Part shown: positions 1-49,421 of the stretch, in pieces
How positions within the stretch are numbered: the first letter of the stretch is position 1
How the letters are laid out: every line of letters begins with the position of its first letter
Source of the DNA: Bacteroidota bacterium
GTDB taxonomy: Bacteria; Bacteroidota; Bacteroidia; Chitinophagales; LD1
Assembly (NCBI GenBank): GCA_947476645.1
Contig: CANJRM010000014.1
Location: 1-49,421, forward strand
Direction of reading: 5' to 3'
DNA: 49,421 bases
The notes under the pieces: model-generated
Told to the model about the DNA's origin: nothing
Seen by the model: only the letters and a program-made list of their open reading frames with translations
Database searches by the model: none
Position numbers and translations under genes: made by a program

Positions 1-2637
1 AAAGCCGCTGCCAGTTTCAAATACATTACCACCGAGTTTAAAGAAGGTGTTGATTATGTAAAAGTGATGAAGGGTTTGGGCAAGCCGCTTAAAAAGTATG
101 TGAAGAAGAAGAAGAAAAAAGTGAAGCCCGAAGTAAAGGTGGTGATAAATAAAGACGGCACACAAACCTTAGAGAAGGTGGACAAGCGCCCTGAGTTTTC
201 ATTGTGGATTCACGAACCCGCACGAAGCGAAGCTTTGTTGTGGCTGATTAAAACATACTCGCGCCAAAATAAATTTGATGAAGCGTCATCGGTAGTTACC
301 TACACGCGTGGCGATGAATTGTTTTATAAAAACCTTGACCCGCAGGTTGATTTGGTGGAAGCCGATTTGCGCGTGGCAGAAAAAGATTATCACGCAGCCA
401 TTGAGCCGCTCGAAAAATATTTGAACGCCAAAAAAATTAAGAAGAAGGAAAAACTGCGGGTGCGTCCGCTGTTTGTGCTGGCGCAGTGTTATGCGGTTAC
501 GGGCAATAATGCTAAGGCAGTGGAGAATTATAAGAAGGTATTGAAGAGCCATCCGAATTACGATATGGAGTTTTATGCCAAAATTAAAATGGCGAAACTG
601 GGCAGAGGCGAAGGTGGCATGGATATTCGCAAGCTGCTTGCAAAAATGGCGAAGGACAATAAGTACCGCGATTACTTCGACCAGATTTATTATGAGTTGG
701 CATTGATTTCAATTGCAGAAAACAGTCGCGTAGAAGCCAGAAATTTTCTGCATAAATCTATTGATAATTCTACGAGCAACGATGAACAAAAAGCGCTTTC
801 GTTTTTAAAACTGGCAGAACTCGATTATCAGGACGAAGCGTATGTGACTTCGAAATTTTTCTACGACTCTACCATGAGCTTTATGTCGAAGAACGATTTG
901 CGCTATGCCGATATTGCAGAACGCGCCAAGGTGCTCGATAATTTAGTGAAGCAGTTGAACACTATTGCTACTGAAGATAGTTTGCAAAAACTAGCGGGCA
1001 TGAACGAAGTGCAGCGCGAAAAAATTATTCGCGATGCCATTTTCAAAAAGGAGAAGGAAGAAGAAGAGAAAAAAGCCGCAGCCGCCTCGGGTTCAAATTC
1101 GCAGGGGAACAATATTATGAATAACCTGCCTCAGAATAATGTGCAACAACAAAATGCTACGCAGGGTTCGAGTTGGTATTTCTACAATGTAAACGCGCGC
1201 TCAACTGGTTATAATGATTTCGTTAAAAAATGGGGTAAAAGAAAACTCGAAGAAAACTGGAGAAGGAAAAATAAATCCTCTGTTATTAGTGATGATGATA
1301 ATGCTATAGCTTCTGATACTACTGCAAGTGTTCAAAAGGATTCTGCCGTTGCAATAAATTCAGGAAGCATGGAAGACCAGATGCATTCAAGCATTCCGCT
1401 TACACCTGAAAAACTGAATAAATCAAACGACCGGTTGATAGAAGCATACTATACCGCAGGCACTATTTATAAAGATGGTTTGGAGAGTTATCCTAAAGCT
1501 GATAACATGTTCGAAACGCTGAATGCAAGATTCCCGAAAAACAAATTGTTGCTGGAGAGTTATTACAACTTGTATCTCATTGCGCTCAAGCAAAAGAACA
1601 CTGTGAAAGCAGAAGAATACAAGAACAAAATTCTGGCAGAGTTTCCGGAGAGTGTTATTGCGAAAGTTTTACGCGACCCTAATTTTGTAAACGAAGCCAA
1701 GCAAAAAGAAAAAGCAGTGTTTGATTATTACGAGCGCGCTTATAACGATTACTCGGTTGATAGTCTCGACTCGTGCTGGTATAAATGCGAAATGGCTGAT
1801 AAACTTTTTAAGCCAAACCCTATCAGCGGGAAGTTCCAACTGCTCGAAGCTTTGGTGCTGAGCAAACAAAACCGTTTGGCAGATTATGTGCAGGCACTCA
1901 ACAAAATCATAAGCAAAGCAACTGATGTAGAAGTTAAAAAGGTAGCCACTGATTTGTTGGCTGCGCTCAATAAATCATCGTTGCCGCAAATTGATTTGAG
2001 TAAAGATTCTACTAAGCGCGATTCGCTGAATGCTGTTTTCTTCAGAGGTGCCGATACCAGCGAAGCGGCTATTCAAAAGCAGTTGAATGAAGCTAAAGAA
2101 AAAACGAAACAAGGCGGAGTTGTTGTGAAAACAGATACAACTACCAAGCAGGCAGTGATAAGTTCAACAGATACCACAAAGAATATTTCTTCTGTAAAAG
2201 ACACTTCTGCAAAAGCAACAAGTGTGGCACAGAATATTGTGGAAGAGGATACCACTTCGCCTTATGTGCGCAGCGATGCAGCAGTGCATTATTTCATCAT
2301 CTACATTAAAGATGCCACTACTCCTCAAAGTGCTATCATGAGCACTATGGCAAAAGTTGATGCGTTCAACTCTACTCAGTTTACCGATAAGCGATTAGTG
2401 GCGAAACAGGTTTTGATAGACAGTAAAAACAAACTCATCAATATTCGTCAGTTTAAAAACAGAGAAGATGTAATGAGTTATTACAAAGTGATTAAATCGC
2501 AGGACCAACTCTTCAGCGATTTGAAAAAAGAGCAATACGCTATCACCTGTATCTCCACATTGAATTTCTCTACGCTTCTCTCCGAAAAGAATATTGATTT
2601 ATACAACGAGAAATTTTTCAAGCGCATATATAAATAG
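1..2637 (+). CDS. porW: T9SS/gliding lipoprotein SprE/PorW, TPR-rich (5' end cut by window)
   Basis: The frame is open from the first base, so the true start lies upstream; about 878 residues are visible. SprE/PorW is an envelope lipoprotein needed for type IX secretion and, in gliders, for motility; this role is family knowledge. The sequence shows TPR-like helical pairs (for example the stretch around VLAQCYAVTGNNAKAVENYK), a charged, Gln/Asn-rich low-complexity segment, and then the signature I associate with the family: WYFYN, a WGKRKLEENWRR stretch, and a second TPR region. A Ser/Thr/Lys-rich linker precedes a C-terminal domain of about 120 residues. The signal peptide and lipobox would be in the missing part. 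Its presence fits the three T9SS cargo proteins further along the window. A generic TPR protein is the alternative, but the WYFYN/ENWRR pair makes SprE/PorW likely. Confidence 0.85.
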   Translation, partial: KAAASFKYITTEFKEGVDYVKVMKGLGKPLKKYVKKKKKKVKPEVKVVINKDGTQTLEKVDKRPEFSLWIHEPARSEALLWLIKTYSRQNKFDEASSVVTYTRGDELFYKNLDPQVDLVEADLRVAEKDYHAAIEPLEKYLNAKKIKKKEKLRVRPLFVLAQCYAVTGNNAKAVENYKKVLKSHPNYDMEFYAKIKMAKLGRGEGGMDIRKLLAKMAKDNKYRDYFDQIYYELALISIAENSRVEARNFLHKSIDNSTSNDEQKALSFLKLAELDYQDEAYVTSKFFYDSTMSFMSKNDLRYADIAERAKVLDNLVKQLNTIATEDSLQKLAGMNEVQREKIIRDAIFKKEKEEEEKKAAAASGSNSQGNNIMNNLPQNNVQQQNATQGSSWYFYNVNARSTGYNDFVKKWGKRKLEENWRRKNKSSVISDDDNAIASDTTASVQKDSAVAINSGSMEDQMHSSIPLTPEKLNKSNDRLIEAYYTAGTIYKDGLESYPKADNMFETLNARFPKNKLLLESYYNLYLIALKQKNTVKAEEYKNKILAEFPESVIAKVLRDPNFVNEAKQKEKAVFDYYERAYNDYSVDSLDSCWYKCEMADKLFKPNPISGKFQLLEALVLSKQNRLADYVQALNKIISKATDVEVKKVATDLLAALNKSSLPQIDLSKDSTKRDSLNAVFFRGADTSEAAIQKQLNEAKEKTKQGGVVVKTDTTTKQAVISSTDTTKNISSVKDTSAKATSVAQNIVEEDTTSPYVRSDAAVHYFIIYIKDATTPQSAIMSTMAKVDAFNSTQFTDKRLVAKQVLIDSKNKLINIRQFKNREDVMSYYKVIKSQDQLFSDLKKEQYAITCISTLNFSTLLSEKNIDLYNEKFFKRIYK

Positions 2638-2662
2638 AGAAATGAAACTTTTCGCGCCTCCG

Positions 2663-2675
2663 TTTGTTTAGTTTG
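2663..2675 (+). promoter_or_regulatory. Possible single operator half-site upstream of the MerR gene
   Basis: TTTGTTTAGTTTG lies 20 bp before the MerR start and resembles the TTTGTTTAA arm of the palindrome in front of the ECF sigma gene. It could be an autoregulatory half-site. It is short and A/T-rich, so chance is possible. Confidence 0.3.
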
Positions 2676-2694
2676 GAGAGCAATAAAAAACAGC

Positions 2695-3564
2695 ATGGGT
2701 CAATATTCTATAAAAGAAGTGGAAACGCTTTCGGGTGTAAAAGCCCACACCCTACGTATATGGGAGCAGCGTTACGATTTCCTCAAGCCCAAGCGCACCG
2801 ATACGAATATCCGCTACTACACCGATGAGCAATTGCGTTTGTTGCTGAACATAGGCACACTCAATCGCAATGGAATGAAGATTTCAAAAATTGCGGAATT
2901 GGGTAAAGAAAATTTGGGTGCCCACGTTTTGAATTTGTATGAAGAGACAGAGCACGCCACTCATCTTCTTGATGCGCTCATTCATTCGATGCTCGATTTT
3001 GATGAACAGCGTTTCGAAAAAACGTTGAACAGTGCAATCAAAAAAATGGGATTTCAGGAAGCGTTTACGCAACTTATATTTCCCTTTTTGAGCCGCACCG
3101 GAGTACTGTGGACAGCAGGTGAGGTTCGTGTGGCGCAGGAACATTTTATATCCAATCTGGTGCGGAGAAAAATAATGGTTGCTATTGACAAGCAACAATT
3201 GAAGCTTACTAAGAATAGCAAAAAAATTATTCTGTTTCTGCCCGAAGGCGAAAACCATGAACTGCAATTATTGTTTAGCGACTTTTTATTGCGTGAGAAG
3301 AATCATCAAACAGCATACTTAGGCGCATCGCTTCCTTTGAACGAACTTGGTTTTATCACCGATAAATTCAAACCCGATTACCTGGTCGTTTTTGCCACCG
3401 TGCCACTGCAGCAAATGTCATTTCATACATATCTCAAAAAGCTTTCTTCTTTATATCCCCGAACTAAAGTTATTGCAGGAGGCACACAGTTGGATTCAAC
3501 TGATAAGCTACCCGCTAATTGCCTTTCGGTAAAAAGCATACAGGAATTTCTGAAACTGATTTAA
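2695..3564 (+). CDS. MerR-family regulator with B12-binding domain (CarH/LitR-like)
   Basis: A 289-residue regulator. Residues 4-70 form a MerR winged-helix DNA-binding domain (YSIKEVETLSGVKAHTLRIW). The middle part is a cobalamin-binding helical bundle with the CarH signature W-x9-EH (WTAGEVRVAQEH). A Rossmann-like B12 domain follows with ExH (EGENHE), whose His is the lower cobalt ligand in CarH. CarH proteins bind adenosylcobalamin in the dark as DNA-bound repressor tetramers and fall apart in light. In CarH the motif is ExHxxG; here the Gly is Gln, although the ligand His is kept. The neighbouring ECF sigma gene has a long palindrome over its promoter, the likely target. In many relatives such a pair sits with carotenoid genes; none are seen here. 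Light sensing is inferred. Confidence 0.88.
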   Translation: MGQYSIKEVETLSGVKAHTLRIWEQRYDFLKPKRTDTNIRYYTDEQLRLLLNIGTLNRNGMKISKIAELGKENLGAHVLNLYEETEHATHLLDALIHSMLDFDEQRFEKTLNSAIKKMGFQEAFTQLIFPFLSRTGVLWTAGEVRVAQEHFISNLVRRKIMVAIDKQQLKLTKNSKKIILFLPEGENHELQLLFSDFLLREKNHQTAYLGASLPLNELGFITDKFKPDYLVVFATVPLQQMSFHTYLKKLSSLYPRTKVIAGGTQLDSTDKLPANCLSVKSIQEFLKLI

Positions 3565-3637
3565 GCACTTTTTATTCTCTGATTACTATTACTTCATCCG
3601 ACTCAACAAAAAATTTCTTGAAAGATTGGCTGTTTTA

Positions 3638-3670
3638 TTTGGAACTATCAAAAAACTGTACTTATATTTG
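3638..3670 (+). promoter_or_regulatory. Bacteroidota-type promoter of the ECF sigma gene
   Basis: TTTG (3638-3641), a 21-bp spacer and TATATTTG (3663-3670) match the TTTG / TAnnTTTG promoter of this phylum. Transcription should start about 7 bp further on, giving a leader of roughly 30 nt before the ATG at 3708. Confidence 0.75.
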
Positions 3671-3700
3671 TTTAACTTTTTAATTAAAAGATTAAACAAA
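3667..3700. promoter_or_regulatory. 34-bp near-perfect palindrome, probable operator
   Basis: Outer arms TTTGTTTAA (3667-3675) and TTAAACAAA (3692-3700) are perfect reverse complements. The inner halves are also symmetric, so the 17-bp half-sites agree at 15 of 17 positions around a centre between 3683 and 3684. The site covers the last four bases of the -7 element and the expected transcription start, a classic repressor position. The adjacent MerR/B12 protein is the obvious candidate binder; this is inference. Confidence 0.7.
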
Positions 3701-3707
3701 ATAAATT

Positions 3708-4235
3708 ATGGCTACTACCTATAACTTCGGCTCAGAAATAATGCAGTATGAAAACCTGCTTCGTCCTTTTGCATATAACCTTACTAAAAGCCGTCAGGAA
3801 ACAGAAGATTTAATTCAGGATACTTTTTGCAGAGCACTGGCTAATCAGGAAAAATTCAGTGAGGGAACTAATATCAAGGCCTGGCTGTTTACCATCATGC
3901 GCAATATTTTTATCAATAACTACCGCAGACATAAGAAGAGCAACACCGTTACCGACACATCCGAAAATCAATACTTACTCAATAGCACCAAGGTGGTGGA
4001 GAAAAATGCTGCTGAGCAATCTTTTTTAGCTGAAGACATTAAGAAAGCCATGCGTCAGGTAAGTGCAGATTTTACCGAACCCTTTATGATGTACTACAAA
4101 GGTTTTCATTATCAAGAAATTTCGGAGAAGCTGGATTTGCCGCTTGGCACAGTTAAAAGCAGAATATTTTTTGCGAGAAAAGAGTTGCAATCAAAATTGA
4201 AAACTTTAGGTGTAGTAAACGCAGGCGATAATTAG
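3708..4235 (+). CDS. ECF RNA polymerase sigma factor
   Basis: A 175-residue extracytoplasmic-function sigma-70 factor. Region 2 is visible in the first 75 residues (YENLLRPFAYNLTKSRQETE, then DLIQDTFCRAL and IKAWLFTIMRNIFINNYRR). Region 4 lies in the last 60 residues, with the helix-turn-helix stretch FHYQEISEKLDLPLGTVKSR. Length and layout are normal for the family. No anti-sigma gene is adjacent. Control probably comes instead from the upstream MerR/B12 protein acting on the promoter palindrome, as in light-responsive regulator/sigma pairs. The ATG at 3708 is the only sensible start. The regulon is unknown; in related bacteria such sigma factors switch on carotenoid or photolyase genes, which are not in this window. 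Confidence 0.92.
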   Translation: MATTYNFGSEIMQYENLLRPFAYNLTKSRQETEDLIQDTFCRALANQEKFSEGTNIKAWLFTIMRNIFINNYRRHKKSNTVTDTSENQYLLNSTKVVEKNAAEQSFLAEDIKKAMRQVSADFTEPFMMYYKGFHYQEISEKLDLPLGTVKSRIFFARKELQSKLKTLGVVNAGDN

Positions 4236-4256
4236 TATTCCTCAATTTAAGCTACA

Positions 4257-4264
4257 TAAATTTG
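4257..4264 (+). promoter_or_regulatory. Possible -7 element for the PBP1A gene
   Basis: TAAATTTG matches TAnnTTTG but no good TTTG partner lies upstream. A second weaker candidate, TACATTCG, lies just before the ATG at 4332. Either could drive the gene. Confidence 0.35.
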
Positions 4265-4331
4265 CGGCTGTAAATAGGTTTTTAAGTTATTACTTATTCC
4301 ACCGCAAGCGTTTCTTTATACATTCGTCCCA

Positions 4332-6554
4332 ATGAAAAACAAAAAGTTTTTCCTCGCGTTTTGGGGCATATTTATTTCGGGCACTGCTGTTGTTGTGTTG
4401 TTGTTTTACCTGATTGCCATTGGCAAAATGGGATACATGCCTTCTTTCGAAGAGTTAGAAAATCCAAACAGTTCATTAGCCACCGAAGTAATTTCCACCG
4501 ACCACCAGGTTATCGGTAAATTTTATTTACAAAACCGCAGCAATATTGGTTTTGAAAACATCAATGAGAATTTAAAAAACGCTTTACTCGCTACAGAAGA
4601 TATTCGCTTTTTCAAACACACCGGAGTTGACTTCCGCGCTTTGCTTCGTGTGCTGAAGGGATTAGTGGGCAGCGATGGAGGAGGAGGTAGTACGGTTACA
4701 CAACAATTGGCAAAAAATCTTTTTCCGCGCGAACATCTCAATAAACTTCAACTCGTTTTCCGCAAATTGAAAGAATGGATTATTGCTGTGAAGTTGGAGC
4801 GGTCTTATACGAAAGAAGAAATCATGGCCATGTATTTCAACACCGTGCCGTTCAGTGATAATGCTTACGGAGTTAAATCGGCTGCGTTTGTCTATTTCGG
4901 AAAGCCGATTGATTCCTTGAAAATTGAAGAGGCGGCAATTTTGGTGGGAATGCTGAAAGCGCCAACGCAATATAACCCGCGCACAAGACCAGAAGCATCT
5001 TTGCAAAGAAGAAATGTGGTAATCGCTCAACTTTACAATTACAAATTCATCAATGAGAAACAGCGCGATTCATTGACAAAGCTTCCGATAAAATTGGACT
5101 TCAGTGCAGATACACAAAACGAAGGTGTGGCTCCTTACTTCCGCGAGTATCTGCGCATGTGGATGAAAGATTGGTGTGAGCAACATCGCAAACCCGATGG
5201 CAGTAAATACAATATTTACAAAGACGGTTTAAGGATTTATACAACGATTGATTCGCGCTTGCAAAAATTAGCCGAGGAATCGCAACGCGAACATTTGAGT
5301 GAAGTGCAACAAAAGTTTTTTGCTTACTGGAAAGGCAAAGACCCGTGGAGAGATTTCCCTACTGAGTGGAAAGCTATCTACAACCACTGTCCGCTTTATA
5401 TTGATTTGAAAAACCAGGGCAAGAGCGAAATCGAGATTGAAAAGATTATGAAAACTCCCGGCAAGCGAAGAGTGTTTTCATACGATGGCGGAGAGAAAGA
5501 TACCATTATCAGCGTGTATGATTCTATCCGTTATCACCGCATGATTTTGCAAAATGGTTTTTTGGCTGTTGACCCCGAGTCGGGATTTATTCGCGCTTGG
5601 GTGGGTGGTGTGAGCTATAAATATTTCCAGTACGACCACGTAAACATCAATACCAAACGGCAAATCGGTTCTACGTTCAAACCATTTGTGTACACCGTTG
5701 CCATTCGCGATAAAGGATACTCACCTTGCTTTCAGGTTCCCAATCAGCCCGTAACTTTTGAAGCTACAGACAAACGTTTTGGTTTGCTGCAGGATTGGAC
5801 TCCACGCAACAGCGATGGAAAATATGGCGGTATGTTGACATTGCGAAAAGCACTCGCGAATTCAATCAATTGCGTTACTGCCTATCTCATGCACGAGATT
5901 GGTCCCGAGAGTGTGGTGAAGTTAGTTAAGACAATGGGAATAAAGAGCGACATTCCTGTGCAACCGTCTATCTGCCTCGGCTCTGCTGATATTTCGTTGT
6001 TCGAGATGGTAGGTGCCTATACCACTTATGCCAATCAGGGCACGCATGTGGAACCTATTTTTATTACGCGCATTGAAGATAGAAACGGAAATGTGTTGCA
6101 GGATTTTGTGGCGAATAAAAACGAAGCGCTTGATGAACAAACAACTTATGTAATGGTGGAAATGTTGCGAAGCGTGGTGATGGGCGGCACAGCTGCACGT
6201 TTACGTTATCGCTGGAAACTGATGAATGATATTATGGGTAAAACGGGAACCACGCAAAATTATTCTGACGGTTGGTTCATTGGATTAACTCCTGATTTAA
6301 TTGCAGGTTCATGGGTGGGTTGCGATGATCGCTACATTCGTTTTCAGAGTATGGAGAACGGACAAGGAGCCAGCACAGCGTTGCCTGTGTGGGCAAAATT
6401 TTTTACAAAAGTGTATGCCGATAGCGTGCGGTTTAAGAATGAAATAAATCCTGAACATCGTTTTGTTCAACCCGAAGGGAAATTGAACATTGAACTTGAT
6501 TGCGGAAAATTTTTAGGGAATAGCAATGGGGAAAAAGGGAATGAGTATGAATAG
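4332..6554 (+). CDS. Penicillin-binding protein 1A (bifunctional transglycosylase/transpeptidase)
   Basis: A 740-residue class A PBP that polymerises and cross-links peptidoglycan at the outer face of the inner membrane. One N-terminal membrane helix (about residues 5-30) is followed by a GT51 domain with ATEDIRFFKHTGVD (catalytic Glu89) and GGGSTVTQQLAKNLF. The transpeptidase domain carries S447-T-F-K450, SIN at 511-513 and KTGTT from 637. All key residues are present and the length is normal. The insert between the two domains (about residues 320-400) is somewhat long. It is preceded by a gap of about 95 bp and is followed on the other strand by a pseudogene, so it is probably transcribed alone. 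The start ATG gives a normal short cytoplasmic tail before the helix. Confidence 0.95.
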   Translation: MKNKKFFLAFWGIFISGTAVVVLLFYLIAIGKMGYMPSFEELENPNSSLATEVISTDHQVIGKFYLQNRSNIGFENINENLKNALLATEDIRFFKHTGVDFRALLRVLKGLVGSDGGGGSTVTQQLAKNLFPREHLNKLQLVFRKLKEWIIAVKLERSYTKEEIMAMYFNTVPFSDNAYGVKSAAFVYFGKPIDSLKIEEAAILVGMLKAPTQYNPRTRPEASLQRRNVVIAQLYNYKFINEKQRDSLTKLPIKLDFSADTQNEGVAPYFREYLRMWMKDWCEQHRKPDGSKYNIYKDGLRIYTTIDSRLQKLAEESQREHLSEVQQKFFAYWKGKDPWRDFPTEWKAIYNHCPLYIDLKNQGKSEIEIEKIMKTPGKRRVFSYDGGEKDTIISVYDSIRYHRMILQNGFLAVDPESGFIRAWVGGVSYKYFQYDHVNINTKRQIGSTFKPFVYTVAIRDKGYSPCFQVPNQPVTFEATDKRFGLLQDWTPRNSDGKYGGMLTLRKALANSINCVTAYLMHEIGPESVVKLVKTMGIKSDIPVQPSICLGSADISLFEMVGAYTTYANQGTHVEPIFITRIEDRNGNVLQDFVANKNEALDEQTTYVMVEMLRSVVMGGTAARLRYRWKLMNDIMGKTGTTQNYSDGWFIGLTPDLIAGSWVGCDDRYIRFQSMENGQGASTALPVWAKFFTKVYADSVRFKNEINPEHRFVQPEGKLNIELDCGKFLGNSNGEKGNEYE

Positions 6555-6570
6555 GTTTTAAAAAGAAAGG

Positions 6571-6995
6571 CTAAACAATTTCCCAATCTTCAATACCTTC
6601 TTCCATACTTTAAACATCGGATGCGCATCGAAATTTTTCAACGCATTTATTTCTTTAAATTTTTCGGGATCGAACGTTTTTAATTTTTTCTTCAAATGAT
6701 TTGCCTCGTAATTCATTTGTCCTTTTGTAACTGCTGGTTTTGATTTGCTGAAATCCAAATCAATTTTTTCTCTATCGAAATTATAATCCCTCTTTACTGC
6801 TTCTTCATAAACTTGAGAGAGGTACTGATTAATAACAGCGGTTTTTTCAATTTCTTAAAGTGCAATAACAGCGGATGATTTTTATACCCTTTTGACTTTC
6901 CTTCTAAAACATGTTTTTGCCAAAAGCGTTTCGTGCCACAAGGCTACCAAACCTTTGGTGTCAAGATATTTCCGATGTAAAAACCAGATGTGCAT
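6571..6995 (-). pseudogene. Broken pyrimidine-dimer DNA glycosylase (Pyr_excise family)
   Basis: Read on the minus strand from an ATG at 6995, the DNA encodes a roughly 140-residue protein in pieces. First comes MHIWFLHRKYLDTKGLVALW; then, after a frame change near 6914-6918 (a run of five A), LEGKSKGYKNHPLLLHFKK. After a second change near 6842-6847 (six A) comes INQYLSQVYEEAVKRDYNFD, continuing through FSKSKPAVTKGQMNYEANHL to HPMFKV. After a third change near 6604-6610 the end reads MEEGIEDWEIV-stop. Family members have a start like RLWxLHPKYLDxKGLVALW and an end like EExxEWE, so the reassembled length fits. Family proteins excise UV-induced dimers. Three shifts in one short gene, beside a perfectly open 11.5-kb gene, suggest true decay rather than sequencing error, though two fall in homopolymers. 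Confidence 0.75.
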
Positions 6996-7010
6996 ATATT
7001 TTAAAAATAG

Positions 7011-7039
7011 AAAAGCCCTCTGTTTTTCAGAGGGCTTTT
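7011..7039. terminator. Hairpin terminator, probably bidirectional
   Basis: AAAAGCCCTCTG and CAGAGGGCTTTT form a perfect 12-bp stem with a TTTTT loop. It ends 20 bp past the stop of the giant surface-protein gene on the minus strand. A-rich and T-rich flanks on both sides allow termination in either direction. Confidence 0.85.
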
Positions 7040-7059
7040 ATTTTATCAGCAGATTCAGT

Positions 7060-10000
7060 TTAGTTCATTAAGGTAACTGTACCTGTAATGTCAACTACCG
7101 ATTTGTCGAAGTAGGTAATCTTAATTTTGTAAACATAAGTATCGAACGGACAAAGCTTCCCGCCTTTAGTTCCATCCCATCCGCTGTTTTGGTTCATTCC
7201 ATTCACTTGATTGTCGTTATGGAAAACTAAGTCGCCCCAACGAGAGTAAATACTAACGTCTAATTTATCGGCTCCCAAAATGTCAAATTCAAAACGGTCG
7301 TTAAGTCCGTCACCGTTTGGTGTAAATGCCGAAGGAATAAACTTAGAGGCTTCGTTCTTTACATCAATCGTAATGGTGTCATAAGCAGAGCAGCCATCTG
7401 TATTAGTTATGACAGCCATAAATGTAGTAGTATAATGAGGATGAACATTAGGGCTTGGACAATTGTTAGGGTCACAACCACCAAAATCAAAGATATCGCC
7501 ATATGCCGAATCCACCAATGGGCTCCATGCTATTGAAACAATAGTTTGAGCAGGCAATACATTTGTATTTAACTGTGTTTGCATACCAGTCAGAATGGTT
7601 TGTTGATTGGTTGTAAGCGTAAGTGCAAAGCCAGGTGTCTGTGTAATGGTGAAGGTGTCAGTTCCATCACATCCGTTGGCATCTGATATAACAACGAGAT
7701 AATTTCCAGCGCTTACCTGGGTAAACGTATCACCCAACTGAGACAATCCGTTCAGTTCATAAATATATGGTGCTAATCCACCGGTCGCGGTTACTACCAC
7801 CACACCATCATTAACGTTAGAGCATGAACTAGCAGTTACATCTGTACTCACATCAATAGCTGAAGGTTGATTAAGGGTTTGAGTTGCAGTAGCACTACAT
7901 CCTTTTGAATCGGTAACTGTAACGGTGTAATCACCCGCAGTTAAATTAGCTGCTGAAGCCGTGTTTTGCGCTGGCACTGTGTTCCATGCGTAGGAATAAC
8001 CCGGAATACCTTGTGTAGCTACTACGGATAATGAACCGTTGGTACTTCCGTTACAACTAGGTTGATTGCTAAGCAGGCTAAGATAAATTTCTGTTGGTTG
8101 CGTAATCGTATAAACAGTCGACTTCACGCATCCCTTCGAATCAGTTACCGTTACGGTATCCGTTCCGGCAAGTGCATTAGTCAAGTCTTCATTCGTGCTT
8201 CCACCAGTCCATACAAAAGTATAAGTAGGTGTTCCACCGGTAACTGTAATATCAACTCCACCAGTTGTTCCAAAACAAACAGCATTCGTTATATTGCCTG
8301 TAATATCAATATCAGTCGGCTGAACAACATCGGCAGTATCTGAATTATAACATCCGAATGAATCGGTTACTTGAAGAACATAGTGACCGGCTATTACATT
8401 CAACACAGTAGAACTGGTATCAAATGTGCTCCATAGGAAATGTAAAGGGTCAACAGGAATACCGCCCGTTGCAGTACCGGTAAGCGTTCCATCATTACCA
8501 CCGAAACAACTTACTGGTGTTGCTGTTGCATTCACAATTATTGCCGGAGGGTTAGTAAGAGTTCTAGTGTCTTGAGCGGCACAGCCGTGTGCATCGGTAG
8601 CGGTTATTGAATACGTTCCGCCCGGTAAATTAAATTGATCCTCACTGGTTACATTATTCGACCAAACAAAATCATAAGGAAGTGTTCCTCCATAGCCCGT
8701 TATATCTAAATACCCATCGGTAAAGTCGTGACAAGTAGGGTTTTTAAAGAACGTTGTAATATAGAAAGGACCCGGCTCGGTTACCGTCAATGAATCGTAA
8801 GCAGTACATCCTCTCACATCCGTAATAATCACCGTGTATCTGCCTGCTCCAATTCCCGAAATATCCTCTGTAGTAAAGATAACCGCACCCGCGCTGTCTT
8901 TCCACTCGTAAGTGTAACTTGGTGTGCCCCCCGAAGGAATCAAATCAATAGAGCCGTTCAAATCCATAAAGCAAAGCGGTGTGTTGATAATAGCATTCAC
9001 CGAAAGTAACGATGGTCTTGCAATGTTTATCGATTTAGCAGCCGTGCAACCGTTAGCATCGGTTACAGTTACCACATATATCGCATCAATCAAGCCGTTA
9101 ACATCCTGACTGGTGCTGTCATTACTCCACAAGTAAGAGTAGCCCGGAGTTCCGCCATTTACACTAATGTAAATAGCACCATCTTGATTAGCAAAGCAAG
9201 TAATGTCAAATGCCGAATCAACCGTAATAATTATTGGAGAAGGCTCACCTATGATTACTGAATCGCGATGCGTACATCCGTTGGCATCGGTAATCAACAC
9301 GTAGTAAATACCACCGTCAAGGTTGGCAATGTTTTGCGAACCCTGGAAATTGCTCCAGAAGAAAGTATAAGGAAGCGTTCCCCCGGTCACCGCTAAAGAA
9401 GCTGTTCCGTTATTAGCGCCTTGACAAGTTACATCAGTTCCTGTAATGGTTGTGTTGATACCGGCAGGTTCAGTAATAGTATATGAAGCCGTAACTGTAC
9501 AACCGTTCAAATCATTCACCGTAACATCGTAAGTTCCTTGGGTCAAGTTCTGAACATCTTCCGATGTAGAACCATTACTCCATGTATAAGAATATGGAGT
9601 AGTTCCACCACCCACCGAAATATTTACAGTTCCATCATTACCACCTGCGCAATGAACATTCGTTGCACTGCCTATAAGCGTTAAAGCTGTAGGTTGAATA
9701 ACTGTAGTAGTTGCAGTAGCTGTGCAACCGTTGCCGTCAGTTACTGTAACCGTATATGTTCCTGCTGCAACTCCCGTTAGGTCTTCTGTTAAAGCACCGT
9801 TATCCCATGCATATCCATAATTGAGTGTTCCGCCAGTAACGGTTAAGTCAACATCGGCAGTTCCGCCATTGCACGAAATATTAGTAGTAGTAATTGAAAG
9901 CACCAAAGCCGAAGGCTCAGCAATAATTACTGAGTCGCGGTGGTTACATCCGTTAGCATCAGTAATAATTACAAAGTAAGTTCCTCCCGAAAGGTTGCTT

Positions 10001-13000
10001 AGATTTTGCGAAACCTGGAAATTGCTCCATGCAAAAGTATAAGAAGGAGTTCCTCCGTTTACTGTAAGAATAGCCGAACCGTTAGCCGCACCATGGCAGG
10101 TAACATCAGTTCCTGCAACCGAAGAAGTAATTGCTGTAGGCTGATTAATAGTAAACGAAACACCGTTGGTGCAACCATTACCATCAGTAACTACACAGTT
10201 ATAAACTCCTGCTACTAACCCGCTCAGATCTTCAGTAGTTTCTCCGTTGCTCCATGCAAAAGTATAAGGAACCACACCACCGCTTACGTTAATGTTGATT
10301 GTTCCATTGGTTCCGCCATTGCAACTTACATCCGTTGAATTTCCGGTAACTAATAAAGCAGTAGGTTGAGTAACTGTGGCACTTACAGTAGCCGTGCATC
10401 CGTTGGCATCAGTAATAGTTACTGTATATGTTCCGGCAACCACGTTTACTAAATCTTCACTGCTGGTCGAATTACTCCAGTCAAAAGTATAACCTGGTGT
10501 TCCACCGGTCACCGTTAAATCAACTAAGCCTGTGCCTCCGTTACATAAAATATTCAGAACACTCACCGTTGGAGCAATAGCCGTAGGTTCAGTTACCACT
10601 TGCGAAGCTACTATTGAACATCCGTTGGCATCATGAACAATAACCGTATAAGTGCCGCCTGCTAATCCGCTAAGGTCTTCAGAAACTGAACCGTTCGTCC
10701 AGAAATAAGTATAAGCAGGTACTCCACCGCTCACAGTCAAATCAACACTTCCGTCATTTGCTCCGTGGCAGCTAACATCAGTAGCTGTGGTAGTAGCAAC
10801 AAGTGCCGTAGGTTCTGAAACTGTAAACGATGCAGAGAGCGAACATCCATTGGCATCCAACACAGTTACAAAATAGTTTCCACCGCTTACATTATGAATA
10901 TCTTCTGTATTAATACCGTTGCTCCAAGCATAAGAATAAGGGAACACACCACCTTGAACAGTAATATCCACTGAACCATTTGCACCACCTGCGCAGGCAA
11001 CATTGCTTGTTGTTGAATTAAGAACTAAAGCTGCGGGTTGTGTAACCGTTGCCGTTGCACTTGCTGTGCATCCGTTTTGATCTATAATACTTACAGAATA
11101 GTTTCCGGCTGCAACTCCCGATAAATCTTCAAGAGTTGAACCGTTACTCCATGTGTAATTAATAGGAGGAGTTCCGCCATTCACCGTAATATCAACTCCG
11201 CCACTTGCATCGCCATTACAAAGCACACTCGCAGTAACTACTGAAATAGTAATAGCCGCAGGCTCTGTAATAACTATTGAATCGCGATGTGTACATCCGT
11301 TAGCATCGGTAATTATCACGCGGTAAATTCCTCCGCTCAGATTAGTTAAGTCTTCTGTATTCTGGAATGTATTCCATAAGAAAGTATAAGGAGTAATTCC
11401 ACCGTTGACAGTTAAGTCAGCCACACCGCTACTATCTCCATGACAAAGAACATTCGTTGCCACAATATTCGATGTAATAGCTACAGGTTCCGAAATAGTA
11501 AATGAAGCTGATGCCGAACACAAATTAACATCGGTAACAATTACAGAATATGGACCACCGCTCAATCCGCTGATGTCTTCGGTTGACGCACCGTTGCTCC
11601 AGCTATATGAATAAGGAGTTGTTCCGCCTGCAACAGTTATGTTGATAGCACCATTTGCTCCACCATTACAAGTTACATCGGTAGCAGTTCCGCTCACAGT
11701 AAGTGCAGCAGGTTCTGTTATAGTAAACGTTGCTGTTGCTGTGCAAAGATTCGCATCAAAAACAGTCACCGTATAAGTTCCTGCCACCACGTTGCTTTGG
11801 TCTTCGCTGCTGGTAGAGTTGCTCCATGCAAAAGTATAACCCGGTGTTCCACCGCTTACGGTTACATCAATAAAGCCATCACTCGAACTGTTGCAACTTA
11901 AATTAGTTACTATACCGCTAACCACAATCTGTGTAGGCTGAGTAACGGTTGTTGTTGTAATTTTTTGACAGCCATTTGCATCGGTTACAATCGCCACGTA
12001 GTTTCCGGCAGTAAGCCCAGTAAGGTCTTCTGTAGTTGCAAAGGTTGACCACAAATATGTATAAGGAGGAGTTCCATCAGTTACAGTTAAATCAGCAGCG
12101 CCATCATTTCCACCAAAACAACTTACAGGAGTTGGCGTAATTGAAGCAGTCATTGCCACCGGTTCTGAAACCGTAAACGATGCAGTAAGCGAACATCCGT
12201 TTGCATCGGTAATTGTTACTGAATAATTTCCTCCGCTCACGTTATGAATATCTTCTGTAGTAGCCAAATTACTCCAACCATAAGTATATGGGAATACACC
12301 ACCTTGAATAGTAATATCAACCGAACCGTTTGCACCACCTGCGCATCCTACATTGGTAACAGTTGAATTAATAGCCAAACCGGCAGGTTGGGTAACAGTT
12401 GCTGTCGCGCTTGCCGTGCATCCATTTCCATCGGTAATCGTCACCGAATAATTTCCTGCAACAACATTTACTAAATCTTCGCTGCTGGTTGAATTACTCC
12501 AATCATAAGTAATAGTTGGAGTTCCGCCATTTACGGTAATATCTACGCCACCGCTTGCATCACCATTACAAAGCACATTGGTAGTAACTAAAGAAATAGT
12601 GATAGCCGCAGGTTCTATAATAATTATTGAATCACGTTTCTGACATCCGTTAGCATCGGTAATAATTACATAGTAAGTGCCACCGCCAACGTTTGCCAAG
12701 TCCTCTCCATTTTGGAAAGTACTCCACAAGAACGTGTAAGGAGTACTGCCACCGATTACCGTCAAATCAGCATAACCGTTAGCCGCTCCATGACAGGTAA
12801 CATCGGTTCCCACAATACTTGAAACAATCGGATTAGGTTCACTGATAGTGTACGAAGCTGATACGGTGCATCCATGCGCATCAGTAATTGTAACATCGTA
12901 AGTGCCTCCGGTAATTCCGGTTAAGTCCTCACTAGTAGCTCCGTTTGTCCATAAATAAGTAAATGGACCAGTGCCTCCCGCAACTGTTATATTAATAAAG

Positions 13001-16000
13001 CCGTTTGAGTTGCCACTGCAATTTACATTTGAAGTAACTGCAGACACGCTAAGAACAGCTGGTTGTGTAACGGTAAAACTTGCTGTTGTATTACAGCCGT
13101 TGTCGTCAAATACTGTTACGCTATAAGTTCCTGCTACTAATGAGCTCTGGTCTTCGCTGGTAGATGAATTATCCCAGGCATAAGAATATCCCTGCTGCGT
13201 AGTACCACCCGAAACAGTTATATCAATTGCTCCATCATTCACACCATTACAACTAACATTGGTTACAGTTCCTGTAATTACAATAGGAGTAGGTTGACTG
13301 ATAGTAATACTGGTGATAGTCTGACATCCTTTAGAATCAGTAACAATTACCGTGTAAGTACCGGCTGTTAGATTGGTAACATTTTGTGTGCTGGCGAAGT
13401 TAGACCACAAGAATGTATAAGGCGCATTACCACCAAATACATACAATTGAATATCTCCATCGTTACCGCCATAGCAGGTTACATCGGTAGGTTCATTGGT
13501 GGTTGAAAGCACAGCTGGTTCAGTAACAGTGCTGCTTCCTGTGAAGGTGCAACCATGAGCATCAGTTATAGTAACTGTATATGTTCCTCCTGCTAATCCG
13601 CTAAGGTCTTCTGTTGTTGCCCCAGTGCTCCACAAGAAAGTATACCCTAGAGTTCCTCCAGTTACTGTCAAATTCACGCTTCCGTTGTTTGCACCATTGC
13701 AGGTTACAGCAGTAGCCACAAAACTTCCGTTCAATGCTTGTGCAGGTTGAGTAATAGTTACAGTTACACTTGAACTACAACTGTTATTATCAGTTACAAC
13801 CACAGAATATCCTCCGGCAATTAATCCGGTTCTATCTTCATTCAGGTCGCCATCGTTCCATAAATATGTATAGCCAGGTGTTCCTCCTGTAACTGTCAAA
13901 TCAATCGCGCCAGTTGCATCGCCAAAGCAAAGCACATTGGTAAGTAGTGTAGTTAATCCTAATCCTGTAGGTTGACTAACAGAAGTTGTGTTCGTATTGA
14001 TACAACCATGTGCATCGGTAATAATTACAGAGTAAGTGCCGGCACTTACGTTTGTCAAGTCTTCATTAGTAGTAGCATTACTCCACTGGAAAGTATATGG
14101 AAGAGTTCCTCCGTTTGGAGTTAAATCCACCGTTCCATTGCTAACACCATTACAAGAAACACTTGAACCCACAATACTTGAAGTAAGTTGTGTTGGCTCA
14201 GTAAGCGTTTGCGTAATTATTTTTTCGCAGAGATTATTGTCATTAATAGTTACCGTATATGTTCCTGCATGAAGTCCTGTTAAATCTTCAGTAGTTGCAC
14301 CGTTGCTCCATACATACGTGTATGCCGGCACACCACCACTTACCGATACATCAATAGAACCCGTTGAATCATTATAACAGTTTAGATTATGGAAAGAAGC
14401 TACGTTTACAAAAAGTTGAAGAGGCTGCGAAACCGTAGCACCCGTAAATGCGGTGCATCCCTTTGAGTCGGTAATTGTAGCCGTATAAGTGCCCGCAAGT
14501 AAACTATCTACATCTTGGGTAATATCGCCATTGCTCCAGAAATAAGTATAAGGAGCAGTTCCACCGTTTACACTAATAAATATTTCTCCAGTTGCAGTTC
14601 CATTACAACTAACACTGTTTACCACATCTACAATAGCAGATAGCTGAGCCGGCTGAGTAATACTTACAGGTTGAAAAGCAGTACATCCTTTTGAATCGCG
14701 AAGAATAACCACATAATTTCCTGCTGTAAGCCCTGTGAATATTGGCGATGCTGAGAATATAGTGCCATTTATAGAATATTGATAAGCAGGAATGCCACCA
14801 ACTATCTGAACGGTTACGGCACCATTACTTCCACCAAAACAAGAAACATCTGTTTGCGAAACTATGAAGGAGGAAACGTTATAAGAATCATTGATTAAAA
14901 CGTGTGAAGTATCTACACAACCGTTCACATCATATACGTATACTACATAAGAACCTGACTGCAATCCGGTAAACTGGCTTCCTACTTGTGTAGGTCCGCC
15001 ATTAAGCGAGTAGGCATATGGTGCAACACCACCCGAAGCAAACACATCAATTTTTCCGTCAAATACGTTGGCGCAACTTGCGTCTGTAACTGTAGTTGTA
15101 TGGTCAAGAAGAGTTGGTTGAGTAATCACCACAGGGTTTAATGCATAAGCACGCGAACATGTTTGCACATCACGTACCACTACATTGTAACTACCTACAG
15201 TAAGGTTATTAAAGAAGTTAGATGACTGATAAGTTGCACCGTTATCTATTGAGTAAGATAGCGGTGGTGTTCCGTTCGAAGCATTAACTGAAATAGTTCC
15301 TGTGTTTCCACCAAAACATAAAACAGCTGTTGGTGTAACGGAGTTAACAGCAGGCAATGGGGTAACTGTAATTACAACATTACTTGTAGCTGCCAAACAA
15401 GGACCCACTCCATCAGGGTCATTTGTAGTTAATGTAAGGGTAACTGTTCCTGATGTTATAGAAGGAGAATAAGTTGATGTTAATGACGAAGCATTTGAGA
15501 ATGTCCCAGTTGGAGCACTCCATGTTGAACTTGTCGCACTGCCACCTATGCTTCCTACTAATGTAATTGTTCCATTTTGACAAACAGTTTGAGCACTTCC
15601 TGCATTTGCAGTAGCCGCTTGATTTACTGTGATCACAACTGTACTTACAGCTCCCGAACAAGGCCCTGCCCCATCAGGGTCATTAGTTGTCAGAGTAAGT
15701 GTTACATTTCCTGATGCAATTGATGGAGTGTAAGTAGAACCCAGTGAGTTAACGTCAGAAAAAGTGCCGCTTGGTGCACTCCACGTTGATGAAGTAGCAC
15801 TACCACCAATAGCTCCGGTTAAAGTAATTGTACTTCCCTGACAGGTTGTTTGAGGCACGCCTGCATTAGCAGTGGCGGCTTGATTTACGGTTATTGTAAC
15901 TGTACTGATAGCAGCGGAACACGGTCCTGCTCCATCAGGGTCATTAGAAGTTAATGTAAGTGTTACTGTTCCTGAAGAAATAGACGGAGTATAAGTTGAA

Positions 16001-18552
16001 GTTAATGAAGCAGCATTTGAAAAACTTCCCGTTCCTGCGCTCCATGTAGATGAAGTAGCACTTCCTCCTCTAGTCCCTGCAAGAGTAATTGTTCCACCAC
16101 CACAAACTGTTTGAGCAGCTCCCGCACTTACTGTAGGTGCTTGATTTACGCTAATAACAACAGTGCTTATTGCAGCCGAACAAGGACCCGCTCCATCAGG
16201 ATCATTCGTAGTAAGCGTAAGTGTTACATTTCCTGATGTAATTGATGGAGTGTAAGTTGAAGTAAGTGAACTTGCTAATGAAAAAGTTCCGCTTGGTGCA
16301 CTCCATGTTGATGAAGTAGCACTACCGCCAATACTTCCAGCTAAAGTAACCGAACCACCCTCACAAACCGTTTGTGCAAATCCTGCATTGGCTGTAGCCG
16401 CCTGATTTACTGTTATTGTAACTGTACTGATAGCAGCAGAACATGGTCCTGCTCCATCAGGGTCATTAGAAGTTAATGTAAGTGTTACTGTGCCCGAAGA
16501 AATAGAAGGAGTATATGTTGAGGTAAGTGACGCTGTATTCGAAAAACTTCCTGTTCCTGCACTCCATGTTGAACTTGTTGCACTTCCACCTCTGGTTCCT
16601 GCTAGAGTAATTGTTCCACCACCACAAACTGTTTGTGCAGCTCCCGCACTTACTGTAGGAGCTTGATTTACGGTAATAACAACAGTGCTTATTGCAGCAG
16701 AACAAGGACCTGCCCCATCAGGGTCATTCGTTGTAAGCGTAAGTGTTACATTTCCTGATGTAATTGATGGAGTGTAAGTTGAAGTAAGTGAACTTGCCAA
16801 TGAGAAAGTTCCGCTTGGAGCGCTCCATGTTGATGACGTAGCACTACCACCAATACTTCCGGCTAATGTAACCGAACCTCCCTGACAAACAGTTTGGGCA
16901 AATCCTGCATTGGCCGTAGCTGCAGCATTAACTGTAATAACTACAGTACTGGTTACCGCACCGCACGGACTTCCATTCGCGGTAAGTGTAAGTGTTACTG
17001 TGCCTGACGTAATAGAAGGGGTATAAGTTGAAGTTAGTGAAGCTGTATTCGAAAAACTTCCGGTTCCTGCACTCCATGTAGACGAAGTAGCACTACCGCC
17101 TATACTTCCTGCCAATGTAACTGTGCCGCCCGCGCAAATAGTCTGTGCACTTCCTGCATTAGCAGTGGCTAATTGATTATTAGTAAGTACGACACTACTT
17201 GATGAAGACGCGCATGAGCCACCAGTAGATACAGTCCATGTAAGTGTGGCACTCGAACCCGCTGCTATACCTGTAATTGTGGAATTGTAAGCGTTGGGTG
17301 ATGTAATACTTGCCGAACCACTCGTGACCGTCCATGTTCCTGTGCCGACAGCAGGCGGAGTAGCCGCCATTGTAAATGTTCCGTTATTACATTGTGTTTG
17401 TGCAACTCCTGCTACCGCAGTTGAAGGTACACCATAAACAGTAAATGAAGTAGTAAAACTGCAGGCACCTAAAGTAGCACCAAGTGTAACAACCTGGCTA
17501 CTTCCAGAAACCCCTGATGCGGTATAAACCACTCCAGAAATAGACCCCGGACCTGAAACGATTGACCAGTTTACTGCAGGAGAACCTGTATGCGTTCCTG
17601 CATAGTTAACCGCCAAAGTTCTAGTCGAACCATCTCCGCACATTGAAGCTGTGCTGGTAGCATTACTAATAGTTGTGTTTTGGCGAACCTCGAGCAACGC
17701 AGAGGTACCAGGCCAAACTGAACCACAAGCATACCTGTCAACCATTACTTTAACTGTACCTGTAAAATAAGATGTCCAATCAAGTGATGCGCGGCTTGTT
17801 GCACAAACAGAACCATTGTCGTCATTATAAAAAGTTCCTCCTGCTGTAGGTGAGGTTTGACCAGAGCCAATAAAACTATTTCCTGCATCATAGCCTGAAA
17901 TTTCAGAATCCCATCCAGAAGCGCAAGTAGAAACAGAATAATTCACTCCTGTAATTGCGGTGAAAGACGCATATGCAGTAGATGGAATACTTAGTTGTCC
18001 ACCAAATGCACCACAACCAGGTGTAACATTGCCTGCACTTGAACCCGTTAGAGGACAAGGTGGGCCAACTGGTGGGGGTGGCGGTGGGGGTGCAGAGGAA
18101 GTTATATACATTGGCATACAAGGACCTGAATTGGTTGCGCAATTATATTGGTCTATCAACACATTCATCGTTCCGCTATAACCCGCAGTAACCGTTAGTT
18201 GTGAGGATAATCCATTAGCACCACAAGCGTCATCATTAAAACCCAAAACCGTTGCACCTGCTGCATCATATACAGTTATCTCTGAATCAAAAGCAGTAGT
18301 AGAACAAGTAGAAAAAGTATATGTACCGCCTGCAACCACGGTCATTGTCATTAAATCTCCGCCAAAAAAACAATCATTTGCTAAATGCGCTGCGCCATCA
18401 TAAACTGGAGTATAGTTAATGTAGAACGTGTTGTTGTATCCACATTGTGCAACAACTTTTGAACTTGGTAGAACAAGTAACAGCAACCCAAGAAAGATTG
18501 CCATTAAAAAAGATTTTGCTGATTGGGAGAACGAGGAGTTAAAGTTTATCAT
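7060..18552 (-). CDS. Giant SprB-repeat surface protein with type B T9SS sorting domain (3830 aa)
   Basis: Signal peptide at residues 1-36 (AIFLGLLLLVLPSSKVVAQ). Residues 37-460 hold two related Cys-containing domains around a run of seven prolines, plus further beta-rich sequence. Seven Ig-like/PKD-like repeats of about 87 residues follow (about 460-1065, each with GGSATSSTWSA). Then come 34 SprB repeats of about 75 residues (about 1077-3642; pattern VxCNGxxDGxIDLxVxGGTxPY, then WSN, AGTYTVTVTDxxGC, EP). A last PKD-like segment precedes a gliding-motility type B C-terminal domain (SAFTPNGDGLNDRFEF, YSRWGDLVF, GTVTLMN). The T9SS should export it and the C-terminal domain should attach it to the surface or release it. 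SprB of Flavobacterium is a mobile gliding adhesin; an adhesin role here is inference. Start: ATG at 18552; a second ATG at 18504 is possible. A terminator follows. Confidence 0.93.
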   Translation of the reverse strand: MINFNSSFSQSAKSFLMAIFLGLLLLVLPSSKVVAQCGYNNTFYINYTPVYDGAAHLANDCFFGGDLMTMTVVAGGTYTFSTCSTTAFDSEITVYDAAGATVLGFNDDACGANGLSSQLTVTAGYSGTMNVLIDQYNCATNSGPCMPMYITSSAPPPPPPPVGPPCPLTGSSAGNVTPGCGAFGGQLSIPSTAYASFTAITGVNYSVSTCASGWDSEISGYDAGNSFIGSGQTSPTAGGTFYNDDNGSVCATSRASLDWTSYFTGTVKVMVDRYACGSVWPGTSALLEVRQNTTISNATSTASMCGDGSTRTLAVNYAGTHTGSPAVNWSIVSGPGSISGVVYTASGVSGSSQVVTLGATLGACSFTTSFTVYGVPSTAVAGVAQTQCNNGTFTMAATPPAVGTGTWTVTSGSASITSPNAYNSTITGIAAGSSATLTWTVSTGGSCASSSSSVVLTNNQLATANAGSAQTICAGGTVTLAGSIGGSATSSTWSAGTGSFSNTASLTSTYTPSITSGTVTLTLTANGSPCGAVTSTVVITVNAAATANAGFAQTVCQGGSVTLAGSIGGSATSSTWSAPSGTFSLASSLTSTYTPSITSGNVTLTLTTNDPDGAGPCSAAISTVVITVNQAPTVSAGAAQTVCGGGTITLAGTRGGSATSSTWSAGTGSFSNTASLTSTYTPSISSGTVTLTLTSNDPDGAGPCSAAISTVTITVNQAATANAGFAQTVCEGGSVTLAGSIGGSATSSTWSAPSGTFSLASSLTSTYTPSITSGNVTLTLTTNDPDGAGPCSAAISTVVISVNQAPTVSAGAAQTVCGGGTITLAGTRGGSATSSTWSAGTGSFSNAASLTSTYTPSISSGTVTLTLTSNDPDGAGPCSAAISTVTITVNQAATANAGVPQTTCQGSTITLTGAIGGSATSSTWSAPSGTFSDVNSLGSTYTPSIASGNVTLTLTTNDPDGAGPCSGAVSTVVITVNQAATANAGSAQTVCQNGTITLVGSIGGSATSSTWSAPTGTFSNASSLTSTYSPSITSGTVTLTLTTNDPDGVGPCLAATSNVVITVTPLPAVNSVTPTAVLCFGGNTGTISVNASNGTPPLSYSIDNGATYQSSNFFNNLTVGSYNVVVRDVQTCSRAYALNPVVITQPTLLDHTTTVTDASCANVFDGKIDVFASGGVAPYAYSLNGGPTQVGSQFTGLQSGSYVVYVYDVNGCVDTSHVLINDSYNVSSFIVSQTDVSCFGGSNGAVTVQIVGGIPAYQYSINGTIFSASPIFTGLTAGNYVVILRDSKGCTAFQPVSITQPAQLSAIVDVVNSVSCNGTATGEIFISVNGGTAPYTYFWSNGDITQDVDSLLAGTYTATITDSKGCTAFTGATVSQPLQLFVNVASFHNLNCYNDSTGSIDVSVSGGVPAYTYVWSNGATTEDLTGLHAGTYTVTINDNNLCEKIITQTLTEPTQLTSSIVGSSVSCNGVSNGTVDLTPNGGTLPYTFQWSNATTNEDLTNVSAGTYSVIITDAHGCINTNTTSVSQPTGLGLTTLLTNVLCFGDATGAIDLTVTGGTPGYTYLWNDGDLNEDRTGLIAGGYSVVVTDNNSCSSSVTVTITQPAQALNGSFVATAVTCNGANNGSVNLTVTGGTLGYTFLWSTGATTEDLSGLAGGTYTVTITDAHGCTFTGSSTVTEPAVLSTTNEPTDVTCYGGNDGDIQLYVFGGNAPYTFLWSNFASTQNVTNLTAGTYTVIVTDSKGCQTITSITISQPTPIVITGTVTNVSCNGVNDGAIDITVSGGTTQQGYSYAWDNSSTSEDQSSLVAGTYSVTVFDDNGCNTTASFTVTQPAVLSVSAVTSNVNCSGNSNGFINITVAGGTGPFTYLWTNGATSEDLTGITGGTYDVTITDAHGCTVSASYTISEPNPIVSSIVGTDVTCHGAANGYADLTVIGGSTPYTFLWSTFQNGEDLANVGGGTYYVIITDANGCQKRDSIIIIEPAAITISLVTTNVLCNGDASGGVDITVNGGTPTITYDWSNSTSSEDLVNVVAGNYSVTITDGNGCTASATATVTQPAGLAINSTVTNVGCAGGANGSVDITIQGGVFPYTYGWSNLATTEDIHNVSGGNYSVTITDANGCSLTASFTVSEPVAMTASITPTPVSCFGGNDGAADLTVTDGTPPYTYLWSTFATTEDLTGLTAGNYVAIVTDANGCQKITTTTVTQPTQIVVSGIVTNLSCNSSSDGFIDVTVSGGTPGYTFAWSNSTSSEDQSNVVAGTYTVTVFDANLCTATATFTITEPAALTVSGTATDVTCNGGANGAINITVAGGTTPYSYSWSNGASTEDISGLSGGPYSVIVTDVNLCSASASFTISEPVAITSNIVATNVLCHGDSSGVADLTVNGGITPYTFLWNTFQNTEDLTNLSGGIYRVIITDANGCTHRDSIVITEPAAITISVVTASVLCNGDASGGVDITVNGGTPPINYTWSNGSTLEDLSGVAAGNYSVSIIDQNGCTASATATVTQPAALVLNSTTSNVACAGGANGSVDITVQGGVFPYSYAWSNGINTEDIHNVSGGNYFVTVLDANGCSLSASFTVSEPTALVATTTATDVSCHGANDGSVDLTVSGGVPAYTYFWTNGSVSEDLSGLAGGTYTVIVHDANGCSIVASQVVTEPTAIAPTVSVLNILCNGGTGLVDLTVTGGTPGYTFDWSNSTSSEDLVNVVAGTYTVTITDANGCTATVSATVTQPTALLVTGNSTDVSCNGGTNGTININVSGGVVPYTFAWSNGETTEDLSGLVAGVYNCVVTDGNGCTNGVSFTINQPTAITSSVAGTDVTCHGAANGSAILTVNGGTPSYTFAWSNFQVSQNLSNLSGGTYFVIITDANGCNHRDSVIIAEPSALVLSITTTNISCNGGTADVDLTVTGGTLNYGYAWDNGALTEDLTGVAAGTYTVTVTDGNGCTATATTTVIQPTALTLIGSATNVHCAGGNDGTVNISVGGGTTPYSYTWSNGSTSEDVQNLTQGTYDVTVNDLNGCTVTASYTITEPAGINTTITGTDVTCQGANNGTASLAVTGGTLPYTFFWSNFQGSQNIANLDGGIYYVLITDANGCTHRDSVIIGEPSPIIITVDSAFDITCFANQDGAIYISVNGGTPGYSYLWSNDSTSQDVNGLIDAIYVVTVTDANGCTAAKSINIARPSLLSVNAIINTPLCFMDLNGSIDLIPSGGTPSYTYEWKDSAGAVIFTTEDISGIGAGRYTVIITDVRGCTAYDSLTVTEPGPFYITTFFKNPTCHDFTDGYLDITGYGGTLPYDFVWSNNVTSEDQFNLPGGTYSITATDAHGCAAQDTRTLTNPPAIIVNATATPVSCFGGNDGTLTGTATGGIPVDPLHFLWSTFDTSSTVLNVIAGHYVLQVTDSFGCYNSDTADVVQPTDIDITGNITNAVCFGTTGGVDITVTGGTPTYTFVWTGGSTNEDLTNALAGTDTVTVTDSKGCVKSTVYTITQPTEIYLSLLSNQPSCNGSTNGSLSVVATQGIPGYSYAWNTVPAQNTASAANLTAGDYTVTVTDSKGCSATATQTLNQPSAIDVSTDVTASSCSNVNDGVVVVTATGGLAPYIYELNGLSQLGDTFTQVSAGNYLVVISDANGCDGTDTFTITQTPGFALTLTTNQQTILTGMQTQLNTNVLPAQTIVSIAWSPLVDSAYGDIFDFGGCDPNNCPSPNVHPHYTTTFMAVITNTDGCSAYDTITIDVKNEASKFIPSAFTPNGDGLNDRFEFDILGADKLDVSIYSRWGDLVFHNDNQVNGMNQNSGWDGTKGGKLCPFDTYVYKIKITYFDKSVVDITGTVTLMN
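9433..13482 (-). repeat. Six-SprB-repeat superunit, three tandem copies of about 1.35 kb
   Basis: SprB repeats 9-14, 15-20 and 21-26 correspond one to one. Copies begin at 13482, 12126 and 10776, and the next repeat begins at 9432, so the periods are 1356, 1350 and 1344 bp. Marker repeats recur at fixed places: one with a RDSI/RDSV motif before EP, then one with NGDASGGVDITVNGG-like sequence, then one starting with CAGG. This points to block duplication within the gene. Confidence 0.8.
15880..16923 (-). repeat. 522-bp tandem duplication of an Ig-like repeat pair
   Basis: Residues from 544 (16923) and 718 (16401) start two nearly identical 174-residue blocks, each made of two Ig-like repeats (one starting AATANAGFAQTVC, one APTVSAGAAQTVCGGG). 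The blocks differ at only a few residues, for example Gln versus Glu after the first VC. The exact 522-bp spacing and near identity indicate a recent duplication. Confidence 0.85.
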
Positions 18553-18896
18553 AAGGAGGAATTTATTTTAAATGATGTTTTGAGTTTGTTATTTGTGTTT
18601 TAATTTCAGAGTGAAAAGACTTACCTAAAACATTTGCTTAAATCGAAAAGAATTAGCTTTTGTGGCAAGCAGGGACAACAGCGCAAAGTATAAGAAATGA
18701 GTAGTTTTCAATACCATAGCAGTAATCTAAAGCTTGAGTTTGTGTGTCAGATTTTTTTAGGCGAGTTAATTATCCATTTTTTTTTTCATAACGCCAAATT
18801 TTTCAAACGAAAATCAAATTTACATGTATAGCAAGATCCCTTTCGCTTATTGATAATACAAATTCCAAAATTCGATTAGGTTTGGCGATAGATCTT
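18553..18896. other. Divergent intergenic region, 344 bp
   Basis: This gap lies between the giant minus-strand gene and the plus-strand nitrilase gene and must hold promoters for both. A plus-strand -7 element is seen at 18877-18884. I found no convincing TAnnTTTG element for the giant gene, and no ORF with family features. Two homopolymer T runs lie at 18751-18757 and about 18778-18786. Confidence 0.6.
18877..18884 (+). promoter_or_regulatory. -7 element of the nitrilase-fold gene
   Basis: TAGGTTTG matches TAnnTTTG. The expected transcription start is around 18891, only a few bases before the ATG at 18897. A TTG at 18850-18852 lies 24 bp upstream, slightly far for the -33 partner. The element overlaps a possible upstream TTG start at 18882, which argues for the ATG. 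Confidence 0.5.
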
Positions 18897-19742
18897 ATGC
18901 AAACAAAAAAACTAAAAATAGGCATGGCGCAGTTGCTGGTAGAAGGCACCGAGCCTGAGCGCAACATCGAGCGCGCAGAAATTTTAGTGAAGAAAGCTAA
19001 AGAGCAAAACTGCGATTTAGTTCTGCTACCCGAAACGATTGACTTTGCATGGACACATCCCGATGCCATTGAACAGGCGCAACCTATCCCTGGTATTTAC
19101 TCTGATGTTTTTTGCCGTATAGCGCGCGAACAGCAAATTTTTATTTGCGTGGGATTAACTGAGAAGCGAGGAGACAAACGATTCAACACAGCTATTCTTG
19201 TTGATGATACCGGAACAATCGTGTTGAAGTATTCTAAAATAAATCTACTTGAAGTAGAGTTCCCGTTTTATGAACCGGGCACCACGCTAAATGTGGTTGA
19301 CACGAAGCTCGGAAGAATAGGCGTAAACATTTGTGCCGATAACTACATCGAGAGCACGCACATTGGCAAAACCCTCGCTTGCATGGGTGCTGATATTATT
19401 CTTTCGCCCGCCAGTTGGACTGTTGACTATTCCATCACCGAAGCCGATGACCCCTATCGTGAAAAATGGATTAAACCACTATCGAACATTGCGCGCTTGT
19501 ATGATGTAACGGTGGTCAGCGCAACGAGTGTGGGCTATATTGTAGGAGGTCCTTATGAGGGAAAAAAAATGGTGGGGTGTTCGCTGGCGGTAAATAAAGA
19601 TGGCATTATTGCCCAAGGGCAGTTCAATGAATTTGCGGGGCAATTGGTTTGTTTCGAAACGGAATTGAAACCCCAAAAACTAAAAGGAACACAAATCGGA
19701 AAACGGGTGAGGGAAATGGGAATTGATTTTGAAAAAATATAA
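18897..19742 (+). CDS. Carbon-nitrogen hydrolase (nitrilase superfamily)
   Basis: A 281-residue enzyme from the ATG at 18897; an in-frame TTG at 18882 is less likely because it lies in the probable promoter. The nitrilase Glu-Lys-Cys triad is visible: E46 in LLPETIDF, K114 in KYSKINLLEVE, C146 in VNICADNY. Such enzymes hydrolyse amides or nitriles in the cytoplasm; some act as the glutaminase part of glutamine-dependent synthetases. The next gene is a PP-loop sugar amidotransferase and the one after a carbamoyltransferase, so a role as ammonia donor, or as a trimming amidase for the same glycan, is plausible. That is inference: the substrate cannot be read from sequence. The gap to the next gene is 192 bp and holds short repeats, so co-transcription is likely but not certain. 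Confidence 0.88.
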   Translation: MQTKKLKIGMAQLLVEGTEPERNIERAEILVKKAKEQNCDLVLLPETIDFAWTHPDAIEQAQPIPGIYSDVFCRIAREQQIFICVGLTEKRGDKRFNTAILVDDTGTIVLKYSKINLLEVEFPFYEPGTTLNVVDTKLGRIGVNICADNYIESTHIGKTLACMGADIILSPASWTVDYSITEADDPYREKWIKPLSNIARLYDVTVVSATSVGYIVGGPYEGKKMVGCSLAVNKDGIIAQGQFNEFAGQLVCFETELKPQKLKGTQIGKRVREMGIDFEKI

Positions 19743-19746
19743 ATGC

Positions 19747-19789
19747 GATTAACGAATGAAGATTAACGAATGCAGATTAGCGATTTGAA
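19747..19789. repeat. Three 14-bp direct repeats with downstream inverted partner
   Basis: GATTAACGAATGAA, GATTAACGAATGCA and the degenerate GATTAGCGATTTGA follow each other. The segment 19769-19786 also pairs with 19839-19856 (15 of 18 positions), so a hairpin with a loop of about 50 nt can form between the nitrilase and the amidotransferase genes. Confidence 0.6.
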
Positions 19790-19918
19790 CAGCCGAAAGT
19801 CAAGAGTGATTTGTATTTGTATTCACTTCTGCATTCTGAAATCGTTAATCTCCAATCTTCAATCAAAAAAATCATAGAAGAAAAGTGCAGTCATGAGTGT
19901 AATAGTAAACGGTATAAC

Positions 19919-19925
19919 GAAGGAG
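19919..19925 (+). promoter_or_regulatory. Shine-Dalgarno-like site deciding the amidotransferase start
   Basis: GAAGGAG ends about 10 nt before the ATG at 19935 and supports that start over the in-frame ATG at 19893. Confidence 0.45.
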
Positions 19926-19934
19926 TCTTTGCAA

Positions 19935-21086
19935 ATGCAAACCTGCACGCGCTGTGTGCAGGACAGCACCGTGCCGGGCATTCGTTTCAATGCCAAAGGG
20001 GAATGTAATTTCTGCGAGCTGCATGATAAAATGGAATTGCTGTTTCCGAACGGAGAAAAAGGAAAACAATATTTAGAGAAAACATTTGCGCGCGTGCGCG
20101 AAGAAGGCAAGGGCAAGAAATACGACTGCATAGTAGGCATGAGCGGAGGAAGAGACAGCACCATTCTGCTATGGAAAGTAGTGAAGGAATGGAAGTTGCG
20201 CCCATTGGCAGTTCACTTCAACGATGGTTTCGACAATCCGGTAGCGGGGGAAAACATGATAAACGCGGTGAACAAATTAGGCGTGGAACTGCGCACTATA
20301 ACTTCCGACTGGCGCGAAGCAAAAGATTTGAAAATCACTTTCCTCAAAGCATCCACACCCGATTTAAATTTAGGAACCGATATTGGGATTGCCTCTTCTT
20401 TGTATCAGGCAGCTTATGTAGAAAATGTAAAGACCATTCTCATCGGTCAATCATTCCGCACCGAAGGAGTGAAGCCATTGTCCTGGTCTTTTTTCGATGG
20501 CGATTATCTGCGCAATGTGCAAAATCAATTAGGCACCGTTAAACTTCGTCCGTGGAAACCCGAAGACCCTGGTTTTAATTTAGGTATGAAAGAATTGGCG
20601 TATTACACTATCGTGAAAGGAATAAAAACCATCACGCCCATGTATTCCAGCGATTACATTCGCGAGGAAGCAGAGAAAATAATTGTGCCTGAATTGGGTT
20701 GGGTATATCCGGGCGCGCATTACTTCGATGACCTTTACCATAGTTTGATAAAGTATGTTCATCGTGTCAAATTCAATATAGACATGAACATGAATTCCGA
20801 TTCGGCCTTAGTGCGCAGCGGACAACTAAATCGCGACATTGCCTTAGCGCGCGCGCATGGCGTTTATCAAATCGAAAGTGATAGAATAATTGATTTGTGT
20901 TTAAAGCGTCTGGGTTTAAAACGCGAAGAGTTTGACGAAATGATGAAGTTGTCGCCAAAAACTTTTCGTGACTACTCTACTTCTTATTCATTGATGCGAT
21001 TGTTTAAATATCCAATCTGGTTAGCATCGCGATTGAACTTAGTGCCGAAGGTTGTTTACGATAAATACTTTAATTGCGGAGCATGA
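19935..21086 (+). CDS. N-acetyl sugar amidotransferase (WbpG/PseA-like PP-loop ATPase)
   Basis: A 383-residue protein from the ATG at 19935. The in-frame ATG at 19893 adds 14 residues before the conserved start, and a purine-rich site favours 19935. Two CxxC pairs (C4/C7 and C24/C27: CTRC, CNFC) probably bind zinc. The PP-loop SGGRDS is at 70-75 (ATP pyrophosphatase activity, adenylating the substrate). WbpG/PseA proteins turn an N-acetyl group on a sugar into an acetamidino group using ammonia; in Pseudomonas the ammonia comes from a HisH/HisF-like pair. No such pair is here; a nitrilase-fold enzyme lies just upstream. The last four bases (ATGA, 21083-21086) overlap the carbamoyltransferase start, showing translational coupling. 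Confidence 0.88.
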   Translation: MQTCTRCVQDSTVPGIRFNAKGECNFCELHDKMELLFPNGEKGKQYLEKTFARVREEGKGKKYDCIVGMSGGRDSTILLWKVVKEWKLRPLAVHFNDGFDNPVAGENMINAVNKLGVELRTITSDWREAKDLKITFLKASTPDLNLGTDIGIASSLYQAAYVENVKTILIGQSFRTEGVKPLSWSFFDGDYLRNVQNQLGTVKLRPWKPEDPGFNLGMKELAYYTIVKGIKTITPMYSSDYIREEAEKIIVPELGWVYPGAHYFDDLYHSLIKYVHRVKFNIDMNMNSDSALVRSGQLNRDIALARAHGVYQIESDRIIDLCLKRLGLKREEFDEMMKLSPKTFRDYSTSYSLMRLFKYPIWLASRLNLVPKVVYDKYFNCGA

Positions 21087-22696
21087 TAATATTGGGAATA
21101 AATGGCGGAGTTCGTGCGGGCTATCAGGATGTTTCAGCCGTGCTGTTGCGCGATGGCAAACTGATTGCTGCTGTAGAAGAAGAACGATTGAGTCGTGTAA
21201 AGCACTCACCGGGGCAGTTACCATTTCTCGCGGTGCATGAAGTGCTTAGTCTTGGCAATATTTCTATTCGCGATGTGGATATTATAGCCACACACGGCAG
21301 CACCTGGGGCGACCAATACGATGAAGTGTTGAACAGTTATTTCACCAACACCTTTGGCTTTTGTCCGCGCACAGTTCGCTATCATCATCATCAATGCCAT
21401 GCAGCAAGTGCCTATTACGCATCGGGTTTTGAAGATGCGATGATTCTAACAGTTGATGCTTCGGGCGATGGAATTTCATTACAGAAAGCAGTTGGTAAAA
21501 ACGGAAGCATAAATATTACAGAACAAATTTCGCGCGATAACAGTCTCGGAATTTTCTACGCAATGATGACACAGTTCTGTGGTTTTCATCGCGATACTGA
21601 TGAATATAAAGTGATGGGTCTTGCACCCTATGGCAACGCCAACGAAATTGATTTGTCGTTTTTGATTGAACGCTCGAATGGAGATTTTAAAACTAACAGC
21701 GACTACAAAATAAATTATGCTGTAGGTCAGCCACAAGGTTCGCGACAACAAGTTGTTTTCAATCAAAACTTGGTGGACAAACTTGGTTCACCGCGAATAC
21801 CGAATAGTGAAGTAACACAGTTTTATAAAAACGTTGCTGCGTCTACACAGCAATTACTCGAAGATGTTTTATGCGATGTGGTTAAAAAGTTTTCTGCCGA
21901 AACAGGATTAAAGAAATTGTGTTTGGCAGGAGGCGTAGCGTTGAACTGTGCCGCCAATCAAAAACTATTGCAGTTAGATTGTTTGGAAGAAATTTATGTG
22001 CAACCTGCAGCGGGCGATGCAGGAATTTCCTTAGGTGCTACTTATCTTGCTTCGGCTGAATACGATAAAGTTCCCGAAGCCATGACGACTGCAAAACTCG
22101 GTCGCACTTTTAGTGATGATGAAATAGAAGGGCAATTGAAAATGCTTGGTGTTAAGTATGAGAAAGTAGAAGAGCCATATAGCGTTGCTACCGATTTAAT
22201 TCTGCAAGACAAAATAATTGGTTGGGTTGAAGGCGGAGCAGAATTTGGTCCGCGCGCTTTGGGCAGCAGAAGTATTCTCGCTTCCGCATTCAACCCAAAC
22301 ATGAAAGACATTATCAACCGGAAAATAAAATTCCGCGAAGGCTTTCGCCCGTTTTGTCCTTCGGTATTAGAAGAAGATTTTACGAAAGCATTTTCATCGA
22401 AACAAAAAACACTGCCTTACATGACGGTGAACGTAGATGTAGTTTCGGATAATTATCCATCCATAACACACGTCAACAAAACCGCGCGCGTGCAAACAGT
22501 TTCAAAATCAGAAGCAGAAAATTTTGCGAAACTTCTCCAAGCTATTCAACAACAAAAAGGAATAGGCATTGTGATAAACACCAGCTTCAATCGCAATAGA
22601 GAACCAATGGTGTATAATACTATTGATGCAATTTCTGCGTTCTATGGCAGCGGAATGGATGCCATGCTTGTGGGATGTTTTTTGGTGAAGAAGTAG
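21083..22696 (+). CDS. Carbamoyltransferase, NodU/CmcH (TobZ) family
   Basis: A 537-residue enzyme. The start ATG at 21083 overlaps the stop of the preceding gene (ATGA). The N-terminal Kae1/ASKHA-like domain has GINGG, EEERLSRVKH, HHHQCHAASAYY (metal-binding His) and VDASGDG. The C-terminal YrdC-like region has the hallmark EGGAEFGPRALGSRSILA. Members make carbamoyl-AMP from carbamoyl phosphate and ATP, then pass the carbamoyl group to a hydroxyl of a sugar, Nod factor or antibiotic. Coupling to the sugar amidotransferase suggests one modified sugar carrying both an amidino-type and a carbamoyl group. The carrier is unknown: no sugar-nucleotide enzymes or glycosyltransferases are adjacent. 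Confidence 0.93.
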   Translation: MIILGINGGVRAGYQDVSAVLLRDGKLIAAVEEERLSRVKHSPGQLPFLAVHEVLSLGNISIRDVDIIATHGSTWGDQYDEVLNSYFTNTFGFCPRTVRYHHHQCHAASAYYASGFEDAMILTVDASGDGISLQKAVGKNGSINITEQISRDNSLGIFYAMMTQFCGFHRDTDEYKVMGLAPYGNANEIDLSFLIERSNGDFKTNSDYKINYAVGQPQGSRQQVVFNQNLVDKLGSPRIPNSEVTQFYKNVAASTQQLLEDVLCDVVKKFSAETGLKKLCLAGGVALNCAANQKLLQLDCLEEIYVQPAAGDAGISLGATYLASAEYDKVPEAMTTAKLGRTFSDDEIEGQLKMLGVKYEKVEEPYSVATDLILQDKIIGWVEGGAEFGPRALGSRSILASAFNPNMKDIINRKIKFREGFRPFCPSVLEEDFTKAFSSKQKTLPYMTVNVDVVSDNYPSITHVNKTARVQTVSKSEAENFAKLLQAIQQQKGIGIVINTSFNRNREPMVYNTIDAISAFYGSGMDAMLVGCFLVKK

Positions 22697-22708
22697 CAAG
22701 GTCAAGTT

Positions 22709-23923
22709 TTACTTCACTCCTGCCGTCTTGTATTTTCTCAATAGATAAGCAACAGTTGCAGTTCCAATCGTAAACATGACGATGGAAATTATTTCACTCT
22801 GACGAAACTGAATTCCAAAGAAGCCATAAGTATCACGACCGCTTACATCGCGCCATTGTTCAATGGCATAACGTTGCACACCAATCAGCATCATGAAAAT
22901 AAAAAACAAAATGCCGGGCTGGTAAGTGAAACGTTTGCGCAAACTCCAGAGAATAAGAAATATGGCAGTGCACATCAACAATTCGTATAGGGGAGTTGGA
23001 TAAGCAGCGTGCGATAAATAAGTGCAGTGCTCCTCTGTGCAATTAGGAATAACGTTCATCGGTTCGGCATCAATAATATTGTGTGCATAATCATCACTCC
23101 ATAAAAATTGCGGAAACCACGATGGTTTGTTGTAAGGATTTGCCAAACCCCAATCTCCATCTCCTGCTACGTGACAACCAACTCTTCCAAGACCATTTGC
23201 CAGCATAAAGCCGGGAGCTACAGAATCAAAAAAGTGCAGAATGTTGAACTTCTTCCAATAAGCATAAATGCCAAAACCTAAACCCGCAAAAATTAATCCG
23301 CCATAAACAGACAAACCGCTGAACATAGAGCCTAGCGGGTCTTGCCAGAAGTTTACGTAGTCACCGGGATTTTCTAAGTAATTGAAAAAGTTTGCGCCTG
23401 ACACTCCAAGCACAGCAGCAATCACTACTAAATCGCCAACGCCATCAGAGGGATAAAGGGTAATTTTCCTTTTTTGAGGAACAGGAAGTTTCTCCTTGTT
23501 CTTGGAATAATAAAAGTAAGAGCACACAGCAACCGCTCCAATTATTCCGCCTACAAAACTTCCGAGGTTAAATGAAGTGAGATAGTTGTTGAGGGTAAGA
23601 ACTCCTGAACTCAATTCGGGTTGGTATACAACTACACCTACAAGTTTAAAGAAAGCTACAAAGCCAATCAAAAAGTAAATAACGAGTTCAATAATTTTGG
23701 GAGCTTCACCAACAATTGTTTTTGCTTCCTGACCAGCAAGTAAACCCAACGATTCTCTTCTACGCATTTCAATTACAGCAAGCGTTGCAGCTGCAAAAAA
23801 ACCGCACGCTACCCAAAAACCGTAACTAAAAATAGGAATGAAACGATAGTCTGCCCATGAAGCGTGATTGAAAAATTCGTAGATAAAATCAGTAACTTTC
23901 GGATAACAACGCAGAAGAATCAT
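22709..23923 (-). CDS. lgt: Prolipoprotein diacylglyceryl transferase
   Basis: A 404-residue integral membrane enzyme that moves diacylglyceryl from phosphatidylglycerol to the lipobox Cys of prolipoproteins. Several hydrophobic helices alternate with short loops. The family signature is recognisable as NGLGRVGCHVAGDGDWG; the common form is GRxGNFxNGExxG, and this longer variant with Cys-His is one I associate with Bacteroidota homologues. H in WADYRFIPIFSYGFW near the N-terminus fits the first helix. It starts 38 bp after the mtaB stop and is probably co-transcribed with it. Substrates should include SprE/PorW and the lipoprotein at 31562. Confidence 0.85.
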   Translation of the reverse strand: MILLRCYPKVTDFIYEFFNHASWADYRFIPIFSYGFWVACGFFAAATLAVIEMRRRESLGLLAGQEAKTIVGEAPKIIELVIYFLIGFVAFFKLVGVVVYQPELSSGVLTLNNYLTSFNLGSFVGGIIGAVAVCSYFYYSKNKEKLPVPQKRKITLYPSDGVGDLVVIAAVLGVSGANFFNYLENPGDYVNFWQDPLGSMFSGLSVYGGLIFAGLGFGIYAYWKKFNILHFFDSVAPGFMLANGLGRVGCHVAGDGDWGLANPYNKPSWFPQFLWSDDYAHNIIDAEPMNVIPNCTEEHCTYLSHAAYPTPLYELLMCTAIFLILWSLRKRFTYQPGILFFIFMMLIGVQRYAIEQWRDVSGRDTYGFFGIQFRQSEIISIVMFTIGTATVAYLLRKYKTAGVK

Positions 23924-23961
23924 GGTGAATATTTAGCGGGACGAATGAAAGAAATAATTTC

Positions 23962-25296
23962 TCATGCTATAGAAAACTCCAAATGCTTGGTTCCTTTTAC
24001 ATAACCGAAATCAGAAACTTCATTCAATGAAATAGTTTGAATGGTGTTCCACATTTCCTCTTCGTAAGGAATGCCGACCTTGATATAGTTGTCAGTAAAA
24101 CCATAACGAATACCGTTGTCGTTCTCTGCTTCGAATAGAACTTTGCGTTCAGCATTTACATGCTCTGCATAAAACTTTCTCTTTTTCTTTTCCGAAAGTA
24201 TGCGCAGCATTTTGTTGCGTTCCTTTCTTTCTGGAATTGGTACTATCGGAGAAATATTTAAAGCGCGCGTATTAGCACGTTCGCTATAAGTAAACACGTG
24301 CAGATACGAAACATCAAGTTCGTTAATGAAGTTGTAAGTTTCTAAAAACTGTTCCTGTGTTTCACCGGGAAAGCCGACAATCACATCCACTCCAATACAT
24401 GCGTGAGGCATTACGCTTTTAATTTTCTCCACCCGTTCTTTGTAAAGTTGTCGCAGGTATTTTCTGCGCATCAGTTTCAGAATTTTATCGCTACCGCTTT
24501 GCAACGGTATGTGAAAGTGCGGCATAAACTTATTGCTGTTAGCTACAAAGTCTATGATTTCATTCGTCAACAAATTCGGCTCAATGGAAGAAATTCGGAA
24601 GCGTTCTACATCAACATCCTTTTCCAACTCTTTTATCAACAGAAAGAAATTTTCTTCAGTTCGTTCATTGCCATCTGTTGTTTTTCCAAAGTCACCAATG
24701 TTTACACCGGTCAACACAATTTCTTTTACACCGGTGGCTGCTACTTTCTTTGCTACTTCAACAGTGTGTGCAATTGAATTACTTCTGCTTTTTCCTCGAG
24801 CCAAAGGAATGGTACAGAAAGAACAGAAATAATCGCAACCATCTTGAACTTTCAGGAAACTGCGGGTACGCTCACCCTGCGAATAAGCATCGGCATAAAA
24901 CTCAACGTTATTTATATCACCACTAATAACTAATGGCTCTTGTTGTTCTTCGAGTTTTTCGAGGTATTCGTGAATTTTGAATTTCTCGTTGGCACCAAGT
25001 ACCAGATTCACTCCTTTGATTTTCGAAATTTCTTCGGGTTTCAACTGAGCAAAGCATCCAACAATGACAATCTTGGCTTCAGGGTTTGTTTTTAAAGCTG
25101 TCTTTACTACTTGCTTCGTTTCTTTGTCGGCATTTTCAGTAACGCTGCACGTATTAATAATGTAGTAATCGGCTCTGTCGCTGAATTCCACTTTCTGAAA
25201 ACCCTGCTCTACAAGAATGCGTGCAATAGCTGAAGTTTCAGAGAAATTCAACTTGCAGCCGAGTGTGTGAAGAGCAACTTTGCGATTGTAAAACAT
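23962..25296 (-). CDS. mtaB: tRNA (t6A37) methylthiotransferase MtaB
   Basis: A 444-residue radical-SAM enzyme that adds a methylthio group to t6A at position 37 of tRNAs reading ANN codons. The N-terminal MTTase domain has three Cys at HTLGCKLN, NTCSVTENAD and VVGCFAQ, binding one Fe-S cluster. The radical-SAM CxxxCxxC is in DGCDYFCSFCTIPLARG. A TRAM-like C-terminal region follows. The CKLN and CSVT forms distinguish MtaB from MiaB (typically CQMN). The ATG at 25296 has a TACTTTCG promoter-like element six bases upstream, so the mRNA may be nearly leaderless. Confidence 0.92.
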   Translation of the reverse strand: MFYNRKVALHTLGCKLNFSETSAIARILVEQGFQKVEFSDRADYYIINTCSVTENADKETKQVVKTALKTNPEAKIVIVGCFAQLKPEEISKIKGVNLVLGANEKFKIHEYLEKLEEQQEPLVISGDINNVEFYADAYSQGERTRSFLKVQDGCDYFCSFCTIPLARGKSRSNSIAHTVEVAKKVAATGVKEIVLTGVNIGDFGKTTDGNERTEENFFLLIKELEKDVDVERFRISSIEPNLLTNEIIDFVANSNKFMPHFHIPLQSGSDKILKLMRRKYLRQLYKERVEKIKSVMPHACIGVDVIVGFPGETQEQFLETYNFINELDVSYLHVFTYSERANTRALNISPIVPIPERKERNKMLRILSEKKKRKFYAEHVNAERKVLFEAENDNGIRYGFTDNYIKVGIPYEEEMWNTIQTISLNEVSDFGYVKGTKHLEFSIA

Positions 25297-25302
25297 TGGG
25301 GG

Positions 25303-25310
25303 CGAAAGTA
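25303..25310 (-). promoter_or_regulatory. Possible -7 element of mtaB
   Basis: On the minus strand TACTTTCG lies six bases before the mtaB ATG. It resembles TAnnTTTG and the TATTTTCG in front of rnpB. Confidence 0.4.
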
Positions 25311-25379
25311 GAAAACGGAATGGAATGAATGCGGGATTATGAGTTACCGTTTATGATTGATTCTAGGCAAGAGGCGGTT

Positions 25380-25589
25380 CACAGCAATTTGGTAGGCGAC
25401 TACAGAAAAATGGTGAACGAATAGAAAAAACCTGTGGTTGCTTACAAACTTTCTGTGAGCGTTCACAGGAAATTGGTCAACGTTGACAAAAGCCTCGTGA
25501 ACGACTTAAAAAATGCTGTGGCCGACTACAGCTCGTTAGTGAACGCTCACAGAACTTTGGTGAACGACTAAAAATGTTCTGTAAACCGC
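25380..25589 (+). repeat. Ten 21-bp units in strict register, reading as heptads
   Basis: Units start every 21 bp from 25380 to 25569 with no insertions or deletions. On the plus strand they read as heptads close to (Y/H)-(R/K/S)-x-L-V-N-(D/A): HSNLVGD, YRKMVNE, then HRKLVNV, DKSLVND, YSSLVNA, HRTLVND among others. The fifth residue is Val in all ten, with changes only in the third codon base (gta, gtg, gtc). Two units start with a stop codon (tag at 25422, taa at 25569), so no long protein is made. An ATG at 25353 opens a 23-codon frame into the first stop. It could be a decayed heptad-repeat gene, a minisatellite, or an RNA element. Confidence 0.75.
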
Positions 25590-25691
25590 AAACAACAAAT
25601 TTTTAAATCGAAAAAGTAATCAAAAATCGCAAAGTGATGGTGCCAATGGAATGAGATAAGATATGCCATCTGCCTTCAATGAAATAAAAAA

Positions 25692-25720
25692 TCCCGCCAG
25701 GAGTTGCAACCTGAGCGGGA
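25692..25720 (-). terminator. Terminator of the T9SS cargo gene
   Basis: TCCCGC-CAGG, an 8-base loop, then CCTG-A-GCGGGA form a two-part stem. On the minus strand it is followed by TTTTTT and lies 25 bp past the stop of the 25745-27178 gene. Confidence 0.85.
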
Positions 25721-25744
25721 CTAAACATAAAGCTGTTGAATGCT

Positions 25745-27178
25745 TTACCGTTGTATAACCAATCTTACGGTGCGCGAAATTTGCGGAGAAATTACTCTGC
25801 ACAAATAAACGGCATCGGCTAAATGCGAAACGTTAAGGGTTGTGGTGTTATCGGGTTTCAATAATTGTCGGGCCACTATTTCGCCCTGTAAATTGTAAAT
25901 CGTTAGTTCGGCATCGGCACCTAAATTCACTGCTTTTACATTCAGTTCACTACCATTATTCGGGTTCGGAAATAATTGCAATTGCAAATCATTCGGGGCA
26001 GAAGTTTGAATACCTGTGGTGTTTCCAGTTTCATCGGTTTTGGCTGAACCTGTGGTATTAGGACCTACCCAAACCGTAGTATCGCACTGTCCGCAAATTT
26101 CGCGCACAAACCAGGTGAGGTTTGCTACGCCATCGCTAACGAAAAGCGAGTGGGTGAAAACGCTGCCGTTGATTTGGGTAGGTATACTCACGGCTGTTTT
26201 TGTTCCCACTTCTGCATTGCCGATGCCCACACCATAACTTATTTGGTATGGCGTAGCATTGAATGTGTTGTCTGTCCAGCTTAGGTTAACATTTTGGGTA
26301 TTGACAATGCTGCTGGTTTGTGAAGTAGGCGTAGCACAGCCGGAAGAAGTATAAGTAGTGAAACCATTCACCCACTGGCTGTGTCCGGTGGCAGAATAAC
26401 CGCAGTTTTCACGAATGAAATAGTTGAAGAAAGTACCGGTAGGCAAACACTTAATGGTGTCGCGCATGGGGCTGCCGGTTATGTTTCCGCTATGCCAAAA
26501 GGTATCGGTAGTTCCTTGCTTAATAAGCATTATTTGAAACGAAGTATTGCTGCTGCCTGGAGTCCAGCCAATACGGGTGCTGCTACCGGTGTTGCCTAAG
26601 TGTTGCAATACCGTAGGCGGATTACAGTCTGTAGGTACGGTGGAAAAGCCGTAACCACTACTTACGGCTGTACTGCTTCCTGCATCGCAGTGTTCCTGCA
26701 AGGTGAGGCAATAGTAGGTGCCGGGGGTAAGACCAATAATATTTACGGTGTTAAGTCCAACAGCACAAGCAGCCGAGGGGCTACCGCCAACAAGGGTTCC
26801 CGTACAACTGTCTCTATGTATAAGAATAGTATAAGAAGAGCCGTAGTTGAAAGTAGTCCAGCTGAAGGTAGCTGTAGTTTGTGTAACGTTACTAACAGTG
26901 GTATTGGTTATTACAACCGGATTGCTGCATACTCTTAAATTGCCGCTCCAAGCAGAACCATCGCCCTGCCCGCCTTTCCAGATATTGAAATTTGTAGGGT
27001 TTGTATATTCTGCCGAAACAGCACCATCGGCTGAGCCGCCCTTCCAAATGCTGAACTCGGTGGGGTTATTGTAGTCAGAAGAAGCAGCACCATCATAGCT
27101 TCCGCCTGCCCATATATTGGTTTGTGATTGAGCGATGCAGCATATCATGCTGCAGAGCGCCACAGTTATCCATTTCAT
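25745..27178 (-). CDS. Secreted protein with IWxGG repeats, FnIII-like region and type A T9SS tail
   Basis: A 477-residue protein. Signal peptide ending at about ALCSMICCIAQSQ. Residues 20-80 hold three repeats of about 22 residues around (N/S)IWxGGxxDGA with YxNPT. Fibronectin-III-like beta domains follow (TTATFSWTTFNYGSSYTILI, GTYYCLTLQEHCD, STRIGWTPGSSNTSFQIMLI), rich in Cys. The last 75 residues are a type A sorting domain: LQLFPNPNNGSELNV, ELTIYNLQGEIV, VYLCRVISPQ, RTVRLVIQR. It should cross the inner membrane by Sec and the outer membrane by the T9SS. It starts 27 bp after the SUMF1-like gene, so the two are probably one operon. Function unknown; adhesion or a surface lattice are possible. 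Confidence 0.88.
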   Translation of the reverse strand: MKWITVALCSMICCIAQSQTNIWAGGSYDGAASSDYNNPTEFSIWKGGSADGAVSAEYTNPTNFNIWKGGQGDGSAWSGNLRVCSNPVVITNTTVSNVTQTTATFSWTTFNYGSSYTILIHRDSCTGTLVGGSPSAACAVGLNTVNIIGLTPGTYYCLTLQEHCDAGSSTAVSSGYGFSTVPTDCNPPTVLQHLGNTGSSTRIGWTPGSSNTSFQIMLIKQGTTDTFWHSGNITGSPMRDTIKCLPTGTFFNYFIRENCGYSATGHSQWVNGFTTYTSSGCATPTSQTSSIVNTQNVNLSWTDNTFNATPYQISYGVGIGNAEVGTKTAVSIPTQINGSVFTHSLFVSDGVANLTWFVREICGQCDTTVWVGPNTTGSAKTDETGNTTGIQTSAPNDLQLQLFPNPNNGSELNVKAVNLGADAELTIYNLQGEIVARQLLKPDNTTTLNVSHLADAVYLCRVISPQISRTVRLVIQR

Positions 27179-27205
27179 GTTGTTGGTTTTAGTTGATGAA
27201 ATGAA

Positions 27206-28693
27206 TTATTGAATTACTCCGCGTATAGCACATGGAGTCAAAGTCGTGAGTGTTGAAGTGGTGGCTGTATAATACGAAACGCGATTGTTGGCAGCAGTTT
27301 GACTTTGTACTTTTAGCTTGGTAGGAAATGTAGCCGGCAAGCCGTTGGTAACATTACCATCGCCTAAAGCAGAAGTAAAGGCGGTGGTGCCTAGTTCAAA
27401 ACCATAACCGGCATTTAATTCCGGTAAACTGTTACTCAATTCCATAATGCCATAATAAGATCCACCGCTTTGCTTACGGGTAGAAGTAGAAGTAGCAAAC
27501 ACGCCATTTCTTACTGCGGTGCTAGTAACCAATGGACCATCCGAAACTGGTATGTAATTTTCAGCCGCATTACCAGAGGTAGTGGTGGTAGGTGTAAAAG
27601 CATCTGTACTTCCCCAGGCATATTCATTCAATACAGGAGTTGCTGTGCCACGACATGCTTTTTCATATTCGAAACCGCTCATAGGGCGCATGCCGGCCCA
27701 ATCTAAAAACTGCAGAGCTGCACCTGGTGTGTTTACCCGCACCGCATTATTTTGTCCATCATCTACACCACTGCCAGCGTAATCGCCACTCAAGTCACAT
27801 ATAAAGGTAACAGGGCCTGACACAGGAATGCTGCTGCTAAGAGGACGAATACCTTGATTATATAGCGGAGCTGCAGAATTACTCATTACATAAGTATTGG
27901 CGACAGTAGTTGTGCCAACCAATAAATTGATGGAAGGGTGAATGGCTGCATCTTGTTGTGTGCGTGTAAGGCAGTTCAAATACGTCATATATAATTCCTG
28001 GCTCAGCTCGTACTTCATCATCCAGAAACTGGAGTATCCTTTAGGAAAAGCGGCAGAAACAGTACCTCCACCTACTCCATTATTCAAATTGCCAGCGTTT
28101 GAACCTACCGTTATAGCATTGTTCGATGAAACTACATAAGGATTGTAGCCCCCGCCACCTGCATGTAAAGTAGTAGTGCCCGTGTTGCCATCGCCTACTG
28201 AAAAAGCACCTGTCGGCACAGCCACCATTTCTAAAGCAAATACTTTAAACGAAGGGTTAACCGCACCTGGTACATACATATTAAAATCAGCCGCGGTGCT
28301 TACCGTGCCGGTGCCGGCATTACTGGTCTCGCGATAAACAATGACCTTATCAAAGGCTCCTGCAGCAGGAGGTATGAAACCAGATTGGGTGAAATAGCTG
28401 TAATAAAAGTTTCCTGCCCCACCCTCAGGTGAGCCGAACCCGCTACCTACTGCAATTGACGCGGTGCGCCAGTTAGGGTCTAAGTTGTCCTTGTATTTAA
28501 TAAACAGCAGTACGCCATCTGTAAACGTGGCACCACCTGCCGTAGTAATGCCCCAGCTGTTATCCCAACTAAAGGATACCGATAGCACACCGGTGGTAGT
28601 ATTGTAATTGGTAACCGAACATTGCACATTGTTTGCCCAATTATAAAGCGGCAGGGCGAGCACCGCTACGAGAAGAAGAATTCTGTTTTTCAT
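27206..28693 (-). CDS. Exported SUMF1/FGE-fold protein
   Basis: A 495-residue protein from the ATG at 28693, which opens a good signal peptide (MKNRILLLVAVLALPLYNWA). A longer start 14 codons upstream has no supporting feature. After a beta-rich N-terminal part (about 150 residues) comes a formylglycine-generating-enzyme-like fold: FALEMVAVPTGAFSVG, FWMMKYELSQELYMTYLNCL, FLDWAGMRPMSGFEYEKACR, YAWGSTDAF. The canonical RLPTEAEWEYAARGG is altered, and I do not see the paired active-site Cys of true FGE, so a structural or sugar-binding role like GldJ/GldK-type proteins is more likely than sulfatase activation. No T9SS tail is visible. It sits just upstream of, and is probably co-transcribed with, a T9SS cargo gene. 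Confidence 0.8.
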   Translation of the reverse strand: MKNRILLLVAVLALPLYNWANNVQCSVTNYNTTTGVLSVSFSWDNSWGITTAGGATFTDGVLLFIKYKDNLDPNWRTASIAVGSGFGSPEGGAGNFYYSYFTQSGFIPPAAGAFDKVIVYRETSNAGTGTVSTAADFNMYVPGAVNPSFKVFALEMVAVPTGAFSVGDGNTGTTTLHAGGGGYNPYVVSSNNAITVGSNAGNLNNGVGGGTVSAAFPKGYSSFWMMKYELSQELYMTYLNCLTRTQQDAAIHPSINLLVGTTTVANTYVMSNSAAPLYNQGIRPLSSSIPVSGPVTFICDLSGDYAGSGVDDGQNNAVRVNTPGAALQFLDWAGMRPMSGFEYEKACRGTATPVLNEYAWGSTDAFTPTTTTSGNAAENYIPVSDGPLVTSTAVRNGVFATSTSTRKQSGGSYYGIMELSNSLPELNAGYGFELGTTAFTSALGDGNVTNGLPATFPTKLKVQSQTAANNRVSYYTATTSTLTTLTPCAIRGVIQ

Positions 28694-28858
28694 TTTGTTT
28701 TTTGTTTTTTGGTTATACAAAATTTTATGGTGCAAATGTGCGCCCCCGGCCCAGCTGTGGCAATCCGTTTTTTTCTAAAATTAAAGGTTCTGAAAAAAGG
28801 TAGGCAGATTCTCGTGCTATAAAATAACCGATAGAGTTTACATATTCACTCTATAAAT

Positions 28859-30346
28859 ATGGATGCACTTCAGCAAATCATTCACTCGCTCACGCCTCCC
28901 GAAAAGCGTTACTTCAAACTCTTTGCCACGGCATTTAGAACGAATAGCGATTTGCTGTTGGTATATGATGAGTTAGAAAAGGAAACAGAAGCAGACGACA
29001 AAAAACTGAGCGAGCAACTCCGCATTAAAAATATTGCAATGGCTAAAAGCAATTTGCGTGCTCTTATTCTAAAAGCCATGCGCAACTTTCGCGAAGAACA
29101 CAATATAGCCGACCGTATTCGCAGTTCGCTCTCCGAAATAGAATTTCTAACAAACAAGAACCTGAAAGCCGAAGCACGAAAGGAAATTAAAAAGCTGACC
29201 AAGCTGGTCAACGATTCTGAAAATCACTACGCCTCAGCCGAGCTGGCTATGCGCGAAGTGCTGAATATGGAACCGATAAAAGACCGCGATGAAATGTTTG
29301 CGTATGTGAACCAAAAACAAGAGCAAATTGATAACGCTGCTAAAGGCATGGTAGAGTTATATGAAGCCATGTTGTTTCACACCGTAAGTTCACGCTACAT
29401 GAACGCCTATGATTATGAAACCCCCACTCTTCGCAAAGGCCATAGCGATTCGTTTTTGAAGAAAGCATTAGAGCGAATGGAAACTGCGGTTACACTACGC
29501 GCACGCGTGGTGTATACCGAAGTAGCAGCAGCACATTTGAACACCAACGGTGAATTCAAAAAATCGGGAATCCTTTATGAAAAAAACATGCAGATATTCG
29601 AGGAGAATCCTTCGCTGCTCGAAGCTTCCAAAACTTTTTTCTTCAGCAGCATTTCCAATTACCTTGTCTTTTCACTCGATACCAACCAAACCGCACTAAC
29701 TAAACAATTGCTGGCTAAACTCGAAACATGGGCAAGTAACTCGAAAACATTCTTTGCCAATAATCCAGATGTGTTTATGCGCTATCGGTTACGCGTACTA
29801 AGCACAAAAACCTGGCTTTGTAAAAAGTTGAATCAACTCAAGCAAATGCTCGAGTTAGAGCAAGACCTCGAAGAATTGCTCAGCACAACCGGAAAAGAAA
29901 CACAGCCCACTTTGCCTGCCATCATCACCCTTCGGTTTACAGGGGTATTGGTGCAAAACAACCTGTTTGAAAAGGGATATTACTGGCTTGAAAAATACTT
30001 TGCCCTGCCTACGGCTAAAAAGGTAAAGGTAATGTATCACATCGCACGGTTTTTGGAAGTAATGTTATTCTATAACCAAGGGCAACAGGATTTGGCAGAT
30101 TCTAAAGCAGTTAATTTTTATAAGACCATCAACGATACAGACATCGAAGAAGAGTTCTATCAACTCCTTGGAAAGTTTTTGCGAAAGTTATGTAAATGGA
30201 ATTTTAAACAGAAGAAAGATGCCGCTGAATGCAACAAGCTTATTGCTGAAATGGAATCATTGCTCACACAAAAAAAAGACAGCACAGCCGGCCTCTTTTT
30301 CGAAATCTACGACCTACGCACTTGGTGGAAAGAGCAGCAGAAATAA
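28859..30346 (+). CDS. Unknown conserved helical protein, 495 aa
   Basis: I do not recognise a named family. The protein has no signal peptide and is almost entirely alpha-helical and charged. The N-terminus LTPPEKRYFKLFATAF is followed by long helical, perhaps coiled-coil stretches (residues 40-130) and then TPR-like helical pairs with spaced aromatic residues. It is probably cytoplasmic. The start ATG at 28859 is the first in frame. The gene points away from the SUMF1-like gene with a shared upstream region of 165 bp, and the downstream oxidoreductase begins 123 bp later. A scaffold or regulatory role is possible, but nothing in the sequence proves it. Confidence 0.75.
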   Translation: MDALQQIIHSLTPPEKRYFKLFATAFRTNSDLLLVYDELEKETEADDKKLSEQLRIKNIAMAKSNLRALILKAMRNFREEHNIADRIRSSLSEIEFLTNKNLKAEARKEIKKLTKLVNDSENHYASAELAMREVLNMEPIKDRDEMFAYVNQKQEQIDNAAKGMVELYEAMLFHTVSSRYMNAYDYETPTLRKGHSDSFLKKALERMETAVTLRARVVYTEVAAAHLNTNGEFKKSGILYEKNMQIFEENPSLLEASKTFFFSSISNYLVFSLDTNQTALTKQLLAKLETWASNSKTFFANNPDVFMRYRLRVLSTKTWLCKKLNQLKQMLELEQDLEELLSTTGKETQPTLPAIITLRFTGVLVQNNLFEKGYYWLEKYFALPTAKKVKVMYHIARFLEVMLFYNQGQQDLADSKAVNFYKTINDTDIEEEFYQLLGKFLRKLCKWNFKQKKDAAECNKLIAEMESLLTQKKDSTAGLFFEIYDLRTWWKEQQK

Positions 30347-30469
30347 AAACTAACGAGCCGCAAACGTTCGATTGCACTTGTACCGCTATTTGTTCAATTC
30401 ACAAATTTGGCTGTAAAGGATGTGAAGAAAAAACGGCCCTGCTTTTTGTGCACCTTTTACATTCGTTAC

Positions 30470-31480
30470 ATGGCAAAAGCAGTTCGCATCGGTATTTTCG
30501 GAGTGGGACACCTCGGAAAAATTCACGTTAAACTTCTGAAAGAAATTTCGGGTTTCACCATTGTAGGATTCTACGACCCCGATGATAAAAATGCGCACAA
30601 GGCAGAAGAAGAATTCGGCATCAAACGTTTCGATTCTGCCAAGAAACTGATAGAGAGTTGCGATGCTATTGATATTGTTTCGCCAACCACCACACATTTT
30701 GAAATTGCAAAAGACGCCATCAAAAAAGCGAAACATATTTTTATTGAGAAGCCATTAGCAAGCACAGTAAAAGAAGCGAAGGAGTTGGTGGAGTTGGTAG
30801 ATGAAGCGCGCATAAAAGCCATGGTGGGTCATGTAGAAAGATTTAACCCCGCATTGCTTTCGCTCAACAAAAAAAACGTGAAGCCCATGTTTATTGAAGT
30901 ACACCGGCTGGCAGAATTTAATCCGCGTGGCACTGATGTTTCGGTGGTGCTTGATTTAATGATTCACGACCTCGATATTATTTTGAGTTTGGTAAAAGCC
31001 AATGTGAAAAAAGTTTCGGCAAGTGGTGTGGCTATACTTTCAAAATCTCCCGACATTGCCAACGCGCGAATTGAATTTGACAACGGCTGTGTAGCAAATG
31101 TTACGGCCAGTCGTATATCAGTCAAGAGCATGCGCAAGATGCGCATCTTTCAACCGGGTGCTTATATCAGCATGGATTTTTTGAAAAAGAAAAGCGATGT
31201 GTTTCGCATTGAAGATGCTCCGCCAGTCAATACAGAAACCAATCACTTCGAAATTGATTTGCCCGACAGCAGCAAGAAATATATAACCTACGAAACTGCC
31301 GAGAAGAAAGACGTGAACGCCATTCAAATGGAATTGGAATTGTTTCACAAATCAATTACACAAAACAAACCCGTTGCAGTAACTGTACTCGAAGGTTACA
31401 ACGCCATGCATCTGGCGCAACAGATTCTCGATAAAATAAATGTGCAGTTAGTAACTCCCAAGCCAACGAAGGGAGTCTAG
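30470..31480 (+). CDS. Gfo/Idh/MocA-family NAD(P)-dependent oxidoreductase
   Basis: A 336-residue enzyme from the ATG at 30470, where the Rossmann fold begins (AVRIGIFGVGHLGKIHVKLL). An in-frame ATG at 30407 would add 21 residues that fit nothing. The family EKP motif is IFIEKPLAS and the catalytic-region motif is LMIHDLDIILSL. Members oxidise or reduce sugars and sugar nucleotides; UDP-GlcNAc 3-dehydrogenases are among them. Nearby glycan genes make a sugar-nucleotide role attractive, but a terminator at 31483 separates it from the main cluster. Substrate unknown. Confidence 0.88.
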   Translation: MAKAVRIGIFGVGHLGKIHVKLLKEISGFTIVGFYDPDDKNAHKAEEEFGIKRFDSAKKLIESCDAIDIVSPTTTHFEIAKDAIKKAKHIFIEKPLASTVKEAKELVELVDEARIKAMVGHVERFNPALLSLNKKNVKPMFIEVHRLAEFNPRGTDVSVVLDLMIHDLDIILSLVKANVKKVSASGVAILSKSPDIANARIEFDNGCVANVTASRISVKSMRKMRIFQPGAYISMDFLKKKSDVFRIEDAPPVNTETNHFEIDLPDSSKKYITYETAEKKDVNAIQMELELFHKSITQNKPVAVTVLEGYNAMHLAQQILDKINVQLVTPKPTKGV

Positions 31481-31482
31481 GG

Positions 31483-31506
31483 AAAACCGCACGGCTGGTT
31501 TTTTTT
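31483..31506 (+). terminator. Rho-independent terminator after the Gfo/Idh/MocA gene
   Basis: AAAACCGC and GCTGGTTTT pair (one bulged T) around a 3-base loop, followed by TTTTTT. It starts two bases past the stop codon. Confidence 0.8.
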
Positions 31507-31550
31507 CTTTTTATTCGCAATCTTTTTAAACAACCATCGTTTATTGCCCG

Positions 31551-31558
31551 AACATTTG
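31551..31558 (+). promoter_or_regulatory. Possible -7 element before the lipoprotein gene
   Basis: AACATTTG differs from TAnnTTTG only at the first base and lies three bases before the ATG at 31562, similar in placement to the element before the 39901 gene. Confidence 0.3.
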
Positions 31559-31561
31559 CGA

Positions 31562-32386
31562 ATGAGATTCTTCCTAATCCTTTTCCTTTTTGCTGTTGCC
31601 GTTTCCTTCTCTCCTTCCTGTAATAAAATGCCGAATGGCGGTGTGCCTTTTTACATGCGTATGGATTCTGCTACTACCACTTCTGCTTCTGCGGGTGATA
31701 ATGGTATTAAGGATGTTTGGGTAGAAGCTAATAGCACCAATTTAGGAGCCTACGAAATGCCGTGTAACTATCCTGTGCTAGAACAAAATACGGTTCGCTT
31801 TGTAGTAAATGCGGGCATTTATGAAAGCGGACAATCAGGGGTTCGTGTAATTTATCCTTTCTATCAGCCCGACACTTTTTCAATTACCGCAACTCCTACT
31901 AATCAATATGTGCATCATCCGGTTTTCAAATACAAAACGGGAGTAAGTTTTCCATTCACTCTTCAGGATTTTAGTTTTGGAAGCGAATTTGATGCGACCA
32001 AAATGTCTCGAGTTCGAGACACACTGAATAATAATAATTGGTATGGCGTCATATCAACTCTAACAGATTCAAGTCAGGAAGCAGCTCAATCAACTACTTA
32101 TGCATTACCTTTTGACAGAGATGTTTGGTTAGAGTTCGATTATAAAAGTGAAGTTCCTTTTTTCGTTGGTTTTTATGGAAATTATCTCAGTGGTGCCAGC
32201 GTGGTTCGTTATCCGGTTTTGTTTCTTACACCAAGAGATACCTGGATAAAAATTTATTTAAAGCTCACCGACCAGATTAATTCTGTACGTGCCGACCAGT
32301 ACAACCTCTTTTTCGAAGCATTGCGTCCTTATGGCTCAACAGGCGGCAGCGTTTGTATTGACAATGTGAAGTTGGTTCATTACTAA
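31562..32386 (+). CDS. Unknown outer-envelope lipoprotein, 274 aa
   Basis: The ATG at 31562 starts a classic lipoprotein signal, MRFFLILFLFAVAVSFSPSC, with the lipid-accepting Cys at residue 20; an upstream in-frame start at 31544 would only lengthen it. The mature protein is beta-rich with many aromatic residues (for example WLEFDYKSEVPFFVGFYGNY) and ends in VCIDNVKLVHY, a jelly-roll-like pattern. It should be processed by Lgt, whose gene is in this window. I know similar hypothetical lipoproteins in Bacteroidota but no function. It lies 12 bp before the sugar-transferase gene and may be part of its operon. Confidence 0.8.
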   Translation: MRFFLILFLFAVAVSFSPSCNKMPNGGVPFYMRMDSATTTSASAGDNGIKDVWVEANSTNLGAYEMPCNYPVLEQNTVRFVVNAGIYESGQSGVRVIYPFYQPDTFSITATPTNQYVHHPVFKYKTGVSFPFTLQDFSFGSEFDATKMSRVRDTLNNNNWYGVISTLTDSSQEAAQSTTYALPFDRDVWLEFDYKSEVPFFVGFYGNYLSGASVVRYPVLFLTPRDTWIKIYLKLTDQINSVRADQYNLFFEALRPYGSTGGSVCIDNVKLVHY

Positions 32387-32398
32387 GCTTTGGTTTCC

Positions 32399-33817
32399 AT
32401 GAAAAAAAGAAAAGCCATTATTCCTTTCTACGTTTTGTGCGATACCATCGCATCGGTAGTGGCTTGGTATCTTCTTTTTCAGTTTCGAAAAATCACTATT
32501 GAAAATCTTCCGTTCAATTTCAATTTGCCTTTTACAGATGATAAATTTTTTGTGGGCTTGGCTGCTATTCTTTTTCTGTGGCTCGGCTTTCATTACATCA
32601 CGGGAACTTACACCGACCTCTACAAAAAATCGCGGCTTCAGGAACTTGCAAAAACTTTTATCGTTTCGTTCATTGGCAGCATCATCATCTTCTTTGCGTT
32701 TCTGCTCGATGATTTGGTAAGAAGATATTCCGATTACTACCTCACTTTCTTCGTTTTATTTTCGTTTCAGTTTCTGTTCACTGCTTTTTTTCGTTTGACC
32801 ATTCTTCATTTTGTAAAGAAAAATATCCGTAAAGGCAAAACAGGTTTCAATACTTTAATGATTGGCAGCAGCGGAAGAGCCAACGAACTCTATATCGATT
32901 TAAAGAAGAAGGAATTGGGCTTTGGTTTTTATTTCGTTGGCTACATTGAACTAAACGGCAAAGCAAAAAACACACTTACCACTGAACTTTCTGAACTCGG
33001 CAAACTAAGTGACCTCGAAAAAATTATTGACAGCAATCTTGAAATTGAAGAAGTAATTATTGCCATTGAATCTTCAGAACATCACCAGCTCAACGATATT
33101 CTAAATCGCCTAGCCGATAAAAATGTAACAATCAGAATCATTCCCGATATGTATGATATTCTCTCGGGAACGGTGCGAATGAATCATGCTATTGGAGAAG
33201 CATTCATTGAAATTCGTCCGCAACTTTTAAATGAATGGGAACGAATTACAAAACGCTGGTTCGATATTGTTGCTTCCGTATTTGCCATCATCATTACGCT
33301 ACCAATTACTATTCCTGTTGCACTTAGAATTTGGACGATTGACCGCGGACCCATTTTTTATTTTCAGGAACGATTGGGTCAGTATGGCAAGCCTTTCAAC
33401 ATCTATAAATTCCGCTCCATGAAGTTGAATGCCGAAAGCAGCGGACCTCAACTCACTACTGAAAATGATAACCGCATTACATCCATCGGAAAAATAATTC
33501 GCAAATACCGAATTGATGAACTGCCGCAGTTTATCAATGTAATAAAAGGTGAAATGAGTATTGTAGGGCCGCGCGCTGAAAGGAAATTTTTTGCCGACCG
33601 TATTGTAAAACTTGCTCCTTACTACCGTCACGTTTTTAAAGTTCAACCAGGCATTACTTCACTCGGCATGGTTAAATACGGTTACGCTTCAGATGTAACC
33701 GAAATGGTGAAGCGTTTGAAATACGACATCATTTACATTGAGAACATGAGTATTGCGATGGATTTGCGTGTAATGATTTATACTGTGCTTACTATCATTT
33801 ACGGCAGAGGTCAATAA
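32399..33817 (+). CDS. Undecaprenyl-phosphate sugar-1-phosphate transferase (WcaJ-like)
   Basis: A 472-residue polyprenyl glycosylphosphotransferase that starts a glycan by putting a sugar phosphate on undecaprenyl phosphate at the inner membrane. Start at ATG 32399 (MKKRKAIIPFYVLC). Four N-terminal membrane helices (to about residue 145) lead to a nucleotide-binding-like middle domain (TLMIGSSGRANELY). A hydrophobic hairpin (IVASVFAIIITLPITIPVAL) precedes the catalytic domain, with FYFQERLG, FNIYKFRSM, KYRIDELPQ (catalytic Asp-Glu) and GEMSIVGPRAER. Length and order fit the long WcaJ/EpsE class. It opens the glycan block and is followed by an imperfect hairpin before the ACP gene. Confidence 0.92.
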   Translation: MKKRKAIIPFYVLCDTIASVVAWYLLFQFRKITIENLPFNFNLPFTDDKFFVGLAAILFLWLGFHYITGTYTDLYKKSRLQELAKTFIVSFIGSIIIFFAFLLDDLVRRYSDYYLTFFVLFSFQFLFTAFFRLTILHFVKKNIRKGKTGFNTLMIGSSGRANELYIDLKKKELGFGFYFVGYIELNGKAKNTLTTELSELGKLSDLEKIIDSNLEIEEVIIAIESSEHHQLNDILNRLADKNVTIRIIPDMYDILSGTVRMNHAIGEAFIEIRPQLLNEWERITKRWFDIVASVFAIIITLPITIPVALRIWTIDRGPIFYFQERLGQYGKPFNIYKFRSMKLNAESSGPQLTTENDNRITSIGKIIRKYRIDELPQFINVIKGEMSIVGPRAERKFFADRIVKLAPYYRHVFKVQPGITSLGMVKYGYASDVTEMVKRLKYDIIYIENMSIAMDLRVMIYTVLTIIYGRGQ

Positions 33818-33848
33818 GGTGTCAGACAATCAAAAGTGTCAGACACCT
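33817..33848. repeat. 12-bp inverted repeat built on TGTCAGACA
   Basis: AGGTGTCAGACA and TGTCAGACACCT pair with one mismatch around an 8-base loop, right at the stop of the sugar-transferase gene. No T run follows, so it is not a standard terminator. A related hairpin ends the GNAT gene at 36729-36749. Confidence 0.65.
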
Positions 33849-33891
33849 GTTAGAATTTGGAACGCGCTTAACCTTTTATAAATTGCGTTCT

Positions 33892-34119
33892 ATGTTACTC
33901 GAAGAATTTGTAGAAAAATTTGCAGACTGTTTCAATCAAACAAGCTCCGCATCTTTCAAACCCGAAACGGAATTCAAAAAACTAAGTGAGTGGGGCTCCA
34001 TGCTCGTGCTTATTGTAATTGCCATGGTTGATGCTGATTATGAGAAAGTGATTACTGCCGAAGATTTAAAATCTGCCGCCACAGTCGAACAACTTTTTGA
34101 AATTGTAAAAAGCAAATAA
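33892..34119 (+). CDS. Acyl carrier protein-like protein
   Basis: A 75-residue acidic four-helix protein from the ATG at 33892; an in-frame TTG at 33883 is less likely. The region around Ser36 (LSEWGSMLVLIVIAMVDADY) matches the phosphopantetheine site of carrier proteins, normally W-D-S-L; here Asp is Gly and Leu is Met, but the Ser is kept. The end (ITAEDLKSAATVEQLFEIV) is typical of helix 3-4 of ACPs. It should carry an acyl group for the KAS III enzyme encoded 1 bp downstream. The changed Asp may weaken or alter modification by the phosphopantetheinyl transferase. It is probably separate from the fatty-acid ACP. Confidence 0.82.
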   Translation: MLLEEFVEKFADCFNQTSSASFKPETEFKKLSEWGSMLVLIVIAMVDADYEKVITAEDLKSAATVEQLFEIVKSK

Positions 34120-34120
34120 C

Positions 34121-35173
34121 ATGTCAGTATTCTCAATACCGAATATTAAGTTGAGCGGATTGAGTGCCTGCGTGCCGAAGCACACCGAGGACAACAAAAA
34201 TTTCTCTCTCGTTTCTGAAGAAGACCGCGAAACTTTCATCAACACTGTTGGTATTCGCTTTAGAAGAATTGCCGCTGACGGAGTTACCGCTTCCGATTTA
34301 TGTTTTACTGCTACCGAAAAATTACTGATCGATTTAAACTGGAATCGGGAGGAAATAAAAGTTCTGGTCTTCGTCACTCAAACTCCTGACTATTTAATTC
34401 CGAATACTTCTTCGCTGCTGCAGGAAAAATTAAAGCTCTCGAAAAATTGTTTGGCCTTTGATGTGAACCTTGGTTGCTCAGGTTATGTGTATGGTCTTTC
34501 GATTGTGTCGAGCCTGTTGCAAAACATGCCGGGTGGCAAAGCGTTACTCCTGGTGGGCGATATTTCTACCAGAACAATTTCTATGAAAGACAAAAGCACG
34601 GCTCCGCTTTTTTCAGATGCCGGCACTGCCACCGCAATTGAGTTTTCTGCCAATCATCAAATTCATTTCAACCTACAAACCGATGGAAAAGAATTTGACG
34701 ACATTATTATAAGCGATGGCGGTTATCGAAATCCTGTTTCCGTAAATTCATTTACCGAAACCGAATACGAGAAGGGAATTGTGCGCAATAATTTGCAGAT
34801 GAAATTAGACGGAGCTAAGATTTTCAATTTCGCGCTTCGCGAAATTGCGCCTAACATCAATACGCTTTTAACCGAAAAGCAAATTGAGAAATCAAGCATT
34901 GATTACTTTGTTTTTCATCAGGCGAACAAATTGATGATTGAAAGCGTTCGCAAAAAACTAAAAGTAGAACCGGAGAAAGTGCCATACAGTTTATACGACT
35001 TCGGCAATACAAGTTCAGCTACTGTGCCTTTGACTATGCTGGTAAAATTGCGCGAACAATTAGTTTCGCAGAAGCTGAATTTGCTTTTATCGGGTTTTGG
35101 AGTTGGCTTATCGTGGGGCAGTTGTTATCTTGAAACCGAAAAAATAATCTGTTCTGAACTCATCGAAATTTGA
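34121..35173 (+). CDS. 3-oxoacyl-ACP synthase III (KAS III/FabH-like)
   Basis: A 350-residue thiolase-fold condensing enzyme. The Cys-His-Asn triad is present: C119 in DVNLGCSGYVYG, H266 in VFHQANKLM, N296 in DFGNTSSATVP. KAS III enzymes condense an acyl-CoA with malonyl-ACP. The gene sits 1 bp after the ACP gene and 1 bp before a glycosyltransferase, in a glycan block, so it more likely makes a short special acyl chain for a sugar than primes membrane fatty acids. That is inference. Similar KAS III/ACP pairs occur in other surface-glycan loci. Confidence 0.9.
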   Translation: MSVFSIPNIKLSGLSACVPKHTEDNKNFSLVSEEDRETFINTVGIRFRRIAADGVTASDLCFTATEKLLIDLNWNREEIKVLVFVTQTPDYLIPNTSSLLQEKLKLSKNCLAFDVNLGCSGYVYGLSIVSSLLQNMPGGKALLLVGDISTRTISMKDKSTAPLFSDAGTATAIEFSANHQIHFNLQTDGKEFDDIIISDGGYRNPVSVNSFTETEYEKGIVRNNLQMKLDGAKIFNFALREIAPNINTLLTEKQIEKSSIDYFVFHQANKLMIESVRKKLKVEPEKVPYSLYDFGNTSSATVPLTMLVKLREQLVSQKLNLLLSGFGVGLSWGSCYLETEKIICSELIEI

Positions 35174-35174
35174 A

Positions 35175-36104
35175 ATGAATTTTACGCCCGACTATTCCAT
35201 TGTAGTGCCCGTTTACAACAGCGAAAACACGCTGGAGGAATTGTGCTTGCGTGTGGAAGAGACTTTCAATAAAATGAATTCCACTTTCGAAATTATTTTG
35301 GTAAACGACATGAGTACCGATGGAAGTTGGTGGAAAACAAAATCGCTGAAAGAAAAATATGGTGAGCGCCTTCTCGGCATTAACCTTCGAAAAAACTTTG
35401 GGCAACACAAAGCGTTGCTTTGTGGTTTTCAGTTTGCAAAAGGCAAATACATTGTAACCATTGATGACGATTTGCAATTTTTCCCGGAAGATATTTCATT
35501 GCTTATTGACAGAGCGAAATCTACTTCTGCCGATTTAGTTTACGGAACTTATGCTGATGAACGGCAACATTCGTCTGTGCGCAAATGGGGAAGTAATTTC
35601 GTGGGCTTTATGTTTGAAAAATTTGGAAATACCACCGGACAAGGCTCCAGCTTCAAAGTTGTTCATCAGAGCGTGATTGATAAAATTAAAGACTACAACC
35701 ACTCATTCACTTTTGTAGATGAGATTCTTTCGTGGCACACCACAAAGATTGAATGGGTGCCGGTGCGCCATGCAGTACGCAAAGAAGGAAGTTCGGGATA
35801 CAGCGTTCCTAAACTTACGTTGCTTTCATTGAATTTAATTCTCTCTTATACTACTATTCCTCTCCGCTTTATGACTTGGTTCGGGCTAATTTCATTTCTC
35901 ATTAGTTTGGTGTTGGTGGGAGTTTTCGTTTACCAAAAAGTAGTGTACGGCTCACCGCTTGGTTTTACCGCGCTCATCGTTTCTATTTTCATGTCGAGCG
36001 GATTAATTCTTTTTTCATTGGGCATTATTGGCGAATACCTCAATCGTTTATTTGCTCTGCAGCATCGTAAACCGCCTTATCAAATTCAGGAAATACTGCG
36101 ATGA
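35175..36104 (+). CDS. Family 2 glycosyltransferase, membrane-anchored (DPM1/GtrB-like)
   Basis: A 309-residue enzyme. The GT-A domain begins at YSIVVPVYNSENTLEELC, with the nucleotide-sugar Asp in LVNDMSTDGS and the metal-binding DDD in YIVTIDDDLQFFPED. Two C-terminal membrane helices (about 230-255 and 265-290) match polyprenyl-phosphate sugar synthases of the GtrB/ArnC kind, which make undecaprenyl-phosphate sugars for transfer outside the membrane. It overlaps the GNAT gene by four bases (ATGA), so translation is coupled. The donor sugar is unknown. Confidence 0.9.
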   Translation: MNFTPDYSIVVPVYNSENTLEELCLRVEETFNKMNSTFEIILVNDMSTDGSWWKTKSLKEKYGERLLGINLRKNFGQHKALLCGFQFAKGKYIVTIDDDLQFFPEDISLLIDRAKSTSADLVYGTYADERQHSSVRKWGSNFVGFMFEKFGNTTGQGSSFKVVHQSVIDKIKDYNHSFTFVDEILSWHTTKIEWVPVRHAVRKEGSSGYSVPKLTLLSLNLILSYTTIPLRFMTWFGLISFLISLVLVGVFVYQKVVYGSPLGFTALIVSIFMSSGLILFSLGIIGEYLNRLFALQHRKPPYQIQEILR

Positions 36105-36751
36105 AAATTACCCGCTACGGAATTTCTTTACACCGTATGACGCAACACTATGCGGAACTTGTTCGCCAATGGCGCAACGACAAAAAGATTTCGCAGTTCA
36201 TGTTTTACAAAGGAGAAATTACTAAAGCCATGCAGGACGAATGGTTTGCTTCCATCGACAACGAACAGAATTTTTTCTTCATCATCAGCCATAAAAATGT
36301 TCCTGTTGGCTTAATCAATATTTCATCCATTGATTGGGAAAACAAAACCGCTTACACGGGTTTGTTTATTTACGAAGACAAATTTCTAAGCACCGACATT
36401 CCTGTAATGGCATCGCTTGCCATGCTCGATGTGTTTTTTCTACTCTTCGATATTCAGTTAGTTTATGCAAAGGTGAAGGGCAATAATAAAGTGGCTCACA
36501 ACTACAATTCATTGCTCGGTTTTGCGCGCACCAAAAAAATTGAATTCGGTTTGGGCTATGAGTACATGTTACAAAAAGAAATTTATCTACTCGAAGCCAA
36601 ACAAATCCGCAATGCTGCTATTCATTTGAAAGGAAACAAAACTACGATTGAATTAACTACTTCTTCTATTGACGAATGGTTGAAGAAGAAAATAAGTGTG
36701 GCAAAAAAGAATGTGTTTAAAAACCTGGAAGTGTCGGTGTCAGACACTTAG
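36101..36751 (+). CDS. GNAT N-acyltransferase, PseH-like
   Basis: A 216-residue protein of the GNAT fold: LVRQWRNDKKISQFMFYKGE, DEWFASIDNEQNFFFIISHK, VPVGLINISSIDWENKTAY and a later acyl-CoA region (VKGNNKVAHNYNSLLGF). This pattern is close to PseH and other amino-sugar N-acetyltransferases. In this operon it may use acyl-ACP instead of acetyl-CoA, because an ACP and a KAS III enzyme are encoded just upstream; this is inference. Its stop overlaps that of the convergent GH1 gene (36748-36751), inside a hairpin. Confidence 0.85.
   Translation: MKITRYGISLHRMTQHYAELVRQWRNDKKISQFMFYKGEITKAMQDEWFASIDNEQNFFFIISHKNVPVGLINISSIDWENKTAYTGLFIYEDKFLSTDIPVMASLAMLDVFFLLFDIQLVYAKVKGNNKVAHNYNSLLGFARTKKIEFGLGYEYMLQKEIYLLEAKQIRNAAIHLKGNKTTIELTTSSIDEWLKKKISVAKKNVFKNLEVSVSDT
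36729..36749. terminator. Hairpin shared by two convergent gene ends
   Basis: AAGTGTC (36729-36735) and GACACTT (36743-36749) form a perfect 7-bp stem over the stop codons of the GNAT and GH1 genes. It contains GTGTCAGACAC, the same core as the hairpin at 33817-33848. It may end transcription from both sides, though no long T run follows. Confidence 0.5.
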
Positions 36752-38178
36752 TCTTTCAAAAACTCACTGAACCATTTTCCGCTTGTTTTAATAGTTCGTT
36801 GCTGCGTTTTAAAATCAACGCCTACCAAACCAAATCGCGGACGGAAACCTTCGGCCCATTCGAAGTTATCCATGAAACTCCAAATGAAATAACCGCCTAC
36901 ATTCACTCCTTCCTGCTTGGCTTTCAAAACCTGTTTCAAATAATCTTTAAGAAACTGAATGCGTTTGGCATCATTGATTTCTCCGTTTACATTTTCATCA
37001 GGGAAAGCAGCGCCATTTTCGGTGATGATAATTTTAGGTGCGTTTTTATACGCACCAAATTTTTTGATGAGGTTGTAAATCCCCTCGGGGAAAACTTCCC
37101 AACCCATATCGGTGGTATCGTGTCCGAGCTTTTTTGCAGGCACATTTGCAAAATGAATGATGGGAATTAAACCGAGTTGATAAACCACCATGCGCGAATA
37201 ATTCTGCAAGCCAATAAAATCAAAATCGAATTTCATTTTCTCTGCATCGCCATCGAGCATGTGCTTTTCAATATGCTTGCATGCCGGTAAATCTGCTTTG
37301 GGATAACCCAAACCCAGCACTGCGTCTATAAACAAACGATTGATGAAAGCATCTGCTCTTCGGGCAGCTTTTACATTGGCGGGTTTGTCGTTCTTCGCAT
37401 CTATATGGCTGCACGAAAACGTAGTTCCAATATTTGCATCCTTCACATTCGCTCGCAAAATTCTTCCACCCGCACCGTGACTCATTGTTACATGATGCAC
37501 GGCTTTATAAAACTTACTGAAGTTGACATAGCCCGGTGCATGCACACCAATTAAATATCCCAGCGGAACAAACGCCATCGGCTCGTTGAACACCATCCAG
37601 TTCTTCACCTTTTCGCCATACTCTTTTGAAATCACATTCACATATTCCTCGAACCATTTAATGGAGTCGCGATTTGCCCAACCGCCTTTTTTTTCTAATG
37701 CCTGCGGCAAATCCCAATGGTAACAAGTCACCCACGGCTCTACATTTTCTTTCAAACATTTATCAATAACGCGATGGTAAAAATCAATTCCTTTTTGATT
37801 TATAGCACCAGTACCCTGCGGCAAAACGCGCGACCAGCTTATCGAAAATCGCGATGCAGGAATATTCATTTTGTGCATCAACTCGATATCACTTTCGTAG
37901 CGGTGATAAAAATCGCAAGCCACATCGCCTGTCTCACGCGTTTTTACTTTGCCTTTATGGTGATGAACAAAATGATCCCACACGCTCTCGCCTTTTCCAT
38001 CTTCGTTCCAACCGCCTTCAATTTGATAAGCAGCGGTGGCGGTTCCCCAAACAAAATCTTTTCCGAAATCGTTTCGCTTTAATTCTTCAGCCGAAAATAT
38101 TTCAGCTAATAAATTGTGTGGCAATAAAGTTCCTGCCACTAGAATGGAACTGAGTTTTAGGTATTGTTCGCGTGTCAT
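36748..38178 (-). CDS. Glycoside hydrolase family 1 beta-glucosidase, exported
   Basis: A 476-residue GH1 enzyme. The N-terminal YLKLSSILVAGTLLPHNLLA looks like a signal segment without a twin-arginine pair, so it may act in the periplasm. GH1 motifs are all present: FVWGTATAAYQIEGGWNEDG, RFSISWSRVLPQG, TCYHWDLPQAL, WMVFNEP (acid/base Glu), IIITENGAAF (nucleophile Glu) and SFMDNFEWAEGF. It cleaves beta-linked glucosides or related sugars. It is encoded opposite to the glycan block and shares its end with the GNAT gene. It lies next to holB with no obvious functional link. Confidence 0.94.
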   Translation of the reverse strand: MTREQYLKLSSILVAGTLLPHNLLAEIFSAEELKRNDFGKDFVWGTATAAYQIEGGWNEDGKGESVWDHFVHHHKGKVKTRETGDVACDFYHRYESDIELMHKMNIPASRFSISWSRVLPQGTGAINQKGIDFYHRVIDKCLKENVEPWVTCYHWDLPQALEKKGGWANRDSIKWFEEYVNVISKEYGEKVKNWMVFNEPMAFVPLGYLIGVHAPGYVNFSKFYKAVHHVTMSHGAGGRILRANVKDANIGTTFSCSHIDAKNDKPANVKAARRADAFINRLFIDAVLGLGYPKADLPACKHIEKHMLDGDAEKMKFDFDFIGLQNYSRMVVYQLGLIPIIHFANVPAKKLGHDTTDMGWEVFPEGIYNLIKKFGAYKNAPKIIITENGAAFPDENVNGEINDAKRIQFLKDYLKQVLKAKQEGVNVGGYFIWSFMDNFEWAEGFRPRFGLVGVDFKTQQRTIKTSGKWFSEFLKD

Positions 38179-38192
38179 TGGATTGAAATAGT

Positions 38193-39344
38193 TTAATCTA
38201 CCGTTACTTCTTCGTTCTTAAACACTGAAGCTACTTTGAAAGAATTGCTCATGAATAAAATTTTCGGATTGGCGTTTCGCTCAATGTGATAATACATGCG
38301 GTTGAAAATTTTCGCCATAGTTTCTGTTTGTTCGGGGAGAAGCAGTTTCGAAAACTTCGTAGCAAAAGCCAATTCCTCTCCATCTAATTTCTCCGAATTC
38401 CCTATTAAAGAAATCATAGCGCACTCGCGCAAAAAGAAAAGCGCGTATTTCAAAAACAACTTTTGATTCTCTCTTCCTGCTTTCGAAAAATCTTCTACCC
38501 AATCAATCAAACTTTTAGTGTTGTCGCTACTTGGTTTTAGTTTCAAACTATAACAGCAAAGCAACCAGGTGCGAAGCGTTTTATCATTTACGTTTTCACC
38601 ATCGGTCATGGAAAGTGCTGCATTAAAATTTCCATCTGCCATGCGCGAAATTCTTTTCGCGCTGCCTTCATCCATTTCAAATTTTTGCAGCAAAGCAAGT
38701 TTGATGTCTTCATCTTCAATCTGATTTACTTTCAAAATCTGCACGCGCGAAATGATAGTATTCAAAATCATTTCCCCGTTTTCTGCAATCAAAATAAAAA
38801 TGGTATTCGGTGGCGGTTCTTCGAGCACCTTCAAAAGTATATTGCCCTCATTACCTAAAAATTCAGTCAGCCAAATGATTTGAATTTTATAACCGCTCTC
38901 ATATGTTTTCAAATTCAGTTGATGAATGATTTGACGGCATTCTTCTGCGGTAATATTCCCTTGTTTATTCTCCGCACCAATATTCTGCATCCAGTCGTAG
39001 TAACTCATGTAAACGTTCTGTTGCAATGCGCTACGCCATTCCACAATAAAATCTGCACTCACTGCAGGTGAAGTTTTCTTCTCCGGTTTTATAACCGGAA
39101 AAGTAAAATGCAAATCGGGATGAATGAATTTCTGATTTTTTAAACAGGCAGAACAGGTTCCGCACGAATCATCTTCAGTTTTGTTTTCGCATTGAATAAA
39201 CTGTGCAGTAGAAAGAGCCAACGCCAGATTTCCGTTGCCTTCGGGTCCAAGCAAAAGCAAAGCATGAGGAACTCTTCCCGCGCTCGCCATGCCTATGAGT
39301 TTGCGTTTAACTTCTGTTTGCCCTATTACTTCTTTGAACTGCAT
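38193..39344 (-). CDS. holB: DNA polymerase III subunit delta'
   Basis: A 383-residue clamp-loader subunit. It starts FKEVIGQTEVKRKLIGM, has a degenerate Walker A (GPEGNGNLALA, without the Lys) and a zinc-binding cluster (CGTCSACLKNQKFIHPD), then the AAA+ lid motif EEPPPNTIFILI. Loss of ATP binding is normal for delta'. The ATG at 39344 lies two bases before the glutathione peroxidase stop, so the two genes are probably co-transcribed. Confidence 0.9.
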   Translation of the reverse strand: MQFKEVIGQTEVKRKLIGMASAGRVPHALLLLGPEGNGNLALALSTAQFIQCENKTEDDSCGTCSACLKNQKFIHPDLHFTFPVIKPEKKTSPAVSADFIVEWRSALQQNVYMSYYDWMQNIGAENKQGNITAEECRQIIHQLNLKTYESGYKIQIIWLTEFLGNEGNILLKVLEEPPPNTIFILIAENGEMILNTIISRVQILKVNQIEDEDIKLALLQKFEMDEGSAKRISRMADGNFNAALSMTDGENVNDKTLRTWLLCCYSLKLKPSSDNTKSLIDWVEDFSKAGRENQKLFLKYALFFLRECAMISLIGNSEKLDGEELAFATKFSKLLLPEQTETMAKIFNRMYYHIERNANPKILFMSNSFKVASVFKNEEVTVD

Positions 39345-39346
39345 CT

Positions 39347-39826
39347 TTATTTTTCTATCAAGCTGATAACATCTTCGCTCAACGGGTCAACGGGTGCGCC
39401 AAAAATTTTTATCACGTTTCCGTTTTCGTCAATTAAGTATTTCTGAAAATTCCATTTCACTTCGCTGTCGCGATAACCATTAAGTTCTTTCTTCATTAAA
39501 AATTCGTAGAGCAGGTGCGGATTGCTTCCGAGGATTTTTACTTTTTCTGTCAATGGAAATGTAACTCCGAAGTTCACTTCACAGAATTGCTCGATTTCGT
39601 TTTCCGTTCCCGGCTCCTGCTCACCAAAATCGTTGCAAGGCAAACCAATCACTTCAACTTTCTCTTTCAAATTCTGATACAACTCTTCCAATTGTTTGTA
39701 TTGCGGAGTAAAGCCGCAAGCTGAAGCCGTGTTTACCAATAAAATTTTTTTGCCTTTGAATTTCGAAAGATTCAGTTCGTTGCCTCTGATGTCTTTCAGT
39801 TGATAATCGTAAACTGCTTTGCTCAT
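39347..39826 (-). CDS. Glutathione peroxidase-family thiol peroxidase
   Basis: A 159-residue protein from the ATG at 39826 (SKAVYDYQLKDIRG). An upstream start at 39877 adds 17 residues that fit nothing. The peroxidatic Cys is in NTASACGFTPQY and the Trp in KWNFQKYLID. The usual NQFG motif reads CNDFGEQEPG, with Asp for the tetrad Gln, a form I associate with Bacteroidota members. It probably uses thioredoxin rather than glutathione to reduce peroxides. It diverges from the gene at 39901. Confidence 0.92.
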   Translation of the reverse strand: MSKAVYDYQLKDIRGNELNLSKFKGKKILLVNTASACGFTPQYKQLEELYQNLKEKVEVIGLPCNDFGEQEPGTENEIEQFCEVNFGVTFPLTEKVKILGSNPHLLYEFLMKKELNGYRDSEVKWNFQKYLIDENGNVIKIFGAPVDPLSEDVISLIEK

Positions 39827-39886
39827 GCCGTGAAAATAGAAAAAGACGATAGACCTTTGACACGAGAGATTAGACACTACAATTTT

Positions 39887-39894
39887 TAGATTTG
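39887..39894 (+). promoter_or_regulatory. -7 element of the 39901 gene
   Basis: TAGATTTG fits TAnnTTTG and lies six bases before the ATG, so transcription should start at or next to the start codon. A TTTG at 39856-39859 is 27 bp upstream, rather far for a -33 element. Confidence 0.5.
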
Positions 39895-39900
39895 CGATAC

Positions 39901-40809
39901 ATGAAAATTGCCCACGTAGTCAATCCTGTAAAGTTCAAGCCTGCATCTGAATTGCATGTGGCGCAGCCCATAACTTTTGAGAGCATTCGTGTGGCAAAAG
40001 AATTTGCACAAGGGAAAACGCAAGTGGAACTGTTCGCGATTGGCTATGAAGAGGATAAAGAAATCGTTCCAGCGTTCTTCACGCAACTTCCGAATTTAAA
40101 TCGTTCGGTTCTTGATTTTGGAAAATTTTCGAACCCGAAAGAATATCCGCTACTCAACGATGTGTTTCGTGCTTTATATAATGCTACCGATGCCGAGTAT
40201 CTCATCTATACTAATATTGACATTGCACTGATGCCGCAGTTTTATGTAGCTGTTTCAGAAATTTTAAAACAAGGACATGATGCGTTGCTTATTAACCGTA
40301 GAGGAATTTCAACCCATTACAAAACTGCAGAAGAATTACCACTGATGTATTCCGATTTCGGGAAACCACACCCCGGTTTTGATTGCTTTGTTTTCAAAAG
40401 AGAATTGCTCAACAAAATTATTCTTGAAAACATTTGTCTGGGTGTTTCATTTAGTGAAGTGGCGGTGGTTCATAATTTTATTGCCTTTGCCGAAAATTTA
40501 AAATTGGTTGATGACCTTCATCTCACTTTTCATATCGGCACAGAGGTAATGCCACCACTCGATCAGGAATATTATTGGCACAACAGAAATGAATACGAAC
40601 AAAAAATTCATCCGCGTATTAAGCACCTTCTCAGCATTGAAAAATTTCCTTACAGCCATTTGCCGTTTTACAAACGAATACTGAAATGGATTTTGAATCC
40701 GAATTTCAGAACGAAACAAGTAGTTGAACTCGAAGGCAAAAGTTTTAGCAGAAGATTGAAACACAAAATTGATTCCTTGAGGTTTTCATTGCTCGACAAA
40801 ACCAAATAA
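39901..40809 (+). CDS. Glycosyltransferase-like protein of unknown family
   Basis: A 302-residue protein from the ATG at 39901 (MKIAHVVNPVKF). I cannot assign a family. It has a GT-A-like look: YLIYTNIDIALMPQFYVAV holds a DxD-like motif after a hydrophobic strand, and ALLINRRGI, PGFDCFVFKR and FHIGTEVMPP follow as in some sugar transferases. The C-terminus is basic (FSRRLKHKIDSLRF). No signal peptide or membrane helix is seen. It is 24 bp upstream of uvrC and may share its transcript. Confidence 0.7.
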   Translation: MKIAHVVNPVKFKPASELHVAQPITFESIRVAKEFAQGKTQVELFAIGYEEDKEIVPAFFTQLPNLNRSVLDFGKFSNPKEYPLLNDVFRALYNATDAEYLIYTNIDIALMPQFYVAVSEILKQGHDALLINRRGISTHYKTAEELPLMYSDFGKPHPGFDCFVFKRELLNKIILENICLGVSFSEVAVVHNFIAFAENLKLVDDLHLTFHIGTEVMPPLDQEYYWHNRNEYEQKIHPRIKHLLSIEKFPYSHLPFYKRILKWILNPNFRTKQVVELEGKSFSRRLKHKIDSLRFSLLDKTK

Positions 40810-40833
40810 CAACCCTATCATTTTCTTCTTTCC

Positions 40834-42648
40834 ATGACTTCTGAAGAATTTAAGACTTATCGCGAATCGCTGCCAAATCAGCCGGGTATTTATAAGTATC
40901 TGAATGAGAAAGGGGAAATTATTTACATAGGCAAAGCGAAAGATTTAAAGAAACGTGTGAGTTCTTACTTTACCAATAACATGCACTCGAACCGAATCAA
41001 ACGCATGATTCATTTCATTACCAAGTTTGAGTTTGTAATTGTCGATACAGAACAGGATGCTTTTTTGCTGGAGAATTCGCTCATTAAAAAGTATCAGCCT
41101 CGCTACAACGTAATGCTGAAGGATGATAAGACCTATCCGTTCATTTGCATCAAGAAAGAGCCTTTTCCGCGTGTGTTTTTTACGCGCAGAGTAATTAAAG
41201 ACGGTTCAGAATATCTGGGACCTTACACCTCTATGTATAACGCGCGGATTGTGTTGGATTTGATGTGCGAAATTTTCCCGTTGCGTACCTGTACCTTAAA
41301 CCTTACGCAAAAAAATATTGAAGCAGGAAAATTTAAAGTGTGTCTGGAATATCATTTGAAAAATTGTCTTGGTCCTTGTCAGGCATTACAGACCGAGGCG
41401 GATTACGATGAAGAAATTCAGCAAATCAGGAATATTCTGAAAAGCAATTTTGGTTCGGTGAAAAATTATTTGAAAAAGAAAATGACGGAATATGCCGACC
41501 AAACGCTTTTTGAAAAAGCAGAAGAGTTTCGGCAGAAACTGGAAATACTCACGGGTTACGAAAACAAATCAACCATAGTAAATCCGCGACTTACCGATAT
41601 AGATGTGTACGGTTACACCGAAAATGAAACTGATGCGTTTATGAATTACCTGAAAATTGTAAATGGAACGGTGGTGAAAACCCGCGCTATAGAAGTGAAA
41701 CGCGTGCTTGATGAAACCAAAGAAGAATTATTGCTGCGTGCTATTCTTGAACACTCGATGGAAGAAACAGAACCCGCAAGCGAATTGCTCGTGCCGTTTG
41801 AAATTGATTTTCCATTTGAAAACATAAAACTGACTGTGCCGCAGGCGGGTGATAAAAAGCGTTTGCTCGATTTAGCGGTGAAGAATGCGCTTTACATGCG
41901 GCAGGAGCGAGTGAAACAAAACATGACTGCGGAGGAAAAGAAACCGAGTTTCAGAATTATGAAAACGCTGAAAGAAGATTTGAAACTGAAAGACCTGCCG
42001 CGCCATATCGAATGCTTTGATAATTCAAATATTCAGGGGACAAATCCGGTGAGTGCGTGTGTGGTTTTTAAAGATGCCAGGCCATCGAAAAAAGATTATC
42101 GCCATTTCAATATTAAAACGGTGGAAGGTCCCGATGATTTCGCTTCTATATACGAAGTGATTACGCGCAGATACAAACGAATGCTCGATGAAGAGCAGGA
42201 ACTTCCGCAACTGATTATTGTGGATGGCGGCAAAGGGCAACTGAGCAGTGCAGTAGATGCGTTAAAGCAATTGAACTTGTATGGAAAAATTCCCATCGTA
42301 GGAATTGCGAAACGCCTAGAAGAAATTTATTTCCCCGAAGATTCATTACCGTTATACATCAACAAAAAATCTGAATCGCTTAAGCTTATTCAAAAGATGC
42401 GCGATGAAGCGCACCGCTTCGGAATTACGCACCATCGACTTCGGAGAAGCAACACTTCTCTCCACTCTGAATTGATAGATATAAAAGGTGTGGGCGAAAA
42501 AACTTTTGAGTTGCTGATGAAAAAATATAAGAGCGTAAAAAAACTTCGCGAAGTCGAACTAGCAGAATTAGCCGAGTTAATTGGAGAAAGCAGAGCTAAA
42601 CTTTTGAAAGAATATTTTGCGGGAACAGAATCAAGTACTTCAGAATAG
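40834..42648 (+). CDS. uvrC: Excinuclease ABC subunit C
   Basis: A 604-residue UvrC, which makes the 3' and 5' incisions in nucleotide excision repair. The GIY-YIG nuclease domain is at the start (PGIYKYLNEKGEIIYIGKAK), then a UVR helical hairpin near residue 220 (EKAEEFRQKLEIL). The RNase H-like domain has ECFDNSNIQGTNPVSACVVF, IIVDGGKGQLSSA and HHRLRR, and the C-terminus has helix-hairpin-helix motifs (IDIKGVGEKTFELLMKKY). Length and motifs are normal. Confidence 0.97.
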   Translation: MTSEEFKTYRESLPNQPGIYKYLNEKGEIIYIGKAKDLKKRVSSYFTNNMHSNRIKRMIHFITKFEFVIVDTEQDAFLLENSLIKKYQPRYNVMLKDDKTYPFICIKKEPFPRVFFTRRVIKDGSEYLGPYTSMYNARIVLDLMCEIFPLRTCTLNLTQKNIEAGKFKVCLEYHLKNCLGPCQALQTEADYDEEIQQIRNILKSNFGSVKNYLKKKMTEYADQTLFEKAEEFRQKLEILTGYENKSTIVNPRLTDIDVYGYTENETDAFMNYLKIVNGTVVKTRAIEVKRVLDETKEELLLRAILEHSMEETEPASELLVPFEIDFPFENIKLTVPQAGDKKRLLDLAVKNALYMRQERVKQNMTAEEKKPSFRIMKTLKEDLKLKDLPRHIECFDNSNIQGTNPVSACVVFKDARPSKKDYRHFNIKTVEGPDDFASIYEVITRRYKRMLDEEQELPQLIIVDGGKGQLSSAVDALKQLNLYGKIPIVGIAKRLEEIYFPEDSLPLYINKKSESLKLIQKMRDEAHRFGITHHRLRRSNTSLHSELIDIKGVGEKTFELLMKKYKSVKKLREVELAELAELIGESRAKLLKEYFAGTESSTSE

Positions 42649-42653
42649 TCTCT

Positions 42654-43298
42654 TCAACCTTTTGCCACAATCAAATAATGGTCAAAAAAAAATTCATGTT
42701 TCAGCCGTATTGATTTCAGAATTTTAATCCCGCGCTTTTCAAGAGCACCTTGGTATTCCATCAAATCATACTGATGCGGATGAAGAATGTCTCCGGGAAC
42801 CAGGCGAAATAACTTTTTGAAGAAAGAATGATTGTGCGCATCTATGGTAAGGACTAAATTTCTTCGCTCACCAACGCAGTTAACCAAAACATCCATCGCT
42901 TTTTCAAAATCGCGCACATGGTTAATGGCATTCATACAAAAAACAAAATCAAATTTTTCTTTCGTTTCAAATTCTTCAATAGTTGATTTCACAAACTTCA
43001 CGTTCTTAAAATTCTCTCTTCTAAAAAAAGGAATTTGCTTTTCGTATTCCTCTATTAAAGGGTCTACAGCAGTTACATCATAAGCGCCATACATCATAAA
43101 CACACCCGATGGACCGCATCCTAAATCAACAATTTTTGCATCGCTCCAAATCTGCATTTCATCGGGCAACATGGAAAGGATGGCGCCCCACCATTGTTTC
43201 TTCCACGCTAAATATTCCTCTTTGCTTTTTCCGTGCAAATAATTTTTCCACCAGCGCAGTTCAAACCATTGAGCAATTTTCCATCTAATATATGTCAT
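42654..43298 (-). CDS. Class I SAM-dependent methyltransferase
   Basis: A 214-residue enzyme with SAM-binding motif I KIVDLGCGPSGVFMMY, an acidic loop AVDPLIEEYEKQ and motif FDFVFCMNAINHV. I place the start at ATG 43298. A GTG at 43322 would add eight residues encoded by a dispersed-repeat-like sequence and is doubtful. The substrate is unknown; the fold resembles small-molecule or lipid methyltransferases. Convergent with uvrC (5-bp gap) and divergent from rnpB. Confidence 0.85.
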   Translation of the reverse strand: MTYIRWKIAQWFELRWWKNYLHGKSKEEYLAWKKQWWGAILSMLPDEMQIWSDAKIVDLGCGPSGVFMMYGAYDVTAVDPLIEEYEKQIPFFRRENFKNVKFVKSTIEEFETKEKFDFVFCMNAINHVRDFEKAMDVLVNCVGERRNLVLTIDAHNHSFFKKLFRLVPGDILHPHQYDLMEYQGALEKRGIKILKSIRLKHEFFFDHYLIVAKG

Positions 43299-43320
43299 AC
43301 TGAGCTTTGTCGAAGTATCC
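43294..43320 (-). repeat. Dispersed-repeat-like fragment at a gene start
   Basis: On the minus strand this reads GGATA, then CTTCGACAAAGCTCAGTATG, then ACA. It resembles the CTTCGACAAGCTCAG family of intergenic repeats found in many bacteria. It touches the ATG of the methyltransferase gene. Confidence 0.5.
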
Positions 43321-43360
43321 ACAATAATCTTTTAAAATTTCCACAAGGCGCATAAAAAAG

Positions 43361-43390
43361 TTTGTCCATTAAATTAACCGTCTATTTTCG
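43361..43390 (+). promoter_or_regulatory. rnpB promoter
   Basis: TTTG (43361-43364), an 18-bp spacer and TATTTTCG (43383-43390) match the Bacteroidota promoter, with TTCG for TTTG. The RNA 5' end predicted from helix P1 is six to seven bases downstream, as expected. Confidence 0.7.
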
Positions 43391-43395
43391 CCAAC

Positions 43396-43762
43396 GGTTG
43401 CATGCTGCTTCATCGTTCTTTGCAAAAAGGAAAGGAAAGTCCGGACAATATAGAGCACCGCACCACCTAACGGGTGGCACCCCGATTTATCAGGGAAGAG
43501 ATAGTGCCGCAGAAAATAACTATCCCAATGCAAATTGGGGCAAAGGTGAAAACGTGTGGTAAGAGCGCACGGTTAATTGCAGTAATGCAGTTAGCGGGTA
43601 AACCTTGCGGATTGAAAGTTCACGTATATCAGCGCTTGAGCGCTGCTCGCACGATGCTGAGGGGTTGAACGTAACAGGTGCCGCGTGAGCGGTATCGCAG
43701 ATAAATGATGAGGGCTTTGATTTATTTCAGAGAACAGAATCCGGCTTACAGGCATGCAGCTT
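43396..43762 (+). ncRNA. rnpB: RNase P RNA (class A)
   Basis: The catalytic RNA of RNase P, about 365 nt. The conserved core is visible as GGAAAGTCCGGAC near 43433-43446 and, at the end, ACAGAATCCGGCTTACAGGC. The ends pair as helix P1: GTTGCATGC (43397-43405) with GCATGCAGC (43752-43760). A run of six T follows directly and should end transcription. Exact ends are uncertain by a few bases. The promoter lies just upstream, and the RNA is transcribed away from the methyltransferase gene. Confidence 0.95.
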
Positions 43763-43783
43763 TTTTGACTTAAAATTTAAAAT

Positions 43784-43824
43784 TGAAGATTGAAAATTTT
43801 AGGGTATTCAATTTTCAATCTTCA
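43784..43824. repeat. 15-bp perfect inverted repeat upstream of the NtrC-type gene
   Basis: TGAAGATTGAAAATT (43784-43798) and AATTTTCAATCTTCA (43810-43824) are exact reverse complements with an 11-base loop. Further CAATATTCAATC words follow up to the ATG. Similar CAATCTTCAATC words lie before the amidotransferase gene (around 19853-19864). Confidence 0.75.
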
Positions 43825-43848
43825 TTATTCAATATTCAATCAATTCAA

Positions 43849-45204
43849 ATGGCAAACATTCTAATAGCAGATGATGAAAAAAGCATCCGCAAAACACTGC
43901 GCGAAATTCTTGAGTACGAAAGTTACAAAGTAGATGAAGCAGCCGATGGCGCGCAGGCATTTGAAATGTTGAAGGATGGCGATTACGCGTGCGCTTTGCT
44001 CGATATTAAAATGCCGAAGATGGACGGACTTGAAGTGCTTACTAAGTTGCAAGGCACCGATTGCGAAACTCCTATCATTATGATTTCGGGACACGGCACG
44101 GTGGAAAATGCTGTTGAAGCAACCAAGAAAGGTGCGTTTGATTTCATCAACAAGCCGCCCGATTTAAATCGTTTGCTGATTACCGTGCGTAACGCCCTCG
44201 ATAAATCGAACCTGGTTACCGAGACAAAAGTTTTGAAAAGAAAGGTGAGTAAGACCCGCGAAATGATTGGCGATTCACCGGCTATCATAAAGATTAAAGA
44301 AACTATTGAGCGTGTTGCACCTACCGAAGCGCGCGTGATGATTACTGGTGAAAACGGAACAGGAAAAGAATTAGTAGCGCGATGGATTCACGAAAAAAGT
44401 AATCGTGCGAATGGCCCGTTGGTAGAAGTAAACTGTGCAGCTATTCCAACCGACCTTATTGAAAGTGAATTGTTTGGTCACGAAAAAGGCGCCTTCACTT
44501 CAGCTATTAAACAACGTATCGGAAAATTTGAGCAGGCAAATGGCGGCACACTTTTCTTAGATGAAATTGGCGACATGAGTTTGAGCGCACAAGCAAAAGT
44601 TTTGCGTGCGTTGCAGGAAAGCAGAATTACTCGCGTGGGTGGAGATAAAGATATTATGGTGGATGTGCGCGTGATTGCCGCTACCAACAAAGATCTGCTG
44701 AAAGAAACCGAAGAAGGAAGATTTCGCATGGATTTGTATCACCGCATCAGCGTAATTTTAATTCACGTTCCATCATTGAACGAAAGAACAGATGATGTGC
44801 CGATGCTGGCTGAAAGATTTGTGAAAGAAATTTGCGAAGACTATTCTATTCCTAAAAAGCTGATTACTCCCAAAGCTTTTGAAGAATTAAAAACGATGAA
44901 TTGGGAAGGAAACATTCGCGAGTTGCGAAATGTAATTGAGCGTTTGGTAATTCTTTCTGACCAAAAAATTACAGAAGCTGAAGTGCGTGCTTTTGTTACC
45001 AATACACAGGCAAAAGATACACCCACAGATTTGTTTGAACAGTTCGACAAGTTTCAGGATTTTAAAGAGCATATCGAAAAATTGTTCATTGAACACAAAC
45101 TCAAAAAGTTTGGATGGAACGTTTCGAAAACTGCCGAGGTGCTCGATATTCAGCGAAGCCACCTTTACAACAAAATTGAGAAATACGATTTAAGACGTCA
45201 GTAA
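43849..45204 (+). CDS. Sigma-54-dependent response regulator (NtrC family)
   Basis: A 451-residue regulator from the ATG at 43849; an upstream in-frame start at 43783 would translate an inverted repeat. The receiver domain has D52 as phosphate acceptor (ALLDIKMPKMDG) and K102 (INKPPD). The AAA+ domain has Walker A GENGTGKE at 167-174, Walker B GGTLFLDEIGD at 232-242 and the sigma-54 loop as GAFTSA at 214-219, instead of GAFTGA. A Fis-type helix-turn-helix closes the protein (WNVSKTAEVLDIQRSHLYNK). No sensor kinase gene is adjacent. The next gene starts nine bases after its stop. Confidence 0.94.
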   Translation: MANILIADDEKSIRKTLREILEYESYKVDEAADGAQAFEMLKDGDYACALLDIKMPKMDGLEVLTKLQGTDCETPIIMISGHGTVENAVEATKKGAFDFINKPPDLNRLLITVRNALDKSNLVTETKVLKRKVSKTREMIGDSPAIIKIKETIERVAPTEARVMITGENGTGKELVARWIHEKSNRANGPLVEVNCAAIPTDLIESELFGHEKGAFTSAIKQRIGKFEQANGGTLFLDEIGDMSLSAQAKVLRALQESRITRVGGDKDIMVDVRVIAATNKDLLKETEEGRFRMDLYHRISVILIHVPSLNERTDDVPMLAERFVKEICEDYSIPKKLITPKAFEELKTMNWEGNIRELRNVIERLVILSDQKITEAEVRAFVTNTQAKDTPTDLFEQFDKFQDFKEHIEKLFIEHKLKKFGWNVSKTAEVLDIQRSHLYNKIEKYDLRRQ

Positions 45205-45212
45205 TTGTACCA

Positions 45213-46172
45213 ATGAAAACAGCTTTGGTTCTTGGGGCGGGCGGCTTTATCGGAAGCCATTTGGTGAAGCGACTGAAACAGGAAAACTATTTTGTAAAAG
45301 GAGTTGACCTTAAGCATCCCGAGTTCAGCAAAACTGCTGCCGATGAATTTGTTGTTGGCGATTTGCGCAATCAAAATTTCTGCGCAGAAATTTTCAATCA
45401 ATCATTTGACGAAGTATATCAACTGGCTGCCGACATGGGCGGAGCAGGATATATTTTTACAGGCGATAACGATGCAGATGTGATGTATAATTCATCGCTC
45501 ATCAATTTGAACGTGATTAACCTTTGTGTCGAAAAGAAAATTGGAAAAATTTTCTACTCTTCTTCTGCCTGTGTTTATCCAGCTTATAATCAGGAAGACC
45601 CCGACAATCCAAAATGCAGTGAAGATTCGGCTTATCCTGCTGCGCCTGACAGCGAGTACGGATGGGAAAAACTTTTTAGTGAGCGTTTGTATTTGAACTA
45701 CGCGCGCAATTACAAACTAAATGTTCGCGTGGCGCGCTTCCATAATATTTTCGGACCCGAAGGAAGTTGGAAAGGCGGAAAGGAAAAAGCGCCTGCAGCT
45801 TTGTGTCGTAAAATTGCAGAAGCAAAAAATGAAAGTTCTATCGAAGTATGGGGCGATGGAAAACAAACCCGCTCTTTCCTTTTTATTGATGAATGTGTGG
45901 AGGGAATCTGGAAAATGATGAATGGAAATTTTGAAGGACCATTGAACATAGGCTCAGAAGAAATGATTTCGATAAATGAACTTGCAAAGATGATTGCAGA
46001 AATTTCGGGTAAGAATATTTCTATAAAAAACATAGCAGGTCCTACGGGTGTGCGCGGAAGAAACTCTGACAATAAATTGATTTCAGAAAAACTGAATTGG
46101 AAACCAAACTATTCGCTTAAAACAGGAATTGAAAAAACATATCGCTGGATTGAAGAGCAGGTAAAATCTTAA
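45213..46172 (+). CDS. GDP-mannose 3,5-epimerase-like sugar epimerase
   Basis: A 319-residue extended short-chain dehydrogenase. NAD binding at LVLGAGGFIGSHL. Features shared with GDP-mannose 3,5-epimerase, as known from plants, are QLAADMGGAGYIFT, SSSACVYPAYNQED, YGWEKL (catalytic Tyr-Lys), RFHNIFGPEGSWKGGKEKAP, WGDGKQTRSFLFIDECVEGI, LNIGSEEMISINELAKMI and GPTGVRGRNSDN. The enzyme would make GDP-L-galactose or GDP-gulose for a surface glycan. Close to the NtrC-type gene (8-bp gap), probably same transcript. Other NAD epimerases are possible, but the WKGGKEKAP and RGRNSDN stretches are specific. Confidence 0.85.
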   Translation: MKTALVLGAGGFIGSHLVKRLKQENYFVKGVDLKHPEFSKTAADEFVVGDLRNQNFCAEIFNQSFDEVYQLAADMGGAGYIFTGDNDADVMYNSSLINLNVINLCVEKKIGKIFYSSSACVYPAYNQEDPDNPKCSEDSAYPAAPDSEYGWEKLFSERLYLNYARNYKLNVRVARFHNIFGPEGSWKGGKEKAPAALCRKIAEAKNESSIEVWGDGKQTRSFLFIDECVEGIWKMMNGNFEGPLNIGSEEMISINELAKMIAEISGKNISIKNIAGPTGVRGRNSDNKLISEKLNWKPNYSLKTGIEKTYRWIEEQVKS

Positions 46173-46199
46173 TTTGGCATCACACAACAACCGTAAATT

Positions 46200-47015
46200 A
46201 TGTCGAACCAATTATTAGCAGGCAAACGCGGAATTATTTTCGGAGCATTGGATGAAAACTCGATTGCATGGAAAGTTGCATTGAAGGCGCACGAACAAGG
46301 AGCAAAATTTGTTTTATCGAACGCGCCCGTAGCATTGCGTCTAGGTGAAATAAATAAACTGGCAGAGCAATGCAGCACAGTCGTTATACCTGCAGACGCA
46401 ACTTCGGTGGAAGATTTGGAGAAATTAATTACTCAATCGGTTGAACATTTAGGTGGCAAGTTGGATTTCATTTTACACTCCATAGGCATGAGCCCGAATG
46501 TGCGCAAAGGCAAGGCTTACACCGATATTAATTACGAATGGTTTCAAAAAACGTTAGACATCTCTTCGCTTTCGCTTCACAAACTTCTTCAAACCTGCAT
46601 GAAGCAGGATGCTATTAGTGAATGGGGAAGTGTTGTCGCGCTCACATATATTGCTGCGCAACGCGCTTTCCCAGGATATGGTGATATGGCTGATGCAAAA
46701 GCAACGCTTGAATCCATTGTTCGTTCGTTTGGTTATTACTATGGCAATGCAAAAAAAGTGCGCGTTAATTCTGTTTCGCAATCACCTACTGCTACTACTG
46801 CGGGTTCAGGCATAAAAGGTTTCGATTCTTTTTTCGGCTTTGCCGATAAAACAAGCCCGTTAGGAAATGCACCAGCCGAAGATTGCGCTAACTATTGCGT
46901 TACACTCTTCAGCGATTTAACGCGCTATGTGACCATGCAAAATCTTTTTCACGATGGTGGATTTTCAAAAATGGGAATCAACGAATTGGTGGTGAACGAG
47001 TTTACAAAGAAGTAG
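46200..47015 (+). CDS. fabI: Enoyl-ACP reductase (NADH), FabI type
   Basis: A 271-residue reductase that completes each round of fatty-acid elongation. N-terminal GKRGIIFGALDENSIAWKVA is the FabI form of the NAD-binding loop; HSIGMSP and the catalytic pattern Y-x6-K (YGDMADAKATLES) follow, then RVNSVSQSPTATTAGSGIKG and the end FHDGGFSKMGI. Start ATG at 46200, 27 bp after the epimerase. It converges on the next gene with a 12-bp gap. Confidence 0.95.
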   Translation: MSNQLLAGKRGIIFGALDENSIAWKVALKAHEQGAKFVLSNAPVALRLGEINKLAEQCSTVVIPADATSVEDLEKLITQSVEHLGGKLDFILHSIGMSPNVRKGKAYTDINYEWFQKTLDISSLSLHKLLQTCMKQDAISEWGSVVALTYIAAQRAFPGYGDMADAKATLESIVRSFGYYYGNAKKVRVNSVSQSPTATTAGSGIKGFDSFFGFADKTSPLGNAPAEDCANYCVTLFSDLTRYVTMQNLFHDGGFSKMGINELVVNEFTKK

Positions 47016-47027
47016 AATCGTTAGTGA

Positions 47028-49421
47028 TTATTTACTCACCACAATTTCCTTCACTGCTTTTTTATCTCCCTGTTTTACTTCGAGCATATAGACTCCTACG
47101 GCAAGCAGCGATAAATCAATCTTAGTTCGGGTTGCAGAAATAGTTTCAGAAAATAAATTCTGTCCTAAAACATTTTTAAAACTGAATGTTGTTTGGCTAC
47201 TCAACTTATTGAACTCTACAAAAATTTCGTTCGTTGCAGGATTTGGAAATACACTGAAAACAAAATCTTCATTCGCAGAAATTATACCTGTTACATTCTG
47301 CACCACCACACTTGCAGTTACCGAACAACCATTCGCATCGGTAGTAGTTACAGTATATGTTCCGGCTATTAGATTTGAAACCGTTAAAGTCGTATTGCCT
47401 GTGCTCCACAAATAAGAATACGGAGCAACACCACCGCTCGTGTTGTCAATAAATGCAGTTCCGTTGCTTTGTCCATTAGTAGAATTTGCAGAAGAAGTAA
47501 TTATCTGCAAAGAATTAGGTTGCGAAATATGAATGGTCGTACTGGTTGTGCAATTATTCAAATCAGTAATGGTTACTGTACAAACTCCCGCTGCAAAATT
47601 TTGAGCGGTTGCAGTATTAGCTCCATTGCACCATTCGTAAGAATAGTTTTGTGTGCCGCCTGTTACATTCAAACTTGCCGTGCCGTTTTGCTCTCCAAAA
47701 CAAATTGCATCGGTTGAAGTTGAATTCACAGCAAGTTGAGTTGGCTCATTAACAACAAACGATGCTGTAACAGAACAATTGTTCGCATCAAAAACGGTTA
47801 CTGAATAATTTCCCGCAGAAATATTTTGAACAGAATCTGTTGTTTCGGCATTGCTCCACAAATAAGAATATGCTCCTGTTCCTCCGCTTGTTTGCAACGA
47901 AATATTTCCGTTGCTATTTCCTGCACATAATGGCTCAACAATATTTCCAAATGCAGTTATAGCAGTTGGCTCATTCACCGTAATGCTTGCTGACGATTGA
48001 CATTGATTGGCATCTACAACAGTAACAGTATAAATGCCTGCCGCAATATTCGTTAGCGAAGAAACACTTGCTCCATTGCTCCATGAGTAAACAAAAGGTG
48101 CGGCTCCGCTATTGATAACTACATCTGCGGTTCCATCATTTCCTCCATTGCAGTTTGTGTTGCCTGAAGTAGCACTCAACACCACACTTCCGCTACTTCC
48201 CACTGATACACTCGTTGAAGTGGAACATGCATTCGCATCAGTTACGGTCACAAAATAATTTCCTGCTTGAAGATTATTCAAAGCAGAACCGTTAGCCCCA
48301 TTACTCCAATCATAAGTATATGCGGTTGTTCCACCGTTCACCTGCAAAGAGATTGCTCCATCGTTTCCTGCACATGTTGCGCTGGTCGATGTAGCAGATG
48401 TTTGTAGCGCTGAGACAGGTTCGGTAATGATGAAACTGGAAGTTGCCGAACAACTATTGGCATCGGTAACTGTTACAGAATAATTTCCTGGCGCAATATT
48501 GCTGATAGAAGAATTTGTTGCTCCGTTATTCCAGCTATAGATAAATGGCGTAGTTCCCGAAGTAATACTCACACTTGCGTTGCCACTGTTATCGCCAAAG
48601 CACAAAACATTATTAGAGGAAGGAACGAGATTCACGCTCACCGGATTATTGACGACAGCATTTGCAGAGGCAGTGCAACTGTTTTCATCTGTGATGGTAA
48701 CGGAATAATTTCCTGCTGTAAGATTGTTGAGTGATGGAGTGAGATCTCCTGTATTCCATAAATAAGAATAAACTAAAGTTCCTCCGCCTACCTGCGTTGT
48801 AATGCTTCCGTTGTTGCCGACACAAGTGGCATCAACAGATGATGCGGAAATATTTAACGCAGTTGGTTCAGTGATATTAAAAGCAGCAGTAGATGAGCAG
48901 TTGTTCGCATCACTTACAGTCAACGAATAATTTCCCGAAGTAATACTTGTGAGCGATGCTGATGAACTTCCATTGCTCCAACTGTAAATGATTGGTGCGG
49001 TTCCCGAATTGACTGTTACAGACGCACTACCGGAAACCCCTCCGTTACACAACACATTTGATGAAGCACTCGTAATACTTACACCCGCATTAGAATTTAC
49101 AATTGCATTTGCAGAAGAGGTGCAACTGTTTGCATCGGTTACTGTAACCTGATAATTTCCGGATGGAAGATTGTTTACAGAAGAAGTTGTTGGAGCATTA
49201 CTCCACAAATAAAAATATCCAGAAACGCCACCATTCACCTGCACCGATGCAGTTCCGTTATTGTTTCCGCAGGTAGTGGAAGTGGAAGAAGCTGTGAGGC
49301 TGAGTGCAGATGGTTCCGAAATATTTTGCGAAGCAGTTACAGAACATCCTCCGCCATCGGTTATTGTCAGTGTGTAATTACCAGCTGAAAGATTACTAAT
49401 AGCAGAACTTGCTAAGTTATT
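47028..49421 (-). CDS. SprB-repeat surface protein with type A T9SS tail (5' end cut by window)
   Basis: The frame is open to the last base, so the start lies beyond the right edge; 797 residues are visible. Nine complete and one partial SprB-type repeats of about 72 residues are seen (pattern xxCxGxxG, NGGTxxYxYxWSNG, AGNYxVTVTDANxC). They partly alternate between two kinds, one ending in EP and one in NNP/GSS. The C-terminal 75 residues are a type A sorting domain (FSVFPNPATNEIFVEF, FSFKNVLGQNLF, GVYMLEVKQGDKKAVKEIVV). It should be secreted by the T9SS. It shares the repeat family with the 3830-residue protein but has a different C-terminal sorting domain. Confidence 0.92.
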   Translation of the reverse strand, partial: NNLASSAISNLSAGNYTLTITDGGGCSVTASQNISEPSALSLTASSTSTTCGNNNGTASVQVNGGVSGYFYLWSNAPTTSSVNNLPSGNYQVTVTDANSCTSSANAIVNSNAGVSITSASSNVLCNGGVSGSASVTVNSGTAPIIYSWSNGSSSASLTSITSGNYSLTVSDANNCSSTAAFNITEPTALNISASSVDATCVGNNGSITTQVGGGTLVYSYLWNTGDLTPSLNNLTAGNYSVTITDENSCTASANAVVNNPVSVNLVPSSNNVLCFGDNSGNASVSITSGTTPFIYSWNNGATNSSISNIAPGNYSVTVTDANSCSATSSFIITEPVSALQTSATSTSATCAGNDGAISLQVNGGTTAYTYDWSNGANGSALNNLQAGNYFVTVTDANACSTSTSVSVGSSGSVVLSATSGNTNCNGGNDGTADVVINSGAAPFVYSWSNGASVSSLTNIAAGIYTVTVVDANQCQSSASITVNEPTAITAFGNIVEPLCAGNSNGNISLQTSGGTGAYSYLWSNAETTDSVQNISAGNYSVTVFDANNCSVTASFVVNEPTQLAVNSTSTDAICFGEQNGTASLNVTGGTQNYSYEWCNGANTATAQNFAAGVCTVTITDLNNCTTSTTIHISQPNSLQIITSSANSTNGQSNGTAFIDNTSGGVAPYSYLWSTGNTTLTVSNLIAGTYTVTTTDANGCSVTASVVVQNVTGIISANEDFVFSVFPNPATNEIFVEFNKLSSQTTFSFKNVLGQNLFSETISATRTKIDLSLLAVGVYMLEVKQGDKKAVKEIVVSK

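Follow-up and report, generated by a model that had tools for sequence, protein, structure and literature searches.

The genome comparisons strongly support that a nitrilase-superfamily protein constantly accompanies a single clade of WbuX/WbpG-type N-acetyl sugar amidotransferases (NASATs), in the place held elsewhere by HisH/HisF. The best reading of this partnership is that the nitrilase serves as a dedicated glutaminase for this WbuX clade, and the two genes would then be analogous to a glutamine-dependent NAD synthetase encoded by two genes. We consider it quite probable that the two proteins together make up an N-acetyl sugar amidotransferase that depends on glutamine, either as its subunits or as channelled partners. 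Both genes lie in the window, which is the whole 49,421-nucleotide stretch of DNA analyzed here.

The locus consists of three consecutive genes on the plus strand. The nitrilase, a putative ammonia-supplying glutaminase subunit of 281 aa, is encoded at 18897..19742 from ATG 18897. WbuX follows at 19893..21086 with a likelier ATG at 19935, and a NodU/TobZ-kind O-carbamoyltransferase lies at 21083..22696 from ATG 21083. The preliminary description had assigned to these genes a Glu-Lys-Cys triad, an SGGRDS PP-loop and NodU-type motifs, and had noted that the last two are coupled by an ATGA overlap. Profile searches and the sequence confirmed the assignments, and the stop/start overlap from WbuX to the carbamoyltransferase is at 21083..21086 on the plus strand. 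The nitrilase and WbuX genes are loosely packed in the window, with a spacer of 150-192 bases containing an imperfect inverted repeat (19747..19864, no strand; 43-nt arms, 72% complementary), which is possibly an insertion. The corresponding gap is about 25 bases in one relative (G007) and about 164 bases in another (G017). The trio was found again in relatives in two gene orders and is therefore not a chance arrangement. A giant repeat protein is encoded adjacent to the locus.

The family profile, the triad and the fold place the first protein in the nitrilase superfamily. The ORF scored 99.9 bits against CN_hydrolase PF00795 (cut-off 23.2) in the profile search, and its AlphaFold model (pLDDT 90.5) has the nitrilase fold. 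The active-site residues are Glu46-Lys114-Glu121-Cys146, and the triad codons are located at 19032-19034 (Glu), 19236-19238 (Lys), and 19332-19334 (Cys). We compared 79 nitrilase sequences, from the window and 78 of the 80 loci described below (L122 and one short row were excluded; residue numbering in this comparison begins two residues later). Glu46, Lys114, and Cys146 are present in 79/79 and Glu121 in 77/79. No NCBIfam model reaches its cut-off for this subfamily. The score against the NAD-synthetase glutaminase model NF010588 was 50.8 bits (cut-off 479), which does not indicate equivalog-level homology, and the nitrile_Arch, AguB, and GSH-amidase models matched better, all below their cut-offs. 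Among solved structures, amidases and N-carbamoyl hydrolases come closest. The residue beside the nucleophile, which is Glu177 in NadE of M. tuberculosis, is Ala or Ser in these nitrilases, and therefore NadE-type glutamine binding is not claimed for them. A search of PLSDB plasmids gave no match to the nitrilase at E 1e-30.

The window WbuX matched TIGR03573 over 344/344 positions with 192.3 bits, just below the curated cut-off of 203.2, and WbuX proteins of the same clade scored up to 220.1 in the second family examined and 228.8 in another genome. NASATs are defined by a PP-loop SGGXDS and a tetracysteine motif (PMC10607449), and both were found by sequence and alignment. The six residues of SGGRDS (20142..20159, plus strand), the ATP pyrophosphatase site, are invariant in 35/35 aligned WbuX sequences including the window. 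The tetracysteine CxxC...GxCxxC (19944..20015, plus strand), the metal site of the NASAT family, agrees with the pattern CxxCXn[GN]xCxxC, and its four Cys are likewise invariant in 35/35. The best structural match is 8wex, the L. pneumophila NASAT, with a TM of 0.59.

A nitrilase mostly found without the amidotransferase would speak against the link proposed in the preliminary description, and for this subfamily the opposite was observed. The nitrilase adjoins WbuX in 51/51 cases from two families (150 genomes), giving the gene coupling to a PP-loop synthetase expected of class IV (nitrilase-type) glutaminases. WbuX lies beside the nitrilase in 21/21 nitrilase genomes of the window's family (30 genomes), with G008 split over contig ends, and in 30/30 of the second family (120 genomes) at E 1e-60 or better. 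Among the 150 genomes, no subfamily nitrilase occurs in a genome without WbuX. Within the nitrilase clade, the WbuX gene G457:C35 has no adjoining nitrilase, and the same is true of a nitrilase-type WbuX in G542, although each of these genomes encodes a nitrilase and WbuX at another place. A search of the phylum (395 genomes, own included, E 1e-40) gave two further matches. The one in G195 is paired with WbuX, and that in G187 is a 38% relative without WbuX, which was counted outside the subfamily.

The linkage is near-obligate across phyla as well. A scan for loci with two peptide patterns of the nitrilase subfamily gave 126 relatives at GTDB-species level, of which the best 80 were retained. 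WbuX is on the same strand within 500 bases of the nitrilase in 78 of these 80; because the patterns are subfamily-specific, this count speaks for the subfamily only, and the 80 loci partly overlap with the 30 family genomes. In the two exceptions, WbuX is 3.3 kb away (L104) or a nitrilase-type WbuX lies on another contig (L122). According to record labels, the pair loci span at least five phyla (Bacteroidota, Omnitrophota, Elusimicrobiota, Verrucomicrobiota, and Myxococcota). The nitrilase gene precedes WbuX in 67 pairs and follows it in 11. The start was callable at 75 of 78 junctions, 20 of which overlap if the start codon closest to the stop of the upstream gene is taken, and 0/78 pairs are fused. 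Gene linkage of this sort is evidence of co-inheritance, not of contact.

HisH/HisF neighbours are the usual explanation for the ammonia in bacterial amidino sugars. The cluster of PMC11340318 contains such neighbours. Of the 72 WbuX genes above 100 bits in the two families, 51 adjoin a nitrilase, 13 accompany HisH+HisF (G433 has two that share a single pair), three are in frames of about 670 aa, and five have no donor in view. Pfam confirmed a class II glutaminase domain in the two scanned of the three long frames. In the window's family, three WbuX genes stand without an adjacent donor. Nitrilase and HisH/HisF are mutually exclusive, with 0/72 WbuX of the two families having both. No HisF match lies beside the 51 nitrilase-linked WbuX, which thus lack the partners of the WbuX-WbuY-WbuZ type. 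In the window's family, 9/21 nitrilase genomes have no HisF match above 100 bits, and seven of the nine are at least 93% complete. A HisF match at E 1e-40 was found in 118/120 genomes of the second family, never beside the pair; HisF is therefore present in the cell there. In a tree of 71/98 sequences, from which 27 Hymenobacter sequences were thinned out and upstream ORF extensions were trimmed, the WbuX linked to a nitrilase group in a single clade (SH-aLRT 99). The distances of nitrilase and WbuX correlate (r = 0.90, uncontrolled). The earlier proposal of the nitrilase as an ammonia-supplying subunit now has genome evidence in this constant partnership with one clade at the HisH/HisF place, and the function itself is a prediction from sequence.

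The third ORF scored 168.4 bits against PF02543 and 192.7 bits against PF16861, with Carbam_trans_N and Carbam_trans_C both over their cut-offs, and it matches TobZ, GdmN and relatives at E 4.6e-66 or better. It has both family domains of the NodU/TobZ O-carbamoyltransferases but belongs to a distinct subfamily, whose members in the window's family (22 genomes) all occurred together with WbuX of the nitrilase clade. The cassette of three genes that had been described initially holds for the window's family, where the carbamoyltransferase accompanies the pair throughout (22 genomes), but only 32 of the 80 retained GTDB-species loci (the best of 126) have it near the pair. The core is therefore the pair, not the trio, and the carbamoyltransferase is an accessory of one subclade.

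At least one gene of a sugar set (DegT, Gfo/Idh, epimerase, ABC-export, GT2, and small-transporter clusters) is present in 38/47 non-Hymenobacter loci and in none of the 33 Hymenobacter loci. The Hymenobacter pair lies away from sugar clusters, beside an apparent valS in 30/33 loci. The sole Gfo/Idh match of the window's own genome to a trio neighbour is 27% identical. The surrounding genes suggest a 2,3-diamino sugar, which would be made by WbpB/WbpE/WbpD-like enzymes. The adjacent giant repeat protein brought to mind a link to the linking sugar of type IX secretion, which the Wbp pathway makes in Porphyromonas (PMC7468200). This idea was set aside, since some phyla that have the pair are not known to us to possess such a system.

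The WbuX-WbuY-WbuZ and WbpG-HisH2-HisF2 systems share with the window the synthetase family TIGR03573, with its PP-loop and tetracysteine, and 8wex is the nearest solved member. The present system differs from them in that the nitrilase replaces the HisH/HisF-like class I glutaminase pair and WbuX belongs to a separate clade. The WbuX proteins of about 670 aa (L027, L076, and L211), which begin with a class II (Ntn) glutaminase domain, also have a coupled glutaminase module, but it is of another family and fused rather than separate, on a distant WbuX branch (L027 and L076). The two-gene (type C) NAD synthetase of Thermus, TTC1538-TTC1539, combines a nitrilase-type and a PP-loop protein in a proven glutamine-using complex (PMC3376133). 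The gene of a nitrilase-fold subunit likewise adjoins that of a PP-loop synthetase there, whereas the synthetase family and substrate differ, and the window nitrilase is not the NAD-synthetase glutaminase domain. The split NAD-synthetase design suggested in the preliminary description may thus be kept as a working analogy with the Thermus precedent (PMC3376133), but not as descent, given that the nitrilase is closer to amidases and that the genome encodes its own fused NadE separately from the locus. Its closest kinship with amidases makes it likely that the nitrilase was recruited separately from NAD synthetase. The fused NadE also rules out the nitrilase as a missing NAD-synthetase subunit of this genome. 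Among the open-licence papers listed in literature searches, no title or abstract start described the nitrilase-WbuX pair.

In the proposed mechanism, the Cys-Lys-Glu site of the nitrilase would release ammonia from an amide, with glutamine as the likeliest donor. The PP-loop of WbuX would spend ATP to activate the N-acetyl group of the sugar, and WbuX would then join the ammonia to the activated sugar, giving an acetamidino sugar. A physical complex with a tunnel would carry the ammonia between the two. In the window's subclade, the coupled carbamoyltransferase then probably O-carbamoylates the same glycan.

The nitrilase may instead perform a separate step on the same sugar, such as amide, N-acyl or N-carbamoyl hydrolysis, with WbuX using free ammonia. 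We regard this as unlikely. The amidases and N-carbamoyl hydrolases among its nearest solved relatives would suit such a role, as would the three WbuX genes of the window's family without an adjoining donor and the ammonia-only enzymes known among related NAD synthetases (PMC3376133). However, a separate step leaves unexplained why nitrilase and HisH/HisF exclude each other (both together 0/72) and why the nitrilase stays with one WbuX clade whatever other sugar genes are nearby. The nitrilase could also feed WbuX with ammonia from asparagine, formamide or a carbamoyl compound rather than from glutamine, which the residue next to the nucleophile, unlike that of NadE, and the varied amides used by solved relatives would allow. 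This seems rather improbable, as most ATP-dependent amidotransferases are described as generally relying on glutamine for their amide group in vivo (PMC3376133).

That the pair are mere operon neighbours, functionally uncoupled and travelling together in horizontally transferred sugar clusters, is hardly credible to us. Envelope-glycan genes are often transferred horizontally, and many of the loci lie near such genes. Yet the pair persists, in either gene order, in records from five phyla, and Hymenobacter keeps it away from sugar clusters beside the apparent valS (30/33 loci).

A dedicated glutaminase for WbuX would probably represent a nitrilase-type glutaminase outside NAD synthetase, independently recruited from an amidase-like ancestor, and WbuX would be a synthetase with three interchangeable kinds of donor. 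We know of no other nitrilase-type glutaminase outside NAD synthetase. Nitrilase-type ammonia supply was known before in NAD synthesis, and here it most likely serves a surface-sugar enzyme in several phyla. If true, the WbuX donors are HisH/HisF (class I), a fused Ntn domain (class II), and the nitrilase, and the ammonia tunnel between nitrilase and PP-loop enzyme is predicted to be newly evolved. One synthetase family with glutaminases of different kinds would be a natural experiment for studying the origins of ammonia channels. The proposal gives a function to a nitrilase subfamily for which NCBIfam models fall below cut-off, and a specific, testable ammonia donor to a whole WbuX clade without HisH/HisF neighbours in several phyla. 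It also predicts that Hymenobacter, Chitinophagales, Omnitrophota and others have an envelope with an amidino sugar, which in organisms with the trio would also be O-carbamoylated.

The nitrilase (18897-19742), the WbuX/WbpG-type sugar amidotransferase (hereafter WbuX, 19893-21086), and the NodU/TobZ-type carbamoyltransferase (21083-22696) named in the preliminary description are all present, on the plus strand. The nitrilase carries Glu46, Lys114, and Cys146 with an extra glutamate, Glu121, at Lys+7. The WbuX contains SGGRDS and a tetracysteine motif, and a PP-loop of this type together with the tetracysteine motif is reported as the family mark of WbuX enzymes (PMC10607449). The predicted models of the nitrilase (pLDDT 90.5) and WbuX (89.7) both show the expected folds. 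The carbamoyltransferase start at 21083 overlaps the WbuX stop codon. The spacer between nitrilase and WbuX holds an imperfect, possibly inserted inverted repeat with 43-nt arms (19747-19864). The host genome is a draft of 3.56 Mb, about 90% complete, with the window on contig C14, and its closest named relatives in the species scan and the WbuX tree are Bacteroidota MAGs.

The link between nitrilase and WbuX proposed earlier is supported by neighbourhood: the nitrilase subfamily stands beside WbuX in 51 of 51 cases in two genome families and in 78 of 80 loci from GTDB species. We searched the 30 genomes of the window's family, its own included, with the WbuX profile TIGR03573 and with the nitrilase. 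The subfamily occurs in 21 of them (whole-length matches of at least 61% identity; the remaining nitrilases of these genomes reach at most 33%), and WbuX adjoins it in all 21, divided over contig ends in G008. The second family, 120 genomes centred on G195, yielded 30 nitrilases with E-values of 1e-60 or lower, each adjoined by WbuX. The species scan used one genome per GTDB species and two peptide patterns of the subfamily; among the best 80 of 126 relatives, tblastn placed a same-strand WbuX within 500 bases in the 78 loci. Of the two exceptions, locus L104 has WbuX 3.3 kb from the nitrilase, and L122 is a 7-kb contig with no WbuX match there, its genome carrying a nitrilase-type WbuX (57% identity to that of the window) on another contig. 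Gene order varies among the 78 pairs (67 in one order, 11 in the other), and 20 of 75 junctions overlap when the start codon nearest the upstream stop is used. Pair-bearing records include Bacteroidota, Omnitrophota, Elusimicrobiota, Verrucomicrobiota, and Myxococcota by title and taxonomy, where labels taken from MAG names, such as 'Nealsonbacteria', may be wrong. Genome G187 has a nitrilase of 38% identity (L066/L068) that, judged by eye, seems to carry a signal peptide and that lacks a WbuX match across 19 kb; it perhaps represents a sister group with a different role.

Known WbuX/WbpG proteins accompany HisH- and HisF-like proteins. A Sphingomonas cluster, for example, has a WbuX/WbpG-type gene with HisH- and HisF-like genes (PMC11340318). 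We counted the donors beside the 72 WbuX genes scoring above 100 bits in both families together. A nitrilase is found beside 51, and HisF plus HisH adjoin 13, two of which share one HisHF pair; no WbuX gene of the 72 has both nitrilase and HisHF. Three others are part of longer reading frames, about 670 aa each (L027:556-2571, L076:2820-4814, L211:10255-12273). Pfam places a class II (GATase_6/7) glutaminase domain at the N-terminus of both that were scanned, and proteins of this sort are a further way of pairing this synthetase family with a donor. Three more (L007, L008, L009), scoring over the curated cut-off, adjoin neither HisHF nor nitrilase and occupy a constant site between a YjbQ-like and an ABC-permease-like gene (named by eye). 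The last two are a second copy in G457:C35, of the nitrilase clade and without nitrilase, and the G019 gene, truncated by the contig end with a carbamoyltransferase adjoining. In the window's family, 9 of the 21 nitrilase genomes have no HisF match above 100 bits, 7 of them being at least 93% complete, which makes a need for HisF there improbable. HisF matches occur in 118 of the 120 second-family genomes, mostly one apiece, so the donor-exchange argument there is one of neighbourhood only. In a quick tree of 71 WbuX sequences, one clade (SH-aLRT 99) takes in every nitrilase-linked WbuX and one other, the extra G457 copy. HisHF-linked, fused, and donor-less WbuX fall outside it, and among these the tree program flags long branches.

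The reaction attributed to WbuX enzymes joins ammonia to the N-acetyl group of a sugar and releases water (PMC10607449), and the nitrilase would supply that ammonia. It occupies the glutaminase position of the other two arrangements, and ammonia supply is the simplest reading. The strong genome evidence makes this putative role well supported. The ammonia supply suggested earlier is supported by genome linkage and donor exchange, and the NAD-synthetase design suggested with it holds as an analogy but not as descent. The design itself has a proved precedent in Thermus, where one operon is reported to encode a nitrilase-type subunit and a PP-loop NAD synthetase by separate genes, and the two proteins co-purify and use glutamine (PMC3376133). 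In that paper, class IV of the glutaminases is the nitrilase-like part of NAD synthetase. The window nitrilase is not that part: it scores 50.8 bits against the NAD synthase model with a cut-off of 479. The solved structures nearest to it belong to amidases and N-carbamoyl hydrolases, one being a Pyrococcus amidase with glutaramide. Among 79 nitrilases compared, the aromatic residue at Cys+4 is kept in all, and the position after the nucleophile Cys is Ala in 77 and otherwise Ser. In contrast, M. tuberculosis NadE is described with Glu after its nucleophile (PMC6946656), the residue correspondence being our own matching. Given these nearest relatives and the Ala or Ser in place of a NadE-type Glu, we consider glutamine a likely, and no firmer, ammonia source. 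Among open-licence PMC papers, covered mostly by title and start of abstract, we found none describing a nitrilase that serves a sugar amidotransferase.

The neighbouring genes point to the type of sugar. Among the best 80 of 126 relatives, we scored DegT aminotransferase, Gfo/Idh oxidoreductase, NAD epimerase, ABC exporter, GT2, and small EamA/SMR-like genes. Labels came from Pfam, run on one or two members per cluster (DegT, Gfo/Idh, epimerase, small transporter), or were assigned by eye (ABC and both GT2 clusters). At least one such gene is present in 38 of 47 non-Hymenobacter loci and in none of 33 Hymenobacter loci, and DegT and Gfo/Idh occur together in 9. This context would fit a WbpB/WbpE/WbpD-type 2,3-diamino sugar, and P. 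aeruginosa WbpG is reported to act on such a sugar (PMC10607449). In Hymenobacter, a valS-like gene (by eye) adjoins the pair in 30 of 33 loci (range L123-L166), as if the pair, away from sugar genes, were a core gene of the genus. A small EamA/SMR-like membrane protein (about 130 aa at L110:4548-4934), which might be a flippase for lipid-linked sugar, is encoded directly 5' of the nitrilase in nine of the 80 loci (L110, L119, L120, L124, L131, L149, L152, L156, L162), none with a carbamoyltransferase within 2.5 kb. By Pfam, the L162 protein has no match and the L110 protein sub-threshold matches only; a large gene 3' of the pair in these two loci gave none in L162 and sub-threshold PMT matches in L110.

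The window pair stands alone, with sugar-type genes beginning 7.7 kb downstream. Those at 30407-36751 (Gfo/Idh, a 280-aa protein, an initiating sugar transferase, KAS III, GT2, and a GNAT acetyltransferase) form a small glycan or glycolipid cluster. Its Gfo/Idh is 27% identical to that of L102, and the genome's best DegT match (43%) lies on a different contig. The window also encodes a giant repeat protein of 3830 aa, SprB-like by eye (7060-18552, minus strand). In another protein, encoded at 47028-49244, Pfam detects SprB repeats together with a secretion-system sorting tail.

The carbamoyltransferase subfamily is present in 22 genomes of the window's family, the 21 nitrilase genomes and G019, and adjoins the pair as far as contigs extend. 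It is matched in pieces only in G010, G016, and G021 (frame broken in G021), and more remote carbamoyltransferases, scoring no more than about 425 bits and found in nearly all 30 genomes, were left out of the count. Among the best 80 of 126 relatives, it lies within 2.5 kb of the pair in 32 loci. In the tree, 31 of 33 rows of one WbuX subclade (SH-aLRT 100) have it, and no WbuX row outside that subclade has one within 2.5 kb. The two subclade rows without it are L093 and also L107, the contig of which stops just past WbuX; L122 has a carbamoyltransferase but was left out of the tree. The carbamoyltransferase is an accessory of the pair, and it probably acts on the same glycan.
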